A stretch of DNA of 64,000 nt from Pseudomonas entomophila. GTDB lineage: Bacteria > Pseudomonadota > Gammaproteobacteria > Pseudomonadales > Pseudomonadaceae. The first letter of the stretch is position 1. Each line of letters opens with the position of its first letter. The notes under the pieces are model-generated. The model made no database searches. It was not told the DNA's origin and worked only from the letters and a program-made list of their open reading frames with translations. The stretch spans positions 4,887,001-4,951,000 of the forward strand of contig NZ_CP063832.1 of the NCBI RefSeq assembly GCF_023277925.1, given 5' to 3'. Shown piece by piece: positions 1-64,000 of the stretch. The position numbers and the translations under genes were made by a program.

Positions 1-292
1 TAAAGGCTTCGCCGGTACCATCAAGCGTTGGAACTTCCGTGGTCAGGACAATACCCACGGTAACTCCGTATCGCACCGTGTCCCTGGCTCCATCGGCCAG
101 TGCCAGACTCCTGGTCGTGTATTCAAGGGCAAGAAAATGTCCGGTCACATGGGCGCCGAGCGCGTGACTGTTCAGTCCCTGGAAGTAGTACGCGTAGACG
201 CTGAACGCAACCTGCTGCTGATCAAGGGTGCCGTCCCAGGCGCTACTGGCGGCGACGTGGTCGTGCGTCCGGCTGTCAAGGCTCGCGGTTAA
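1..292 (+). CDS. rplC: 50S ribosomal protein L3, 3' part
   Basis: The window opens inside this gene. The frame starting at base 2 reads without a stop to TAA at 290-292 and gives the C-terminal 96 residues of L3, including the conserved [18 protein letters not shown] stretch that carries the methylated Gln in enterobacterial L3. L3 starts 50S assembly by binding 23S rRNA near the peptidyl transferase centre. It lies 12 bp before rplD in the S10 operon. The start and promoter are outside the window. Confidence 0.97.
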
Positions 293-304
293 GGGGAAAC
301 TGAC

Positions 305-907
305 ATGCAACTTAATGTAAATGACGCTCAGGCGATCGAAGTTTCCGAACTGACCTTCGGTGGCGAATTCAACGAGACGCTGGTACACCAAGCAGTCGTG
401 GCCTATATGGCCGGCGGCCGTCAGGGCACCAAGCAGCAGAAGACCCGTTCTGACGTGGCCGGTGGCGGTAAGCGCCCATGGCGTCAGAAAGGTACTGGCC
501 GCGCTCGTGCCGGTACTACCCGTGGTCCGATCTGGCGTGGCGGTGGTGTAACCTTCGCAGCTCGTCCTCAAGATCACTCGCAGAAGCTCAACAAGAAGAT
601 GTACCGCGCAGCCCTGCGCTCCATCCTCGCCGAGCTGGTGCGTAGCGACCGTCTGGTCGTGGTTCAGGACTTCGCTGTTGAAGCACCGAAAACCAAGGAT
701 CTGCTGAACAAGCTGAACGGCATGGGTCTGAACGACGTTCTGATCGTTTCCGACGCTGTTGATCAGAACCTGTACCTGGCTGCTCGCAACCTGCCGCACG
801 TCGACGTACGTGACGTTCAAGGTTCCGACCCGGTCAGTCTGATCGCATACGAGAAAGTGTTGATCACTGTCTCGGCCGTGAAGAAATTCGAGGAGCTGCT
901 GGGATGA
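305..907 (+). CDS. rplD: 50S ribosomal protein L4
   Basis: This 200-residue protein is full length for L4, an early assembly protein of the large subunit whose loop lines the peptide exit tunnel. The basic Gly-rich loop ([26 protein letters not shown], about residues 43-68) is the tunnel extension. In enterobacteria L4 also represses its own S10 operon; whether that holds here cannot be seen because the leader is outside the window. The stop overlaps the rplW start by 4 bp (ATGA), suggesting translational coupling. Confidence 0.98.
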
Positions 908-1203
908 ACCAGGAACGCGTATTCAAAGTCCTCCTTGGCCCGCACGTTTCCGAGAAGGCTACCGTTCTGGCTGAGAAAAAAGGTCAGTTCGTATTCAAGG
1001 TTGCTACCGATGCAACCAAGCTGGAAATCAAGAAAGCTGTCGAAGGCCTGTTCAACGTAAAAGTTGAAAACGTGTCGACTGTTAACGTTCTGGGTAAAAC
1101 CAAGCGTACCGCACGTGGTCTGGGCAAGCGTAATGACTGGAAGAAGGCGATCGTCTCCCTTCAGCCAGGCCAAGATCTCGATTTCAGCAGCAGTGCTGAG
1201 TAA
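904..1203 (+). CDS. rplW: 50S ribosomal protein L23
   Basis: The 99-residue product matches L23 in length and sequence, with the N-terminal motif [17 protein letters not shown]23 sits at the tunnel exit and is the docking site for trigger factor and SRP. It overlaps rplD by 4 bp and is followed after 14 bp by rplB, which has a GGAAGGGG ribosome binding site. Confidence 0.98.
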
Positions 1204-1217
1204 GGAAGGGGTGCATC

Positions 1218-2042
1218 ATGGCAATCGTTAAATGCAAACCGACTTCCCCTGGCCGCCGTTTTGTGGTCAAGGTGGTCAACAAGGAGCTGCACAAAGGCGC
1301 TCCTCACGCACCGCTGATCGAGAAAAAATCGAAGTCTGGTGGTCGTAACAACAATGGCCGCATCACCACTCGTCACGTTGGTGGTGGTCATAAGCAGCAT
1401 TACCGTCTGGTCGACTTCCGTCGCAACGACAAAGATGGCATTCCAGCCACTGTCGAGCGTATCGAATACGACCCGAACCGTACTGCTCACATCGCCCTGC
1501 TGTGCTACGCAGACGGTGAGCGTCGCTACATCATCGCCCCTAAAGGCGTGAGTGCTGGCGACCAGCTGATCGCAGGTGCACTGGCCCCAATCAAGGCCGG
1601 TAACTCCCTGCAGCTGCGCAACATCCCAGTAGGTAGCACCGTTCACGGCATCGAACTGAAGCCGGGTAAAGGTGCTCAGATCGCTCGTTCTGCTGGTGCT
1701 TCCGCTCAGCTGATCGCGCGTGAAGGCGTCTACGTGACTCTGCGTCTTCGCTCTGGCGAAATGCGTAAAGTACTGGCTGAGTGCCGTGCGACCCTGGGCG
1801 AAGTCTCGAACTCCGAGCACAGCCTGCGTTCGCTGGGTAAAGCGGGTGCCAAACGCTGGCGCGGCGTTCGCCCAACCGTTCGTGGTGTTGCCATGAACCC
1901 GGTTGACCACCCGCATGGTGGTGGTGAAGGTCGTACCTCCGGTGGTCGTCATCCGGTATCGCCATGGGGCTTCCCAACCAAGGGTGCTAAAACCCGCGGT
2001 AATAAGCGTACCGACAACATGATCGTCCGTCGTCGCAAGTAA
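1218..2042 (+). CDS. rplB: 50S ribosomal protein L2
   Basis: The 274-residue product is L2, one of the most conserved large-subunit proteins, required for subunit association and peptidyl transferase activity. The C-terminal signature [14 protein letters not shown] (about residues 225-238) contains the His long implicated near the catalytic centre. It sits between rplW and rpsS in the usual S10 order. Confidence 0.99.
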
Positions 2043-2058
2043 CTAGAGGGATACGACA

Positions 2059-2334
2059 GTGCCACGTTCTCTGAAAAAAGGTCCTTTTATCGATCTTCAC
2101 CTGCTGAAGAAGGTCGAAGTGGCGGTGGAGAAGAACGATCGCAAGCCAGTTAAAACCTGGTCGCGCCGTTCGATGATCCTGCCACAAATGGTCGGTCTGA
2201 CCATCGCGGTACACAACGGTCGCCAACACGTCCCAGTTCTCGTGAACGAAGACATGGTCGGCCACAAACTGGGCGAGTTCGCCGGTACCCGCACCTACCG
2301 CGGGCACGTGGCTGACAAGAAAGCCAAGCGTTAA
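2059..2334 (+). CDS. rpsS: 30S ribosomal protein S19
   Basis: The 91-residue product starts with GTG at 2059, preceded by AGAGGGA; its first residues [11 protein letters not shown] are the canonical S19 N-terminus, which fixes the start. S19 binds 16S rRNA in the head of the small subunit with S13. It is followed after 11 bp by rplV. Confidence 0.98.
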
Positions 2335-2345
2335 GGGGTAAGGAA

Positions 2346-2678
2346 ATGGAAGTAGCCGCTAAGTTGTCGGGCGCTCGCATCTCCGCCCAGAAAGCCCGCT
2401 TGGTCGCCGACCAGATCCGCGGGAAGAAGGTGGGCGAAGCGCTCAACCTGTTGGCCTTCAGCAGCAAAAAAGCCGCTGAAATCATGAAGAAAGTCCTCGA
2501 GTCGGCCGTTGCCAACGCCGAACACAACGAAGGCGCAGACGTTGATGACCTGAAGGTCTCCACCGTCTTCGTCAACGAAGGGCGTTCGCTGAAGCGCATC
2601 ATGCCGCGTGCTAAAGGCCGCGCTGATCGCATCGTCAAGCGGTCTTGCCATATCACTGTCAAGGTTGCGGACAAGTAA
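2346..2678 (+). CDS. rplV: 50S ribosomal protein L22
   Basis: The 110-residue product is L22, which binds domain I of 23S rRNA and sends a beta-hairpin into the exit tunnel opposite L4. The hairpin region [15 protein letters not shown] (about residues 79-93) is conserved; changes here give macrolide resistance in other bacteria, but nothing odd is seen. The ribosome binding site is GGGTAAGG. Confidence 0.98.
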
Positions 2679-2691
2679 CGGAGTCGATCAG

Positions 2692-3378
2692 ATGGGTCAG
2701 AAAGTACATCCCACTGGCATTCGCCTGGGAATCGTCAAGGAGCACACCTCCGTCTGGTACGCAGACGGCGCGACTTACGCAGATTACCTGTTGAAGGATC
2801 TGCAGACGCGTGAGTACCTCCAAGACAAACTAAAAAGCGCGTCCGTAAGCCGTATCGATATTCATCGTCCGGCTCAAACTGCACGCATCACCATCCACAC
2901 CGCTCGTCCCGGTATCGTTATCGGTAAGAAAGGTGAAGATGTTGAGAAACTGCGTCAGGACCTGACCAAGCAGATGGGTGTGCCTGTGCACATCAACATC
3001 GAAGAGATCCGCAAGCCGGAACTCGACGCCATGCTGGTTGCTCAGAGCGTTGCCCAGCAGCTGGAACGCCGCGTTATGTTCCGTCGCGCCATGAAGCGCG
3101 CCGTGCAGAACGCCATGCGTATTGGTGCCAAAGGCATCAAGATCCAGGTGAGCGGTCGTCTCGGCGGTGCCGAGATCGCACGTACCGAGTGGTATCGCGA
3201 AGGTCGTGTGCCTCTGCACACCCTGCGTGCCGATATCGACTACAACACCTACGAAGCTCACACCACCTACGGTGTGATCGGTGTGAAGGTTTGGATCTTC
3301 AAAGGCGAAGTGATTGGTGGTCGCCAGGAAGAGCTGAAGCCTCAAGCACCAGCGCCTCGTAAAAAAGCTGCTAAGTAA
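2692..3378 (+). CDS. rpsC: 30S ribosomal protein S3
   Basis: Starting at ATG 2692 ([13 protein letters not shown], the universal S3 N-terminus, behind a GGAG site) gives 228 residues. The open frame extends upstream into rplV, but that extension is not conserved and is rejected. S3 forms part of the mRNA entry channel. The KH domain motif [22 protein letters not shown] segment is at about residues 69-88. Confidence 0.98.
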
Positions 3379-3390
3379 GGGGTACGCCAA

Positions 3391-3804
3391 ATGTTGCAAC
3401 CAAAGCGTACAAAATTCCGCAAGCAGATGACTGGCCACAACCGTGGTCTGGCACTGCGCGGTAGCAAGGTCAGCTTCGGCGAGTTCGCTCTGAAAGCTGT
3501 CGCTCGCGGTCGTCTCACCGCCCGCCAGATCGAGTCGGCACGTCGTGCTCTGACCCGTCACGTAAAACGTGGCGGCAAGATCTGGATCCGTGTATTCCCG
3601 GACAAGCCGGTTACCAAGAAGCCTCTCGAAGTGCGTATGGGTAAAGGTAAGGGTTCCGTGGAGTACTGGGTTGCCCAGATCCAGCCAGGCAAAGTCCTGT
3701 ACGAGATCGAGGGTGTTTCTGAAGAGCTGGCGCGCGAAGCTTTCGCCCTGGCTGCTGCAAAGCTGCCTCTCGCCACCTCCTTTGTTAAGCGGACGGTGAT
3801 GTGA
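3391..3804 (+). CDS. rplP: 50S ribosomal protein L16
   Basis: The 137-residue product is L16, which supports the A-site tRNA and is a late assembly protein. Its N-terminus [19 protein letters not shown] is canonical. In E. coli one L16 Arg is hydroxylated by the JmjC oxygenase RoxA; the corresponding region near RMGKGKGS (about residues 76-84) is present here. That is of interest because a RoxA-type fold is encoded at 54982-56139, although that gene's context points to another substrate. The stop overlaps the rpmC start by 1 bp (TGATG). Confidence 0.98.
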
Positions 3805-3995
3805 TGAAAGCGAATGAACTTCGTGAAAAATCGGCACAGCAACTGAATGAGCAACTGCTCGGCTTGCTGCGCGACCAGTTCAATCTGCGCATGCAGAAAG
3901 CAACTGGCCAGTTGGGGCAGTCGCACCTGCTCTCGCAAGTTAAGCGTGACATCGCTCGCGTGAAAACTGTGCTCAACCAGCAGGCAGGTAAGTGA
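3804..3995 (+). CDS. rpmC: 50S ribosomal protein L29
   Basis: The 63-residue product begins [19 protein letters not shown], the usual L29 start, at ATG 3804, which shares its A with the rplP stop. An in-frame GTG at 3801 would add one Met and is less likely. L29 sits beside L23 at the tunnel exit. The gene is translationally coupled to rplP. Confidence 0.97.
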
Positions 3996-3997
3996 TC

Positions 3998-4264
3998 ATG
4001 GCTGAAGCTGAAAAAACCGTCCGTACGCTGACTGGCCGTGTCGTCAGCGACAAAATGGACAAGACCATCACCGTTCTGATCGAGCGTCGCGTCAAGCACC
4101 CGATCTACGGTAAATACGTTAAGCGTTCGACTAAGCTGCACGCGCACGACGAATCCAACCAGTGCAAGATCGGCGACAAGGTTTCCATCCGTGAAACCCG
4201 TCCGCTGGCCAAGACCAAGTCCTGGGCACTGGTTGAAGTCCTCGAACGCGCTGTTGAAGTCTAA
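3998..4264 (+). CDS. rpsQ: 30S ribosomal protein S17
   Basis: The ATG at 3998 gives an 88-residue S17 ([23 protein letters not shown]). S17 binds 16S rRNA early in 30S assembly and has an OB fold; the [14 protein letters not shown] strand pair is characteristic. A GTG at 3992 would add two residues and overlap rpmC, and is less well placed for a ribosome binding site. It is the last gene of the S10 set. Confidence 0.97.
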
Positions 4265-4287
4265 GGGCTAGGGGTCGGAGAAATTTT

Positions 4288-4656
4288 ATGATTCAGACTC
4301 AATCCATGCTCGATGTGGCCGATAACAGCGGCGCTCGTCGCGTCATGTGCATCAAGGTGCTCGGCGGTTCTCACCGCCGTTACGCCGGCATCGGTGACAT
4401 CATCAAGGTTACCGTCAAGGAAGCAATTCCGCGCGGTAAGGTCAAAAAAGGCCAAGTGATGACCGCTGTTGTCGTCCGTACCCGTCACGGTGTACGTCGC
4501 GCTGACGGTTCCATCATTCGTTTCGACGGCAACGCTGCTGTTCTGCTGAACACCAAGCAAGAGCCGATCGGCACTCGCATCTTCGGGCCAGTGACCCGTG
4601 AACTTCGTACCGAGAAGTTCATGAAGATCGTCTCGCTCGCCCCTGAAGTGCTCTAA
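4288..4656 (+). CDS. rplN: 50S ribosomal protein L14
   Basis: The 122-residue product is L14, beginning [19 protein letters not shown], the universal signature. L14 lies at the subunit interface and contacts 16S rRNA. In enterobacteria it is the first gene of the spc operon. The gap from rpsQ is only 23 bp and shows a GGGGTCGGAG binding site but no obvious promoter or terminator, so S10 and spc genes may be co-transcribed here. Confidence 0.98.
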
Positions 4657-4667
4657 GGAGATCCGAC

Positions 4668-4982
4668 ATGCAAAAGATTCGTCGTGACGACGAGATCATC
4701 GTGATCGCCGGCAAAGACAAAGGTAAGCGCGGTAAGGTGCTGAAGGTTCTGGCTGATGACCGTCTGGTCATCGGTGGTGTGAACCTGGTCAAGCGTCATA
4801 CCAAGCCTAACCCGATGGCGGGCGTCCAGGGCGGTATCGTCGAGAAAGAAGCGCCTCTGCACGCTTCCAACGTTGCCATCTTCAACGGTGAAACCAACAA
4901 GGCTGACCGCGTTGGTTTCAAAGTAGAAGACGGTAAGAAAATTCGTGTCTTCAAGTCGACCCAAAAAGCGGTTGATGCTTGA
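4668..4982 (+). CDS. rplX: 50S ribosomal protein L24
   Basis: The 104-residue product has the KOW motif [21 protein letters not shown] near the N-terminus (about residues 6-26), which defines L24. It is one of the two assembly-initiator proteins of the 50S subunit. A strong AAGGAG site precedes the ATG. Confidence 0.98.
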
Positions 4983-5002
4983 ACACTGCTAGGTAGAAGA
5001 CC

Positions 5003-5542
5003 ATGGCACGACTGAAAGAGATTTACCGGAACGAAATCGCTCCTAAGCTTAAGGAAGAACTTAAGCTGTCGAACGTGATGGAAGTTCCGCGCGTTACCAA
5101 GATCACCCTGAACATGGGTCTGGGCGAAGCGATCGGCGACAAGAAAGTCATCGAGCACGCTGTTGCCGACCTGGAAAAGATCACCGGTCAAAAGCCGGTT
5201 GTGACTTTCGCTCGTAAATCCATCGCGGGCTTCAAAGTCCGTGAGGGCTGGCCGATCGGCGTCAAGGTGACCCTGCGTCGCGACAAGATGTACGAATTCC
5301 TGGACCGCCTGCTGGCGATCTCCCTGCCTCGGGTTCGCGACTTCCGCGGCCTGAATGCCAAGTCCTTCGACGGTCGTGGCAACTACAGCATGGGCGTGAA
5401 AGAGCAGATCATCTTCCCGGAAATCGACTACGACAAGATCGATGCTCTGCGCGGTTTGGACATCACCCTGACCACCACTGCTCGTTCGGACGACGAAGGC
5501 CGCGCTCTGCTGCGTGCATTCAAGTTCCCGTTCCGCAACTGA
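5003..5542 (+). CDS. rplE: 50S ribosomal protein L5
   Basis: The 179-residue product is L5, which binds 5S rRNA with L18 and contacts P-site tRNA. Motifs such as [15 protein letters not shown] and [20 protein letters not shown] are typical. In E. coli the S8 repressor binds mRNA at the start of this gene; I did not verify an S8-like structure at this position. Confidence 0.98.
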
Positions 5543-5555
5543 TTGGAGTAGGAAA

Positions 5556-5861
5556 ATGGCCAAGAAGAGCATGAAAAACCGCGAGCTGAAGCGTCAGCTC
5601 ACGGTAGCCAAGTTCGCTAAGAAGCGTGCTGAGCTGAAAGCGACCATCGTCAACCTGAACGCCTCTCCAGAAGAGCGTTTCGCTGCCGTTGTCGCTCTGC
5701 AGAAGCAACCACGTGACGCCAGTGCCTCGCGCCTGCGTAACCGTTGCCGCCTGACCGGTCGTCCGCACGGCGTGTACCGCAAGTTCGGCCTCGGCCGTAA
5801 CAAGCTGCGCGAAGCCGCCATGCGTGGTGACGTGCCAGGTCTGGTCAAGGCCAGCTGGTAA
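5556..5861 (+). CDS. rpsN: 30S ribosomal protein S14 (non-zinc form)
   Basis: ATG 5556, behind GGAGTAGG, gives 101 residues beginning [15 protein letters not shown]14 is placed late into the 30S head. The 101-residue length and single Cys (in [10 protein letters not shown]) identify the Cys-free 'C-' type that does not bind zinc. The open frame extends 42 bp upstream into rplE, but this is not conserved. A 209-bp gap with regulatory-looking structure follows. Confidence 0.97.
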
Positions 5862-5922
5862 TTCAGTTGGCGTGACCGCCGGCGGAAGGGGAGTGATCTT
5901 CCGACCGCCGGTGACCTCGCAA

Positions 5923-5953
5923 CGAAACAAGCCCCTATATGGGGCTTGTTTCG
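5923..5953 (+). terminator. Perfect 13-bp hairpin between rpsN and rpsH
   Basis: The arms CGAAACAAGCCCC (5923-5935) and GGGGCTTGTTTCG (5941-5953) are exact reverse complements with a 5-nt TATAT loop. The tail is only mildly T-rich (TTTCTACC), so this may be a weak terminator, an attenuator or a processing site within the spc operon. A second smaller hairpin (ACCC/GGGT at 5984-5997) is followed by six T. Confidence 0.6.
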
Positions 5954-5974
5954 TTTCTACCTTGTGTCTAGAAT
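5946..5974 (+). promoter_or_regulatory. Candidate sigma-70 promoter ahead of rpsH
   Basis: TTGTTT at 5946-5951 and TAGAAT at 5969-5974 are separated by 17 bp, a good sigma-70 pair. The -35 box lies in the downstream arm of the hairpin just described, so the hairpin and promoter overlap. It would drive rpsH and the genes behind it independently of the upstream spc genes. Confidence 0.5.
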
Positions 5975-6070
5975 GACCGGCTCACCCGAGCCTGGGTTTT
6001 TTCCCCTGCGCGTTTGGGTGGTTGTGATAGCCGCAAGGCTAATAATTCTTGTATCAGGAGCATCTAGCCC

Positions 6071-6463
6071 ATGAGTATGCAGGACCCGTTAGCGGACATG
6101 CTAACTCGCATCCGTAATGCCCAGATGGCTGAAAAGTCTGTCGTAAGCATGCCTTCCTCCACCCTGAAGGTCGCGGTTGCCAAAGTACTGAAAGACGAAG
6201 GTTACATCGCCGGCTATGAAGTCACTGGCGAAGCCAAGCCTTCTCTGTCGATCGAACTGAAGTACTTCGAAGGCCGTCCGGTCATTGAGGAACTGAAGCG
6301 TTCCAGCCGTCCTGGCCTGCGCCAGTACAAGGCCGTTACCGAGCTGCCGAAAGTACGTGGCGGCCTGGGCGTGTCTATCGTCTCCACCAACAAAGGTGTG
6401 ATGACTGACCGCGCTGCGCGCGCTGCCGGTGTCGGCGGCGAAGTTCTGTGCACAGTGTTCTAA
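6071..6463 (+). CDS. rpsH: 30S ribosomal protein S8
   Basis: The 130-residue product is S8, beginning [18 protein letters not shown]. It binds the central domain of 16S rRNA and, in E. coli, represses the spc operon. The C-terminal signature [26 protein letters not shown] is conserved. The ATG is preceded by CAGGAG. The 209-bp leader with a hairpin and promoter is unusual for a mid-operon gene. Confidence 0.98.
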
Positions 6464-6475
6464 GGGGAGATAGGC

Positions 6476-7009
6476 ATGTCTCGCGTCGCTAAGAACCCCG
6501 TTAAGCTGCCAGCAGGCGTCGAAGTCAAATTCGCCGGTCAGCAGCTTTCGGTGAAGGGTGCCAAGGGCACTCTCGAACTGAACGTTCACTCGTCTGTTGA
6601 AGTTACCGAAGAAGCTGGTGAGCTGCGTTTCTCCGCTCGCAACGGTGACCAGCAAGCTCGCGCCATGGCCGGTACCACCCGCGCCCTGGTGAACAACATG
6701 GTCCAAGGCGTAAGCCAAGGCTTCGAGCGCAAGCTCCAGCTGGTCGGTGTTGGTTACAAGGCACAGGCCAAAGGCACCGTCCTGAACCTGGCTCTGGGCT
6801 TCTCGCATCCAGTGGATTACGAACTGCCAGCTGGTATCACCGCTGAAACCCCAAGCCAGACCGACATCCTGATCAAGGGTATCGACAAGCAGCTGGTAGG
6901 TCAGGTGGCCGCTGAAGTCCGCGGTTTCCGTCCGCCAGAGCCTTACAAGGGCAAGGGTGTGCGTTACGCGGACGAAGTAGTCCGTCGTAAAGAAGCCAAG
7001 AAGAAGTAG
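6476..7009 (+). CDS. rplF: 50S ribosomal protein L6
   Basis: The 177-residue product is L6, with the [17 protein letters not shown] start and the C-terminal signature [16 protein letters not shown] at about residues 155-170. L6 sits near the factor-binding centre and L12 stalk base. It follows rpsH by 12 bp with an AAGGGGAGA site. Confidence 0.98.
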
Positions 7010-7019
7010 GGCCTAGCAA

Positions 7020-7370
7020 ATGACCGACAAAAAAGTTACTCGACTGCGTCGCGCTCGCAAAGCACGCCTGAAAATGCACGAGCTCGAAGCCGTGCGTCTG
7101 TGCGTGTTCCGCTCCTCGCAGCACATCTACGCCCAGGTCATTTCGGCCGACGGCAGCAAGGTTCTGGCAAGTGCCTCGACCTTGGACAAAGAACTGCGTG
7201 ATGGCGCCACTGGCAACATCGACGCGGCCACTAAGGTTGGCAAGCTGGTAGCTGAGCGCGCGAAAGCCGCCGGTGTATCTCAAGTTGCCTTTGACCGTTC
7301 CGGCTTCAAGTACCATGGCCGCGTCAAAGCGCTGGCTGATGCTGCTCGTGAAGGCGGGCTGGAGTTCTAA
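7020..7370 (+). CDS. rplR: 50S ribosomal protein L18
   Basis: The 116-residue product is L18, which brings 5S rRNA to the large subunit with L5 and L25. The basic N-terminus ([16 protein letters not shown]) and the C-terminal [26 protein letters not shown] are characteristic. It lies between rplF and rpsE in the standard order. Confidence 0.98.
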
Positions 7371-7373
7371 GTT

Positions 7374-7874
7374 ATGGCAAATAACGATCAAAAGCGCGAC
7401 GAAGGCTACATCGAGAAGCTGGTTCAAGTTAACCGCGTAGCCAAAACCGTAAAAGGCGGCCGTATCTTCACCTTCACCGCGCTGACCGTGGTAGGTGATG
7501 GCAAGGGTCGTGTTGGCTTCGGCCGTGGCAAATCGCGCGAAGTACCAGCCGCGATCCAGAAAGCCATGGAAGCTGCTCGTCGCAACATGATTCAGGTTGA
7601 CCTGAAAGGCACCACCCTGCAGTACGCCACCAAGGCCGCCCACGGCGCCTCGAAGGTCTACATGCAGCCTGCCTCGGAAGGTACCGGTATCATCGCCGGC
7701 GGCGCAATGCGTGCCGTCCTGGAAGTTGCTGGTGTTCAGAACGTCCTGGCCAAGTGCTACGGTTCGACCAACCCAGTGAACGTGGTTCATGCCACCTTCA
7801 AGGGTCTGAAAGCCATGCAATCCCCTGAGTCCATTGCTGCCAAGCGCGGCAAGACTGTCGAGGAGATCTTCTGA
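7374..7874 (+). CDS. rpsE: 30S ribosomal protein S5
   Basis: The 166-residue product is S5, which helps decoding fidelity and mRNA helicase activity at the entry channel. The N-terminal double-stranded RNA binding fold includes [30 protein letters not shown] (about residues 37-66). It starts 3 bp after the rplR stop. Confidence 0.98.
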
Positions 7875-7876
7875 TC

Positions 7877-8053
7877 ATGGCAACCGTAAAAGTAACGCTG
7901 ATCAAGAGCGTCTCGGGCCGTATCCCTAACCACAAGCTGTGCGTCAAGGGCCTGGGTCTGCGTCGTATCGGTCACACTGTAGAAGTCCAGGATACTCCCG
8001 AGAACCGCGGGATGATCAACAAGGCCTACTACATGCTGAAGGTCGAGGGTTAA
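7877..8053 (+). CDS. rpmD: 50S ribosomal protein L30
   Basis: This short gene, ATG 7877 to TAA 8051-8053, encodes 58 residues ([20 protein letters not shown]... ending in MLKVEG), the usual L30 length. The motif [16 protein letters not shown] is the L30 signature. The ATG is 2 bp after the rpsE stop, with GGAG at 7862-7865 serving as its binding site, and rplO follows after 3 bp. Confidence 0.97.
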
Positions 8054-8056
8054 TCG

Positions 8057-8491
8057 ATGAAACTCAATGATCTGAGTCCAGCGCCGGGTTCCCGTCGCGA
8101 GAAGCACCGTCCGGGCCGTGGTATCGGTAGCGGTCTGGGTAAGACCGGTGGTCGCGGCCACAAAGGTCAGACCTCCCGTTCCGGTGGTTCCATTGCTCCA
8201 GGCTTCGAAGGCGGTCAACAGCCGCTGCACCGTCGCCTGCCGAAGTTCGGCTTCGTCTCCCTCAAGGCCATGGACCGCGCTGAAGTGCGTCTGTCCGAGC
8301 TGGCCAAGGTGGAAGGCGATCTGATCACCGTTCAGTCCCTCAAGGACGCCAACGTGATCGGCCAGCACGTACAGCGCGTGAAAATCATGCTGTCGGGCGA
8401 AGTCACTCGCGCAGTCACCCTCAAGGGTATCGCCGTCACCAAAGGTGCACGTGCGGCTATCGAAGCAGCTGGCGGCAAGTTCGAGGAATAA
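8057..8491 (+). CDS. rplO: 50S ribosomal protein L15
   Basis: The 144-residue product is L15, a late-assembly protein of the 50S subunit. The Gly/Arg-rich N-terminal half ([34 protein letters not shown], about residues 13-46) is typical. The stop is directly followed by the secY ATG. Confidence 0.98.
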
Positions 8492-9823
8492 ATGGCTAAG
8501 CAAGGTGCTCTCTCTTCGCTCGGTAAGGGCGGGATGTCGGAACTCTGGGCTCGTCTGCGTTTTCTGTTCATGGCGATCATCGTCTATCGAATCGGCGCGC
8601 ACATCCCGGTACCAGGCATTAACCCGGACCGTCTTGCGGATCTGTTCCGGCAGAATGAGGGGACCATTCTTAGCTTGTTCAACATGTTTTCCGGCGGCGC
8701 GCTGGAGCGCATGAGCATTTTTGCACTGGGGATCATGCCGTACATCTCGGCGTCGATCATCATGCAGCTCATGACCGCTGTCAGCCCGCAGCTGGAGCAG
8801 TTGAAGAAGGAAGGTGAAGCTGGCCGTCGCAAGATCAGCCAGTACACCCGCTACGGCACCGTTATCCTGGCGCTGGTTCAAGCCATTGGCATGTCCATTG
8901 GCCTGGCCAACCAGGGCGTGGCGTTTTCTGCTGGCCTCGGCTTCCATGTCGTCGCCGTCTCCACCTTCGTGGCAGGCGCGATGTTCATGATGTGGCTGGG
9001 TGAGCAGATCACCGAGCGCGGTGTGGGCAACGGTATCTCGATGTTGATCTTCGCAGGTATCGTTGCCGGTCTTCCGAGAGCAATCGGGCAGTCTTTCGAG
9101 TCTGCGCGCACAGGCGATATCAACATATTCGCCCTGGTCGCTATCGGTTTGCTGGCAGTAGCGATTATCGGCTTCGTGGTGTTCATTGAGCGTGGTCAGC
9201 GTCGTATCGCCGTTCACTACGCCAAGCGTCAGCAGGGCCGCAAGGTCTTCGCTGCGCAGACTAGCCACCTGCCGCTGAAGGTGAATATGGCGGGCGTAAT
9301 CCCGGCCATTTTCGCGAGCAGCATTCTGCTGTTCCCGGCTTCGCTGGGTGCCTGGTTCGGTCAGTCCGAGGGTATGGGCTGGCTGCAGGACATCTCGCAG
9401 TCGATCGCTCCTGGTCAGCCGTTGAACATTCTGCTGTTTAGTGCAGGGATTATTTTCTTCTGCTTCTTCTACACAGCGTTGATGTTCAACCCGAAAGACG
9501 TAGCGGAAAACCTGAAGAAGTCCGGTGCCTTTATTCCGGGTATCCGTCCTGGTGAGCAGTCGGCACGCTACATTGATGGCGTCCTGACCCGTTTGACCAT
9601 GTTCGGTGCTCTTTACATGATGGCCGTCTGCCTTCTGCCCCAGTTCCTGGTGGTAGCAGCAAACGTGCCGTTCTACCTTGGCGGGACCTCGTTGCTGATT
9701 GTGGTAGTGGTTGTGATGGACTTCATGTCCCAAGTACAATCGCACCTCGTTTCGCACCAGTACGAATCCCTGATGAAGAAAGCCAACCTGAAAGGCTACG
9801 GCGGCAGCGGTCTGCTGCGCTGA
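8492..9823 (+). CDS. secY: Preprotein translocase channel subunit SecY
   Basis: The 443-residue product is the membrane channel of the Sec translocon. It has about ten hydrophobic segments, with the TM2-region motif [19 protein letters not shown] (about residues 74-92) and the conserved cytoplasmic loop [16 protein letters not shown] (about residues 232-247) that contacts SecA and the ribosome. It is co-transcribed with the spc genes, starting at the base after the rplO stop. rpmJ follows. Confidence 0.98.
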
Positions 9824-9853
9824 TTTAGCCCCCTAAGGTTCGAGGAGTCGGTA

Positions 9854-9970
9854 ATGAAAGTTCGTGCATCGGTGAAAAAGCTGTGCCGTAACTGCAAGAT
9901 CATTCGTCGCGAAGGTATCGTGCGCGTGATCTGCAGCGCGGAACCGCGTCACAAGCAGCGCCAAGGCTGA
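9854..9970 (+). CDS. rpmJ: 50S ribosomal protein L36 (zinc form)
   Basis: This 38-residue gene runs from ATG 9854 to TGA 9968-9970, starting [17 protein letters not shown] and ending HKQRQG. Cys11, Cys14, Cys27 and His33 form the zinc site of the 'C+' form of L36. The ribosome binding site is CGAGGAG. It closes the spc group before a 131-bp gap. Confidence 0.97.
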
Positions 9971-9987
9971 GTGTGATCTGCGCTTCA

Positions 9988-10015
9988 AACCCAGCAGCTA
10001 GTGTGCTGCTGGGTT
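9988..10015 (+). terminator. 11-bp hairpin between spc and alpha operons
   Basis: AACCCAGCAGC (9988-9998) and GCTGCTGGGTT (10005-10015) pair perfectly around a 6-nt loop. The following sequence is GATTATTCGTTTCT, without a solid T-run, so termination is probably partial. It separates rpmJ from rpsM. Confidence 0.6.
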
Positions 10016-10042
10016 GATTATTCGTTTCTACAGCGATATTAT
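10014..10042 (+). promoter_or_regulatory. Candidate sigma-70 promoter for the alpha operon
   Basis: TTGATT at 10014-10019 and TATTAT at 10037-10042 are 17 bp apart. As before rpsH, the -35 box overlaps the downstream arm of a hairpin. It would start transcription of rpsM-rpsK-rpsD-rpoA-rplQ with a leader of roughly 50 nt. Confidence 0.5.
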
Positions 10043-10101
10043 CTCGCGCCCTATTTCTTGGCTTCCGGGGCGTAGGTAGCTGTCAATTGGAGTCCCACTG
10101 A

Positions 10102-10458
10102 ATGGCCCGTATTGCAGGCGTCAACATTCCAGATAACAAGCATACTGTTATCTCGCTGACCTACATCTATGGTGTCGGTCGCACAACTGCACAGAAGATC
10201 TGTGCAGACGCTGGTGTCAACCCAGCCGCTAAGATCAAGGATCTGAGCGACGAGCAAATCGAAACCCTGCGTGGCGAAGTCGCGAAGTTCACCACCGAAG
10301 GTGACCTGCGTCGTGACATCAACATGAAGATCAAGCGCTTGATGGACCTGGGTTGCTACCGCGGCCTGCGTCATCGTAAAGGTCTGCCGGTTCGCGGTCA
10401 GCGCACCAAGACCAACGCACGCACCCGTAAGGGCCCGCGTAAGCCGATCCGCAAGTAA
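10102..10458 (+). CDS. rpsM: 30S ribosomal protein S13
   Basis: The 118-residue product is S13, which contacts P-site tRNA and forms bridge B1 with L5. [14 protein letters not shown] is the universal N-terminus and the basic tail [26 protein letters not shown] is typical. It is the first gene of the alpha operon, behind a hairpin and promoter. In E. coli S4 represses this operon at the rpsM leader; the equivalent pseudoknot was not checked. Confidence 0.98.
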
Positions 10459-10476
10459 TCGCCCAGGAATATAGAC

Positions 10477-10866
10477 ATGGCAAAACCTGCTGCTCGTCCT
10501 CGTAAGAAAGTCAAAAAGACAGTGGTTGATGGCATCGCCCACATCCATGCGTCTTTCAACAACACCATCGTGACCATCACCGACCGTCAGGGCAACGCAC
10601 TGTCCTGGGCTACTTCCGGTGGTTCGGGTTTCCGTGGTTCGCGCAAATCCACCCCGTTCGCAGCCCAGATCGCTGCTGAGCGTGCTGGTCAAGCTGCGCT
10701 GGAATATGGTCTGAAGAACCTCGACGTCAACGTCAAGGGTCCAGGTCCAGGTCGTGAATCCGCCGTTCGTGCACTGAACAGCTGCGGCTACAAGATCGCC
10801 AGCATCACCGACGTGACGCCAATCCCGCATAACGGGTGCCGTCCGCCGAAGAAGCGTCGCGTGTAA
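10477..10866 (+). CDS. rpsK: 30S ribosomal protein S11
   Basis: The 129-residue product is S11, on the 30S platform near the E-site mRNA. It has the conserved segments [15 protein letters not shown] and [15 protein letters not shown] and the C-terminal [13 protein letters not shown]. It follows rpsM by 18 bp. Confidence 0.98.
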
Positions 10867-10881
10867 TCAGGAGACAGATAA

Positions 10882-11502
10882 ATGGCACGTTACATTGGTC
10901 CAAAATGCAAACTGTCTCGCCGTGAAGGCACTGACCTGTTCCTGAAGAGTGGCGTTCGCGCTCTGGAATCGAAGTGCAACATCGAAGCAGCCCCAGGTAT
11001 CCACGGCCAGCGCCGTGGCCGTCAGTCCGACTACGGTACCCAGCTGCGCGAGAAACAAAAAGTCCGTCGTATCTACGGCGTGCTGGAGCGTCAATTCCGC
11101 GGTTACTACCAAGCGGCTGCCTCGAAGAAAGGCGCCACTGGTGAGAACCTGCTGCAGATGCTCGAGTGCCGTCTGGATAACGTCGTCTACCGTATGGGCT
11201 TCGGCTCGACTCGTTCCGAGTCCCGCCAGCTGGTTTCGCACAAAGCGATCAGCGTCAACGGTAAGACTGTGAACATTCCATCCTACCAAGTTCGTCCGGG
11301 TGACGTGGTCTCGGTTCGCGAGAAGTCGCTGAACCAGCTGCGCATTGTTCAAGCCCTTGAACTGTGCGCCCAGCGTGGCCGCGTTGAGTGGGTAGACGTG
11401 GATACTGCTAAAAAGTCGGGCGTTTTCAAGAACGTTCCTGCTCGCAGCGACCTGTCCGCCGACATCAACGAAAACCTGATTGTCGAGCTCTACTCCAAGT
11501 AA
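10882..11502 (+). CDS. rpsD: 30S ribosomal protein S4
   Basis: The 206-residue product is S4, a primary 16S rRNA binder and, in E. coli, the alpha-operon repressor. The S4 domain ([40 protein letters not shown], about residues 96-135) is clear. The ribosome binding site is CAGGAG. Confidence 0.98.
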
Positions 11503-11524
11503 GGGCTAGAAAATAGGTGCATCC

Positions 11525-12526
11525 ATGCAGATTTCGGTAAATGAGTTTCTGACACCCCGCCACATCGATGTGCAGGTTGTCAGTCCAACCCGCGCCAAGA
11601 TCACGCTCGAGCCTCTCGAGCGTGGCTTCGGCCATACCCTGGGCAACGCGCTGCGCCGCATCCTGTTGTCCTCCATGCCTGGCTGTGCAGTAGTCGAGGC
11701 CGAGATCGACGGCGTACTCCATGAGTACTCCGCGATCGAAGGTGTACAGGAAGACGTCATTGAAATCCTGTTGAACCTGAAAGGCCTGGCTATCAAACTG
11801 CACGGTCGTGACGAAGTTACGCTGACCTTGTCGAAAAAGGGTTCGGGGGTGGTTACCGCTGCCGATATTCAGCTGGATCACGATGTCGAGATCGTCAACC
11901 CCGATCACGTAATCGCGAACCTGGCGTCCAACGGCGCCCTGAACATGAAGCTCACCGTAGCTCGTGGTCGCGGTTACGAGCCGGCCGACTCCCGTCAGAC
12001 CGACGAAGATGAAAGCCGCAGCATTGGTCGCCTTCAGCTGGACGCTTCGTTCAGCCCGGTGCGTCGTATCGCCTATGTGGTCGAGAACGCCCGTGTTGAA
12101 CAGCGTACCAACCTGGACAAGCTGGTCATCGATCTGGAAACCAACGGTACCCTGGATCCTGAAGAGGCCATCCGTCGTGCCGCGACCATCCTGCAACAGC
12201 AGTTGGCCGCGTTCGTCGACCTCAAAGGTGACAGCGAGCCGGTTGTGGTCGAGCAGGAAGACGAGATCGATCCGATCCTGCTGCGCCCGGTTGACGACCT
12301 GGAACTGACCGTACGTTCGGCCAACTGCCTCAAGGCGGAGAACATCTACTACATCGGCGACCTGATTCAGCGTACCGAAGTAGAGCTGTTGAAGACTCCT
12401 AACCTGGGCAAGAAGTCCCTGACTGAAATCAAGGACGTCCTGGCCTCCCGTGGTCTGTCTCTCGGCATGCGCCTCGACAACTGGCCGCCTGCAAGTCTTA
12501 AGAAGGACGACAAGGCGACTGCCTGA
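11525..12526 (+). CDS. rpoA: RNA polymerase alpha subunit
   Basis: The 333-residue product has the N-terminal assembly domain ([23 protein letters not shown], about residues 33-55) and the C-terminal domain (about residues 250-320) that binds UP elements and activators, with the motif [21 protein letters not shown]. It nucleates core RNA polymerase assembly. It sits between rpsD and rplQ as usual. Confidence 0.99.
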
Positions 12527-12568
12527 TCGTCGTAATCACCGAACGTAGTGTTTGGTAAGGAATGAATC

Positions 12569-12955
12569 ATGCGTCATCGTAAAAGTGGACGTCACCTGAG
12601 CCGTACCAGCTCTCACCGCAAGGCTATGTTCCAGAACATGGCAGTGTCGCTGATCGAGCACGAGCTGATCAAAACCACCCTGCCGAAAGCCAAGGAACTG
12701 CGCCGCGTTGCCGAGCCGCTGATCACCCTGGCCAAGGAAGACAGCGTAGCCAACCGTCGTCTGGCCTTCGACCGTACCCGTTCGAAGTCCGCCGTTGGCA
12801 AACTGTTCAACGATCTGGGCAAGCGTTACGCCACCCGTCAGGGCGGCTACCTGCGCATCCTGAAGTGCGGTTTCCGCGCTGGCGACAACGCGCCTATGGC
12901 GTATGTCGAGCTGGTTGATCGTCCAGTCGGTGGTGCTGTAGAAGCTGCCGAGTAA
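12569..12955 (+). CDS. rplQ: 50S ribosomal protein L17
   Basis: The 128-residue product is L17, near the tunnel exit, beginning [21 protein letters not shown]. It is the last gene of the alpha operon; a strong intrinsic terminator follows 21 bp after the stop. Confidence 0.98.
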
Positions 12956-12976
12956 GACGTTCTGTCTGCTGCAAGG

Positions 12977-13001
12977 AACCGGGCCTAGTGCCCGGTTTTT
13001 T
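12977..13001 (+). terminator. Intrinsic terminator of the alpha operon
   Basis: AACCGGGC (12977-12984), loop CTAGT, GCCCGGTT (12990-12997), then a run of six T. This is a classical rho-independent terminator ending the ribosomal protein genes. Confidence 0.9.
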
Positions 13002-13088
13002 GTGTCTGCGGTAATCAGAATTTTCTATCATATTTGCAAGAATAATGAATTAGCTCAAAGATCTGACCTTGAGGATACTTCATGGTAT

Positions 13089-13101
13089 GCCACTAAGTGG
13101 C
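13089..13101. promoter_or_regulatory. Small palindrome in the katA leader
   Basis: GCCACT-A-AGTGGC is a perfect 6+1+6 dyad starting 37 bp before the katA ATG. It may be a protein site or a small leader hairpin; its function is unknown. Nearby upstream sequence has only one good OxyR-like tetranucleotide (CTAT at about 13024). Confidence 0.3.
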
Positions 13102-13125
13102 CACTGAAGCCGATAAGGAGAGCCC

Positions 13126-14565
13126 ATGAGCAAGATTCTCACCACCGCCAGCGGTGCCCCCGTTGCTGATAACCAGAATTCCCGTTCCGCCGGCCCACGT
13201 GGCCCGTTGCTGCTCGACGACTTCCACCTGATCGAGAAACTGGCCCACTTCAACCGCGAGAACATCCCTGAGCGCCGCGTACATGCGAAGGGCTCGGGCG
13301 CCTACGGTACCTTTACCGTCACCCGTGATATCAGCGGTTACACAAGCGCCAAGCTGTTCGATGCCATCGGCAAGCGCACCGAAACCTTCCTGCGCTTTTC
13401 CACGGTAGGTGGCGAACGCGGTTCCGCCGACACCGAGCGTGACCCGCGCGGCTTCGCGTTGAAGTTCTACACAGAGGAAGGCAACTGGGACATCGTTGGC
13501 AACAACACCCCGGTGTTCTTCATCCGTGACCCGTTGAAGTTCCCGGACTTCATCCACACCCAGAAGCGCCACCCGCAGAGCAACCTGAAGAATGCCCAGA
13601 TGATGTGGGACTTCTGGTCGTACTCGCCGGAAGCACTGCACCAGGTCACCATCCTCTTCTCCGACCGCGGCATCCCCGATGGCTACCGCCATATGCACGG
13701 TTTCGGCAGCCACACCTACAGCCTGATCAACGCCAAGGGTGAGCGCACTTGGGTCAAGTGGCACTTCAAGACCCAGCAGGGCATCAAGAACCTGGCGCCT
13801 GCCGACGCAGCGCGCCTGGCTGGTACCGACCCAGACTACGCCCAGCGCGACCTGTTCGAGGCTATCGGGCGTGGTGATTTCCCGCGTTGGACCGTGTGCA
13901 TCCAGGTGATGAGCGAGGCCGAAGCGGCTGCCCGGGCAGAGAACCCCTTCGATGTGACCAAGACCTGGTCGCAGAAGGAGTACCCGTTGATCGAAGTGGG
14001 TGTGCTGGAACTCAACCGCAACCCACTCAACTACTTCGCCGAGGTCGAGCAGGCCACCTTCGGCCCGAGCAACATGGTCCCGGGTGTTGGCCTGTCGCCG
14101 GACCGCATGCTGCAAGGTCGGGTGTTCGCCTACGCCGATGCGCACCGCTACCGGGTGGGCACCAATCACCAGCAGTTGCCGGTTAATGCTTCGCGCAGTC
14201 CGGTCAACAGCTACCAGCGCGATGGTTCGATGGCCATGGGGGGCTACGGCAGCGCGCCGAACTATGAGCCCAACAGCCACGCCGACGCGCCGAAGCAGTC
14301 GCCCCGCCATGCCGAGCCGGCGCTGGCACTCAATGGCGCGGCGGATCGCTACGATCACCGTGAGGACACGGATTATTACAGCCACGCTGGGGCGCTGTTC
14401 CGCCTGATGAACGCCGAGCAGAAGGCGTTGTTGATCAGCAATATCGCCGGCACCATGGCCGGAGTCAGCGAAGATGTGGTCCAGCGCCAGTTGCAGCACT
14501 TCTTCAAGGCCGATCCGGCTTATGGCGAAGGCGTCGCCAAGGCCCTGGGTGTGAATCTCGCCTAA
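13126..14565 (+). CDS. katA: Haem catalase (small-subunit, clade 3)
   Basis: The 479-residue product decomposes hydrogen peroxide. His53 (in [12 protein letters not shown]) and Asn126 (in WDIVGNN) are the distal active-site residues, and Tyr336 in [10 protein letters not shown] is the proximal haem ligand. The length fits small-subunit catalases that bind NADPH. It starts at ATG 13126 behind TAAGGAG. It is monocistronic by structure, with its own terminator at 14583-14607. The katA-ferritin-uvrA order also occurs in P. aeruginosa, pairing peroxide removal with iron storage. Confidence 0.97.
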
Positions 14566-14582
14566 GTCGAAGTGATAAGAAA

Positions 14583-14607
14583 AATCGCCCTCATTTGGGC
14601 GGTTTTT
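14583..14607 (+). terminator. Intrinsic terminator after katA
   Basis: AATCGCCC (14583-14590) pairs with GGGCGGTT (14597-14604) with one T-G wobble and a 6-nt loop, followed by five T. It lies 17 bp after the katA stop. Confidence 0.88.
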
Positions 14608-14727
14608 CAATGAATATCACTACTGTTTAGTCGATTTTTTACCTCGGATTGCGCATTTTCAGTGACCACGAGCAAAAGCTGGTTCACACTAGTGGTCATT
14701 GACGCATTCATAGGGAGAAGCAGGGCG

Positions 14728-15192
14728 ATGCAAGGTCACCCGGACGTAATCAACTACCTCGTCACGTTGCTGAAGGGCGAACTGGCAGCACGCGATCAGT
14801 ATTTCATCCACTCGCGCATGTACGAAGACTGGGGCTTGGGGAAGCTCTACGAGCGTATCAACCACGAGATGGAAGAAGAGACGCAGCACGCCGATGCCCT
14901 GATGCGTCGTATTCTGATGCTCGAAGGCACTCCCGACATGCGCGCCGATGACCTCGAAGTCGGCAGCACGGTCCCGGAGATGATCGAGGCCGATCTCAAG
15001 CTCGAGTACAAGGTGCGTGCCGCGTTGTGCAAGGGTATCGAACTGTGCGAGCTGCACAAGGACTACATCAGCCGCGATATCCTGCGGGCGCAGCTGGCAG
15101 ATACCGAAGAAGATCACACCTACTGGCTGGAGAAGCAGCAGGGGCTGATCAAGGCCATTGGCCTCGAGAACTACCTGCAATCGCAGATGTAA
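14728..15192 (+). CDS. ftnA: Bacterial ferritin (bacterioferritin-like, without haem ligand)
   Basis: ATG 14728, behind GGGAGAAG, gives 154 residues typical of 24-mer ferritins and bacterioferritins ([26 protein letters not shown]). Ferroxidase residues are visible: Glu18, Glu51, His54, Glu127 and His130. Position 52, the haem-ligating Met in true bacterioferritin, is Thr (EEETQHAD). This matches the katA-linked P. aeruginosa protein first called BfrA and later reclassified as FtnA. The function is iron storage by Fe(II) oxidation. The open frame extends 66 bp upstream, but that part is not conserved. Confidence 0.9.
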
Positions 15193-15198
15193 AAGCCT

Positions 15199-15219
15199 GG
15201 GGGCTGCAACGCAGCCCCC
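15199..15219. terminator. Bidirectional terminator between ftnA and uvrA
   Basis: GGGGGCTGC (15199-15207), loop AAC, GCAGCCCCC (15211-15219). It is followed by TTGTTG on the plus strand and by CTTTT on the minus strand. The two genes converge here, so the hairpin probably serves both. Confidence 0.8.
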
Positions 15220-15227
15220 TTGTTGTA

Positions 15228-18062
<2,835 letters not shown>

Positions 18063-18191
18063 TGCAGCCTCGCTCGGCGGGCATAAACACAGGAGTATAC
18101 GGCGCGCTGCCATTACGCGGCAAAGCGTCACGTGTATGCCGTCAACGCGTCGGACTGATAGAATCGCCGCCGGTTCACACGAGGTTATTCC

Positions 18192-19586
18192 ATGCACGAC
18201 ACCCACAACGAACGCATGAGTGGCAGCGAAACCCGCGCCGCTAGCGGCCTGGCCCTGGTCTTTGCCTTTCGTATGCTGGGCATGTTCATGGTACTGCCGG
18301 TGCTGGCCACCTACGGCATGGACCTGGCTGGCGCCACCCCCGCGCTGATCGGCCTGGCCATCGGTGCCTATGGCCTGACCCAGGCCGTGCTGCAGATCCC
18401 GTTCGGGGTGATTTCCGATCGCATCGGCCGACGCCCGGTGATTTACCTGGGGCTGGTGATCTTCGCCCTGGGCAGCGTGTTGGCGGCCCAGGCCGATTCG
18501 ATCTGGGGTGTGATCGCCGGGCGCATCCTGCAGGGTGCCGGTGCCATCTCCGCGGCGGTGATGGCGCTGCTTTCCGATCTCACCCGCGAACAGCACCGGA
18601 CCAAGGCCATGGCGATGATCGGCATGAGCATCGGCTTGTCGTTCGCCGTGGCGATGGTGATCGGGCCGTTGTTGACCCGCGCCTTTGGCTTGTCAGGATT
18701 GTTCCTCGCCACCGCAGGACTTGCCCTGGTCGGTATCGCCCTGATCGCTTTTGTCGTGCCCAACACCCATAGCACCATGCAGCATCGCGAATCCGGTGTG
18801 GCCCGCCAGGCGCTCGGCCCGACCCTCCGTCATCCGGACCTTCTGCGCCTGGACGCGGGCATTTTCATCCTCCACGCTATTCTCATGGCCAGCTTCGTGG
18901 CGCTGCCGCTGGCGTTCGTCGAGCGAGGTGGTTTGCCGAAAGAGCAGCACTGGTGGGTGTACCTGACCGCGCTGCTCGTTTCATTTTTTGCAATGGTCCC
19001 GTTCATCATCTACGGGGAGAAGAAGCGCAAGATGAAACGCGTGCTGCTTGGCGCGGTCAGTGTGTTGCTGCTGGTGGAGGTGTTCTTCTGGCAGTGGGCT
19101 GACAACTTGCGCGGACTGGTGATCGGCACCGTGGTATTCTTTACTGCCTTCAACCTGCTGGAGGCATCTCTGCCTTCGCTGGTCAGCAAGGTGTCGCCCG
19201 CCGGCGGCAAGGGGACTGCGATGGGGGTGTACTCCACCAGCCAGTTCCTGGGTGCCGCGCTGGGAGGAATCATCGGTGGCTGGTTGTTCCAGCACGGTGG
19301 CCTGAGCATGGTGTTTCTTGGTTGCGCGGGCCTGTGCGCCTTGTGGCTGCTCACCGCGTTGCGCATGAACGAGCCGCCCTACGTGACCAGCCTGCGCATG
19401 CCGCTGACGCCGGAGGCGGTCCGGGAAGCCGGGCTGACCGAGCGCTTGATGGCCGTGCCGGGTGTGACCGACGCCGTGGTGGTGGCAGAAGAAGCCGCCA
19501 TCTATATCAAACTGGATACGAAAATTTTGGACCGTACGACCCTCGAGCGTCTGGTGAACCCAGCCTCTTCGGCGTGCGAAGCCTAG
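18192..19586 (+). CDS. MFS transporter with C-terminal appendix
   Basis: The 464-residue product has about twelve hydrophobic segments and MFS motifs (the loop 2-3 motif [16 protein letters not shown], about residues 76-91). It belongs to the drug:H+ antiporter type of major facilitator. After the last membrane segment it carries about 70 soluble residues ([17 protein letters not shown] to the C-terminus), resembling a small ferredoxin-like module. The substrate is unknown. Lying between uvrA and ssb, the gene occurs at the same place in other pseudomonads. A second in-frame ATG at 18216 is possible. Confidence 0.85.
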
Positions 19587-19595
19587 GAGAACGTT

Positions 19596-20138
19596 ATGGC
19601 CCGTGGGGTTAACAAAGTCATTCTGGTCGGTACCTGCGGTCAGGATCCCGAAGTCCGCTACCTGCCCAACGGTAACGCCGTGACCAACCTGAGCCTGGCC
19701 ACCAGCGAGCAGTGGACCGACAAGCAGTCCGGCCAGAAGGTCGAGCGTACTGAATGGCACCGCGTGTCGCTGTTTGGCAAGGTCGCCGAGATCGCCGGCG
19801 AGTACCTGCGCAAGGGTTCGCAGGTGTACATCGAGGGCAAGCTGCAGACCCGCGAGTGGGAAAAGGACGGCATCAAGCGCTACACCACCGAGATCATCGT
19901 CGACATGCAGGGCACCATGCAGCTGCTCGGCGGCCGTCCGCAGAACCAGCAGCAAGGTGGCGACCCGTACAACCAGGGTGGCGGTAACTACAACCAGGGC
20001 GGCCAGCAGCAGTACAACCAGGCGCCGCGCCAGCAGGCCCCACGCCCGCAGCAGGCTCCTCAGCGTCCGGCACCGCAGCAGCCTGCCCCGCAGCCGGCCG
20101 CTGACTTCGACAGCTTCGACGACGATATTCCGTTCTAA
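19596..20138 (+). CDS. ssb: Single-stranded DNA-binding protein
   Basis: The 180-residue product has an N-terminal OB fold ([25 protein letters not shown]), a Gln/Pro/Gly-rich linker (about residues 112-168) with [15 protein letters not shown] repeats, and the acidic tip [11 protein letters not shown] that recruits repair and replication partners. SSB protects single-stranded DNA. The ribosome binding site is TAGGAGAA, 9 bp after the MFS stop. It is the last core gene before the accessory block. Confidence 0.98.
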
Positions 20139-20162
20139 GCCGAAGTGTGACCGTTGGTTGCG

Positions 20163-20194
20163 AACCCCCTAGGCGAGAGCTTCGGGGGTTTTTT
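20163..20194 (+). terminator. Intrinsic terminator after ssb
   Basis: AACCCCC (20163-20169) pairs with GGGGGTT (20184-20190) around an internal CGAGAG loop region, followed by TTTTTT. It lies 25 bp after the ssb stop and marks the boundary with the T6SS locus. Confidence 0.85.
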
Positions 20195-20676
20195 GTTGCC
20201 GAGTATGCTTGCGCGGTACTCAGTTCGAAACCACAGCATATTTGAAAACAACTTGATGGCACTATGCCATAGTTGAGGCATTTCGTCGGCTTTAACAATT
20301 CGATTTGGTTCTGATCATAACTTTTCCTACGTGCGTTTCAAAAAAATCTGAGCTCAGAATGGCTGCGATTTCTTTTAACGGCTGTTAAATTTTTCAAAGA
20401 GTTATCCACGATACCTGATTGAGTTTCGTCAATAAGTTTTGCAATTGCCTCAGGGATAATATTAGTCGGCATCAGGGAAACCCTGAGATGGTGTATTCGC
20501 TCTGCTTTTGCCTATCCTTTTGAGTGGTTGCAATGTGTCATTGATGGCATTAGGCTATTCATCCGCTTGACCACCTGTTCACTGGATTGTGAACTGAATC
20601 GATAGAACTTCCCGACAGCAAAGTTCTGGAACTCAGGTTCCAGAATCGATGTGCGAGTTCTAAATGCGAGAAATGG
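20195..20676 (+). other. Non-coding region upstream of the T6SS operon
   Basis: This 482-bp stretch is clearly A+T-richer than both neighbours and contains no credible gene. It holds two inverted repeats, TCAGGG-AAA-CCCTGA (20472-20486) and the 22-bp palindrome at 20624-20645. I looked for a sigma-54 -24/-12 element (GG, then GC 12 bp on) and found none. TTGACC at 20567 has no good -10 partner. The base composition suggests a regulatory or silenced region. Confidence 0.6.
20624..20645. promoter_or_regulatory. 22-bp palindrome before tssA
   Basis: TTCTGGAAC (20624-20632), TCAG, GTTCCAGAA (20637-20645) is a perfect 9+4+9 inverted repeat, 31 bp ahead of the tssA ATG. It could be an operator or a leader hairpin controlling the whole T6SS operon. 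It has no T-run. Confidence 0.5.
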
Positions 20677-22233
20677 ATGTCTTATTCTTCTAAATTGGCT
20701 GCGCGCTATCTGGAACTCGGCAAGAATGCCGTCTCGCCGGGCTCATTCGGCGGTGACGACGTGCGCTTCTCCACCGAGTTCGAAGCCCTCGAAGGTGAGC
20801 TGACCCGGGCGCAGTCGATCCATGCCAGCGGCCAGGTGGACTGGCTGAAGATCCTCGAGAACAGTGAAGCGCTGCTGCGCGACCAGTCCAAGGATCTGCG
20901 CGTGGCCTCTTGGCTGACCTGGGCCCTGTTCCAGCGCGAATCCTACGCCGGCCTGCTGGCGGGTATCAGCCTGCTGCGCGAGCTGTGCGAGCACCACTGG
21001 GAGGACGTCCATCCCGCCAAGCCCCGTACCCGTTCCGCCGCCATCGGTTGGCTGGTGCCACGCCTCGAGCAGGCGCTGGGCGCCGACATTGCGATCAAGG
21101 AACAGTTGCCGCTGTTCCAGCAGATGGTCGAGCAACTGGGTGGATTGGAAGCGGCGCTATCCGCCCAGCTGGGCGACGATGCGCCGCTGCTGCTGCCGAT
21201 CTGCCGTGCACTCAAGGGCCAGGTCCAGCGTTCGGCCGACAACGAGCCGCAACCTGGCGCGGTCGGCGCCATCGTCGCTCAGGTCAAGCAGGCCGCCACC
21301 CAGCTGTTCACCCCGGGCGAGCCGGTGGAGAACGAGAAGGACGCCACCAAGGCCCTGCGTGCCCAGCAGGAACAGGGCCGCCAGCTGTGCGTATGGTGGC
21401 AGCGGCAGAAAGCCACCGATCTGCGCGCTCTGCGCCTGAACCGCACGCTGCTGTGGCTGCCCATCGAGGCGATGCCGGAGCGTAATGCTGAAAACGTTAC
21501 CGCATTGCGTGGCCTGCCTGCTGACAAGCTCAAGAACTACCGGGAGCGTTTCGAGCAGGGCAACTATGCCGACCTGCTAGTGGAGCTGGAGAACAGCGTG
21601 GCCAAGGCGCCGTTCTGGTTCGATGGCCAGCGCCTGGTCTGGGAGTGCTGCCAGGCCTTGAACGTCGAGGCCGGCATGCGTGAGGTGGAGATGAACTTCG
21701 CCTCGCTGTTGCAGCGCCTGCCCAGCGTGATCGAGCTGAAGTTCCACGACGGTACTCCCTTCGCTGACCCCGAAACCCGTGCCTGGGTCGCCGCCCAGGT
21801 CACCCCCCACTTGCAGGCCGAGGTGGCCCAGCCGGTCACTGAGCCCGGCGCGCGCCAGGCGCCCTGGGAGGAAGCCCTGGAGGCGGTGCAGCCGATCCTG
21901 CGCAAGGATGGCCTCAAGAGCGCGGTGCAACACCTCAAACAGCAGATGCAGGGCGCCCACGGCGGGCGTGAGCGCTTTTTCTGGCAGTTGAGCCAGGCGC
22001 GCCTCTGCTACACGGCCAAGAAATACGAGCTGGCCAAGACCCAGCTGGAAGCCCTCGACGAACAACTGCGCCAAGCCGGCCTGGACGTCTGGGAGCCCGA
22101 CCTGTCGCTGCAGGTGCTGCACCTGCTGCATACCTGTTGCGAGCTGCTGCCGCAGAACCATGTGGTGCGCGAACGCAAGGACGAGATCTACCGCCGACTG
22201 TGCCATCTCGATCTCGAAGTCGTACTCGAATAG
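20677..22233 (+). CDS. tssA: Type VI secretion protein TssA
   Basis: The 518-residue product has an ImpA-type N-terminal domain (about residues 10-130, with SWLTWALFQRESYAGLLAGISLLRELCEHHWEDVHP-like core) and a helical C-terminal region. TssA caps the growing tube and sheath and links it to the baseplate. It is the first gene of the operon, as in HSI-II of P. aeruginosa. The start follows a weak GCGAG site; an ATG at 20673 is out of frame. tssB follows after 33 bp. Confidence 0.93.
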   Translation: MSYSSKLAARYLELGKNAVSPGSFGGDDVRFSTEFEALEGELTRAQSIHASGQVDWLKILENSEALLRDQSKDLRVASWLTWALFQRESYAGLLAGISLLRELCEHHWEDVHPAKPRTRSAAIGWLVPRLEQALGADIAIKEQLPLFQQMVEQLGGLEAALSAQLGDDAPLLLPICRALKGQVQRSADNEPQPGAVGAIVAQVKQAATQLFTPGEPVENEKDATKALRAQQEQGRQLCVWWQRQKATDLRALRLNRTLLWLPIEAMPERNAENVTALRGLPADKLKNYRERFEQGNYADLLVELENSVAKAPFWFDGQRLVWECCQALNVEAGMREVEMNFASLLQRLPSVIELKFHDGTPFADPETRAWVAAQVTPHLQAEVAQPVTEPGARQAPWEEALEAVQPILRKDGLKSAVQHLKQQMQGAHGGRERFFWQLSQARLCYTAKKYELAKTQLEALDEQLRQAGLDVWEPDLSLQVLHLLHTCCELLPQNHVVRERKDEIYRRLCHLDLEVVLE

Positions 22234-22266
22234 GCCCAAGGGCCATAACCCTCAAGGAGAAAACCA

Positions 22267-22767
22267 ATGGCCAAAGAAGGCTCGGTAGCCCCCAAGGAAC
22301 GCATCAACGTCACGTTCAAACCCGCCACCGGTGGGGCTCAGGAAGAGATCGAACTGCCGTTGAAACTACTGGCGATCGGTGACTACACCCTGCGTGCCGA
22401 CGATCGCAAGATCGAAGACCGCAAGCCGATCAGCATCGACAAGATGAACTTCGACGAGGTGCTGGCCAAGCAGGAGCTGAGCATGACCCTGGCCGTGCCC
22501 AACCGCCTGCAGGAAGGCGCCGAAGGCGACGAGCTGGCGGTCAGCCTGCGCGTCAACACCATGAAGGACTTCAACCCGGCCAGCTTGGTCGAGCAAGTGC
22601 CGGAGCTGAAGAAGCTGATGGAACTGCGTGAAGCCCTGGTCGCCCTGAAAGGCCCGTTGGGTAACGCCCCAGCGTTCCGCAAGGCCATCGAAGGCGTGCT
22701 GGCCGACGGTGAGTCCCGCGAGCGCGTGCTCGGCGAACTGGGCCTGAACGCCGCGCCTGACGCCTGA
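22267..22767 (+). CDS. tssB: T6SS contractile sheath small subunit TssB
   Basis: The 166-residue product is TssB (VipA), which with TssC forms the contractile sheath around the Hcp tube. Typical features are the basic N-terminus, the DRKPISIDKMNFDEVLAKQELSM core (about residues 55-77) and the C-terminal FRKAIEGVL region. A strong AAGGAG lies 7 bp before the ATG. Confidence 0.96.
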   Translation: MAKEGSVAPKERINVTFKPATGGAQEEIELPLKLLAIGDYTLRADDRKIEDRKPISIDKMNFDEVLAKQELSMTLAVPNRLQEGAEGDELAVSLRVNTMKDFNPASLVEQVPELKKLMELREALVALKGPLGNAPAFRKAIEGVLADGESRERVLGELGLNAAPDA

Positions 22768-22794
22768 TCCCCCTAGTCAAGGAAGCTAATTGCC

Positions 22795-24267
22795 ATGAGC
22801 ACCGCCGCACAACAACAGAGCGCCGAGAACAGCGAATTCAGCATTCTCGACAGCATCATCGCCGAAACCCGACTGACCCCGGACGACGAAGCCTACGACA
22901 TCGCCAAGCGTGGTGTGTCGGCTTTCATCGAAGAACTGCTCAAGCCGCAGAACGACGGTGAGCCGGTCAAGAAGGCGTTGGTCGACCGCATGATCGCCGA
23001 GATCGATGCCAAGCTCAGCCGCCAGATGGACGAGATCCTCCACCACCCGGACTTCCAGGCCATGGAATCGGCCTGGCGTGGGCTGCAACTGCTGGTCGAC
23101 CGCACCAACTTCCGTGAAAACATCAAGATCGAGATCCTCAACGTCTCCAAGCAGGACCTGCTGGATGACTTCGAAGACTCGCCGGAAGTGATGCAGGCCG
23201 GCCTGTACAAGCACATCTACACCGCCGAGTACGGCCAGTTCGGTGGCCAGCCGGTGGGCGCGGTCATCGCCAACTACTACCTGTCGCCGAGCTCGCCGGA
23301 CGTCAAGCTGATGCAGTACGTCTCCAGCGTCTCCTGCATGTCCCACGCGCCATTCATCGCCGCTGCCGGCCCGAAATTCTTCGGCCTGGAAAGCTTCACC
23401 GGCCTGCCGGACCTGAAGGACCTGAAAGATCACTTCGAAGGCCCGCAGTTCACCAAATGGCAGAGCTTCCGTGAGTCCGAGGACGCGCGCTACATCGGCC
23501 TGACCGTGCCGCGCTTCCTGCTGCGCAACCCGTACGACCCGGAAGAGAACCCGGTCAAGTCGTTCGTCTACAAGGAAACCGTGGCCAACAGCCACGAGCA
23601 CTACCTGTGGGGCAACACCGCGTACGCCTTTGGTACCAAGCTGACCGACAGCTTCGCCAAGTTCCGCTGGTGCCCGAACATCATCGGCCCGCAGAGCGGT
23701 GGCGCGGTGGAAGACCTGCCGCTGCACCACTTCGAGAGCATGGGCGAGATCGAGACCAAGATCCCGACCGAAGTGCTGGTGTCCGACCGTCGCGAGTACG
23801 AGCTGGCCGAAGAGGGCTTCATTGCCCTGACCATGCGCAAGGGCAGCGACAACGCGGCGTTCTTCTCGGCCAACTCGGCGCAGAAACCGAAGTTCTTCGG
23901 TATCAGCGCGGAAGGCAAGACCGCCGAGCTGAACTACAAGCTGGGCACCCAGCTGCCGTACATGATGATCGTCAACCGCCTGGCCCACTACATCAAAGTC
24001 CTGCAGCGCGAGCAGCTGGGCTCCTGGAAGGAACGCACCGACCTGGAGCTGGAGCTGAACAAGTGGATCCGCCAGTACGTGGCCGACCAGGAGAACCCGA
24101 GCGCCGAAGTGCGTGGCCGTCGTCCGCTGCGCGCCGCCCAGGTGATCGTCAGCGACGTGGAAGGTGAGCCGGGCTGGTACCGCGTCAGCCTGAACGTGCG
24201 TCCGCACTTCAAGTACATGGGCGCCGACTTCACCCTGTCGCTGGTCGGCAAGCTGGACAAGGAGTAA
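22795..24267 (+). CDS. tssC: T6SS contractile sheath large subunit TssC
   Basis: The 490-residue product is TssC (VipB), the main sheath protein, with motifs such as AWRGLQLLVDRTNFRENIKIEILN and VSCMSHAPFIAAAGP. Its N-terminal helices hold the ClpV-binding interface together with TssB, allowing recycling of contracted sheath. It is followed after 6 bp by tssE. Confidence 0.97.
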   Translation: MSTAAQQQSAENSEFSILDSIIAETRLTPDDEAYDIAKRGVSAFIEELLKPQNDGEPVKKALVDRMIAEIDAKLSRQMDEILHHPDFQAMESAWRGLQLLVDRTNFRENIKIEILNVSKQDLLDDFEDSPEVMQAGLYKHIYTAEYGQFGGQPVGAVIANYYLSPSSPDVKLMQYVSSVSCMSHAPFIAAAGPKFFGLESFTGLPDLKDLKDHFEGPQFTKWQSFRESEDARYIGLTVPRFLLRNPYDPEENPVKSFVYKETVANSHEHYLWGNTAYAFGTKLTDSFAKFRWCPNIIGPQSGGAVEDLPLHHFESMGEIETKIPTEVLVSDRREYELAEEGFIALTMRKGSDNAAFFSANSAQKPKFFGISAEGKTAELNYKLGTQLPYMMIVNRLAHYIKVLQREQLGSWKERTDLELELNKWIRQYVADQENPSAEVRGRRPLRAAQVIVSDVEGEPGWYRVSLNVRPHFKYMGADFTLSLVGKLDKE

Positions 24268-24273
24268 GCGTCG

Positions 24274-24693
24274 ATGATGGAAGGTTACGGAAGCCTGTTC
24301 GAACGCCTGAGCGGCGAAGCCGACCAGCGTGCCAACTGGCGGCGTGAAGACGCCGCCATGGCTTCCGTGGCCGCTCATCTGGCGAAAATGCTCAGCACCC
24401 GTGCCGGCAGCGTGCAGACGCTCGCCGACTACGGGTTGCCGGACCTCAACGACATGCGCCTGAGTTTGCACGACGCACTCAGCCAGGCCCGCCGGGCTAT
24501 CGAGTATTTCATCGAAGCCTACGAGCCCCGCATGTCCGATGTCCGGGTGATTTCCCGACCGCGTGATCACGATCAGCTCAAGCTGGCTTTCAGTATCGAA
24601 GGCCAGCTTGAGGTGGACGGCATCAAGCGCTCTGTCAGTTTTGCCGCGCGCCTGGATGGCAGCGGGCAAGTCAGTGTCAGTCAAGGAGACTAA
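24274..24693 (+). CDS. tssE: T6SS baseplate protein TssE
   Basis: The 139-residue product is the gp25-like baseplate component, with LFERLSG near the start and the gp25 core DYGLPDLNDMRLSL (about residues 52-65) preceding the conserved EPR motif (EAYEPRMSDVRV). TssE starts sheath polymerisation. ATG 24274 and 24277 are both possible starts; AAGGAG lies at 24258-24263. Confidence 0.94.
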   Translation: MMEGYGSLFERLSGEADQRANWRREDAAMASVAAHLAKMLSTRAGSVQTLADYGLPDLNDMRLSLHDALSQARRAIEYFIEAYEPRMSDVRVISRPRDHDQLKLAFSIEGQLEVDGIKRSVSFAARLDGSGQVSVSQGD

Positions 24694-24778
24694 CGATGTC
24701 GCGCCTCCCATAAACCTGGATTTCACGAACCCTGCGCCACTGGCGGTACTCGAGATCTGAATTCAGGCGGAACGACGG

Positions 24779-26566
24779 ATGTCCTTCAACTATTACTACC
24801 AAAGCGAGCTGACGGCGCTGCGCCAGCTGGGGCGACGCTTTGCCGAACGCAGCCCGGCGCTGGCGCCGTTCCTCGGCCAGGCTGGGCGCGACCCGGACGT
24901 CGAGCGCCTGCTCGAGGGCTTCGCCTTCCTCACCGGCCGCCTGCGGCAGAAGCTCGACGATGAGCTGCCTGAACTCACACACTCGCTGATGCACCTGCTG
25001 TGGCCGAACTACATGCGTCCGCTACCGGCGTTCAGCATCCTCCAGTTCGACCCCCTGCGCCAGGCCGGCCCGGCCCTGCGGGTCGAGCGCGACACGCCGG
25101 TGGAAGGCAAGCCGATCGATGGCGTCAGCTGCCGCTTTCGCACCTGCTACCCGACCGAAGTGCTGCCGCTGCGCCTGAGCGCGCTGAACTACTCGCTCAA
25201 TGGCCAGGGCGCGCTGCTGAGCCTGCGCCTGGAGATGAACTGCGACGGCAACCTGGGGGATGTGAAGCTGAACAAGCTGCGCCTGCACCTGGCCGGTGAG
25301 CGCTACATCAGCCAGATGCTCTACCTGAGCCTGCTGCGCAGCCTGGCCGGTATCGAGCTGATGCCGCTGGACAGCCACGGCAAGCCGATGCTCAATTCCA
25401 AGGGCGAGCCGTTGCTGCTGCGCGCGCCGGCGGCCAAGGTGCACCCGGTGGGGTTCGCCGAGGAAGAGGCGCTGATCCCCTATCCACTGAACACCTTCCG
25501 CGGCTACCGCTTCCTGCAGGAGTACTTCGCCTTCCAGGACAAGTTCCTGTTCGTCGACGTGACCGGCCTGGAGGTGCTGCAGAGCCTGCCGGAGGAAACC
25601 CTCAAGCAGGTGCATGGCGTCGAGCTGCGCTTCGACATCCGCCGTGGCGAGGCCCAGCGCCTGCGCCCGACCCTGGACAACGTCAAGCTGTACTGCACAC
25701 CTATCGCCAACCTGTTCAAGCACGACGCCCTGCCAATCCGTCTGGATGGCAAGCAGGACGAATACCTGCTGCTGCCGGCCGAGCTCGACCTGGAGCATTG
25801 CGGGGTGTTCTCGGTCGATAGCGTGACCGGCTGGAGCCCCGGTGGCCTGGGCTATCAGAACTACGTGCCGTTCGAATCGTTCGAGCACGACGCCAGTTTC
25901 GACGTGCCACAGAACCGCCCGCACTACAGCATCCGCCAGCGCTCCTCGCTGCTGCACGACGGCCTGGACACCTACCTGAGCTTCGGCGTGCACCAGGCCG
26001 AATCCCACGAGACGCTGTCGATCGAGCTGACCTGCACCAACCAGAACCTGCCGCGTCGGCTCAAGCTTGGCGACATCTGCATGCTCAGCGAGGAGACCCC
26101 CGAGTTCCTCACCTTCCGCAACATCACGCCGGTCACCGCCAGCTACGCGCCGCCGCTGAACCGCGACTTCCTGTGGAAGCTGATCAGCAACATGTCGCTG
26201 AACTACCTGTCGCTGGCCGACGTCGATGCGCTCAAGGTGATCCTCGAGACCTACGACCTGCCGCGCTACTACGACCAGCACGCCGAGAAAGTCAGCCGCC
26301 GCCTGCTCGGTGGGCTCAAGTCGATCCGCCACCAGCACGTCGACCGCCTGCACCGTGGCCTGCCGCTGCGCGGCTTGCGCACCGAACTGACCATCGACCC
26401 GGAAGGCTACATAGGCGAGGGCGACTTGTTCGTCTTCGCCTCGGTGCTCAATGAATTCTTCGCGCTCTACGCCAGCCTCAACTCGTACCACGAGTTGCGG
26501 GTGAAAAGCACACAAGGGGAGGTGTACCAATGGACACCACGCATGGGCCTGCAACCGCTGCTGTAA
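24779..26566 (+). CDS. tssF: T6SS baseplate protein TssF
   Basis: The 595-residue product is TssF (VasA/ImpG), beginning MSFNYYYQSELTALRQLGRRFAERSPALAPFLG, the family signature. With TssG, TssE and TssK it forms the baseplate wedge. The gap from tssE is 85 bp. The 3' end overlaps tssG by 37 bp, indicating coupling. Confidence 0.95.
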   Translation: MSFNYYYQSELTALRQLGRRFAERSPALAPFLGQAGRDPDVERLLEGFAFLTGRLRQKLDDELPELTHSLMHLLWPNYMRPLPAFSILQFDPLRQAGPALRVERDTPVEGKPIDGVSCRFRTCYPTEVLPLRLSALNYSLNGQGALLSLRLEMNCDGNLGDVKLNKLRLHLAGERYISQMLYLSLLRSLAGIELMPLDSHGKPMLNSKGEPLLLRAPAAKVHPVGFAEEEALIPYPLNTFRGYRFLQEYFAFQDKFLFVDVTGLEVLQSLPEETLKQVHGVELRFDIRRGEAQRLRPTLDNVKLYCTPIANLFKHDALPIRLDGKQDEYLLLPAELDLEHCGVFSVDSVTGWSPGGLGYQNYVPFESFEHDASFDVPQNRPHYSIRQRSSLLHDGLDTYLSFGVHQAESHETLSIELTCTNQNLPRRLKLGDICMLSEETPEFLTFRNITPVTASYAPPLNRDFLWKLISNMSLNYLSLADVDALKVILETYDLPRYYDQHAEKVSRRLLGGLKSIRHQHVDRLHRGLPLRGLRTELTIDPEGYIGEGDLFVFASVLNEFFALYASLNSYHELRVKSTQGEVYQWTPRMGLQPLL

Positions 26567-27537
26567 GCCGGCTGAGCCGGAGCATCCGCGAGTACTCGCT
26601 GTTCCAGGCGGTGCTGCTGGTGATGGAGCAGTTGCGCGAGGCCTACCCGTACCTGGAGGACGAGGAACTCTACGACCTGGTGGAGTTTCAGGCCAACCCC
26701 AGCCTGGGCTTCCCCGGCAGCGACGTCGACCGCATCGAGTTCTTCCACGAGCACGGCCAACTGCGCGCGCGCATGCGCTTCAACCTGATCGGCCTGGTCG
26801 GTTCCAGCTCGCCGCTGCCAGCGTTTTATGGCGAGCAGGCACTAGGCGACAACGAGGACGGCAACCCGACGCGGATGTTCCTCGACCTGTTCCACCACCG
26901 CCTGCAACGTTTGCTGCTGCCGATCTGGCGCAAGTACCGCTACCGCGCCAGTTTCGAGAGCGGCGCGCTGGACGGCTTCTCGTCGCACCTGTTCGCCCTG
27001 ATCGGGCTGGGTGGCGAAGAGATTCGCCGGGCCAAGGAGCTGAACTGGAAACGCCTGCTGCCGTACCTCGGCGTGCTCAGCCTGCGCGCCCACTCGGCGG
27101 CGCTGATCGAGGCGGTGCTGCGTTACTACTTCAAGCACGCCGACCTGGTGATCGAGCAGTGCCTGGAGCGGCGCGTGGACATCCTCGAGGAGCAGTGCAA
27201 CCGCCTGGGCCTGGCCAACAGCCTGCTGGGCGAAGACGCCGTGCTGGGGGAGCGCGTGCGCGACCGCAGCGGCAAGTTCCGCATCCATATCACCCAGCTG
27301 GACTGGCAGCGCTTTCACGAGTTCCTGCCGATCGGCTTCGGTTACCAGCCGCTGTGTGCGCTGACGCGTTTCACCCTGCGCGACCCGCTGGACTACGACA
27401 TCCGCCTGGAGCTGCGCCGCGAAGAGATCCGCGAGCTGCGCATCGGCGAACAGAACGTCTGCCACCTGGGCTGGACCAGTTGGCTGGGTCGCGAGCGCGC
27501 CGATGGCGTGGTGACCCTGGGAAGCAAAATTCATTAA
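26530..27537 (+). CDS. tssG: T6SS baseplate protein TssG
   Basis: The 335-residue product is TssG (VasB/ImpH), the TssF partner in the baseplate wedge. The start at ATG 26530 lies inside tssF and is preceded by AGGGGAGGTG, a strong binding site that supports it. Family features include LVEFQANPSLGFPGSDVDRI and LPIGFGYQPLCALTRF. Confidence 0.94.
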   Translation: MDTTHGPATAAVSRLSRSIREYSLFQAVLLVMEQLREAYPYLEDEELYDLVEFQANPSLGFPGSDVDRIEFFHEHGQLRARMRFNLIGLVGSSSPLPAFYGEQALGDNEDGNPTRMFLDLFHHRLQRLLLPIWRKYRYRASFESGALDGFSSHLFALIGLGGEEIRRAKELNWKRLLPYLGVLSLRAHSAALIEAVLRYYFKHADLVIEQCLERRVDILEEQCNRLGLANSLLGEDAVLGERVRDRSGKFRIHITQLDWQRFHEFLPIGFGYQPLCALTRFTLRDPLDYDIRLELRREEIRELRIGEQNVCHLGWTSWLGRERADGVVTLGSKIH

Positions 27538-27543
27538 GGACCA

Positions 27544-30168
27544 ATGGCCATGATCAACGTAGACCTGCAACAACTCGTCCAGGCCCTGGACGCCGACAGC
27601 CGCCGCGACCTGGAGCGCTCCGCCGAGCGCTGCGTGGCCCGCGGCGGCAGCAAGATCCTGGTGGAGGACCTGCTGCTGGGGCTGCTCGAACGCAGCGACA
27701 GCCTGCTGCAGCGTGCGCTGCAGGACGCGGCAGTCGACGTCGGCGAGTTCAGCGCCGCGCTGCAGCCGAATGTCGAGCACAGCGCCACCCGCAACCCGGT
27801 GTTCGCGCCGGAGCTGGTGCAGTGGCTGCAGGATGCGTTGTTGGTTTCCAACCTCGAGCTGGGCCAGAGCCAGGTTGACCAGGGCGCGCTGATCCTCGGC
27901 CTGCTGCGTAACCCGCTGCGCTACGGCGGCAGCCGTTATCACAAACTGCTGTCGGGGCTGGATATCGAGCGCCTCAAGGGTTATGCGCTGTCGCAACAGC
28001 CGGCCGCGCCGAAGGCCGCTGGCGCGCCCCAGGGCGAGTCGATGCTGCAGCGCTTCACCCACAACCTCACCCAGCAGGCCCGTGACGGCAAGCTCGACCC
28101 GGTGCTGTGCCGCGATGCGTCGATCCGCCAGATGATCGATATCCTCGCCCGCCGCCGCAAGAACAACCCGATCGTGGTCGGCGAGGCCGGCGTGGGCAAG
28201 ACCGCCGTGGTCGAGGGCCTGGCCGCGCGCATCGTCGCTGGTGAAGTACCGCCGGCGCTGCAAGGTGTCGACCTGCTGGCGCTGGACATGGGCCTGCTGC
28301 AGGCCGGGGCCAGCGTCAAGGGTGAGTTCGAACGTCGCCTGAAAGGCGTGATCGACGAGGTCAAGGCCGCGCCGCGCCCGGTGATCCTGTTCATCGACGA
28401 AGCCCATACGCTGATCGGCGCGGGCGGCAATGCCGGTGGCTCCGACGCCGCCAACCTGCTCAAGCCGGCGTTGGCGCGTGGCGAGCTGCGTACTATCGCC
28501 GCGACTACCTGGGCCGAGTACAAGAAGTACTTCGAGAAGGACCCGGCCCTGGCCCGGCGCTTCCAGCCGGTGCAACTGCACGAGCCGACCGTGGGCGAGG
28601 CGGTGACCATCCTGCGCGGCCTGGCCCAGCTGTACGAGAAGAGCCACGGCATCTACCTGCGTGATGACGCCGTGGTTGCCGCGGCCGAACTGTCGGCGCG
28701 CTACCTGACTGGCCGCCAGTTGCCCGACAAGGCCGTCGACGTGCTCGACACGGCCTGTGCCCGTGTACGCATCAGCCTGGCTGCGGCGCCGGACAGTCTT
28801 GAACGCCTGCGCGCCGAGCTGGCCGAGGGCGAGCGTCAGCGCAACGCCTTGCGCCGCGATGCCGAGGCCGGGCTGGAGATCGACCAGGAGGCCTTCGAGC
28901 GCCTGGAGCAGCGCCTGGCTGAAGCCCATGACCAGGAGATTGAGCTGGATGCCCGTTGGGCCCGTCAACGTGAGCTGGCCGAGCAGGTGCTGGAGCTGCG
29001 CCAGCAGGTCGCCAACGCCCCCATCGAAGTGCCAGCACAAACTGAAGGCGAGGAGGGCGAGGACGCCGTTGTCGGCGAAAGCCGCGAACAGCTTCAGCAG
29101 CGCCTGGCCGAGACCCACCAAGCCCTGCTCGACGCCCAGGCCGAGGAACGCCTGGTCAGCGCCGAAGTGTGCCCGCGCCTAGTGGCCGAAGTGATCAGCG
29201 CCTGGACCGGTGTGCCGCTGAGCCAGTTGGCCCGTGAGCACAACGCCAAGGTGATCAGCTTCGCCGACGACCTGCGCGCGCGCATCCGTGGCCAGGAGCA
29301 GGCCGTGCACGCTCTCAACCGCGCCATGCGCGCCACCGCCGCAGGCCTTAACAAACCCGATGCGCCGGTGGGGGTGTTCCTGCTGGTTGGCCCCAGCGGC
29401 GTCGGCAAGACCGAGACCGCGCTGGCGCTGGCCGACCTGCTGTACGGTGGCGACCGCTTCATCACCACCATCAACATGTCCGAGTTCCAGGAGAAGCACA
29501 CCGTCTCGCGCCTGATCGGTGCGCCACCCGGCTACGTCGGTTACGGCGAGGGCGGCATGCTCACCGAAGCGGTGCGCCAGAAGCCGTATTCGGTGGTGCT
29601 GCTGGACGAGGTGGAGAAGGCCGACCCGGACGTGCTCAACCTGTTCTACCAGATCTTCGACAAGGGCGTGGCCAACGACGGCGAAGGGCGCCAGATCGAC
29701 TTCCGCAACACACTGATCCTGATGACTTCGAACCTGGCCAGCGAGCAGATCAGCGCCCTGTGCGAAAACGGTGAACGCCCGGACGCCGAGCTGCTCGAAC
29801 AGCACATCCGCCCGGTGCTCAGCCGCCACTTCAAGCCGGCCCTGCTGGCGCGTATGCGCGTAGTGCCCTACTACCCCGTGGGCGGCCCGGTGCTGCGCGA
29901 GCTGATCGAGATCAAACTGGGCCGCCTGGGCGAGCGTCTGCAACGCCGGCAACTGGCGTTCAGCCACTGCCAGGCGCTGGTCGACCACCTGGCCGAGCGT
30001 TGCAGCCAGAGCGAAAGCGGCGCGCGCCTGATCGACCACTTGATCGACAGCCATGTGCTGCCCAAGGTGGCCGACCGCCTGCTCGACGCCATGGCCAGCG
30101 GCGAGGCGATCAGCCGCGTGCACGCCACCCTCGACGCGGATGCTGGCGTGATCTGCGAGTTCGCCTGA
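27544..30168 (+). CDS. tssH: T6SS sheath-recycling ATPase ClpV
   Basis: The 874-residue product is a Clp/Hsp100 AAA+ ATPase. It has an N-terminal domain (about residues 1-150) that binds the sheath, Walker A sites GEAGVGKT (213-220) and GPSGVGKT (616-623), Walker B LFIDEAH and VLLDEVEK, and a middle coiled-coil (about 420-510). It disassembles contracted TssBC sheaths. An in-frame ATG at 27550 is an alternative start. Confidence 0.97.
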   Translation: MAMINVDLQQLVQALDADSRRDLERSAERCVARGGSKILVEDLLLGLLERSDSLLQRALQDAAVDVGEFSAALQPNVEHSATRNPVFAPELVQWLQDALLVSNLELGQSQVDQGALILGLLRNPLRYGGSRYHKLLSGLDIERLKGYALSQQPAAPKAAGAPQGESMLQRFTHNLTQQARDGKLDPVLCRDASIRQMIDILARRRKNNPIVVGEAGVGKTAVVEGLAARIVAGEVPPALQGVDLLALDMGLLQAGASVKGEFERRLKGVIDEVKAAPRPVILFIDEAHTLIGAGGNAGGSDAANLLKPALARGELRTIAATTWAEYKKYFEKDPALARRFQPVQLHEPTVGEAVTILRGLAQLYEKSHGIYLRDDAVVAAAELSARYLTGRQLPDKAVDVLDTACARVRISLAAAPDSLERLRAELAEGERQRNALRRDAEAGLEIDQEAFERLEQRLAEAHDQEIELDARWARQRELAEQVLELRQQVANAPIEVPAQTEGEEGEDAVVGESREQLQQRLAETHQALLDAQAEERLVSAEVCPRLVAEVISAWTGVPLSQLAREHNAKVISFADDLRARIRGQEQAVHALNRAMRATAAGLNKPDAPVGVFLLVGPSGVGKTETALALADLLYGGDRFITTINMSEFQEKHTVSRLIGAPPGYVGYGEGGMLTEAVRQKPYSVVLLDEVEKADPDVLNLFYQIFDKGVANDGEGRQIDFRNTLILMTSNLASEQISALCENGERPDAELLEQHIRPVLSRHFKPALLARMRVVPYYPVGGPVLRELIEIKLGRLGERLQRRQLAFSHCQALVDHLAERCSQSESGARLIDHLIDSHVLPKVADRLLDAMASGEAISRVHATLDADAGVICEFA

Positions 30169-30178
30169 GGTGGGTGTG

Positions 30179-31699
30179 ATGTTCGCGCACGTGCCGCATC
30201 CGCTGGCCTATGCCGAGTCGCTGCTGGGCACCTTCACCGACCTGGCCCGGGCGGCGGACGACCAGTGCCTGTTGCAGGCGCTGGTGCAGGCCGTGGCCGG
30301 GCTCAGCGGCTGCCCGCTGGTGCAGGTGTACCTGCTCGACCCGACCCATACCCGGCTCGGGCTCGAAGCCGCCTGGCTCGACGGCAAGCTGCTGGCGCGC
30401 GACTGCTCCAGCCTGCCGGCCGACTACAACGGCGAGCAGCTGTTGCAGTTCGCCCTGTGCCAGAACCGTGTGGTGAACATCGCCGAACTGTCCGCCAGCC
30501 TCTTTGACACCAGCTTCCTACCCTGCCAGAACACACCCTGGCAGGCGCTGCTGGCGGTGCCATTGGTGACCGCGCAGCAGCGCGTGGCCGGGGTGTTGCT
30601 GTGCGTGAACCGCGAGCGCGGCGCGTTGGAAGGCTTCGCCGACTCCCTCGGCCGCCTGGGTGGTTTCGCCATGGGCCAGTTGCAGTTGTTGCGTCGCCTG
30701 CGCCAGCCCGGGCCACAACTCCAGGCAACCAGCACAGCGCCGATTGCCGCCAGCAGCTACGGCCTGATCGGCCAGAGCCAGGCCATGCGCCAGACTTGCC
30801 AGATGATCAGCAAGGTCCTGCACAGCCCCTACACCGTGTTACTGCGCGGTGAGACCGGCACCGGCAAGGAACTGGTGTCCCGCGCCATCCACGACTACGG
30901 CCCGCGCCGTTCGGGCGCGTTCGTGGTGCAGAACTGCGCGGCCTTCCCCGAGAGCCTGTTGGAAAGCGAGCTGTTCGGTTATCGCAAGGGCGCCTTCACT
31001 GGCGCCGAGCGTGACCGCCCGGGGCTGTTCGACGCCGCCGATGGGGGCACCCTGTTGCTCGACGAAATCGGCGACATGCCCCTGGCCCTGCAGGCCAAGC
31101 TGCTGCGTGTGCTGCAGGAAGGCGAGATCCGCCCGCTGGGCTCCAACGCCACCCACAAGATCGATGTGCGCATCATCGCCGCCACCCACCGCGACCTGGC
31201 GCAGATGGTCAGCGACGGCCTGTTCCGCGAAGACCTGTACTACCGTCTGGCGCAGTTCCCCATCGAGCTGCCGCCGCTGCGCCAGCGCAACGGCGATGTC
31301 ATCACCCTGGCCCGGCACTTCTGCGACAAGGCCTGCGACTTCCTCCAGCGCAGCCCGGTGGGTTGGTCCCAGGCCGCCCTGGACCACCTCGACGGCTATG
31401 CCTTCCCCGGCAACGTGCGCGAACTCAAGGGCCTGGTGGAGCGCGCGGTGCTGCTGTGCGAAGGCGATGAGCTGGAGGTCGGCCACTTCGCCTTGAACCT
31501 GGCCGAGCCGCCACCGGAAGACAGCGAGCTGAACCTGCGCGAGCGGCTGGAGAAGGTCGAGCGCCGCCTGCTGCTCGACTGCCTGCGCAAGCACGACGGC
31601 AACCAGACCCTGGCAGCCCGCGAGCTCGGCCTGCCGCGGCGTACCCTGCTGTACCGGCTGGGGCGCCTGAACATCCAGATCGGCGATTGCGAGGGCTGA
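30179..31699 (+). CDS. Sigma-54-dependent activator of the T6SS (Sfa)
   Basis: The 506-residue product has a GAF-like sensory N-terminus (about residues 15-175), an AAA+ domain with Walker A GETGTGKE (224-231) and the sigma-54 contact motif GAFTGA (271-276), and a C-terminal Fis-type helix-turn-helix (about 470-505). It equals Sfa2 by position in HSI-II clusters. I chose ATG 30179 because GAGGTGG precedes it; GTG 30170 and 30176 are alternatives. Its likely targets are the palindromes upstream of hcp. Confidence 0.92.
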
Positions 31700-31782
31700 C
31701 CGGCATGACCCCGAAACTTACCCCCTTCAACCCAGGCGCGCCCGTGGCGGCGCATGCCTCATCCGTACATGGAGTCGTTCCG

Positions 31783-31923
31783 ATGTTTCACCGTCACTGG
31801 CGGGTCACGTTGCTGGCCCTGGTTACCGCGTTCGCCCTGGCAGGTTGCGGTGGCAACTACAAGTTCGACGACGACAGCTACCGCCCCCTGGGAGATCCCC
31901 AGGCCCTCAACCGTGGCAACTGA
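31783..31923 (+). CDS. Small T6SS-associated lipoprotein (OrfX-like)
   Basis: ATG 31783 (behind GGAG at 31770) gives 46 residues: a signal peptide, a lipobox (LAGC, Cys28) and about 18 mature residues (GGNYKFDDDSYRPLGDPQALNRGN). The start is set by the signal peptide; the open frame extends upstream to 31687. A small gene sits at the same place in HSI-II clusters (orfX). No function is known; a tiny envelope lipoprotein could tether or sense at the membrane complex. Confidence 0.75.
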   Translation: MFHRHWRVTLLALVTAFALAGCGGNYKFDDDSYRPLGDPQALNRGN

Positions 31924-31941
31924 GCACAAGGAGCCCTGACC

Positions 31942-33123
31942 ATGGAACTGGTTTTCGAACTGCTCGACAAACGCCAGCACGGCCGCACCGACTCGCCGAC
32001 CAAGACCTTCGGCCGCGCCGGTGGCGAGATCGGCCGGGCCAAGGACTGCCACTGGTGCATCGAGGATGACAAACGCCACCTGTCCAGCCATCACGCCCAG
32101 GTCACCTACCAGAACGGCGGGTTCTTCCTGACTGACATCAGCAGCAACGGCGTGCGCCTGGCCAGCAGCGGCGCCCAGCTGCGCAAGGGCGAGCCGTACC
32201 GCATCGAGCAGGGCGCGGTGTACCGCCTGGGTGACATCGAAGTGCGCGCGCGGCTGATCGACAGCGAGCCAGGCATGGATGTCAGCCTGGGCATGCCGGG
32301 CGGCAACATCATCCCCGACGACGCCTTCCTCGAACTCGACCCGATCACCGCGCTGGACCAGGAAGAGTCCCGCCTGCAACCGATGGACGAGCTGGCGGCC
32401 ATGGCCATGCCCGAGCCACCGGCTCGCCAGCGCGCCGACTACGCGCAGATCGACCGCGAAAGCCTGATCGTGCCGACCCTGGTGCCGGCCGTAGCCGCCG
32501 AGCCCGCGCCTGCGCCGGCCCCGCGCGAGCGCCGTGACGATGCCTTCTGGAAGCGCTTCGGCGCCGCCCTTGGCGTGGACCTGGACAACCTCGACGAGCA
32601 GGCCCGCGAAGACCTGGCGGTGCAGGCCGCCGGGCTGCTGCGCCACAGCATCGGCGGTTTGCAGCAGAGCCTGCGCACCCGCAGCGAGTTGAAGAACGAA
32701 CTGCGCCTGTCGCTGACCACCCCGCAAGGTGCCAGCCGCAACCCGATCAAGGCGCCGCTGGAAGCCGATCAGGTGCTGGGCGAGCTACTCAAGCCGCGCC
32801 GTGGCGGGCAGATGTCCGCCGAGCAGGCGGTGTCGCAAGCCTTCCGCGACCTGCAGGCGCACCAGGTGGCCATGCTCGGCGCCAGCCGCCACGCGCTACG
32901 CAGCACCCTGGAGCACTTCGCCCCGGAACAGCTGGTATTGCAGTTCGAGCGCCAGGGCCGCAGAGGTCTGTTCGGTAGCCGCTGGAAATCCTACGTGCGC
33001 TACCACCAGGCCCTGATGGGCAACGAAGACTGGAGCGAGCGCCTGCTGGCCAAGGACTTCGCCCGAACCTACGAAGAGCAGGTGCGCCTGATCGCTTCCC
33101 TTCATCACGACCCGCAAGGATGA
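31942..33123 (+). CDS. tagH: T6SS-associated FHA-domain protein TagH
   Basis: The 393-residue product has an N-terminal forkhead-associated domain (about residues 5-100; GRAGGEIGRAKDC, KRHLSSHHAQV and SSNGVRL hold the phosphothreonine-binding Gly-Arg, Ser-His and Asn) and a C-terminal helical domain shared by T6SS Fha proteins. It reads Thr phosphorylation set by the kinase and removed by the phosphatase encoded at the operon end. The middle (residues 120-200) is Pro/Ala-rich linker. Confidence 0.93.
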   Translation: MELVFELLDKRQHGRTDSPTKTFGRAGGEIGRAKDCHWCIEDDKRHLSSHHAQVTYQNGGFFLTDISSNGVRLASSGAQLRKGEPYRIEQGAVYRLGDIEVRARLIDSEPGMDVSLGMPGGNIIPDDAFLELDPITALDQEESRLQPMDELAAMAMPEPPARQRADYAQIDRESLIVPTLVPAVAAEPAPAPAPRERRDDAFWKRFGAALGVDLDNLDEQAREDLAVQAAGLLRHSIGGLQQSLRTRSELKNELRLSLTTPQGASRNPIKAPLEADQVLGELLKPRRGGQMSAEQAVSQAFRDLQAHQVAMLGASRHALRSTLEHFAPEQLVLQFERQGRRGLFGSRWKSYVRYHQALMGNEDWSERLLAKDFARTYEEQVRLIASLHHDPQG

Positions 33124-33128
33124 TTTCC

Positions 33129-33635
33129 ATGACTCGCATCACCCGCACGATGCTCAGGGCGACGTGGGCCCTGGCCACCTTGTCCTGGCTGGCCGGCTGC
33201 AGCGCCCTGTCGCCGTATTCGCACATGACCAAGCTCGACCTTACGCTGACCGCCACCGACCAGCTCAACCTGGACATCAATGGCCGGCCGTCGCCGGTGG
33301 TGGTCCGCCTGTTCGAACTCAAGCACCCGGTGGCCTTCGAAACCACCGATTTCTTCAGCCTCTACCAGCGCCCGAAAGAGGCCCTGTCGCCCGACATGGT
33401 GGCTAGCGAGGAGCATGAGCTGCGTCCGGGCGAGACCCTGACCCTCAAGCTCAGCATCGACCCCGACAGCCGCTTCGTCGGCATCATGGCCGCCTACCGC
33501 GACCTGGACCAGGCGCAGTGGCGCCGGGTCCAGGCGATCCGCGCCGGCGAGCGTGTGACCGCCAATTTCTACCTGGACCAGGCCGGTATCCACAATGGCG
33601 TGCCGGCAGTGGCACAAGCGGGTGAGCGCCCATGA
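33129..33635 (+). CDS. tssJ: T6SS outer-membrane lipoprotein TssJ
   Basis: From ATG 33129 the product has 168 residues, with a signal peptide and lipobox LAGC followed by a beta-sandwich domain. It anchors the TssJLM membrane complex to the outer membrane. AAGGA at 33116-33120 is spaced 8 nt from ATG 33129; ATG 33120, overlapping the tagH stop, is an alternative start. The stop overlaps tssK by 4 bp. Confidence 0.92.
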   Translation: MTRITRTMLRATWALATLSWLAGCSALSPYSHMTKLDLTLTATDQLNLDINGRPSPVVVRLFELKHPVAFETTDFFSLYQRPKEALSPDMVASEEHELRPGETLTLKLSIDPDSRFVGIMAAYRDLDQAQWRRVQAIRAGERVTANFYLDQAGIHNGVPAVAQAGERP

Positions 33636-34963
33636 ATGTGCACAAGGTAGTCTGGCAGGAGGGGATGCTGTTGCGTCCCCAGCATTTCCAGCACAACGAC
33701 CGCTACTACGACAGCCAGATGAAGACCCGCACCCAGCTGCTGGGCACCTACACCTGGGGTTTCATCAACCTGGAAATCGACCTGCAGTTCCTCAACATGG
33801 GCAAGCTGGTGATCAGCCGCGCCGCCGGCATCCTGCCCGACGGCAGCCTGTTCGAACTCGACGGCAGCAGCGAGCCGCTGGCCCTGGACGTGCCGCCGAA
33901 CACCGGCGCCACGCCGATCTTCATGGCCCTGCCGCTGGTCACCGGCAACCACATCGAGGCGCGTCGCCCCGAGCAGTCCGACGTGCTGACCCGCTACACC
34001 ACCTACGAGGTGGAGGTGTCCGACTCAAACGCCGGCGACGACAACAGCAGCCAGATCAACTGCGCGCGCCCCGACTTCCGCCTGCTGCTGGGCGAGCAGC
34101 AGACCGACCAGGCCTACGTGAAGCTCAAGGTCTGCGAGATCCTTGACACCTCGCCTGACGGGGTCATCAGCCTCGACCCGGATTTCGTGCCGACCTTCAT
34201 CCGCACCCACTCCTCGGTGTACCTGCTGTCGTGCCTGAAGGAGGTCATCAGCATGCTGGCGCTGCGTGGCGACACCCTGGCCGAGCGCATCCGCTCCAAC
34301 GGCAAGGTCGGTGGCGCCGAGGTCGGCGACTTCATGATGCTGCAGTTGATCAACCGTACCGAACTGCTGCTGCGCCATTACCTGAGCCTGGAGCAGGTGC
34401 ACCCCGAAGAGCTGTACCGCACCTTCCTGATCATGCTGGGTGACCTGTCGACCTTCTCCAGCGACACCAAGCGCCCGCGCCTGGACGCCCGTTACCAGCA
34501 CAGCGACCAGGGCGCGAGCTTCCGCAAGCTGATGGAGTCGATCCGCCAGGTGCTGTCGATGGTGCTCGAGCAGCACGCCATCGAGCTGGAACTGCAGCAG
34601 CGCCAGTACGGCATCCTGGTCTCGCCGCTGCACGACCCGGGCCTGCTCACCACCGCTTCGTTCGTGCTGGCGGCCAGCGCCAACTGCGAGTCCGAAGAGT
34701 TGCGCCAGCGCCTGCCGTCGCACCTGAAGGTCGGCCCGGTGGAACGCATTCGCCAACTGGTCAACCTGCACCTGCCGGGGCTCAAGGTCAAACCGTTGCC
34801 GGTGGCGCCGCGGCAGATCCCGTTCCACGCCAACAAGACCTACTTCATCGTCGAACTCGACGCCGCCGACCGCGCCAAGATGGATGGCTCTGGTGGCTTC
34901 GCCTTCCACGTCACCAGTGAGTTCTCCGATCTCGAACTGAAATTCTGGGCCATCAGGAACTGA
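33632..34963 (+). CDS. tssK: T6SS baseplate-membrane connector TssK
   Basis: The 443-residue product begins MNVHKVVWQEGMLLRPQHFQ, the family signature. TssK is a trimer that joins the baseplate (TssFG) to TssL and TssM; its N-terminal half resembles phage receptor-binding protein shoulders. It overlaps tssJ by 4 bp and is followed 2 bp later by tssL. Confidence 0.96.
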   Translation: MNVHKVVWQEGMLLRPQHFQHNDRYYDSQMKTRTQLLGTYTWGFINLEIDLQFLNMGKLVISRAAGILPDGSLFELDGSSEPLALDVPPNTGATPIFMALPLVTGNHIEARRPEQSDVLTRYTTYEVEVSDSNAGDDNSSQINCARPDFRLLLGEQQTDQAYVKLKVCEILDTSPDGVISLDPDFVPTFIRTHSSVYLLSCLKEVISMLALRGDTLAERIRSNGKVGGAEVGDFMMLQLINRTELLLRHYLSLEQVHPEELYRTFLIMLGDLSTFSSDTKRPRLDARYQHSDQGASFRKLMESIRQVLSMVLEQHAIELELQQRQYGILVSPLHDPGLLTTASFVLAASANCESEELRQRLPSHLKVGPVERIRQLVNLHLPGLKVKPLPVAPRQIPFHANKTYFIVELDAADRAKMDGSGGFAFHVTSEFSDLELKFWAIRN

Positions 34964-34965
34964 GC

Positions 34966-35835
34966 ATGAGCATGGACATGGATACCCCCCAGGACGACAA
35001 GACCGTCCTGTTCAACCAGGATGGCTCGGCTCCGGAAGGGCAGGCGCTCACCGCCCTGGGCGGTTCGGCGCGGGCCGAGCCGCTGGAGCAGCGCGTGGTC
35101 TATTCGGCGCGCCTGCCTTCCAGCGGCAGCTTCAGCGTCGGCCTCAACCCACTGGTGGCCGCCGCCGGCGAGCTGCTCTCGGAAGTGGTGCGGCTCAAGC
35201 ACAGCGAAACCGCCGAGGACCTGGCCAACCTCAAGGAGCGACTGAGCGGCTGCATCCGCGCCTTCGAGGCCCGCACCCACTGCGAGGGCGTGGAGAACAG
35301 CCAGGTCACCGTGGCCCGCTACCTGCTGTGCACCGTGGTCGACGAGGCCGTGGTCACCACGCCCTGGGGCAACGAGAGCCAGTGGTCGCAGATGAGCCTG
35401 CTCAGCGCCTTCCACAACGAGACGTTCGGTGGCGAGAAGTTCTTCGCGTTGCTCGACCGCATGTCGAAGAACCCGGTCAAGCACCTGCCGATGCTCGAAC
35501 TGATGTACCTGTGCCTGTCGCTGGGCTTCGAGGGCAAGTACCGGGTCATCGACCGCGGTATGTCCGAGCTGGAAGGCATTCGCGACGCGCTGTTCCGGCA
35601 GATCCGTCAGCTGCGTGGCGATGTGCCGCGTGAGCTGTCGCCGCGCTGGGAAGGCCTGGACCAGTTGCGCAACAGCCCGGTGCGCATCGTGCCGTGGTGG
35701 AGCGTGGCGCTGTTCACCCTGGTGTGCCTGGTGGTGATGTATTCCGGTTTCGCCTGGGTGCTGGGGGAACAGCGCGCGACCGTCCTGCAACCCTTCCAGA
35801 CGCTTGAGCAGCCTGCGGCCCAAACGCGGCCGTGA
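34966..35835 (+). CDS. tssL: T6SS membrane complex protein TssL (DotU/IcmH)
   Basis: The 289-residue product has a cytoplasmic helical domain (about residues 50-230, with VSRYLLCTVVDEAV-like core and HNETFGGEKFF) and one C-terminal membrane anchor (WWSVALFTLVCLVVMYSGFAWVL, about 244-266). No peptidoglycan-binding OmpA domain is present, as expected for the short TssL form. The stop overlaps the region just before tssM. Confidence 0.95.
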   Translation: MSMDMDTPQDDKTVLFNQDGSAPEGQALTALGGSARAEPLEQRVVYSARLPSSGSFSVGLNPLVAAAGELLSEVVRLKHSETAEDLANLKERLSGCIRAFEARTHCEGVENSQVTVARYLLCTVVDEAVVTTPWGNESQWSQMSLLSAFHNETFGGEKFFALLDRMSKNPVKHLPMLELMYLCLSLGFEGKYRVIDRGMSELEGIRDALFRQIRQLRGDVPRELSPRWEGLDQLRNSPVRIVPWWSVALFTLVCLVVMYSGFAWVLGEQRATVLQPFQTLEQPAAQTRP

Positions 35836-35849
35836 CACAAGGACCTGTG

Positions 35850-38800
35850 ATGAAGAATTTTTTCAAGAAAGTCGGCGCTTTCCTCGCCAAGACCTGGGTC
35901 TGGAGCCTTTTGCTGGTGCTGGCCCTGGCCTTGCTGGTGTGGTTCGCCGGGCCGCTGCTGGCGGTGGCCGACAACAAGTTCTGGGAAGACGCCGCGGCGC
36001 GCCTGCTGACTATCAGCGTGCTGTTCCTGCTGTGGGGGCTGTGGATGGTGTTCGCCAGCTGGCGCGCCAACAACCGCAAGCAGGCGGAACTGGAGAGCGA
36101 GGACGGTCGCGAGCGCCTGGAGCGCGAGGAGCGCAAGGAAGAGGAGGGCAAGGAGATCAAGGCCCGCTTCAAGCACGCCTTGTCCACCCTCAAGCATTCG
36201 AGCCTCTACGGTGGCCGCAGCGAGCGCTGGCGCCGTGACCTGCCTTGGTACCTGGTGCTTGGTCCGCAGGGCGCGGGCAAGACCAGCCTGATCGACCATT
36301 CGGGCCTGGAGTTCCCGATCAACGCGCTGGAGCGCAAGCTCGCCCGTGATCCGTCCAATGGCGATTTCTGCGACTTCTACTTCGCCGAGCAAGCCGTGCT
36401 GGTGGATACCGCCGGGCGTTTCCTCAACCAGTCCGACAGCGAGATCGACGGTAACGCCTGGCGGGTGATGCTCGACCAACTGCGCCTGCGTCGGCGCAAC
36501 CGCCCGCTCAACGGCGTGGTGGTCACCGTGCCGCTGGACACGCTGCTCGGCGGTGAGGCCGCGGTCAACGACCTGGCGCAGAAAGTCCGCTCGCGCTTGC
36601 AGGAGCTGCGCCAGCGCCTGCACGTCGAGGTGCCGGTGTACCTGGTGCTGAGCAAGACCGACCGCCTGCAAGGCTTCGACGCCTTCTTCGACCAGCAGTC
36701 GCGCGAAGAGAACGAACAGGTGTTCGGCATCACCTTCGGCAAGGGCCAGAACGGCGCCGACACCGAGCTGCTGGCCAAGGAATTCCAGGGCCTGCTGCAA
36801 CGCCTCGGTGACCAGGTCACCCAGCGCATGCACCACGAGCGCAACACCCTGCGCCGGGCGCGGATCCTCGACTTCCCGCACCAACTGGGGCGCATTGGCG
36901 ACCAGCTGTGCCTGTTCGTCGACGCCGCCTTTACCGGCAACCGCTACCAGCGCGCCAGCCAGCTGCGCGGCTTCTACCTGACCAGCGCGCCGCACCAGGC
37001 GCCGCAGGTGGACAGCGATAACGGCTTCCACCCTGGCCAGCCCGGGCGTGGCGCGCCACAGGGGCGCTCGCGTTTCATCCTGCAACTGTTCAGCCGGGTG
37101 ATCTTCCCCGAGTACGACCTGGCCGGCCTCGACCAGCGCGAACGCCGGCGCATCCATTGGGGCCAGCGTGCCGTCTACCTCGGCGCCCTCGCGGCGCTGG
37201 CGCTGTTCGGCGTGCTCTGGGCCGGCAGTTTCTCCGGCAACCATGAACGCCTGGAACAGGTGCGTGAGCTGGGCCAGCAATGGCACCGCCAACACGTCGG
37301 CCTGGGTGTCCGCGACGACGCCCTGGCCGCGCTCAAGCCGCTGGACACCGCCTGGCAGGCTTCGCGCGTGTTCCCTGAGCGTGGCGACGCTTCGTGGCTG
37401 CACCGCGGTGGCCTGTACCAGGGCGTGCTGGCCAACGAGGTGCTGCAGCCGGCCTACCAGCGCGAGCTGGAAACCCTCCTGTTGCCACGGGTGGCGCAGA
37501 TGGTCGAAGGGCAGATCCGCGGCAACCTGAAGAGCCGCGAGCGGCTGCTCAACAGCCTGCGCGCCTACCTGATGCTTGGCATGCCCGACCGCCGCGACCA
37601 GGGCTGGCTCAAAGACTGGGTGGCGGCCGGATGGTCGCAGCAGTACCCCGGCAACACCGCCGTGCAGGAAGGCCTGAACGCTCACTTCGGGCGCCTGCTC
37701 GAGCAGCCGTTCGCCTATCCGCTCAACGACGCCCTGGTGGCCCAGGCGCGCCAAGTGCTGCGCGCCGAATCCCTGGCCAGCGTGGTCTACCGGGTGCTGC
37801 GCGAACAAGCCCGCAGCCTGCCGGAGTACCGCCTGAGCCAGCAGCTCGGGCCGCAGGCCAGCCAGTTCGTCGGCATCGACTACCCGATCCCCGGCTTCTA
37901 CACCTCCCAGGGTTACCAGCAGTATTTCTCGGTGCAGGGCGCCAACCTGGTCAACGACATCCTGCGCGACAACTGGGTGCTGGGCGAGGGCAGCGGCATC
38001 AGTGACATGGACATGCGCCGGCTGATGGTCGAGCTGGAGCAGCTGTACTTCCGCGACTACGCCAACTACTGGGGCGAGGCGATCAACCAGGTCGGCCTGA
38101 TCCCGTTCAACGACGCGGGCGAAAGCGCCGACCAGCTGTCGGCGCTGACCGCCGCCAACTCGCCGCTGCTGTTGCTGCTCACCGAGGTGCGCGAGAACAC
38201 CCGCTTCCCGGTGCTGGCGGAAACCCCGGACGAAGGCAACCAGGCGGCCGAGGCCGCGGCTGGCAAAGCCGCGGCCAAGAAGCTCGGCAAGGGCGGCGCG
38301 GCAGTGGCCGGCGCCGTGGCCGACAAGGCCCGCGATGCCCTGGCCAAGAAACCGCTGCCAGACACTGCGCGCATGGCCCTGCAACGGCGCTTCGAGCCGC
38401 TGCACCGGTTGCTCGACGATAACAACGGCCCGGGCCCCGACCTGGCGCCGACCATGCAGGCGCTCAACGACCTGCAGCAGCAGATGGCCGGCCTGGCCCG
38501 TTCCAACCAGGCCGAGGAAGCCTCGTACCAGATGGCCAAGGCGCGCATGTCGGGCCAGCGCGATGCCCTGAGCAGCCTGCGTAACGGCACCGCGCGCCTG
38601 CCACGGCCGGTAGCCGGCTGGTTCAACCTGCTGTCCGACGACATCTGGCGCATGGTGCTCAACGACACCTACAGCTACCTCAACCAGCGCTACCAGAGCG
38701 AGTTGTACAGCTTCTACGGCCGTGCCATCGAGTCGCGCTATCCGTTCAACGCCCATGGCACCAGCGACGTGGCGATCAGCGACTTCCGCGACTTCTTCAA

Positions 38801-39377
38801 GGCCCAGGGCGTGGCGGACCGCTTCTTCGACACCTACATGCGCCCGTTCGTCAGCGGTGAAGCCGGCACCTTCCGCCTGCGCAGCCTTGATGGCCAGAGC
38901 CTGCCGATGGCCAGGGCGTACCTGGAGCAGATGGGCGCGGCCCAGACCATCCGCCAGAGCTTCTTCGCGCAGAACCCGGAAGAGCCGCAGGTGCAGTTCA
39001 AACTCGAGCCGTACACCCTCGACCCGTCGGTGAGCCGCGCCGAGTTCCGCTTCGGCGACACGGTGATCGACTACCGCCACGGCCCGATCGTCTCCACCAG
39101 CCTGAAGTGGCCGACCGAAGCCCAGGACGGCAACAGCAGCCTGACCCTGGAGCAGCTCAACGGCCGCCCCATGGCGCTGGAGAAGAACGGTGGCCCGTGG
39201 TCGCTGTTCCGCCTGCTCGACCTGATGCAGACCGAGTACCTCAAGGGCCGCGACACCATGGTGCTCAAGGCCAACGTCGGCGGCATGCGCGCCAACTACC
39301 TGCTGACCAGCCAGCGTGCGCCGAACCCGTTCGACATGAACGTGCTGCGCGGCTTCCGCCTGCCAGGGGAGCTGTGA
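35850..39377 (+). CDS. tssM: T6SS membrane complex protein TssM (IcmF)
   Basis: From ATG 35850 (AAGGA 6 nt upstream) the product has 1175 residues. Two N-terminal membrane helices (about 13-37 and 51-71) and a third (about 435-455) enclose a cytoplasmic GTPase-like domain with Walker A GPQGAGKT (138-145). The large periplasmic part ends in the TssJ-binding domain. A GTG at 35832 could add six residues and overlap tssL. The stop shares bases with the next gene (TGATG). Confidence 0.96.
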   Translation: MKNFFKKVGAFLAKTWVWSLLLVLALALLVWFAGPLLAVADNKFWEDAAARLLTISVLFLLWGLWMVFASWRANNRKQAELESEDGRERLEREERKEEEGKEIKARFKHALSTLKHSSLYGGRSERWRRDLPWYLVLGPQGAGKTSLIDHSGLEFPINALERKLARDPSNGDFCDFYFAEQAVLVDTAGRFLNQSDSEIDGNAWRVMLDQLRLRRRNRPLNGVVVTVPLDTLLGGEAAVNDLAQKVRSRLQELRQRLHVEVPVYLVLSKTDRLQGFDAFFDQQSREENEQVFGITFGKGQNGADTELLAKEFQGLLQRLGDQVTQRMHHERNTLRRARILDFPHQLGRIGDQLCLFVDAAFTGNRYQRASQLRGFYLTSAPHQAPQVDSDNGFHPGQPGRGAPQGRSRFILQLFSRVIFPEYDLAGLDQRERRRIHWGQRAVYLGALAALALFGVLWAGSFSGNHERLEQVRELGQQWHRQHVGLGVRDDALAALKPLDTAWQASRVFPERGDASWLHRGGLYQGVLANEVLQPAYQRELETLLLPRVAQMVEGQIRGNLKSRERLLNSLRAYLMLGMPDRRDQGWLKDWVAAGWSQQYPGNTAVQEGLNAHFGRLLEQPFAYPLNDALVAQARQVLRAESLASVVYRVLREQARSLPEYRLSQQLGPQASQFVGIDYPIPGFYTSQGYQQYFSVQGANLVNDILRDNWVLGEGSGISDMDMRRLMVELEQLYFRDYANYWGEAINQVGLIPFNDAGESADQLSALTAANSPLLLLLTEVRENTRFPVLAETPDEGNQAAEAAAGKAAAKKLGKGGAAVAGAVADKARDALAKKPLPDTARMALQRRFEPLHRLLDDNNGPGPDLAPTMQALNDLQQQMAGLARSNQAEEASYQMAKARMSGQRDALSSLRNGTARLPRPVAGWFNLLSDDIWRMVLNDTYSYLNQRYQSELYSFYGRAIESRYPFNAHGTSDVAISDFRDFFKAQGVADRFFDTYMRPFVSGEAGTFRLRSLDGQSLPMARAYLEQMGAAQTIRQSFFAQNPEEPQVQFKLEPYTLDPSVSRAEFRFGDTVIDYRHGPIVSTSLKWPTEAQDGNSSLTLEQLNGRPMALEKNGGPWSLFRLLDLMQTEYLKGRDTMVLKANVGGMRANYLLTSQRAPNPFDMNVLRGFRLPGEL

Positions 39378-40105
39378 TGCAGCCTGCCACCCCCTGGCGC
39401 AGCGCGGCGCGCACCGACCCGGGCAAGGTCCGTGCGCGTAACGAGGACGCCTTTCTTGACTGCCCGCAGCAGGGGCTGTGGGCAGTCGCCGATGGCATGG
39501 GCGGTCACGAGGCCGGCGATGTCGCCAGCCAGATGATCGTCGAGAGCCTGGCCGAACTGCCGGCCAGCAGCACGTTCGACGAGCGCGTGGTCGCCGTGCG
39601 CCAATGCCTGCACTGGATCAACCGGCGGCTCGGCCAGGAACTCACCGTGAGCGTCGAAGGCCAGGCGCGAATCATTGGCAGCACCGTGGTCACCCTGCTG
39701 CTCGAAGGTCGCCGTGGCGCCTGCGTGTGGGCGGGCGACAGTCGCTGCTACCTGTGGCGCGGCCAGCGGTTGTACCAACTGACTCGCGACCATTCGCTGC
39801 AGCAGCAATTGATCGACAAGGAACGTATGAGCGCCGAGCAGGCCCGCGTGCACCCCTCGGCGCGGGCCTTGACCCGCGCCGTGGGCGCCAGCGCCAGCCT
39901 GACCCTTGAAGTGCTGGAATTCGAGGCGCGCCCGGGTGATGTGTTCCTGCTGTGCAGTGATGGCTTGTATGACGGTGTGGAGAGCGGTGGCCTGGGCCAC
40001 GCGCTGGACCTGGGCTCGCCTGGCGAGGCCCTGCAACGCCTGTTCGAAACCGCCCTGGGCGGCTCGGCGAAAGACAACCTGACCGCAGTGGTGATCCACC
40101 GATGA
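39377..40105 (+). CDS. stp1: PP2C-type Ser/Thr phosphatase (Stp1/PppA)
   Basis: The 242-residue product has the PP2C metal-binding motifs: RNEDAF (Asp at about 23), DGMGGHEAGD (Asp39), GSTVV, WAGDSR, LCSDGLYD and DNLTAVV. It removes phosphates added by the kinase next door and so resets the Fha switch. It starts at ATG 39377, overlapping the tssM stop by one base, and overlaps the kinase gene by 4 bp. Confidence 0.94.
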   Translation: MQPATPWRSAARTDPGKVRARNEDAFLDCPQQGLWAVADGMGGHEAGDVASQMIVESLAELPASSTFDERVVAVRQCLHWINRRLGQELTVSVEGQARIIGSTVVTLLLEGRRGACVWAGDSRCYLWRGQRLYQLTRDHSLQQQLIDKERMSAEQARVHPSARALTRAVGASASLTLEVLEFEARPGDVFLLCSDGLYDGVESGGLGHALDLGSPGEALQRLFETALGGSAKDNLTAVVIHR

Positions 40106-41157
40106 ACCTTGGCAGCGGCGACGCGCTGGATGTGCTCGACGCACTCGAGCAGGACAGTGAGTCGACCTATTTCGCATTCAACCAGGCCACCGCGCCCGAG
40201 CCTGCCCGCACCGGCAAGGGCCGGCGCAAACGGCGTGGCAAGGGGCGGGCGCCCACCGCGCAGGCCCCGGCCGCCACCCCGGCGCGGGCGCTGCCACCGT
40301 TGCCCGACGTGCTCGCCGGGCGCTACCGCCTGGAGCGCCTGCTCGGCGCAGGCGGCATGGGCCGGGTGTACCGCGCCCGCGATCTGCTGCAGGAGCGCTT
40401 CGGCGACCCGCAGCCGCTGCTGGCGCTGAAACTGATGAGCGACCAGTTGGCCACCGCCCCGGACGCCAACGCCCTGCTGTTCAACGAGTACGCCCTCACC
40501 AGCCGCCTGCGCCACCCCAACTTGGTACGCCTGCAGGGCTTCGCCGTCGACCCGGAGAGCGACCGTGGCTTTATCACCATGGAGCTGATGCGCGGTACCT
40601 CCCTCGACCGCCTGCTCTGCGACCAGCCGATGGGCCTGGCCTGGGAGCAGGTGCGCGAGATCGCCGTGCCGTTGCTCGATGTGCTCGCCTGCGTGCACGG
40701 CCAGGGCGTGGTGCATGGCGACCTCAAGCCCAGCAACGTGATGCTCACCGACGACGGCCTGCGCCTGTTCGACTTCGGCTTGGGCATGGCCCTGGAAGGC
40801 CCGCTGGCCGGTCTGCCGCACCTGAGCCATGGCCGCTTCGAGGCCTGGACCCCGGCTTATGCCGCGCCGGAGCTGTTCGAAGGCGGCACCCCGAGCACCG
40901 CCAGCGACCTGTATGCGGTGGCCTGCGTGCTGTACGAACTGGTCACCGGCCGTCACCCGTTCGACCGCGTGCTGTCGCTCAAGGCCCGCGAGCAGGGTCT
41001 GCAGCATGCGCTGCGGGTGCCGGAGAACATGCCGGCCAAGGCCTGGGCGGCGTTGCGCACGGCGCTGACCTTCGACCCCGGGCAGCGCAGCATCGGCGCC
41101 GCGCAGCTGCGCGATGCCTTTGCCGCGCGCGGCTTCTGGTCAAGGTTCGGCAAGTGA
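40102..41157 (+). CDS. stk1: Ser/Thr protein kinase (Stk1/PpkA type)
   Basis: The 351-residue product has a basic Pro/Ala-rich N-terminus (about residues 30-70) and a Hanks-type kinase domain: Gly loop GAGGMGRV (82-89), Lys110, catalytic HGDLKPSN (Asp207; His-Gly-Asp instead of the usual His-Arg-Asp), DFG at 224 and YAAPELF. Unlike PpkA it has no membrane anchor or periplasmic domain, so the input signal must be cytoplasmic. It ends the main T6SS operon. Confidence 0.93.
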   Translation: MNLGSGDALDVLDALEQDSESTYFAFNQATAPEPARTGKGRRKRRGKGRAPTAQAPAATPARALPPLPDVLAGRYRLERLLGAGGMGRVYRARDLLQERFGDPQPLLALKLMSDQLATAPDANALLFNEYALTSRLRHPNLVRLQGFAVDPESDRGFITMELMRGTSLDRLLCDQPMGLAWEQVREIAVPLLDVLACVHGQGVVHGDLKPSNVMLTDDGLRLFDFGLGMALEGPLAGLPHLSHGRFEAWTPAYAAPELFEGGTPSTASDLYAVACVLYELVTGRHPFDRVLSLKAREQGLQHALRVPENMPAKAWAALRTALTFDPGQRSIGAAQLRDAFAARGFWSRFGK

Positions 41158-41195
41158 GTAACCCACGGTTGGCATGGGTTCGATACGGAGCATGG

Positions 41196-41238
41196 CACCG
41201 GCTTCGCCGGTGTTCGCCGGCAAGCCGGCTCCTACGGG
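41196..41238 (+). repeat. REP-type palindrome (copy 1)
   Basis: CACCGGC-TTC-GCCGGTG followed by TTCGCCGGCAAGCCGGCTCCTACGGG matches the family of repetitive extragenic palindromes common in P. putida (GCCGGC...GGCTCCTACGGG). It forms an inverted pair with the element at 41259-41294. Confidence 0.8.
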
Positions 41239-41258
41239 TACCCAGAACCAGCACCGTA

Positions 41259-41294
41259 CCTGTAGGAGCCAGCTTGCTGGCGAAGAGGCCGGCC
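41259..41294 (-). repeat. REP-type palindrome (copy 2, inverted)
   Basis: CCTGTAGGAGCCAGCTTGCTGGCGAAGAGGCCGGCC is a REP in the opposite orientation to copy 1, 20 bp away. The pair lies directly behind the kinase gene and may act as the 3' end of the T6SS transcript. Confidence 0.8.
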
Positions 41295-41350
41295 TAATCA
41301 ATACAACGCTATTGGTTCCACTGTTTTTGGTTTTTGACTTCTCAGTCAAC

Positions 41351-41368
41351 TGCGCAAGAAGTTGCGCA
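41351..41368. promoter_or_regulatory. Candidate activator site 1 (18-bp palindrome)
   Basis: TGCGCAA-GAAG-TTGCGCA is a perfect 7+4+7 inverted repeat, identical to the copy at 41455-41472. It lies about 190-207 bp upstream of the -24 box of the hcp promoter, a normal distance for an upstream activating sequence bound by a sigma-54 activator. Confidence 0.7.
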
Positions 41369-41454
41369 CTCAAATGTGGATAAGTGTGTGGATAGTTCGA
41401 TGCAGGCCTTGGTACTCGTCATGTACAGACGACTGCGCAACTTTTTGCCACCAC

Positions 41455-41472
41455 TGCGCAAGAAGTTGCGCA
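41455..41472. promoter_or_regulatory. Candidate activator site 2 (18-bp palindrome)
   Basis: This is the second identical TGCGCAA-GAAG-TTGCGCA palindrome, about 86-103 bp upstream of the -24 box. It begins exactly 104 bp after copy 1, close to ten helical turns. A lone half-site TGCGCAA at 41434-41440 lies 21 bp upstream, two turns away. The phasing suggests that one protein binds all three. Confidence 0.72.
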
Positions 41473-41557
41473 ACTTTTGAATGGCTCAGGTTGAAAAAGA
41501 CACTCAAATGGATGTGCATACTTTGTAAGTATCTGATTTTGATGGATAAATAAAAAC

Positions 41558-41573
41558 TGGCACGCCGTTTGTA
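41558..41573 (+). promoter_or_regulatory. Sigma-54 promoter of hcp
   Basis: TGGCACG-CCGT-TTGTA matches the sigma-54 consensus (TGGCACG-N4-TTGCA) at all positions of the -24 element and all but one of the -12 element. The start of transcription would be near 41584, giving a leader of about 60 nt. It fits the presence of a sigma-54 activator in the cluster. Confidence 0.82.
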
Positions 41574-41578
41574 TTACC

Positions 41579-41619
41579 TAGTCGCCCCGAGGTGGCAAAT
41601 TCCTGCCACCCGGCGACTA
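41579..41619 (+). promoter_or_regulatory. Two-tier hairpin in the hcp leader
   Basis: Outer arms TAGTCGCC (41579-41586) and GGCGACTA (41612-41619) enclose a second perfect stem, GGTGGCA (41591-41597) and TGCCACC (41604-41610), with a 6-nt loop. The structure ends 16 nt before the AGGAGAG ribosome binding site. It could stabilise the abundant hcp mRNA or control its translation. It lacks a terminator T-run. Confidence 0.65.
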
Positions 41620-41643
41620 TTTTCCAAGCAAGGAGAGCGACAC

Positions 41644-42162
41644 ATGGCAACTCCCGCCTACATGGCCGTCACCGGCGAAAAACAAGGTCTGATCACCGCT
41701 GGCGCCTTCACCGCCGACTCGGTGGGCAACACCTACCAGGAAGGCCACGAAGACCAGGTCATGGTCCAGGGCTTCGAACACGAAGTGATCATCCCGCGTG
41801 ACCCGCAGTCCGGCCAACCGACCGGCCAGCGCGTGCACAAGCCGGTGAAGATCACCAAGGTCTTCGACAAGGCCTCGCCGCTGCTGCTGGCCGCCCTGAC
41901 CTCGGGCGAGCGCATGACCAAGGTCGAGATCAAGTGGTACCGCACCTCGGCCCAGGGCACCCAAGAGCACTACTACACCACCGTCCTGGAAGACGCGATC
42001 ATCGTCGACATCAAGGACTACATGCACAACTGCCAGGACCCGGCCAACGCCCACTTCACCCACCTGGAAGACGTGTACTTCACCTACCGCAAGATCACCT
42101 GGACCCACGAAGTGTCCGGTACTTCCGGTTCCGACGACTGGCGCGCGCCGGTCGCAGGCTAA
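41644..42162 (+). CDS. hcp: T6SS inner-tube protein Hcp
   Basis: From ATG 41644 (AAGGAGAG upstream) the product has 172 residues and is a Hcp of the HSI-II type (MATPAYMAVTGEKQGLITAG; HEDQVMVQGFEHEVIIPRD). Hcp hexamers stack into the tube that is fired with the VgrG tip. It is transcribed from its own sigma-54 promoter, apart from the structural operon. The open frame extends upstream into the hairpin and is not coding there. Confidence 0.97.
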   Translation: MATPAYMAVTGEKQGLITAGAFTADSVGNTYQEGHEDQVMVQGFEHEVIIPRDPQSGQPTGQRVHKPVKITKVFDKASPLLLAALTSGERMTKVEIKWYRTSAQGTQEHYYTTVLEDAIIVDIKDYMHNCQDPANAHFTHLEDVYFTYRKITWTHEVSGTSGSDDWRAPVAG

Positions 42163-42209
42163 GGCCTGGGGGCTCTGGGCGATCGACGCTAGCGTTGCAT
42201 CGCCCATGA

Positions 42210-42258
42210 GATCGAGCGCCGCCCGCGCGGCGCATCGCGGATGAATCCGCTCCTACAG
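42210..42258 (+). repeat. REP-type palindrome (copy 3)
   Basis: A 49-bp stretch that is an imperfect reverse complement of 42337-42385; it contains CATCGCGGATGAATCCGCTCCTACAG, a REP variant with internal dyad CGCGGAT/ATCCGC. It lies 47 bp after the hcp stop. Confidence 0.75.
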
Positions 42259-42336
42259 CGGTTGCAACGTGCCACACCTGTGAGGCCATGGTTGCCCGCC
42301 TGATTGGCCCGACGCGATGTTTCGGCTGCCGCTTGC

Positions 42337-42385
42337 CTGTAGGAGCGGATTTATCCGCGATGCGCCGCATGAGCGGCGCCCGATC
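42337..42385 (-). repeat. REP-type palindrome (copy 4, inverted)
   Basis: This is the inverted partner of copy 3 (CTGTAGGAGCGGATTTATCCGCG core), 78 bp away. Together they fill most of the 260 bp between hcp and vgrG and could end or protect the hcp transcript. The vgrG start lies 37 bp further on. Confidence 0.75.
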
Positions 42386-42422
42386 CCGAGGTCGTTCCAC
42401 CACCCAAGAAAGAGGGACAAGG

Positions 42423-45400
42423 ATGTTTGCCGCCGCCGACCAGACCCATTTCAGCTTGCACATCGACGGCCTGGAGCACGACTTCCAGGTACTCGCCTTC
42501 GACGGCAGCGAAGCCATCAGCCAGGTGTACGCCATCGACCTGGAACTGGTCAGCGAGCACCCCTCGCGGGACCTGGAAAGCCTGCTGCACAAGCCCGCGT
42601 TCCTCCAGCTCGGTGACGACGGCCGCGGCCTGCACGGCCTGATCTACCGCGCCGCGCAAGGCGAGGCCGGCAAGCGCCTGACCCGTTACCAGGTCACCCT
42701 GCGCCCGCAACTGGCCTACCTGGCCCACCGCATCAACCAGCGCATGTTCCAACAGATGAACGTGCCGAAGATCATCGCCCAGGTGCTGGAGGAGCACGGC
42801 ATCCTCGCCAACGCCTACCAGTTCCAGCTGGGCGCCGTGTACCCGGAGCGTGAGTACTGCGTGCAGTACGACGAGTCCAACCTGCAGTTCGTCCAGCGCC
42901 TGTGCGAAGAAGAAGGCATCCACTACCACTTCCGCCACAGCGCCGACGGCCACCAACTGGTGTTCGGCGACGACCAGACCGTGTTCCGCAAGCTGGCCCC
43001 GGTGGCCTACCAGCAGGACGCCGGGCTGGTGGCCGACACGCCGATGATCAAGCGCTTCGGCCTGCGCGTGGAGACCCGCACCAGCAGCGTCACCCGCCGC
43101 GACTACGACTTCAAGAAACCGCTGATCCAGCTCGAAGGCGAGTCGGTCAGCCACGCCGAGCCCGAGCTCGAAGACTACGACTACCCCGGGCGCTTCCTCG
43201 ACCGCGCCCGCGGCAAGCACCTGGCCACCCGCGCCCTGGAGCGCCACCGCAGCGACTTCCGCCTGGCCGAAGGGCGCAGCGACCAGCCGTTGCTGGCCAG
43301 CGGGCATTTCCTGACCCTCAGCGCGCACCCCAACGCCGCCTGGAACGACCTCTGGCTGCTCACCGAGGTGCAGCACCAGGGCCGCCAGCCCCAGGTGCTG
43401 GAAGAAGTCATCACCAGCGACGTCGACGCCAAGTACGACGGCTTCCAGCAGGGCTACCGCAATTTCTTCAGCGCCACCCCGTGGGACGCCACCTACCGCC
43501 CCCCCCTCGAGCACCCCAAGCCACGCATCCTCGGCACCCAGCGCGCCGTGGTCAGCGGCCCGGCCGGCGAAGAGATCTACTGCGACGAATACGGCCGCAT
43601 CAAGGTGCAGTTCTTCTGGGACCGCGAAGGCCGCTCGGACGACAAGTCCAGCGTGTGGATGCGCGTGGCCTCCGGCTGGGCCGGGCAGGGCATCGCCAGC
43701 CTGCAGCTGCCCCGGGTCGGCATGGAAGTGCTGGTCAGCTTCCTCGAAGGTGACCCCGACCAGCCCCTGGTGACCGGCTGCCTGTACCACGGCGTGAACA
43801 TGCCGCACTACAAGCTGCCCGACCTGAAGACCCTGGCCACGATCAAGAGCAAGGAATACAAGGGCAGCCGCAACAACGAACTGCGCATCGACGACACCAC
43901 CAGCGAAATCAGCATCGCCCTGCGCAGCGACCACGGCGCCAGTGCGCTGAACCTCGGTTATCTCACCCATCCACGTCCATCGGGCGGCGCCCCACGCGGT
44001 GAAGGCTTCGAGCTGCGCACCGACCGCCACGGCGCCGTGCGCGCCGCCGGTGGCCTGCTGATCACCACCGAGCCCCGCGCCAACGAAGCCAAGCATCACA
44101 AGGACCTGCCCGAAACCGCCGAACGCCTGGCCACCGCCAGCGAGCAGCAGGACAGCCTGGCCGAACTGGCCAAGCAGATGCAGGCTCAGGAGCCCGGCGA
44201 CCAGGACGCCGTGGCCAAGCGCCTGCACGAGCAGCACCAGGGCATCCTCGGCAGCGGCCCGGTCAACCAGAGCGCCAACGAATTCCCCGAATTCGCCCAG
44301 CCGCACTTGGTGCTGTCGAGCCCGGCCGGCATTGCCCTGACCACCCCCGGCCCGGCACACCTGTCCACCGGCGAACACTTGGCCCTGAGCAGCACCGGCC
44401 ACACCAGCCTGTCGATCGGCAAGCGCCTGCTGGCCAGCGCCAGCCAGGGCATGCGCCTGTTCGTGCAGAGCCTGGGCTGGAAGCTGGTGTCGGCCTCCGG
44501 CGACATCGACATCCGCGCCCTCAAGGACAACATCAACCTGCTGGCCAAGCTCGACATCACCGCCAACGCCGACCGCATCGTGCTCACCGCCAAGACCGAG
44601 CTGGTGATCCAGGGCGGCGGCAGCGCCACCACCTACAACGCCGGTGGCATCACCCACGTCACCAGCGCCAACTACACCGCCCACGCCGCGCAGTTCGCCC
44701 ACATCGGCGCCGCCAGCAAGGCCGGCACCTTCCCCGAACCACCGAAACCCGGCAAGGGCGACCTGGAGCTGCTGTACCAGTACGCCAACAGCAAGGGCGT
44801 GAAGACCGGCGACTACGACGTCATCGACGCCCTGGGCAAATCGATCAAGGGCAAGCTCGACGGCAACGGTTTCAACCAGGCCAGCGGCGCCGCCGCCGGC
44901 CCGCTGTGGGTCGACTTCGGCCTGGACCCGGCCGACACCTGGGCCGAGGGCAGCCACTTCGGCGCCGGCGACTGGCCACCCAAGCCCAGCTTCGCCGACA
45001 TCGCCCCCGGCCAGCAGGCCGTGGTCGGCGAGGTACTCAGCGGCGGCAAGGGCGCAGAGGGGTTGCTGGGCAAGGGCCTGGCACTGGCACAGCAAGGCAT
45101 GGACAAGGGCAAGGGACTGATGCAGAACGCGATGGCACAAGGAAAATCGATGGCCCAGGGCCTGATGGGCCCCGGCGGCAACGGCCTGCTGGAACAGGGC
45201 AAGGCCCTGGCCGGCACGGGCATGCAACTGGCGAAAAGCGGCCAGGCCGCCTTGCAGAAGGCGCAACAGGTCAAGGCCGCCGTCGGCGGCGACACCGGCG
45301 CCATGGCCCAGCTGGCCAGCAACGTGGTGCCCGGCGCCGCGCCCACGCTCAAGGCCGCCAGCGCGCTCAAGCAACTGCCGAGCCTGCCCAAGCTCAGCGC

Positions 45401-45443
45401 CCCGGTGAACCCGGCCAAGCTGAACCATGAGGTGCTGGCATGA
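42423..45443 (+). CDS. vgrG: T6SS spike protein VgrG with C-terminal extension
   Basis: From ATG 42423 the product has 1006 residues. The gp27-like base covers about 1-350, the gp5 OB fold about 365-455 (ending LEGDPDQPLVTGCLYHG), and the beta-helix needle with the DUF2345 region reaches about 775. A further 230 residues form a tail: a module rich in aromatic residues (about 780-870), then Gly/Ala/Gln/Lys-rich amphipathic repeats to the C-terminus. The tail probably docks the Rhs cargo next door. The 3' end overlaps the rhs start by 4 bp (ATGA). Confidence 0.95.
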   Translation: MFAAADQTHFSLHIDGLEHDFQVLAFDGSEAISQVYAIDLELVSEHPSRDLESLLHKPAFLQLGDDGRGLHGLIYRAAQGEAGKRLTRYQVTLRPQLAYLAHRINQRMFQQMNVPKIIAQVLEEHGILANAYQFQLGAVYPEREYCVQYDESNLQFVQRLCEEEGIHYHFRHSADGHQLVFGDDQTVFRKLAPVAYQQDAGLVADTPMIKRFGLRVETRTSSVTRRDYDFKKPLIQLEGESVSHAEPELEDYDYPGRFLDRARGKHLATRALERHRSDFRLAEGRSDQPLLASGHFLTLSAHPNAAWNDLWLLTEVQHQGRQPQVLEEVITSDVDAKYDGFQQGYRNFFSATPWDATYRPPLEHPKPRILGTQRAVVSGPAGEEIYCDEYGRIKVQFFWDREGRSDDKSSVWMRVASGWAGQGIASLQLPRVGMEVLVSFLEGDPDQPLVTGCLYHGVNMPHYKLPDLKTLATIKSKEYKGSRNNELRIDDTTSEISIALRSDHGASALNLGYLTHPRPSGGAPRGEGFELRTDRHGAVRAAGGLLITTEPRANEAKHHKDLPETAERLATASEQQDSLAELAKQMQAQEPGDQDAVAKRLHEQHQGILGSGPVNQSANEFPEFAQPHLVLSSPAGIALTTPGPAHLSTGEHLALSSTGHTSLSIGKRLLASASQGMRLFVQSLGWKLVSASGDIDIRALKDNINLLAKLDITANADRIVLTAKTELVIQGGGSATTYNAGGITHVTSANYTAHAAQFAHIGAASKAGTFPEPPKPGKGDLELLYQYANSKGVKTGDYDVIDALGKSIKGKLDGNGFNQASGAAAGPLWVDFGLDPADTWAEGSHFGAGDWPPKPSFADIAPGQQAVVGEVLSGGKGAEGLLGKGLALAQQGMDKGKGLMQNAMAQGKSMAQGLMGPGGNGLLEQGKALAGTGMQLAKSGQAALQKAQQVKAAVGGDTGAMAQLASNVVPGAAPTLKAASALKQLPSLPKLSAPVNPAKLNHEVLA

Positions 45444-48400
45444 CCGACGCCAAGAAACGCGAACCCCAGGTCGCCGTCGCCCCGCTCAACACCATCGACG
45501 CCAAGGACGTCGGCCGTGGCGCCGCCGCCTTCGATGCCTGGCTGCAATCGGTCAGCGGCGGCTACGTCACCCTCGAACGGATCAAGACCGTGGCCGGCGC
45601 GCTGCCGGTGGTGGGCAACATCATGGCCCTGGTCGACGCCCTGGGCGACGTGGTGACCCTGGTCAAGAGCAAGAACCGCCAGCTGCTCGACTGGGTGAGC
45701 CTGGGCATCAACCTGATCGGCGTGCTGCCGGCGCCACCGACCATGGCCGCGGCGCGCATGAGCCTGCGCCCGACCCTGTTCCTGGTGCGCCAGGAGCTGC
45801 GCAACAGCGCCAAGATGCTACTGGGCGATTCGCTGATCCAGGTGCTGATCGGCCATCTCAACGCCACCATCGCCGGGACCATCGACGATTTCGTAGCCAA
45901 GGCCCAACCGAAGATCGCCAGCATTCTGGCCGACGCCGGTGCGCTGGGCACCAAGATGACCAGCGAGATCGCCACCGGCCTTGAAAAAGTGGTCAAGGGC
46001 CAGCTTGATGCCAAGGGCGACCGCGCAGCCGCCAGCAAACAGATGTCCGCCGCCGCCGACAAGTTGCTCAACGACCCCAAGGCGGCCTTCAGCAACTTCT
46101 TCGGTGCGGTGCACAGCGCCTACAAGGCCGCCGGTAAAGGGCTGGCCAACAGCGCCACGAGCAAGCTGCTGCCGGATCAGATCAAAGCCAAGGTCTTGGC
46201 CAACACCAGTCAACTACGCGCGCTGGGACCGGAGATGGCCCGACAGTTTGCCAAGCTGGCGGACCCTGCGACGCAGATGAGCATCGGCTGGATGCTGACG
46301 GTGCTGGGCGGGGCGGTGAAGGGCTTCCGCAAGCGCAACAAGAACGGGCAGTCAGGGGTGAGCAAGCCGGGGACGGTGACGCAGGTTTCGCGTGAGAAAG
46401 GTAAAGGCGAGCTGGCGGCCTCAAGTGCCCAGGCCAAGGCCAAGCAAACACCAAGCCCCGTAGAGCCCAGCTGCCCTATCCCGAGACCGACCCCAAAATC
46501 CACCACCAAGCGCAGTATCAGCTTTGCCTTAGGCTCGGAATTCATCATCCACACGGATTTCAGTCTGCCCGGTGCATTCCCGATTGAGTGGCAGCGCATC
46601 TACCACTCGCGGCTGGCCGAGTACGACAAGGGCTGTCTGGGCGCACGCTGGGCCACCGAATTCACCACCCGCATCGACGTGGTTGGCAAGGGGCTGCTGT
46701 TCCATGACTTCGATGGCCGTAGTCATGAGTTCGAACTGCCCAAGGTCGGCAAGTCCTTGTTCAACGCCATCGAAGACCTGCTTTTGGTGCGTCGCAGCGA
46801 AAGCGAGCTGGTGATCTGCCGTGGCTTCGTGCGCAAGGAGTACTACCTGCGTGTGGGAGATCGCTACTACCTGCGCAAGATCCTGCTGCAGAACGACGCG
46901 GGCTGCATGCTGCACTACGAACATCACCACGAGGGGCGTCCGGTACTGTCGGACATCATCACCTTCCAGGGGGATGTGAAGGATGTGCTGCGCCACCTCG
47001 GTACGCTGATCGATGAGCAGGGGCATATCACCGGGCTGTGGGAAATGCGCGATGGCCAGCCACTGCGCCAGCTGTGCGCCTACCATTACGATGATCAGGG
47101 CGACCTGATCGCCGCCCAGGACGAGCATGGCGCCGCCCGGCACTACCAGTACCAGAATCACCTGGTGACCCGTTACACCGACCGTACTGGTCGTGGCATG
47201 AACCTGCAGTGGGACGGTAGCGCGTTCGACGCCAAGGCCATCCGCGAATGGGCTGATGACGGCAGCTACGACACCCGCCTGGAGTGGGACGAGAACATTC
47301 GCCTCACCTACGTCACCGATGCCCATGGCCAGGAGACCTGGTACTACTACGACATCCTCGGCCACCTGTACCGTGTGCGTTACCCGGATGAACGCTCGGA
47401 ATGGATTTTCCGTGACGAGCGCAAGAAGGTGGTGCGTCACGTTCATACCGATGGCACCGAAGACCGCTACGACTATGACGAACAAGGCAGTGTCATTCGC
47501 CATATCCGCGCCGATCACAGCCAGGTCCACATCGCCTATGACGACCGTCGTCATCCGATCAAGATTCGCGACGCCGAAGGCGGCTTGTGGCTGCGTGACT
47601 ACGACCAGAAGGGCAACCTGGTCGAGACCACCGATCCATTGGGCAACAAGACCGAGTACGCCTACACCCCTTCGGGCCTGATCAAGGCGATCAAGGACGC
47701 CAACGGCAACGAGAAGAAGCTGGCTTACAACGCGGCGGACCAGTTGATCGAGTACACGGATTGCTCGGGCAAGGCCCGCCAGTGGGCATACGATGACCTC
47801 GGTCAGATGGTGTTGTTCACCGATGCAGCGGGCAACAAGACCGTTTACGAGTACCGAGCCGGGCAATTGTGCAAAGTCATTCGCCCGGACAACGCCGAAG
47901 AAGGTTTCGAGCGTGATGCCGAAGGCCGCCTGTTGGCTCATGTGGATGCGCTGGATCGCTGCACGACATGGACCTATACCGCCGCTGGGTTGCTTTGTGA
48001 ACGTGTGGATGCGACCGAGCACACCTTGCGTTATCGCTGGGACAAGCTGGGGCGGTTGACGGGGCTGGAAAACGGGAACGAAAGCAAGGCGAGTTTCCTG
48101 TACGACCCTGTCGGCCGTTTGCTGGAGAAAACGGGTTTCGATGGTTTGGTGACGCGCTACCAGTACCATCTGGAGAGCGGCAATCTAGCCAGTACTCAAG
48201 TGGGGCAGCGCCGTACAGAGGTCGTTTTCGATGCATTGGGGCGTGTCATTTCGCGGGTCGCCATGCTCGCGGGCCAGCGTCAGGAAGAGTCGTTCTCCTA
48301 CGATGGCAACGGCAATCTGGTCCAGGCGGTCAACGCCGCCAGTAAACTGCAATGGTTCCACGACGAGGCGGGCAATCTGACCCGCGAGCACCAGTATTAC

Positions 48401-50131
48401 CTCGGTACCGAGGTGCCGATGGTCGCAGTCTGGCAGCACGAGTACGACGCGCTGAACCTGCGCACCGTGACGATCCGCCCCGATGGGCACAAGGTCAGCG
48501 TGCTCACCTACGGCAGCGGCCACGTGCTGGGCATGACTCTCGATCAGCATGAGTTGCTGGCCTACGAGCGCGATGACCTGCACCGTGAAGTGGTGCGCCA
48601 TCAGGGCAACCAGTTGATGCAGACCCAGGCCTGGGACCCGGCAGGGCGGCTGCAGGAGCAGTTGCTGGCAAGCCAAGATGGCCAATCCATGCTGCTCAAG
48701 CGGCAGTATCAATACGATGCGGTCGGCCAACTGACGGATATTCATGACACCCGCCGTGGCCACCTGGCCTATCAATACGATCCTGTGGGGCGTCTTCTGC
48801 AAGCCACCAGCCGGCTTGGTATCGAGACCTTCGCTTTCGACCCCGCTGGCAACTTGCTCAACGACAAGACCCAGCAGCTCAACCGTCCGCTGGAAAGCGA
48901 CCTGCGCCGTAACAAGCTGATGGACAACCTGTTGCGTGAATACGCCGGGACTCATTACCAGTACGACGAACGTGGCAATCTGATCCATCGCTTGCGTAAC
49001 GGCGAACATGCCCACTTAGGCTGGGATCTATTCGACCGCTTGGCGCGCTACGACGATGGCAAGCTTAGTGTGGTTTACAGCTACGACGCCCTGGGTCGTC
49101 GTTTGCACAAGCATTCCACTGCCAAGCACCAAGATGATCCACGTGCGGGTAGCGGCTGGAACGAAACGCAGCGGGCCAAGCGACAACGAGAATTGGGCTG
49201 TGGTTACACCTTGTATGGGTGGGATGGCAATACGCTCGCTTGGGAGAGTTCACCGCCGCAGGATGAGGGTGATACTGGGCGGACGGTGCATTACCTGTAT
49301 GAACCGGGCAGCTTTGTGCCGGTGGCCCAGGCGTTGCGCAAGCAAGCGATCCGGTTGCTGCGACAACCGGACTGGAGCGAGCGTGACTACAGCATCGATG
49401 ACGATCCCCTGTGGCAGTGCGAGGTTAAGCCCCAGCCGTTAGATGCCTTGGCCTGGTACCAGTGTGACCGGATTGGCACACCGATGGAGCTGACTGGGCC
49501 TGACGGTGAAATGGCCTGGGCCGCGCAGTACAAGGCGTGGGGCGAGGTTCGTGAGGAGCGCTCGGCCTGGGCCAAGCAAAATGGCTTGAGCAATCCAATT
49601 CGATTCCAAGGCCAGTACCACGATCATGAAACCGGCCTGCACTACAATCGACACCGTTACTATGATCCGGCGGTTGGCCGTTTCATCAGTCAGGACCCAA
49701 TAGGGTTTACCGGTGGATTGAACCTCTACCAGTACGCCCCTAACCCTACCGGATGGGTGGATCCACTTGGTTTGACACCCAAGTCTACATGTGGGTTAGA
49801 TGACAGCATTCCAGTGGTCGAGGTTAGCAGGAGCCGTTACCCAGAGTCTGCCAAGCACATTGAGGACGCGCAGGCTGCCGGGCATCCGTCCGTGCTGACG
49901 ATTGATCGAGAGGGGGCGAAGGATAATCGCAGGGAATCGCTCAAAGGTGTCGATACCGTTCCAGGGCATGATCGTGATGAATACCCCCCAGCGATGTTTA
50001 CCGAAGGGGGCGCGGGCGCCTCGATTCGCCATATCACGTCCTCTGACAACCGAGGAGCGGGATCCTGCTTTGGCGCGCAATGTCGGCCTTATGCCAACGG
50101 GACGCAAGTTAGGTTTGAGGTAGTTGATTAG
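45440..50131 (+). CDS. Rhs-family T6SS effector with NucA/NucB-type DNase tip
   Basis: The 1563-residue product has an N-terminal region with two hydrophobic segments (about residues 52-75 and 84-110) but no PAAR domain, a linker (about 300-355), an Rhs/YD-repeat shell (about 360-1440) that ends in the conserved WVDPLGL (Asp1441), and a 118-residue variable tip. The tip contains HDRDEYPPA (His1510 on), TEGGAGAS and SSDNRGAGS, the hallmarks of NucA/NucB non-specific DNases. It is predicted to enter rival cells through the T6SS and cut DNA. Base composition falls in the tip, a usual sign of tip exchange. Confidence 0.93.
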   Translation: MTDAKKREPQVAVAPLNTIDAKDVGRGAAAFDAWLQSVSGGYVTLERIKTVAGALPVVGNIMALVDALGDVVTLVKSKNRQLLDWVSLGINLIGVLPAPPTMAAARMSLRPTLFLVRQELRNSAKMLLGDSLIQVLIGHLNATIAGTIDDFVAKAQPKIASILADAGALGTKMTSEIATGLEKVVKGQLDAKGDRAAASKQMSAAADKLLNDPKAAFSNFFGAVHSAYKAAGKGLANSATSKLLPDQIKAKVLANTSQLRALGPEMARQFAKLADPATQMSIGWMLTVLGGAVKGFRKRNKNGQSGVSKPGTVTQVSREKGKGELAASSAQAKAKQTPSPVEPSCPIPRPTPKSTTKRSISFALGSEFIIHTDFSLPGAFPIEWQRIYHSRLAEYDKGCLGARWATEFTTRIDVVGKGLLFHDFDGRSHEFELPKVGKSLFNAIEDLLLVRRSESELVICRGFVRKEYYLRVGDRYYLRKILLQNDAGCMLHYEHHHEGRPVLSDIITFQGDVKDVLRHLGTLIDEQGHITGLWEMRDGQPLRQLCAYHYDDQGDLIAAQDEHGAARHYQYQNHLVTRYTDRTGRGMNLQWDGSAFDAKAIREWADDGSYDTRLEWDENIRLTYVTDAHGQETWYYYDILGHLYRVRYPDERSEWIFRDERKKVVRHVHTDGTEDRYDYDEQGSVIRHIRADHSQVHIAYDDRRHPIKIRDAEGGLWLRDYDQKGNLVETTDPLGNKTEYAYTPSGLIKAIKDANGNEKKLAYNAADQLIEYTDCSGKARQWAYDDLGQMVLFTDAAGNKTVYEYRAGQLCKVIRPDNAEEGFERDAEGRLLAHVDALDRCTTWTYTAAGLLCERVDATEHTLRYRWDKLGRLTGLENGNESKASFLYDPVGRLLEKTGFDGLVTRYQYHLESGNLASTQVGQRRTEVVFDALGRVISRVAMLAGQRQEESFSYDGNGNLVQAVNAASKLQWFHDEAGNLTREHQYYLGTEVPMVAVWQHEYDALNLRTVTIRPDGHKVSVLTYGSGHVLGMTLDQHELLAYERDDLHREVVRHQGNQLMQTQAWDPAGRLQEQLLASQDGQSMLLKRQYQYDAVGQLTDIHDTRRGHLAYQYDPVGRLLQATSRLGIETFAFDPAGNLLNDKTQQLNRPLESDLRRNKLMDNLLREYAGTHYQYDERGNLIHRLRNGEHAHLGWDLFDRLARYDDGKLSVVYSYDALGRRLHKHSTAKHQDDPRAGSGWNETQRAKRQRELGCGYTLYGWDGNTLAWESSPPQDEGDTGRTVHYLYEPGSFVPVAQALRKQAIRLLRQPDWSERDYSIDDDPLWQCEVKPQPLDALAWYQCDRIGTPMELTGPDGEMAWAAQYKAWGEVREERSAWAKQNGLSNPIRFQGQYHDHETGLHYNRHRYYDPAVGRFISQDPIGFTGGLNLYQYAPNPTGWVDPLGLTPKSTCGLDDSIPVVEVSRSRYPESAKHIEDAQAAGHPSVLTIDREGAKDNRRESLKGVDTVPGHDRDEYPPAMFTEGGAGASIRHITSSDNRGAGSCFGAQCRPYANGTQVRFEVVD

Positions 50132-50776
50132 ATGAAAGAAAAACTGGAAAAACTCCTGTCAATCGGTAGTCAGGCACTGGGTGACCCGGTCATGGCATCA
50201 CTGCCCTTTCTTTCCAAGGCAGGAGAGGGCAGAGGGGCTGAGCTTGAAGCGCTGCTGAAGCACAAGAATGGCTTCTATGCCTTTGCGGGCGCTTTGCACG
50301 TCTTGCCGGCTAGCCACAGACACGTAGAGACGGGCGTTACACTGGAAGCCTGGAACTCGCCGGCTTTATGGCGCTCGGGATACGGTTTGAATGGCAATGA
50401 CATCGTGTTCTTTGCCGAAGACTTGTTCGGGATTCAGTTCTGCCTTTACGGCAATGAGGTTCTGAGTTTCGATCCCGAGACGGCGAAGTTCTCATTCTTT
50501 GCCGACAGTCTCGAGGAGTGGGCCTCCAAGATCCTGGCGGATTACGACTATGTCACTGGATATTCACTGGGCCATGCATGGCAAACAAAGAATGGCGCAT
50601 TGGAGCAAGGCTACAGGTTGTTGCCAAAAGTGCCGTTTGTACTGGGTGGCAAGTTTGAGGCCGACAACCTGTACGCTTGTGATGCAACGGAAGGCATGAA
50701 GATGAGGGGCGAGCTGGCTCAGAAAATCAAAGACTTGCCTGATGGTGCGGAGTTGAAATTGCAAGTCGGTGATTGA
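50132..50776 (+). CDS. Probable immunity protein to the Rhs DNase
   Basis: The 214-residue product starts at the base after the rhs stop, the standard position for a cognate immunity gene. It is soluble, with an acidic N-terminal half and the pattern FGIQFCLYGNEVLSFDPETAKFSFFADSLEEWASKI (about residues 91-130), which resembles the SMI1/KNR4 (SUKH) superfamily often found as toxin immunities. The family call is by eye; the role rests mainly on position. It would block the nuclease tip in the cytoplasm. Confidence 0.75.
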   Translation: MKEKLEKLLSIGSQALGDPVMASLPFLSKAGEGRGAELEALLKHKNGFYAFAGALHVLPASHRHVETGVTLEAWNSPALWRSGYGLNGNDIVFFAEDLFGIQFCLYGNEVLSFDPETAKFSFFADSLEEWASKILADYDYVTGYSLGHAWQTKNGALEQGYRLLPKVPFVLGGKFEADNLYACDATEGMKMRGELAQKIKDLPDGAELKLQVGD

Positions 50777-51099
50777 CACGCGGTCCATCCAACGGTTTCC
50801 ACTAGGGCCAGTCCGTCGTTCTCATACAGGGCTCCCAACGGTCGATTCGACTGGCCGGCCCCTATTGGGGCCGGTCGGCTCGTAATTGCGTGTCATCAGC
50901 AAATGACGGGAACAAAGACCGATGAGCTCGAACAGCGGCGTTCACAGTGCAGTGGCTTAAGCACGCGTGTGTACTCGTCACGCAATTGATCGCGATAGAG
51001 ATTTCAAACGGATTGACAGCCTAATAGCCTCCAATCCCTCGCCATTTCAGGTTTTCATCATCGGCAGCGACGCCTCCCCTTTGACACGGAGTTCACCCC
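50777..51099 (+). other. Intergenic region between immunity and PAAR genes
   Basis: This 323-bp gap contains no credible gene; an open frame running through it into the PAAR gene in another phase is a shadow. It holds a perfect hairpin, CCGGCCCC (50855-50862), TATT, GGGGCCGG (50867-50874), without a T-run. The lower G+C content and lack of homology suggest a remnant of an exchanged effector tail region. Confidence 0.5.
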
Positions 51100-51363
51100 A
51101 TGAAAGACATCATCCGCCTTGGCGATTCCACCACCCACGGTGGCAAGGTGCTCGGCTCCTTCGGCAACACCAACGTCAACGGCAAGCCTATCGCCGGTGT
51201 CGGGCATATGGTCAGCTGCCCGCTGTGCAAGGGCGTGTTCCCGATTGTCGAGGGCAGCGCCACCTACAACGTCGACGGCACGCCGGTGGCCCTCGACGGG
51301 CACAAGACCGCTTGCGGCGCGGCGTTGATTGCCAGTGGGCCGAAGAGTGGTGTGGCCAGCTGA
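51100..51363 (+). CDS. PAAR-domain spike tip protein
   Basis: The 87-residue product is a stand-alone PAAR protein (RLGDSTTHGGKVLGSF, GVGHMVSCPLCKGVFPIVEG, LDGHKTACGAALIAS), with His and Cys residues that can bind the metal at the tip. PAAR proteins sharpen the VgrG trimer. Here PAAR is a separate gene, not fused to the Rhs N-terminus, so tip and cargo are probably assembled from separate chains. GGAG precedes the ATG. Confidence 0.93.
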   Translation: MKDIIRLGDSTTHGGKVLGSFGNTNVNGKPIAGVGHMVSCPLCKGVFPIVEGSATYNVDGTPVALDGHKTACGAALIASGPKSGVAS

Positions 51364-51415
51364 GGTTGGCCAGCAGGTACGACACATAGCCTCTGGGCAC
51401 ATTTCCTCTAGTGCA

Positions 51416-51458
51416 GGCCGGCTTTGCCGGGGTTCGCCGGCAAGCTGGTTCCTACGGG
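51416..51458 (+). repeat. REP-type palindrome (copy 5)
   Basis: GGCCGGCTTTGCCGG followed by GGTTCGCCGGCAAGCTGGTTCCTACGGG closely resembles copy 1. It lies 52 bp after the PAAR stop and pairs with copy 6. Confidence 0.8.
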
Positions 51459-51475
51459 GGCGGTGATGCCCTGGG

Positions 51476-52855
51476 TCAGCGCAACCCTGTAGGAGCGGGT
51501 TTACCCGCGAAAGCGTCGGAAGCTTCACCCTTGTATTCGCGGGCAAGCGGTGAGCCGAGCAGTCGGTTGACCTCATGCAGGTCGCTTTCCATCAGGCCGC
51601 CCACGGCTGCCTTCAAGCGCAGTTGAGCCTGCAAGGTGTCGTAGCGCGCTCGGGACAGCTGTTGCACGATGTCGGTGAAACGCCCCTGGGCTTCCAGCAC
51701 GTCGATGCTGACGCGCACCCCCACCCGGTACCCCAGCCGGTTGGCCTCCAACGCCGACCTGGCCGAGATTCTCGCCGCCTCCAGCGCCTGCACCTGGGCC
51801 CTGCCATCGAGTACGCCCAGCCAGGCTTCACGCACCTGCAACTGCGCGGTGCGCTTGGCTTCCTCGTACTGGGCCTCGCCCTGGGCACTCAATGCCTGGG
51901 CCTGGCGCACCGCTGAACTGGGGCGGCCACCCGCATACAGCGGCAGGCTCAGGCGCAGGCTGACACTGGTAAGGTCGCTGCGCGCGGCGCTGATGTTCGG
52001 CTGCTGCTGCACACCTTGGCTTGCCACCAGGTCGAGCGTGGGCAGGTGCTCGGCCTTGCGGCTGCGTACTTCGTTCTGTGCGATGGCCAGGCGCAAGGCT
52101 TGCGTCTGGACTTCGTAGGCGTCCTGCTGCGCCGCAGCCAACCAGGCGTCGATATCGGTGGGGAGCGGTGGGGCCAGACTCACGCCCTCGCGCAGGCCCA
52201 GCAGGGGCCCAGGTGTTCGGCCGATGATCCGCGCCAGTAGGTGGCGGGCCAGTTCGACCTGGCTGCCGGCCTTGATCGATGCAGCCAGGGCCGCGTCGGC
52301 GCTGGCTTGTGCCTCGTGTACATCGGCGATGCTGACGTTGCCCAGCTCGAAATGCTTGCGGGCGCTGGCCAGTTGCTGGATATCGGCGGCATGTTGCTGG
52401 CGCAAGGCATCCACGCTCGCCTCCGCGCTCAGGATCGCGAAGTACGCCTCGGCCACGCGCAGCAGCAGCGCCTGGCGCGCTTCGTGGTAACGGCTGATGG
52501 CCAGGGCGGTCTGCTGGCTGCCTTGCTGGTACTGCACCCAGCTCTTCCAGCGGAACAGCGGTTGCACCAGTTGGAGGCTGTAGGTCTGGCTCTGGCGGCG
52601 ATAGGTTATTGCCTCGTTGTCGAGCTGGTACTGGGTGCGGTTCCAGGCGTTCTGCGCCTGCAGGGACAGTTCGGGCAGCAGGCCGGCGCGAGCTTGTACT
52701 TCGGCTTCCATGCCGGCCTGGTGTTCGGCCTGGGCCGCCGACCATTGCTGGTCGTTGAGCAGGGCGTCCTGGTAAATGCTGAGCAGGTCGTCGGCCTGGG
52801 TGGGCAGCGCCAGGCACCCCAGGGCCAAGGCGAGCAGGCGTGCGGCAAGGGGCAT
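51476..52855 (-). CDS. TolC-family outer-membrane protein of the microcin exporter
   Basis: From ATG 52855 the product has 459 residues: a signal peptide (MPLAARLLALALGCLALPTQA) and two outer-membrane efflux protein repeats (about residues 25-225 and 235-440) typical of TolC-like tunnels. It would complete the type I exporter formed with the HlyD and ABC proteins of this locus. The ATG overlaps the ABC stop by one base. The last 10-12 residues are encoded by a REP element, so the original C-terminus may have been different. Confidence 0.88.
   Translation of the reverse strand: MPLAARLLALALGCLALPTQADDLLSIYQDALLNDQQWSAAQAEHQAGMEAEVQARAGLLPELSLQAQNAWNRTQYQLDNEAITYRRQSQTYSLQLVQPLFRWKSWVQYQQGSQQTALAISRYHEARQALLLRVAEAYFAILSAEASVDALRQQHAADIQQLASARKHFELGNVSIADVHEAQASADAALAASIKAGSQVELARHLLARIIGRTPGPLLGLREGVSLAPPLPTDIDAWLAAAQQDAYEVQTQALRLAIAQNEVRSRKAEHLPTLDLVASQGVQQQPNISAARSDLTSVSLRLSLPLYAGGRPSSAVRQAQALSAQGEAQYEEAKRTAQLQVREAWLGVLDGRAQVQALEAARISARSALEANRLGYRVGVRVSIDVLEAQGRFTDIVQQLSRARYDTLQAQLRLKAAVGGLMESDLHEVNRLLGSPLAREYKGEASDAFAGKPAPTGLR
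51486..51519 (-). repeat. REP-type palindrome (copy 6), inside the 3' end of tolC
   Basis: CCTGTAGGAGCGGGTTTACCCGCGAAAGCGTCGG is an inverted REP. It falls within the last codons of the minus-strand tolC-like gene and encodes its final residues (…FAGKPAPTGL). The pair separates the T6SS payload from the microcin locus. Confidence 0.8.
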
Positions 52856-54942
52856 CAGGCAGGCTCCGGCAGGGCTGCGCGCCGCCAGTCCTCGATGATC
52901 GCTCCTTTCTCCAGGCGAACTACACGGCTGGCCAGGGCAATGGTTTCCTGGCGATGGGCGATGCTGACGCGGGTCATGCGCATGCGTTGCATGACTTTCG
53001 CCACGCATTGCTCACTGTGCAGGTCCAGGTGGCTGGTGGCTTCGTCCAGGGCCAGGATCTTCGGTTGCCTGTACAGCGCCCGGGCCAGCAGCAGGCGTTG
53101 CCGCTGGCCACCGGACAGGCCGCTGCCCATCTCCGCCACCAGAGTCTGGTAGCCCATGGGCATCTGGCTGATCGTGTCGTGGATATGGGCATGCCGCGCC
53201 GCTGTTTCGATCCCGCCCTGATCGGCGTGGGGATCGAAACAGGCGATGTTCTCGGCGAGGGAGCCGGCCAGCAGATGGTCATCCTGCATCACTGCTCCCA
53301 CCAAGCTGCGCAACCCCTCGACCCCCAGTTGGCGCACCGGGATGTCGCCGATCCGTATTTCACCTTCGCTGGGTTGCAGCAGGCCGAGCATCAGCTTGAA
53401 CAGCGTGGACTTGCCGCAACCCGATGCGCCGATGATCGCCAGTGAGTCGCCGGCGGCAATGGTCAGGGACAGGTTGCGCAGGATCCATGGCTCGCCCTCG
53501 GCATAGCGGAAGGAAACATCCCGGAACTCCAGGCAGGGCTCGATGCGCTGCACGTCGGTTTCCAACTGCGCCCTCGGCTCGGCGGGTTCCAGGGCGATAT
53601 CCGCCAGGCGCTCGGCATGCAGCGACAGCATCCTGATCTCGACCCCCAGGTCGATCAGCTTGCTGGCGCGCCCGGTGAACTGGCTCTTGTAGGCCAGGAA
53701 GGCGAGCAACATGCCCAGCGACAACCCGCCCTCCAGCACCGCCAGGCCGCCGACATACAGCAGCAACATGCCTTCGATGCCAAAGATCAGGGTATTGAGG
53801 CTGGCGAATGCCAGCAGCATCTTCTGGGTGGCGACATCGCGGTTCTGCACATCGGCCAGCAGGTTCTGCCAGGTGGCCAGACGCGCCGAGGTCATGTTGA
53901 ACAGCTTCAGAGGCATGACCGTGCGGATGGTTTCGAGGAAGTACGAGTTCTCCCGGGCGGCCAGCACGATTCGCTCTTCCGAGGCATTGCGCAGGGGGTG
54001 GTAGAAGGCCAGGCGCAGGGCCGCGTACAGCAGCACCGCCACCCCCACGATGCCGGTCAGCGTGGTGCTGTACAGCAGCATCATCCCCAGGGTAATGAAG
54101 GTGACCAGGCCATCCAGCACCACGGTGACGGCGCCATTGGTGAACACCGTGCGAATGGCCGCCAGCGACTGGAAACGCGCGGTGATGTCCCCCAGTTGGC
54201 GCTTTTCGAAGAACGGCCATGGCAGGCGCAACAGGTGGCTGAAGAGGTTTCCCGACCATTGCAGGGCCAGTTGCTGGTTAAGGCGCAGGTTCATCCAGCC
54301 CCGGGCCATGCGCAGGGCAAAGTCGACCAGCAGCAACAGGCACCCCCCCATCACGGCCAGCAGCAGCAGGTGGCGGTCGGCGGAAACCAGCGCTCCGTCG
54401 ACCACCCATTGCGTCACTTGGGGCGAGAGCAGCGCCACCACCTCCAGCGCCAGGGCCAGCACCAGGATGTTGCCCAGTGCGCGCTTGAGCCCCTGCACCC
54501 GGCCGGTCAATGCCCTCAGCCGCAGTCGGGGTTTGTGCTGGGCGGGCACGAATTCGGCATTGGGTGAAAGTTCCAGGGCTACCCCGGTGAAGTGCCGGGA
54601 GGCTTCCTCCAAGGTGACCACCAGGCGACCACGGGCCGGGTCGAGTATCACCAGGCGGCCAGCCTTGAATGCCTCCAGTACCACGAAATGGTTCAGGTTC
54701 CAGTGCAGGATGCAGGGGGTACGCAGCTGGCGGATTTCCTCCAGCTCAAGGCGCAAAGGCCGGCAGGTGAACGCCAGGTGCTGGGCATGGCGGATCAGCT
54801 GCGCCAGGCTGGTGCCCTTGCTTGAAACGGCAAAGCGCCGGCGCAGGGTCGCCAGGTCCAGATGTAGGCCATGGGCGGCGGCGATCATCACCAGGCAGGC
54901 CAGGCCGCACTCCTGGCTTTCGGCCTGCAGGGTCACACGCAT
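52855..54942 (-). CDS. Peptidase-containing ABC exporter (C39 family)
   Basis: The 695-residue product has an N-terminal C39 peptidase domain (about 1-130) with Cys12 in QECGLAC, His85 in LNHFVVLEAF and Asp101 in DPARG, the complete catalytic set. Six membrane helices (about 150-430) follow, then an ATPase domain with Walker A GASGCGKST, signature LSGGQRQR and Walker B ILALDEATSHLD. Such proteins cut double-glycine leaders and export the mature peptide (CvaB/LagD type). The substrate is almost certainly the precursor at 56500-56811. An in-line start at ATG 54942 fits the family N-terminus. Confidence 0.95.
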   Translation of the reverse strand: MRVTLQAESQECGLACLVMIAAAHGLHLDLATLRRRFAVSSKGTSLAQLIRHAQHLAFTCRPLRLELEEIRQLRTPCILHWNLNHFVVLEAFKAGRLVILDPARGRLVVTLEEASRHFTGVALELSPNAEFVPAQHKPRLRLRALTGRVQGLKRALGNILVLALALEVVALLSPQVTQWVVDGALVSADRHLLLLAVMGGCLLLLVDFALRMARGWMNLRLNQQLALQWSGNLFSHLLRLPWPFFEKRQLGDITARFQSLAAIRTVFTNGAVTVVLDGLVTFITLGMMLLYSTTLTGIVGVAVLLYAALRLAFYHPLRNASEERIVLAARENSYFLETIRTVMPLKLFNMTSARLATWQNLLADVQNRDVATQKMLLAFASLNTLIFGIEGMLLLYVGGLAVLEGGLSLGMLLAFLAYKSQFTGRASKLIDLGVEIRMLSLHAERLADIALEPAEPRAQLETDVQRIEPCLEFRDVSFRYAEGEPWILRNLSLTIAAGDSLAIIGASGCGKSTLFKLMLGLLQPSEGEIRIGDIPVRQLGVEGLRSLVGAVMQDDHLLAGSLAENIACFDPHADQGGIETAARHAHIHDTISQMPMGYQTLVAEMGSGLSGGQRQRLLLARALYRQPKILALDEATSHLDLHSEQCVAKVMQRMRMTRVSIAHRQETIALASRVVRLEKGAIIEDWRRAALPEPA

Positions 54943-54981
54943 GCTTCAGGCTCCGGCTTTATCAGGCAGGACATGGCCAAT

Positions 54982-56139
54982 TCAGGGGCGGATCAGTTCG
55001 AGGATGTCCTGTCGGCAGAGCTCGAACACCAGCGTTCGCAGTTTCGTCGGGTCAAGCTCGGGCAGTGCGGTTGTCAGTTGCTGCACGGTAATGCCGGGTG
55101 AGTGCTCGATCTGGCGCACCAGGCGCAACGCCGTTTCGTCGAGCTGGAGTCGGGTACCGTTGGCGATCAGGTGGTTGCGGGCCACGGACAGGGTGTTGTT
55201 GGCCGCCAGCCGTAGCACCGAGTCGTCGGGCAGTTGGTTGACGGTGCTGTTACCGAAAACGTCGATGGCCAGCGGCGTCTCGACACGTTGGGCCGCGTCG
55301 AACTGTTCCATGAAATGTTGATAGTGGGCTGGGTCGCTGATCAGCCCTGCGAGATGCGAGGCCAGCAACGACAGGGTTTCGCTGTCCTGCTCGAAGGTGC
55401 TCATCGCCTGCCGCGCCGCGGCCAGCTCCGGCAGCTTCTGCAGGGACCATTGCACATAGTCCAGGGTGTTGGCCGGGAATGTGCCGACGGAGAGGTGGAA
55501 GGTTTCCTCCTCGAAGGGCAGCGGGTTGTGCCACCAGCCTCGTGGCAGGTACAGGACGTCGCCGGGCTCGAGGACGATGTCCATGCACGGTTCGGCGGGG
55601 CAGGGGTAGTCCTGTTCCAGGTCCTTGCTCTGCTGCATGTACAGCGGGTCGGTGAAACTGGGTTCGTAGATGATCCAGCGTTTGCGCCCCATCAACTGGA
55701 TGGCAAAGATGTCGCGGGTGTCCCAATGGGTCTGGAAGGAGGCCTGGCGGCCGAATGCGGCGTATGCGCTGCTGACGGTCTGCCGACCGGTGAGCTGCGC
55801 CACCTGGCGGGCAAACCCATGGACCTTGGGTTCGTTGACGATCTTGTTGGCGATCAGCGTTGCACCGTTTTTCATGCGCTCATAGACCGCCGACTTGTTC
55901 AGGCGGTGCCGGACCATGCCGACGTCATGGAAGCTATCGATGTACTCGTGCTTGGGCACCAGGCCGTTGTGCAGGATCTTGAAGTCGGGGGACTCGACAT
56001 TGTTGCGCGTGATGATCTGGTTGGCGTCAGCCCAGGAGAAATTGGCTGAGGGTGTGAATGCTTGTTTTATGAAGAGCGGTTTCTTGCCTTGATAGTGTTC
56101 GGCAAATGCTTGCTTTGAGACTTTGAAATCAATGATCAC
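54982..56139 (-). CDS. JmjC/cupin Fe(II)/2-oxoglutarate oxygenase
   Basis: The 385-residue product starts at GTG 56139 and belongs to the RoxA/Cupin_4 (JmjC) family of protein and peptide hydroxylases. The iron triad is His138-x-Asp140 (THWDTRD) and His204 (PRGWWHNP); GRKRWIIYEP at 151-160 is a typical strand. A C-terminal winged-helix-like part (about 300-385) is present as in RoxA. It lies between the immunity-like gene and the exporter, so its substrate is probably the microcin precursor and not ribosomal L16. The GTG start has a weak GAG site. Confidence 0.85.
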   Translation of the reverse strand: MIIDFKVSKQAFAEHYQGKKPLFIKQAFTPSANFSWADANQIITRNNVESPDFKILHNGLVPKHEYIDSFHDVGMVRHRLNKSAVYERMKNGATLIANKIVNEPKVHGFARQVAQLTGRQTVSSAYAAFGRQASFQTHWDTRDIFAIQLMGRKRWIIYEPSFTDPLYMQQSKDLEQDYPCPAEPCMDIVLEPGDVLYLPRGWWHNPLPFEEETFHLSVGTFPANTLDYVQWSLQKLPELAAARQAMSTFEQDSETLSLLASHLAGLISDPAHYQHFMEQFDAAQRVETPLAIDVFGNSTVNQLPDDSVLRLAANNTLSVARNHLIANGTRLQLDETALRLVRQIEHSPGITVQQLTTALPELDPTKLRTLVFELCRQDILELIRP

Positions 56140-56220
56140 GACGCACTCTAAATAACAATTGTGTTGGGCAGGGCTGTCCAGGCTGGATTTGGCTTTAAGT
56201 GGGTGTAGGTAGAAAATTAG

Positions 56221-56433
56221 TTACTTTGCCAGGTCGAAGAAAACGGCGATGGGGTAAGACCAGCGATCTGATAGTGCAGCGGCAATGATGGCGGGTATGC
56301 CAACCATTAGCGGCATCTCGACGGTTTTTGATAGCGTAATACCCAAGAGCCGTAAAAGACCTTTTATTATCAGTGCCCCGCCCAGGACCACCGCCACACA
56401 CAGGAGTAATCTGACCAGCTCGACATTGTCCAT
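56221..56433 (-). CDS. Small membrane protein, probable microcin immunity
   Basis: The 70-residue product (ATG 56433) has two hydrophobic stretches (about 5-31 and 40-55) separated by a short polar turn, and ends FFDLAK. Small two-helix membrane proteins next to class II microcin precursors usually protect the producer. I recognise no family. It lies 66 bp downstream of the precursor, with a hairpin between, and 81 bp before the oxygenase gene. Confidence 0.7.
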   Translation of the reverse strand: MDNVELVRLLLCVAVVLGGALIIKGLLRLLGITLSKTVEMPLMVGIPAIIAAALSDRWSYPIAVFFDLAK

Positions 56434-56447
56434 TGCACACGTTCTCC

Positions 56448-56484
56448 CACGGCTATCGGCATTCTGGAAACACCGATAACCGTG
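56448..56484 (-). promoter_or_regulatory. Hairpin between precursor and immunity genes
   Basis: CACGGCTATCGG (56448-56459) and CCGATAACCGTG (56473-56484) pair with one internal mismatch across a 13-nt loop. In the minus-strand transcript it sits 16 nt after the precursor stop. With no T-run it is more likely an mRNA stabiliser or partial terminator that raises precursor output over the downstream genes. Confidence 0.55.
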
Positions 56485-56499
56485 CAGGTAGGGTTGGGG

Positions 56500-56811
56500 T
56501 TAGCGGTTGTAGTTGGTGCCGGCGGCATCCATACCACTGGTGATGAAGCCGCCGATCATGCCGCCGTAGAAGGCTGACTGCCCGCCACCGATCGCCATGG
56601 AGGTGCTGGCGCCAATGCCTGCGGGGCCGGTAAAGAAGCCGACTGCGGCACCGCCGGCCACCGTACCGATAAAGCCGTTCATCGAGCCGCCACCCGCTGC
56701 GGCTTCATAGCCGATGTAGCCCGCACCCGCGACAACGGCACCGGCGACAGCACCGGGGATTCCGAAACCACCCGCGACGACTTCCAGGTCTTCAACTTTA
56801 ATTTCTTTCAC
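56500..56811 (-). CDS. Class II microcin/bacteriocin precursor with double-glycine leader
   Basis: The 103-residue product starts at GTG 56811 behind GAGGA (8-nt spacing). Its 15-residue leader MKEIKVEDLEVVAGG fits the double-glycine consensus: Ile -12, Asp -8, Leu -7, Val -4, Gly -2, Gly -1. The 88-residue core (starting FGIPGAVAGAVV) is very rich in Gly and Ala with GxxxG-like spacing, has no Cys or His, and ends GTNYNR, so it is likely a membrane-active peptide without disulfides. It lacks the Ser-rich siderophore-attachment tail of class IIb microcins. Exporter, adaptor and candidate immunity are all nearby. Confidence 0.88.
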   Translation of the reverse strand: MKEIKVEDLEVVAGGFGIPGAVAGAVVAGAGYIGYEAAAGGGSMNGFIGTVAGGAAVGFFTGPAGIGASTSMAIGGGQSAFYGGMIGGFITSGMDAAGTNYNR

Positions 56812-57028
56812 GCGATCATCCTCATCATTGTTGTGATGGCCGATATCAGTAGCTTGTTTTTATTGAACGATCAGGTTGGCTGGTGTGGCATCTTCTGTGT
56901 GGGTTGCAGGCTCAGAGGCGTCACTGCAATGCCCAGGTAGTTTTTGAAAAAACACTGGCATGATCGATCGGCGGCGATAATAGTTGTGTGTACGGGTTGG
57001 CTGTATCCGACAGATGTAGGGGGCGCGG
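56812..57028 (-). other. Leader/promoter region of the microcin precursor
   Basis: This 217-bp gap precedes the precursor on the minus strand. It contains a palindrome GTTTTT-GA-AAAAAC (56940-56953) and an A+T-rich stretch near 56850-56870, but I see no clear -35/-10 or sigma-54 pair. The gap suggests that the precursor has its own transcription start, separate from hlyD and the regulator. Confidence 0.45.
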
Positions 57029-57253
57029 TCAGTACCGGGTTTTCGAGGCGATCAACTCCATGCGGGTACGGACTCCGCGCTTGCGCAAGAGCGCTGAGAC
57101 ATGATCGCGCACGGTGTAGTCGCTAATATTCAGGTCGAGTGCAATCTGTTTGTTGGTTTTCCCAAGTAGCAGCAACTGCAAAACATCCGACTCTCTTCTG
57201 GTCAGGTCCATAACGGTTCCGTAATACTTTTCTTTGTTAGATGTCCCAGTCAC
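57029..57253 (-). CDS. Solo LuxR/GerE-type helix-turn-helix regulator
   Basis: The 74-residue product (GTG 57253) is almost entirely a GerE DNA-binding domain: LTRRESDVLQLLLLGKTNKQIA, then the recognition region LNISDYTVRDHVSALLRKRG. There is no receiver, autoinducer or PAS domain, so its activity must be set by its level or by a partner. It lies 24 bp downstream of hlyD and next to the precursor, making it the probable local regulator. A shorter form from the internal Met15 is possible. Confidence 0.85.
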   Translation of the reverse strand: MTGTSNKEKYYGTVMDLTRRESDVLQLLLLGKTNKQIALDLNISDYTVRDHVSALLRKRGVRTRMELIASKTRY

Positions 57254-57277
57254 CCGGGTTTCGCTCCCAGGCCTGAA

Positions 57278-58570
57278 TCAATTGTGCAGCCTGCCCGTCA
57301 CCGAATAGAGCGGTTCCAGTGCCCATTCATAGAGCCGTCGTCGGTCCTGGAGTACATCCGCTTCCAGCAGCATGCCTGCCTGCAGCGGTTGAGGCTGCCC
57401 GTACAAGGCGATGTCGGGAGAGTCGAGTGTCACGGTGACTCGGTAGAACAGTTCGGCCGACGCGCCTTGCCCTTGCAGGGCGGTGGCGATGTGCGCGGGT
57501 AGCTCCTGCGTGGCATAGGGGCTCTTCGCAACATCGACGACGCGACCGTGGGCCATGCCGAACTTCTGGTATGGATAGGCGGCATAGCGCATCAAAACCT
57601 TCTGGCCCGGCTCGATAAAGCCTGCCTGACGCGGCGCGGCATACAGGTGGGCATACAAGGTGGCGCCCTGGGGGATCAGGCTGGCCAGTAACGCACCGGC
57701 ATTCACCTGCTGCCCCACCTGCGCACTCAGCCCGGTCAGAGTGCCAGCGTAAGGCGCCACATTGATCAACTCGCTACGCGCCTGGTTTTCGGCCTGCTCC
57801 TGCTTGACCAGTGCGGTGGCGCTGTCGGCCTCGCTCATCTCGCTACGATGACGCAGCTCGGCTTCCTGGCGCTGAGCCAGCAACCCGGTGCGTTCGCGCT
57901 CCAGGCTGGCGCGTGCCCGTTGGTTGCCCTGCAACTGCCCCTGCAGGGTCAACCAGTCGCCCTCGGCCTGTTGCAACTGCGCCACTGAAATGAAACCGGC
58001 ATCGACCAGCTCCTGCTGGCGTCCCAGTTGCACTTTTGCCAGTTCCGCACGGCGTTGCAGCAGGCGGACTTCCTCGGTGAACTGCTGAAGCTCACTGGCA
58101 ATCGTCGCCAGGCGAGTGTCGAGCATGTGCAACTGGCCTTTCAGGCGCTCGTCCGCCAGTGTTCGGTTGCGCAGCAACAGGCTCAGGCGCTGCCCCAACT
58201 GATCGGCGATCATCGCCTGTGTCCCACCAGCCCCGGACAAGCGTTCGCCGGAGATCACGAACAGTACATCACCCTTTGCGACCTGCTGACCTTCCACCGC
58301 ACGAACCTGTGTCAGCAAGCCCGCCCCGCTGGCGGTCAGGCGCAGCATGCCGTGCTCCGGCATCAACAGGCCGCGCACAGTGGCTTTGCGGGTATAGGTT
58401 CCAAAGTAGGCGAATGCCGCGATCAACACGATCAGCAGGCCGGCCACCAGGGCGGCGACGCGGTACCCCCACGGCTGATGGATCAAGACATTGCCGAAGC
58501 GCTGTTCCTGAACTGCCGCGACGGCTTCCGGGCGGAACAGGGGAGTGGCGGCGGCTGAAGGGGCGGGCAT
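57278..58570 (-). CDS. HlyD-family membrane fusion protein of the microcin exporter
   Basis: From ATG 58570 the product has 430 residues: a short cytoplasmic N-terminus, one membrane helix (about 40-59), a barrel-sandwich lipoyl half (ATVRGLLMPEHGMLRL), a long helical hairpin (about 120-260) and the C-terminal beta domain. It bridges the ABC exporter and the TolC-like protein, like CvaA for microcin V. A TTG one codon upstream is a possible alternative start. It is the first gene of the minus-strand locus. Confidence 0.9.
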   Translation of the reverse strand: MPAPSAAATPLFRPEAVAAVQEQRFGNVLIHQPWGYRVAALVAGLLIVLIAAFAYFGTYTRKATVRGLLMPEHGMLRLTASGAGLLTQVRAVEGQQVAKGDVLFVISGERLSGAGGTQAMIADQLGQRLSLLLRNRTLADERLKGQLHMLDTRLATIASELQQFTEEVRLLQRRAELAKVQLGRQQELVDAGFISVAQLQQAEGDWLTLQGQLQGNQRARASLERERTGLLAQRQEAELRHRSEMSEADSATALVKQEQAENQARSELINVAPYAGTLTGLSAQVGQQVNAGALLASLIPQGATLYAHLYAAPRQAGFIEPGQKVLMRYAAYPYQKFGMAHGRVVDVAKSPYATQELPAHIATALQGQGASAELFYRVTVTLDSPDIALYGQPQPLQAGMLLEADVLQDRRRLYEWALEPLYSVTGRLHN

Positions 58571-58587
58571 CAATGCGAACCTGTTGA

Positions 58588-58628
58588 AATTATCATGGGC
58601 GTCTTCCTGCGCGGCGCGGATGATAATT
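58588..58628. promoter_or_regulatory. Inverted AATTATCAT / ATGATAATT upstream of hlyD
   Basis: AATTATCAT (58588-58596) and ATGATAATT (58620-58628) are exact reverse complements 23 bp apart, 18-58 bp ahead of hlyD. Each contains the hexamer GATAAT found in Fur boxes, but the halves point away from each other, so a classic 19-bp Fur box is not formed. Confidence 0.4.
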
Positions 58629-58668
58629 CATGGCGAATAGTAACAATATTCATTTGTGAAGAAATCCG

Positions 58669-58680
58669 AACATATATGTT
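58669..58680. promoter_or_regulatory. Perfect 12-bp palindrome AACATATATGTT
   Basis: The self-complementary AACATATATGTT lies about 100 bp upstream of hlyD. It is a candidate operator for the solo LuxR-type regulator of this locus, whose family often binds short A+T-rich dyads. Confidence 0.4.
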
Positions 58681-58895
58681 GCCAATCGTTTCCTTGTTGG
58701 GAAGCTCTGCGTTGGGGGTCTTGAGGCATCAAGGGCCTATCCAGCCTCTGGGCGGTGCGGTGTACGATCGTGTCCCAGGAAGTGGTGTAACTGATCCGGC
58801 CGATAGCGTTCTCAGCGGCAGAACAGGTAGGAACCCTCCTGCAGGCTCGTCGTACTTGAGAGTGGCCCAGCAATAGCCCGGCTCCCACTCAAATC

Positions 58896-58909
58896 ATGAC
58901 CCAGGTCAT
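58896..58909. promoter_or_regulatory. Palindrome ATGACC-CA-GGTCAT before fdnG
   Basis: A perfect 6+2+6 dyad 118 bp ahead of the fdnG start. It does not match an Anr/Fnr box (TTGAT-N4-ATCAA). It may be an operator of the formate dehydrogenase operon. Confidence 0.35.
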
Positions 58910-59026
58910 CCCACTTCCCGATTTCTTGGCTAGTCTTAACCGTTGGCGGCGTCTGCCTGCCGCCACCGTGAAGTCCCTGAGGCGCCGGCCATGTCCCGCG
59001 CGCCCGAACCTGATCAGGAGTGCACG

Positions 59027-62000
59027 ATGGACCTCAACCGTCGGCAATTCTTCAAGGTCGCCGCCGTCGGCCTTGGAGGCTCGAGCCTCGCGGCGTTGGG
59101 CATGGCCCCGACACCCGCGTTCGCCGAGCAGGTGCGCCACTTCAAGCTGGCGCACACCAAAGAAACCCGTAATACCTGCCCCTACTGCTCGGTCGGCTGC
59201 GGCCTGATCATGTACAGCCAGGGTGACGCGGGCAAAAACGTCAAACAGAACATCATCCACATCGAGGGCGACGCGGATCATCCGGTCAACCGCGGCACCC
59301 TGTGCCCGAAAGGCGCGGGCCTGCTGGACTTCATCCACAGCCCCAGCCGCCTCAAGTACCCCGAGGTGCGTAAACCGGGCAGCAACGAATGGACCCGCAT
59401 CGATTGGGACGAAGCCCTCGACCGCGTCGCCGACCTGATGAAACAGGACCGCGACGCCAACTTCATCGAGAAGAACGCCCAGGGCCAGACGGTCAACCGT
59501 TGGCTCACCACCGGCTTCCTCGCCGCGTCGGCCGCTTCCAGCGAAGCGGGCTACATGACGCACAAGGTGATCCGTTCGCTGGGCATGCTGGGGTTCGATA
59601 ACCAGGCGCGTGTCTGACACGGCCCGACGGTGGCAAGTCTTGCCCCGACGTATGGCCGTGGCGCGATGACCAATCACTGGTCTGACATCGCCAACGCAAA
59701 CCTGGTCCTGGTGATGGGCGGCAACGCCGCTGAAGCGCACCCGTGCGGCTTCAAGTGGGTGACCGAAGCCAAGGCGCACAACAAGGCGCGGCTGATCGTG
59801 GTCGACCCACGGTTTACCCGTACCGCCTCGGTGGCCGACTACTACGCGCCGATCCGTACCGGCAGCGACATCGCCTTCATGGGCGGGCTGATCAACTACC
59901 TGCTGAGCAACGACAAGATCCAGCACGAGTACGTGCGCAACTACACTGACGTGTCGTTCATCGTCAAAGACAGCTATGGCTTCGAGGATGGGCTATTCAG
60001 CGGCTACGACGCGGCCAAGCGCACCTACGCCGACAAGTCAGGCTGGGGCTACGAGCTGGGCGAGGACGGCTTCGCCAAGGTCGACCCGACGCTGCAGCAC
60101 CCGCGTTGCGTCTATCAATTGATGAAGCAGCACTACAGCCGCTACACGCCGGAGCTGGCGAGCATGACCTGCGGCATGCCCCAGGACCAGATGATGAAGA
60201 TCTGGGAGGAGATCGCCACCTGCTCGGTGCCGGGCAAGACCATGACGATCCTCTACGCCCTGGGCTGGACCCAGCACTCCATCGGCGCGCAGATCATCCG
60301 CAGCGCGGCCATGGTGCAGTTGCTGCTGGGTAACGTCGGCATGCCGGGCGGCGGGGTCAACGCCCTGCGCGGGCACTCCAACATCCAGGGCCTGACCGAC
60401 CTGGGGCTGCTGTCGAACTCGCTGCCGGGCTACCTCACGCTGGCTGGCGACGCCGAGCAGGACTACGCCGCCTACATCGACAAGCGCGCCTCCAAGCCGC
60501 TGCGCCCGGGGCAGCTCTCCTACTGGCAGAACTATGGCAAATTCCACGTTAGCTTGATGAAGGCCTGGTACGGTGCCAACGCCACGGCACAGAACAACTG
60601 GGGCTACGACTGGCTGCCCAAGCTCGACGTGCCGGCCTACGACGTGCTGCGCATGTTCGAGATGATGGGCCAGGGCAAGGTCAACGGCTACATGTGCCAG
60701 GGCTTCAACCCGATTGCCGCGCTGCCGGACAAGAACCGCGTCACCGCGGCCCTGGCCAAGCTCAAGTGGCTGGTGATCATGGACCCGCTGGCCACCGAAA
60801 CGTCCGAGTTCTGGCGCAATGCCGGCGCGTTCAACGATGTCGACACGGCCAACATCCAGACCGAGGTAATACGCCTGCCCACCACCTGCTTCGCCGAGGA
60901 GGACGGCTCGCTGGTCAACAGCAGTCGCTGGCTGCAGTGGCACTGGAAAGGCGCCGACGGCCCGGGTGAAACCCGCACCGATGTGCAGATCATGAGCGAG
61001 CTGTTCCTGCGTCTGCGCAAGCGTTATCAGGCCGAAGGCGGCGCCTACCCCGACCCGATGCTCAATCTCAGCTGGCCGTACAAGGTCCCGGAAGAGCCTT
61101 CGCCCGAGGAGCTGGCCAAGGAGATGAACGGCTGGGCGCTCAGCGACCTCACCGATGCCACCGGCACCACCCTCAAGGCCGGCCAGCAGTTGGCCGGCTT
61201 CGCCCAGATGAAGGACGACGGCAGCACCGCGTCCGGCTGCTGGATCTTCGCCGGCAGTTGGACCGAGCAGGGCAACCAGATGGCCCGGCGCGACAACAGC
61301 GACCCGTACGGCATGCACCAGGTGCAGAACTGGGCCTGGGCCTGGCCAGCCAACCGGCGCATTCTCTACAACCGTGCTTCCAGCGACCCGCAAGGCAAGC
61401 CGTGGGACCCGGAGAAGAAGCGCCTGGTGTGGTGGAACGGCAAGGCCTGGACCGGCACCGACGTGCCGGACTTCAAGGTCGACTCGCCACCGGAAGCGGG
61501 GATGAACCCGTTCATCATGAACCCCGAGGGCGTGGCGCGGTTCTTCGCCGTCGACAAGATGGCCGAGGGGCCGTTCCCCGAGCACTACGAGCCGTTCGAG
61601 ACCCCCATCGGCATCAACCCGCTGCATCCGCAGAACAAGAAGGCCACCAGCAACCCGGCCGGGCGGATCTTCGATTCGGTGTGGGGCACCCTGGGCACGC
61701 ACGACGAGTTCCCCCATGCGGCGACCACCTATCGGCTGACCGAGCACTTCCACTTCTGGAGCAAGCATTGCCGGCTCAACGCTATCGCCCAGCCCGAGCA
61801 GTTCGTCGAGATCGGCGAGGTGCTGGCCAACGAGAAAGGCATCAAGGCCGGCGACCGGGTGCGGGTGTCGAGCAAACGCGGGCATATCGATGCGGTGGCG
61901 GTGGTGACCAAGCGGATCCGTCCGCTGCAGGTCAACAACCAGACCGTGCACCAGATCGGCATCCCGTTGCACTGGGGCTTCACCGGCAGCACGCGGCACG

Positions 62001-62095
62001 GCTACCTCACCAACACCCTGGTGCCGTTCCTCGGTGATGGCAACACGCAGACGCCGGAGTCCAAGTCGTTCCTCGTCAAAGTGGAGAAACTCTGA
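59027..62095 (+). CDS. fdnG: Formate dehydrogenase major subunit, selenocysteine-containing
   Basis: One gene of 1022 residues is read through an in-frame TGA at 59615-59617, codon 197, within the conserved RV-U-HGP context of FdnG/FdoG. It has a twin-arginine signal (NRRQFFK), a 4Fe-4S site (Cys51, Cys54, Cys58, Cys93) and the molybdopterin-guanine dinucleotide fold. It oxidises formate to CO2 in the periplasm. The start at ATG 59027 has AGGAG 6 nt upstream. Read without selenocysteine it would falsely appear as two genes. The stop overlaps fdnH by one base. Confidence 0.96.
59615..59649 (+). promoter_or_regulatory. Bacterial SECIS element in fdnG
   Basis: Counting the T of the TGA as 1, the sequence has a bulged U at 17 (59631), an apical stem GGCAA/TTGCC (59632-59636 with 59640-59644) and loop GTC with G23 and U24 (59637, 59638). 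Outer CGG/CCG pairs extend it. U17, G23 and U24 are the residues SelB needs in the E. coli fdhF element, so this is a canonical SECIS. Confidence 0.9.
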
Positions 62096-63045
62096 TGGCC
62101 AGCCAAGACATCATCGCCCGCTCGGCCACCACCACCGTGCCGCCCTCGGTACGCCAGCAGCAGGAAGTCGCCAAGCTGATCGACACCACCAAGTGCATCG
62201 GCTGCAAGGCCTGCCAGGTGGCATGCTCGGAGTGGAACGAACTGCGTGACGAGGTCGGCCACAACCACGGCACCTACGACAACCCCCAGGACCTCAGCGC
62301 CGAGACCTGGACCCTGATGCGCTTCACCGAGCATGAGCGCGATGACGGCAACCTGGAGTGGCTTATCCGCAAGGACGGCTGCATGCACTGCGCCGACCCA
62401 GGCTGCCTGAAGGCGTGCCCGAGCCCGGGAGCGATCATCAAGCACGCCAACGGCATCGTCGATTTCAACCAGGACCACTGCATCGGGTGTGGCTACTGCA
62501 TTACCGGCTGCCCGTTCAACATCCCGCGCATCTCGCAGAAGGACCACAAGGCGTACAAGTGCACCCTGTGTTCTGACCGCGTGAGCGTGGGCCTGGAGCC
62601 GGCCTGCGTGAAGACCTGCCCGACCGGGGCGATCGTCTTCGGTAGCAAGGAGGAGATGAAGGTGCATGCCGACGAGCGCATCGTCGACCTGAAGTCGCGG
62701 GGCTACGACAAGGCCGGGTTGTACGACCCGGACGGAGTCGGCGGCACCCATGTGATGTATGTGCTGCACCACGCCGACACGCCGCGGATCTACGCAGGCC
62801 TGCCGGACCAACCGGTGATCAGCCCGTTGGTGGGGCTGTGGAAGGGCTTCAGCAAACCGCTGGCACTGCTGGCCATGGGCGCGGCGGTGCTGGCTGGGTT
62901 CTTCCACTACGTGCGCGTGGGCCCGCAGCGGGTCGAGGCGGACGAACACCCGGCACCTGTGGATAACAGCGTCCACCAGGTCGATCCGGCGGTGCATGTC
63001 TATGATCCGAACCGCCCGGGCGGGCAGGGGGAGCAGCGGCCATGA
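62095..63045 (+). CDS. fdnH: Formate dehydrogenase iron-sulphur subunit
   Basis: The 316-residue product has four 4Fe-4S motifs ([40 protein letters not shown]...CVKTCPTGA) and one C-terminal membrane helix ([18 protein letters not shown], about 261-278). It passes electrons from FdnG to the cytochrome subunit. It overlaps fdnG by one base (TGATGG) and fdnI by 4 bp. Confidence 0.96.
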
Positions 63046-63698
63046 ACGACAACAAACCCATCCTGCGCTACAACGCCAACGAGCGGAGCAACCACTGGAT
63101 CGTCGCGATCCTGTTCGTGCTGGCCGGGCTGTCGGGGCTGGCGCTGTTCCACCCGGCGCTGTTCTGGCTCAGCCACCTGTTCGGCGGCGGGCCGTGGACA
63201 CGCATCCTCCACCCGTTCATTGGCGTGGGCATGTTCGTGTTCTTCCTCGGGCTGGTGCTGCGCTTCTGGCGCGCCAACTTCATCACCGGCAACGACCGCC
63301 TGTGGCTGCGCCGCATCGACCAGGTGATGCTGAACAAGGAGGAGGGCGTGCCGCCGATCGGCAAGTACAACGCCGGGCAAAAGCTGCTGTTCTGGACGCT
63401 GCTGGCGTGCATGCTGGTGCTGCTGGTCAGCGGCGTGGTGATCTGGCGTGCGTACTTCAGCCACTGGTTCGGCATCGAGGTCATTCGCCTGTCCACGCTG
63501 CTGCATGCCCTGGCGGCGTTCGTGCTGATCCTCAGCATCATCGTGCACATCTACGCCGGGATCTGGATCAAGGGCTCGATTGGCGCGATGCTGCATGGTT
63601 GGGTGAGCCGCGCCTGGGCGCGTAAACACCATGAACTGTGGTACCGGGAAGTGACCGGCGACAAGACGCCACACAACCACGGTGGAAAAGAAGGATGA
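63042..63698 (+). CDS. fdnI: Formate dehydrogenase cytochrome b556 subunit
   Basis: The 218-residue product has four membrane helices with His residues in helices 1, 2 and 4 ([40 protein letters not shown]) that ligate two b haems. It delivers electrons from formate to quinone. The start at ATG 63042 overlaps fdnH by 4 bp. Confidence 0.95.
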
Positions 63699-63702
63699 CC
63701 GT

Positions 63703-64000
63703 TTGAGCACGATTCTCGAACCTGGGCAGATCGAAGCGTCGGCGGTGATGCCGCCGTTTCTGCACCTGCCCCCCGCCAACCTCTTCGAGGTGCGCGCCGC
63801 GCGGCTGGAGCACCTGGCCGAAGGCCATGCACTGGGTGACTACCTGCGGCTGATGGCCCGGTTGTGCCGGATGCAGCAGCAGCTTGTGGATAACCCGCCC
63901 GCTGACTTGCCTGTGGCCGAAGAGCGCCAGCGCCTGTGTGTAAGTCATGGCCTGCCACCTCTGGCGGCCGACAGCCTGGTGCGTGAAGGGCCGTGGCTGG
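63703..64000 (+). CDS. fdhE: Formate dehydrogenase accessory protein FdhE, 5' part
   Basis: The frame from TTG 63703 stays open to the window end (99 codons) and gives STILEPGQIEASAVMPPFLHLPPANLFEVRAARLEHLA..., the FdhE N-terminus. FdhE is needed to make active formate dehydrogenase in E. coli. I chose TTG because AAGGA at 63691-63695 is correctly spaced; the ATG at 63695 hits a stop after three codons. The gene continues beyond the window, so its Cys motifs cannot be checked. Confidence 0.85.
   Translation, partial: MSTILEPGQIEASAVMPPFLHLPPANLFEVRAARLEHLAEGHALGDYLRLMARLCRMQQQLVDNPPADLPVAEERQRLCVSHGLPPLAADSLVREGPWL

Follow-up and report, generated by a model that had tools for sequence, protein, structure and literature searches.

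What substrate a JmjC oxygenase serves inside a microcin-type export locus is the question raised by a cluster of Pseudomonas entomophila genes (RefSeq assembly GCF_023277925.1, contig NZ_CP063832.1, positions 4,887,001 to 4,951,000), this 64,000-nucleotide stretch of analysed DNA being referred to below as the window. Sequence comparison makes it likely that a class II-type microcin is produced here and that the JmjC enzyme encoded beside it oxidises the C-terminal G-T-N-Y tail of this peptide. Seven ORFs occupy the minus strand between positions 51476 and 58570 (Table 1); the initial annotation had described them, at these same coordinates, as seven genes with a full export set, and the ORFs and their Pfam matches bear this out.

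Table 1. Genes and proposed target motif of the microcin-type locus, in window coordinates.
Feature	Positions	Strand	Basis
HlyD-type periplasmic adaptor	57278..58570	-	HlyD_3 3.8e-14 (Pfam)
Solo LuxR/GerE helix-turn-helix regulator, 74 aa	57029..57253	-	GerE 1.6e-16 (Pfam)
Precursor peptide, GTG start, 15-aa double-glycine leader and 88-aa core	56500..56811	-	ORF
Tail motif G98-T99-N100-Y101 (inside AGTNYNR), proposed JmjC target	56509..56520	-	G-x-(N/D)-Y tracks the JmjC gene
Small protein, 70 aa, two hydrophobic segments	56221..56433	-	Hydropathy
JmjC (JmjC_2/ROXA-like) Fe(II)/2-oxoglutarate oxygenase, 385 aa	54982..56139	-	JmjC_2 3.9e-30 (Pfam)
C39-peptidase ABC exporter (PCAT), 695 aa	52855..54942	-	Peptidase_C39 3.2e-34, ABC_tran 2.1e-31, ABC_membrane (Pfam)
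TolC-family outer-membrane channel, 459 aa from ATG 52855	51476..52855	-	OEP 4.6e-47 (Pfam)

The adaptor also matches TIGR01843 (NCBIfam, 1.2e-31), under that model's curated cut-off, and ORFs homologous to the GerE-type regulator lie close to HlyD in several Pseudomonas-type and Marinomonas relatives. The N terminus of the exporter reads QECGLAC. For TolC, ATG 52855 is most likely the start, rather than that of the 510-aa ORF, because it gives an N terminus that by eye resembles a signal peptide and overlaps the ABC stop codon by 1 nt; the OEP match and the TIGR01844 match (NCBIfam, over cut-off) were both computed on the 510-aa reading. The dedicated TolC of the initial annotation is indeed present at the locus, linked TolC genes being found mainly in Pseudomonas-type loci and not family-wide. 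The 70-aa protein, without a match in Pfam or PHROGs and with two NCBIfam matches that are both far below cut-off, is a candidate immunity protein as judged from its two predicted membrane helices, and small membrane ORFs adjoin the precursors at three other loci too (L010, L011, L013). A scan for Fur boxes gave a best match of 13/19 near the precursor start, a score reached at 4 of 63982 window positions, and of 10/19, the background level, upstream of HlyD; the latter region thus has no convincing Fur box, and iron control is not claimed for this Pseudomonas locus.

The precursor carries the leader MKEIKVEDLEVVAGG, and its core (monoisotopic mass of 8058.8 Da, computed for the unmodified peptide) contains 26 Gly and 17 Ala and is free of Cys, Lys and His, in agreement with the double-glycine, Gly/Ala-rich, Cys-free peptide of 88 residues initially proposed. 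The precursor has no match in Pfam, NCBIfam or PHROG, and 11 database proteins are 47-98% identical to it, the value of 98% belonging to a cluster for which no sources were shown. Of the traits of class II microcins, the GG/GA leader is present in the precursor (homologues aligned), and the C39-peptidase ABC exporter and the membrane-fusion protein are present in the locus. The strongest evidence, absent from the initial annotation, is the C-terminal AGTNYNR tail, with the core ending in MDAAGTNYNR.

Among 398 Pseudomonas genomes, relatives of the JmjC protein (E<=1e-60) were found at six places in five genomes, and a precursor homologue lies close by in 6/6 of them; the co-occurrence that the initial annotation had proposed to check thus holds, and the pairing exceeds chance. 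Homologous Pseudomonas precursors bear the tail in 7/7 places with a JmjC gene versus 0/5 intact copies without one, a contrast that alone cannot separate the enzyme from the exporter because these five JmjC-less precursors also have neither a C39 exporter nor HlyD within ~8 kb. A precursor was considered JmjC-less if matches were absent genome-wide at E<=1e-60 and, within ~8 kb, also at E<=1e-3. The count of 0/5 excludes a second, weak profile match in L153 (E 1e-4, without tail) and, in the JmjC-less genome G058 (L164), a leaderless fragment ending AGTNYH, which adjoins a TolC gene and was treated as a putative decayed remnant. At another locus (L161, genome G026), a different cupin-like ORF, recognised by eye, is located ~0.5 kb from the tail-less precursor.

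The association extends beyond this genus. At 56 loci with a close JmjC relative (score of at least 225, a cut picked after the data were seen), G-x-(N/D)-Y was present in 52 of the 71 peptides with a strict GG leader, versus 0/20 from 50 C39-ABC loci without JmjC, just 15 of which yielded any such peptide (Fisher p 1e-9, relatedness inflating p-values). Shuffled cores gave the motif in a mean of 2.5 and a maximum of 8 of 71. Near-duplicates (L013, L044, L095, L146, L147), rows L001-L009 and three rows with other cupin/JmjC loci (L091, L093, L094) were dropped from this strict comparison, while duplicate loci were retained in one scan behind the link between motif and JmjC. The strict scan left 19/71 peptides and 13/56 loci without the motif, and it undercounts, five of these loci (L018, L023, L033, L052, L053) being positive on inspection by eye or in another scan; a further one carries a variant of the motif (L051), and seven remain without it (L027, L029, L047, L048, L059, L061, L092). 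The counts probably also include background copies of the GEDYK or GENYK type, e.g. in the second L030 peptide; L050, L060 and L062 have a real motif near the core start as well.

Beside one JmjC clade the motif is often doubled at the C terminus of peptides whose bodies are mostly dissimilar. For the pair L038/L058, identity amounts to 89% for the JmjC proteins, 38% for the core bodies and 92% for the tails (79%, 29% and 83% for L055/L090), and over 764 locus pairs the mean identity is 0.34 for the body and 0.53 for the tail, short tails inflating identity. In the JmjC tree, from which short JmjC pieces were omitted, 46 of the 55 rows in one clade (SH-aLRT 98) carry the G-x-(N/D)-Y label, labels having been assigned by eye for L018, L052, L053 and the window, and for the DGD tails of L064, L074 and L080; one locus, L063, has the motif with a JmjC outside the clade. 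More distant JmjC genes pair with an acidic DGD tail (12/17 peptides, versus 0/71 and 0/20 in the two sets above), so that tail type is linked to JmjC clade. Position +2 of the motif is N or D in 72 of 87 copies and S, G, A, H or Y in 15, among which the entries for L049 and L054 seem to match by chance; this count is no proof of an invariant Tyr, since the search pattern itself fixed Tyr and Gly and peptides were picked for at least one G-x-(N/D)-Y copy. With 15/87 copies lacking N/D, Asn/Asp was not accepted as the certain target, and Arg, the target in ROXA, was rejected because tails in other genera lack the Arg that ends the window peptide.

The oxygenase belongs with the peptide, and it probably modifies the tail before export, because it travels together with the tail motif on otherwise unlike peptides in many bacteria. 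In a different reading of the same association, the tail would serve for recognition by the exporter or by a target-cell receptor, and the JmjC protein would modify another substrate or a different part of the peptide. A C-terminal uptake domain has been described for class II microcins, 46 of the 56 close-JmjC loci also have an ABC protein at 300 bits or more to the window exporter, and the five tail-less Pseudomonas precursors are without a linked exporter as well as without JmjC. This reading is nevertheless unlikely: the motif is absent from all 20 GG peptides of the C39-ABC loci without JmjC, two loci (L034, L032) have a JmjC gene and a tailed precursor with HlyD and a C39-type ABC absent from their 21 kb, tail type varies with JmjC clade, and some Moraxella peptides (L050, L056, L060) have the motif near the core start.

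The Fe/2OG residues of the window JmjC (H138, D140, K153 and H204) are intact by sequence alignment to the NO66 and YcfD structures and invariant across 89 aligned sequences, window included; together with the JmjC_2 match and its tracking of the precursor, this upholds the oxygenase assignment. An immunity function, as proposed for the cupin-like McaB of the Acinetobacter baumannii Mcc17978 locus, would agree with the report that a plasmid carrying only mcaB protected a locus-deletion strain (PMC10333792), but it is very unlikely here, such invariance being unusual for a protein that only binds, an N-terminal signal not being apparent by eye, small membrane ORFs adjoining the precursors being better immunity candidates, and a single JmjC occurring with several GG peptides per locus (L035, L036, L060). 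That the gene encodes a ribosomal-protein hydroxylase (ROXA/YcfD) placed in the locus by chance is extremely improbable: it has JmjC_2 and ROXA-like_wH matches (the latter 3.8e-5, 24.1 bits versus a cut-off of 22; Pfam) with the Fe/2OG residues of ROXA, and some relatives bear the name 'ribosomal protein L16 Arg81 hydroxylase' in one source, but a separate JmjC_2 gene (C1:945063-945410), whose protein reads like ROXA, has the higher JmjC_2 score (148.4 bits versus 107.0 for the window gene), so that the window gene is not the genome's ROXA orthologue, and relatives of the window gene recur beside precursors and exporters across many genera. Its matches to the ribosomal-oxygenase chains 4ccl, 4y4r and 2xdv cover the catalytic part only, the best stretches lying inside residues 111-289; the JmjC core is shared with ROXA/YcfD, NO66 and MINA53, while its partner genes differ from theirs.

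If the tail is the substrate, the precursor would be synthesised with its double-glycine leader and then be hydroxylated in the cytoplasm by JmjC, using Fe(II), O2 and 2-oxoglutarate, on a residue of G-x-(N/D)-Y, Asn100 or Tyr101, most likely at a beta carbon, as in known relatives. We infer the hydroxylation itself; a cytoplasmic enzyme combined with a C39 exporter supports the initial proposal that modification would precede leader removal. The exporter would subsequently cleave behind the GG and, together with HlyD and the linked TolC, secrete a product of 88 residues and ~8059 Da, +16 per hydroxylation, against which the producer would be protected by the 70-aa membrane protein. The tail would probably serve in target-cell binding or entry. 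A JACS paper from 2025 is said to describe alpha-ketoglutarate-dependent macrocyclisation in RiPPs, which may be relevant to the reaction proposed here. For the modified tail, a siderophore-like function is possible, though speculative: we regard it as rather doubtful that the tail is converted to an iron-binding group, either DOPA (from Tyr) or beta-hydroxy-Asn/Asp, with the purely ribosomal peptide mimicking a siderophore and entering via TonB-dependent catecholate receptors like Fiu/PiuA, which Mcc17978 reportedly uses. If so, it would constitute a third class II kind with a self-made siderophore tail, ranging from Pseudomonas and Acinetobacter to Neisseria and Herbaspirillum.

The view that the combination was undescribed had to be given up, as mcaABCD of A. 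baumannii ATCC 17978 was published in 2023 and a 2025 paper mentions JmjC homologues in 'RiPP-like genomic contexts'. The architecture is neither unique nor unpublished; the new part is the substrate logic, the match between JmjC clade and tail motif. By its published description, the mcaABCD locus comprises a GA-leader microcin, a 'cupin-like' gene interpreted as immunity, HlyD and a SunT-type exporter (PMC10333792), and the corresponding set of precursor, cupin-like protein, HlyD and C39 ABC is present together in the window. HlyD is upstream of the precursor here and downstream of the cupin-like gene in mcaABCD, and the window adds TolC and a GerE regulator, which are not among the four genes named for mcaABCD; the terms hydroxyl and JmjC have no occurrences in the main text of that paper. 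At a related A. baumannii plasmid locus (L090), the JmjC falls in the clade of the window and the precursor ends in AGNDYCEDGGNY.

Class II microcins have been described as siderophore-bearing or, disulfides aside, unmodified, so a JmjC enzyme with a matching tail would, if confirmed, define a third and widespread kind. It would also give ribosomal-oxygenase-like enzymes a new substrate and the Acinetobacter cupin-like gene an alternative, testable reading; JmjC plus G-x-(N/D)-Y would provide a sequence handle on precursors that are difficult to detect by homology, and activity may go unnoticed in screens where such precursors are expressed without the oxygenase.

The class IIb microcins MccE492 and MccH47 similarly combine a double-glycine leader, a C39 exporter and a C-terminal motif with modifying enzymes in the locus, but their motif is Ser/Gly-rich and siderophore-bearing, whereas here G-x-(N/D)-Y is accompanied by a single oxygenase (PMC10233263, PMC13101503); the window core lacks a Ser/Gly-rich C terminus of ~10 residues, and siderophore-attachment enzymes are absent from the seven genes. 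The class IIa MccV type shares precursor, exporter, adaptor and a probable immunity gene, and differs in that disulfides are described as its sole post-translational change and that it uses the conserved chromosomal TolC (PMC10233263). BpmG of biphenomycin biosynthesis, whose relative PbsQ is termed cupin-like, is likewise a JmjC-domain hydroxylase, with Orn of a ribosomal peptide as its substrate, and acts on the short core motif FHAFRF, following an MNIO and an arginase (PMC12257519). McbC of Moraxella catarrhalis plasmid pLQ510 shares HlyD and a C39 exporter with the window locus (PMC2761928, whose main text has no occurrence of the term cupin); McbC is without the motif, and pLQ510 also encodes a JmjC of the window's clade, which reads as two ORFs of 252 and 108 aa.

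Open reading frames and domain searches confirmed both the seven minus-strand genes proposed for the locus and their order, with HlyD, a GerE-type HTH regulator, a C39 ABC exporter, TolC and a JmjC_2 protein, the last with a ROXA-like winged helix (a weak match, above the cut-off). Domain and family searches returned no accepted family for the precursor or the 70-aa protein. In the precursor, 15 leader residues ending in GG precede a core of 88 residues, of which 43 are Gly or Ala and none is Cys, in agreement with its initial annotation as a Gly/Ala-rich, Cys-free peptide. The 70-aa protein is a candidate immunity protein: its two hydrophobic segments fit this role, as does comparison locus L010, where small membrane ORFs follow each of two precursors. 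The locus is flanked on one side by a PAAR gene, an Rhs gene (by eye) and, behind the latter, a 214-aa ORF that matches no Pfam family and may be an immunity gene, and on the other by a formate dehydrogenase gene, present as two ORFs either side of a TGA, the pattern expected for selenocysteine.

Coordinates of the locus and of other features discussed (G000, source genome; L-numbers, comparison loci)
Feature	Location	Remarks
Seven-gene locus	window 51476-58570	minus strand
Rhs region	window 45440-51363	Rhs C-terminal end similar to NucA/NucB-type nuclease (by eye)
PAAR gene	window 51100-51363	domain search
SECIS_3 element	window 59612-59670	inside formate dehydrogenase gene (by eye)
Third JmjC_2 gene of source genome	G000:C1:1069535-1070656 (L149:9536-10657)	HlyD-like and ABC-exporter-like ORFs nearby (by eye)
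Second C39-type ABC exporter of source genome	G000:C1:2878791-2880842 (L096)	without JmjC; no recognised GG peptide within 8 kb
JmjC gene, Moraxella catarrhalis plasmid pLQ510	L092:39-1120	split into two ORFs
Small E. coli plasmid pHUSEC41-3	L091:4339-7555	distant JmjC gene, ABC transporter, 232-aa ORF with Gly/Cys-rich end

Alignment of the window precursor with 11 homologues revealed AAG(T/V)(N/D)Y at or close to the C terminus, four of these sequences carrying it twice, and GG peptides beside more distant JmjC genes have mostly different bodies with an ending of the same kind (SGTDYNNAAGTNYN, DGTDYCGDGTDY, AGTNYCNSSGSNYCH, DGNDYCRDGGNY). For a wider comparison set, the best 80 of 324 JmjC relatives from a one-genome-per-species scan were kept, near-duplicates were removed and a few loci from other searches added, giving 56 loci with a close JmjC (score at least 225) and 25 with a distant, lower-scoring one. 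Genera with JmjC loci include Marinobacter, Marinomonas, Neisseria, Xenorhabdus, Photorhabdus, Acinetobacter, Psychrobacter, Delftia and Methylomonas; TolC is found in most Pseudomonas-type loci, often with the GerE regulator, and an ABC protein matching the window's exporter at 300 bits or more is encoded within the stretch at 46 of 56 close-JmjC versus 10 of 25 distant-JmjC loci.

In a strict scan of GG peptides, near-duplicates having been removed beforehand, the motif G-x-(N/D)-Y was present in 52 of 71 peptides from the close-JmjC loci, in 1 of 17 from the distant-JmjC loci, and in none of the 20 from 50 C39-ABC loci without JmjC (15 of which yielded peptides); shuffled cores gave a mean of 2.5 of 71 (maximum 8). 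A second, DGD-type tail ended 12 of the 17 distant-JmjC peptides, versus 0/71 and 0/20. GG peptides beside the distant JmjC genes of the Methylomonas and Acinetobacter loci L066, L068, L070, L073, L076 and L083 mostly end in EDGDG. A more permissive scan, duplicates left in, found motif peptides at 41 of the 50 loci that combine a close JmjC and an ABC and at 6 of the 11 that have a close JmjC without ABC. The counts were 1 of 25 for distant-JmjC loci and 4 of 50 for JmjC-free ones, all four apparently spurious. In thirteen of the 56 close-JmjC loci the strict scan detected no motif peptide; inspection by eye agreed for seven of them. Within the stretch examined, 32 of 53 distinct motif cores carry two G-x-x-Y copies and one carries three; three Moraxella loci (L050, L056, L060) have the motif close to the start of the core.

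The JmjC tree contains one clade of 55 rows (SH-aLRT 98), 46 of them motif-labelled, with all ten DGD rows outside it; L063 is a motif row, yet also falls outside. A JmjC relative also occurs in L047 and in plasmid records NZ_CP119140 and NZ_CP119142, all labelled Neisseria gonorrhoeae; that of L047 is inside the clade, and its nearby GG peptides lack the G-x-(N/D)-Y tail. Over 764 locus pairs bodies averaged 34% identity and tails 53%. Some pairs with similar JmjC combine dissimilar bodies with similar tails: JmjC, body and tail identities were 89%, 38% and 92% for L038/L058 and 79%, 29% and 83% for L055/L090; all three are alike in L039/L040, while in L035/L036 (84%, 32% and 45%) the tails differ too.

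Among 398 Pseudomonas genomes, five carry a JmjC (E<=1e-60) at six places, and a homologous precursor lies close by at every one. A precursor profile matched 11 of the 398: the five JmjC-bearing genomes have seven precursor places, all with the tail, and the other six, without JmjC, have five intact precursors and one leaderless remnant, which ends in AGTNYH and adjoins TolC. The five intact precursors keep leader and body, end in GSGA, NTGA, NSAA, GGGA or LTGS, and have no tail-like sequence past the stop codon; a tail-less body can thus occur. Since a linked exporter is missing there as well, these five do not by themselves decide between enzyme and exporter as the tail's partner. The 50 C39 loci without JmjC, together with L034 and L032, which have JmjC and tail without HlyD or C39 ABC in the examined stretch, point to the JmjC enzyme rather than the exporter.

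Sequence searches matched the window JmjC to NO66, MINA53, YcfD and JMJD5, a profile adding FIH. Alignment to NO66 assigns H138, D140 and H204 as the Fe ligands and K153 as the 2-oxoglutarate lysine; all four are invariant in 89 aligned sequences. Known JmjC relatives are protein side-chain hydroxylases, acting mostly at the beta carbon. Position +2 of the motif is N or D in 72 of 87 copies, Tyr and Gly being preset by the search pattern; any of several motif residues could be the target. Because no signal sequence is evident by eye in the JmjC and a C39 exporter cuts the leader during export, we infer that the tail would be modified before leader removal and export. The database search returned 638 relatives, the 120 listed including Pseudomonas, Burkholderia, Achromobacter, Moraxella and Cellvibrio proteins. 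A different JmjC_2 gene of the genome scores higher than the window JmjC and reads like ROXA, so the window gene is not the ROXA of this genome. A 204-aa ORF adjoining the third JmjC_2 gene, lysozyme-like by eye and ending in GQDQD, may be a larger type I secreted effector modified by JmjC.

The combination had not been recognised as a described one, but mcaABCD of Acinetobacter baumannii ATCC 17978 (microcin Mcc17978, cupin-like, HlyD and SunT genes) is close in gene content, according to PMC10333792. There the cupin-like gene is interpreted as immunity because a plasmid bearing it protected the deletion strain. The same gene order recurs in a related A. baumannii plasmid locus, together with a JmjC in the motif-rich clade, a precursor with two motif-like copies and, directly upstream of that precursor, a small membrane ORF. 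Nothing in the literature covered, which takes in few subscription journals and preprints, connects a JmjC enzyme with the tail of a microcin. Mcc17978 reportedly uses the catecholate receptors Fiu and PiuA, which hints at a siderophore-like tail; against this, PMC10333792 also gives an unmodified class IIa microcin as targeting Fiu, and no convincing Fur box was found upstream of HlyD at the window locus.

Plasmid pLQ510 carries its JmjC gene together with the published bacteriocin genes mcbA-mcbB-mcbC-mcbI; the known bacteriocin McbC is without the motif. On Pantoea and Salmonella plasmids (L093, L094) a distant cupin/JmjC gene lies beside an MFS transporter, the Pantoea plasmid also having YcaO and TfuA-like genes, a possible further type of JmjC-tailored RiPP. 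Escherichia accounts for 25 of 95 matching plasmid records, pHUSEC41-3 being the one whose genes were read.
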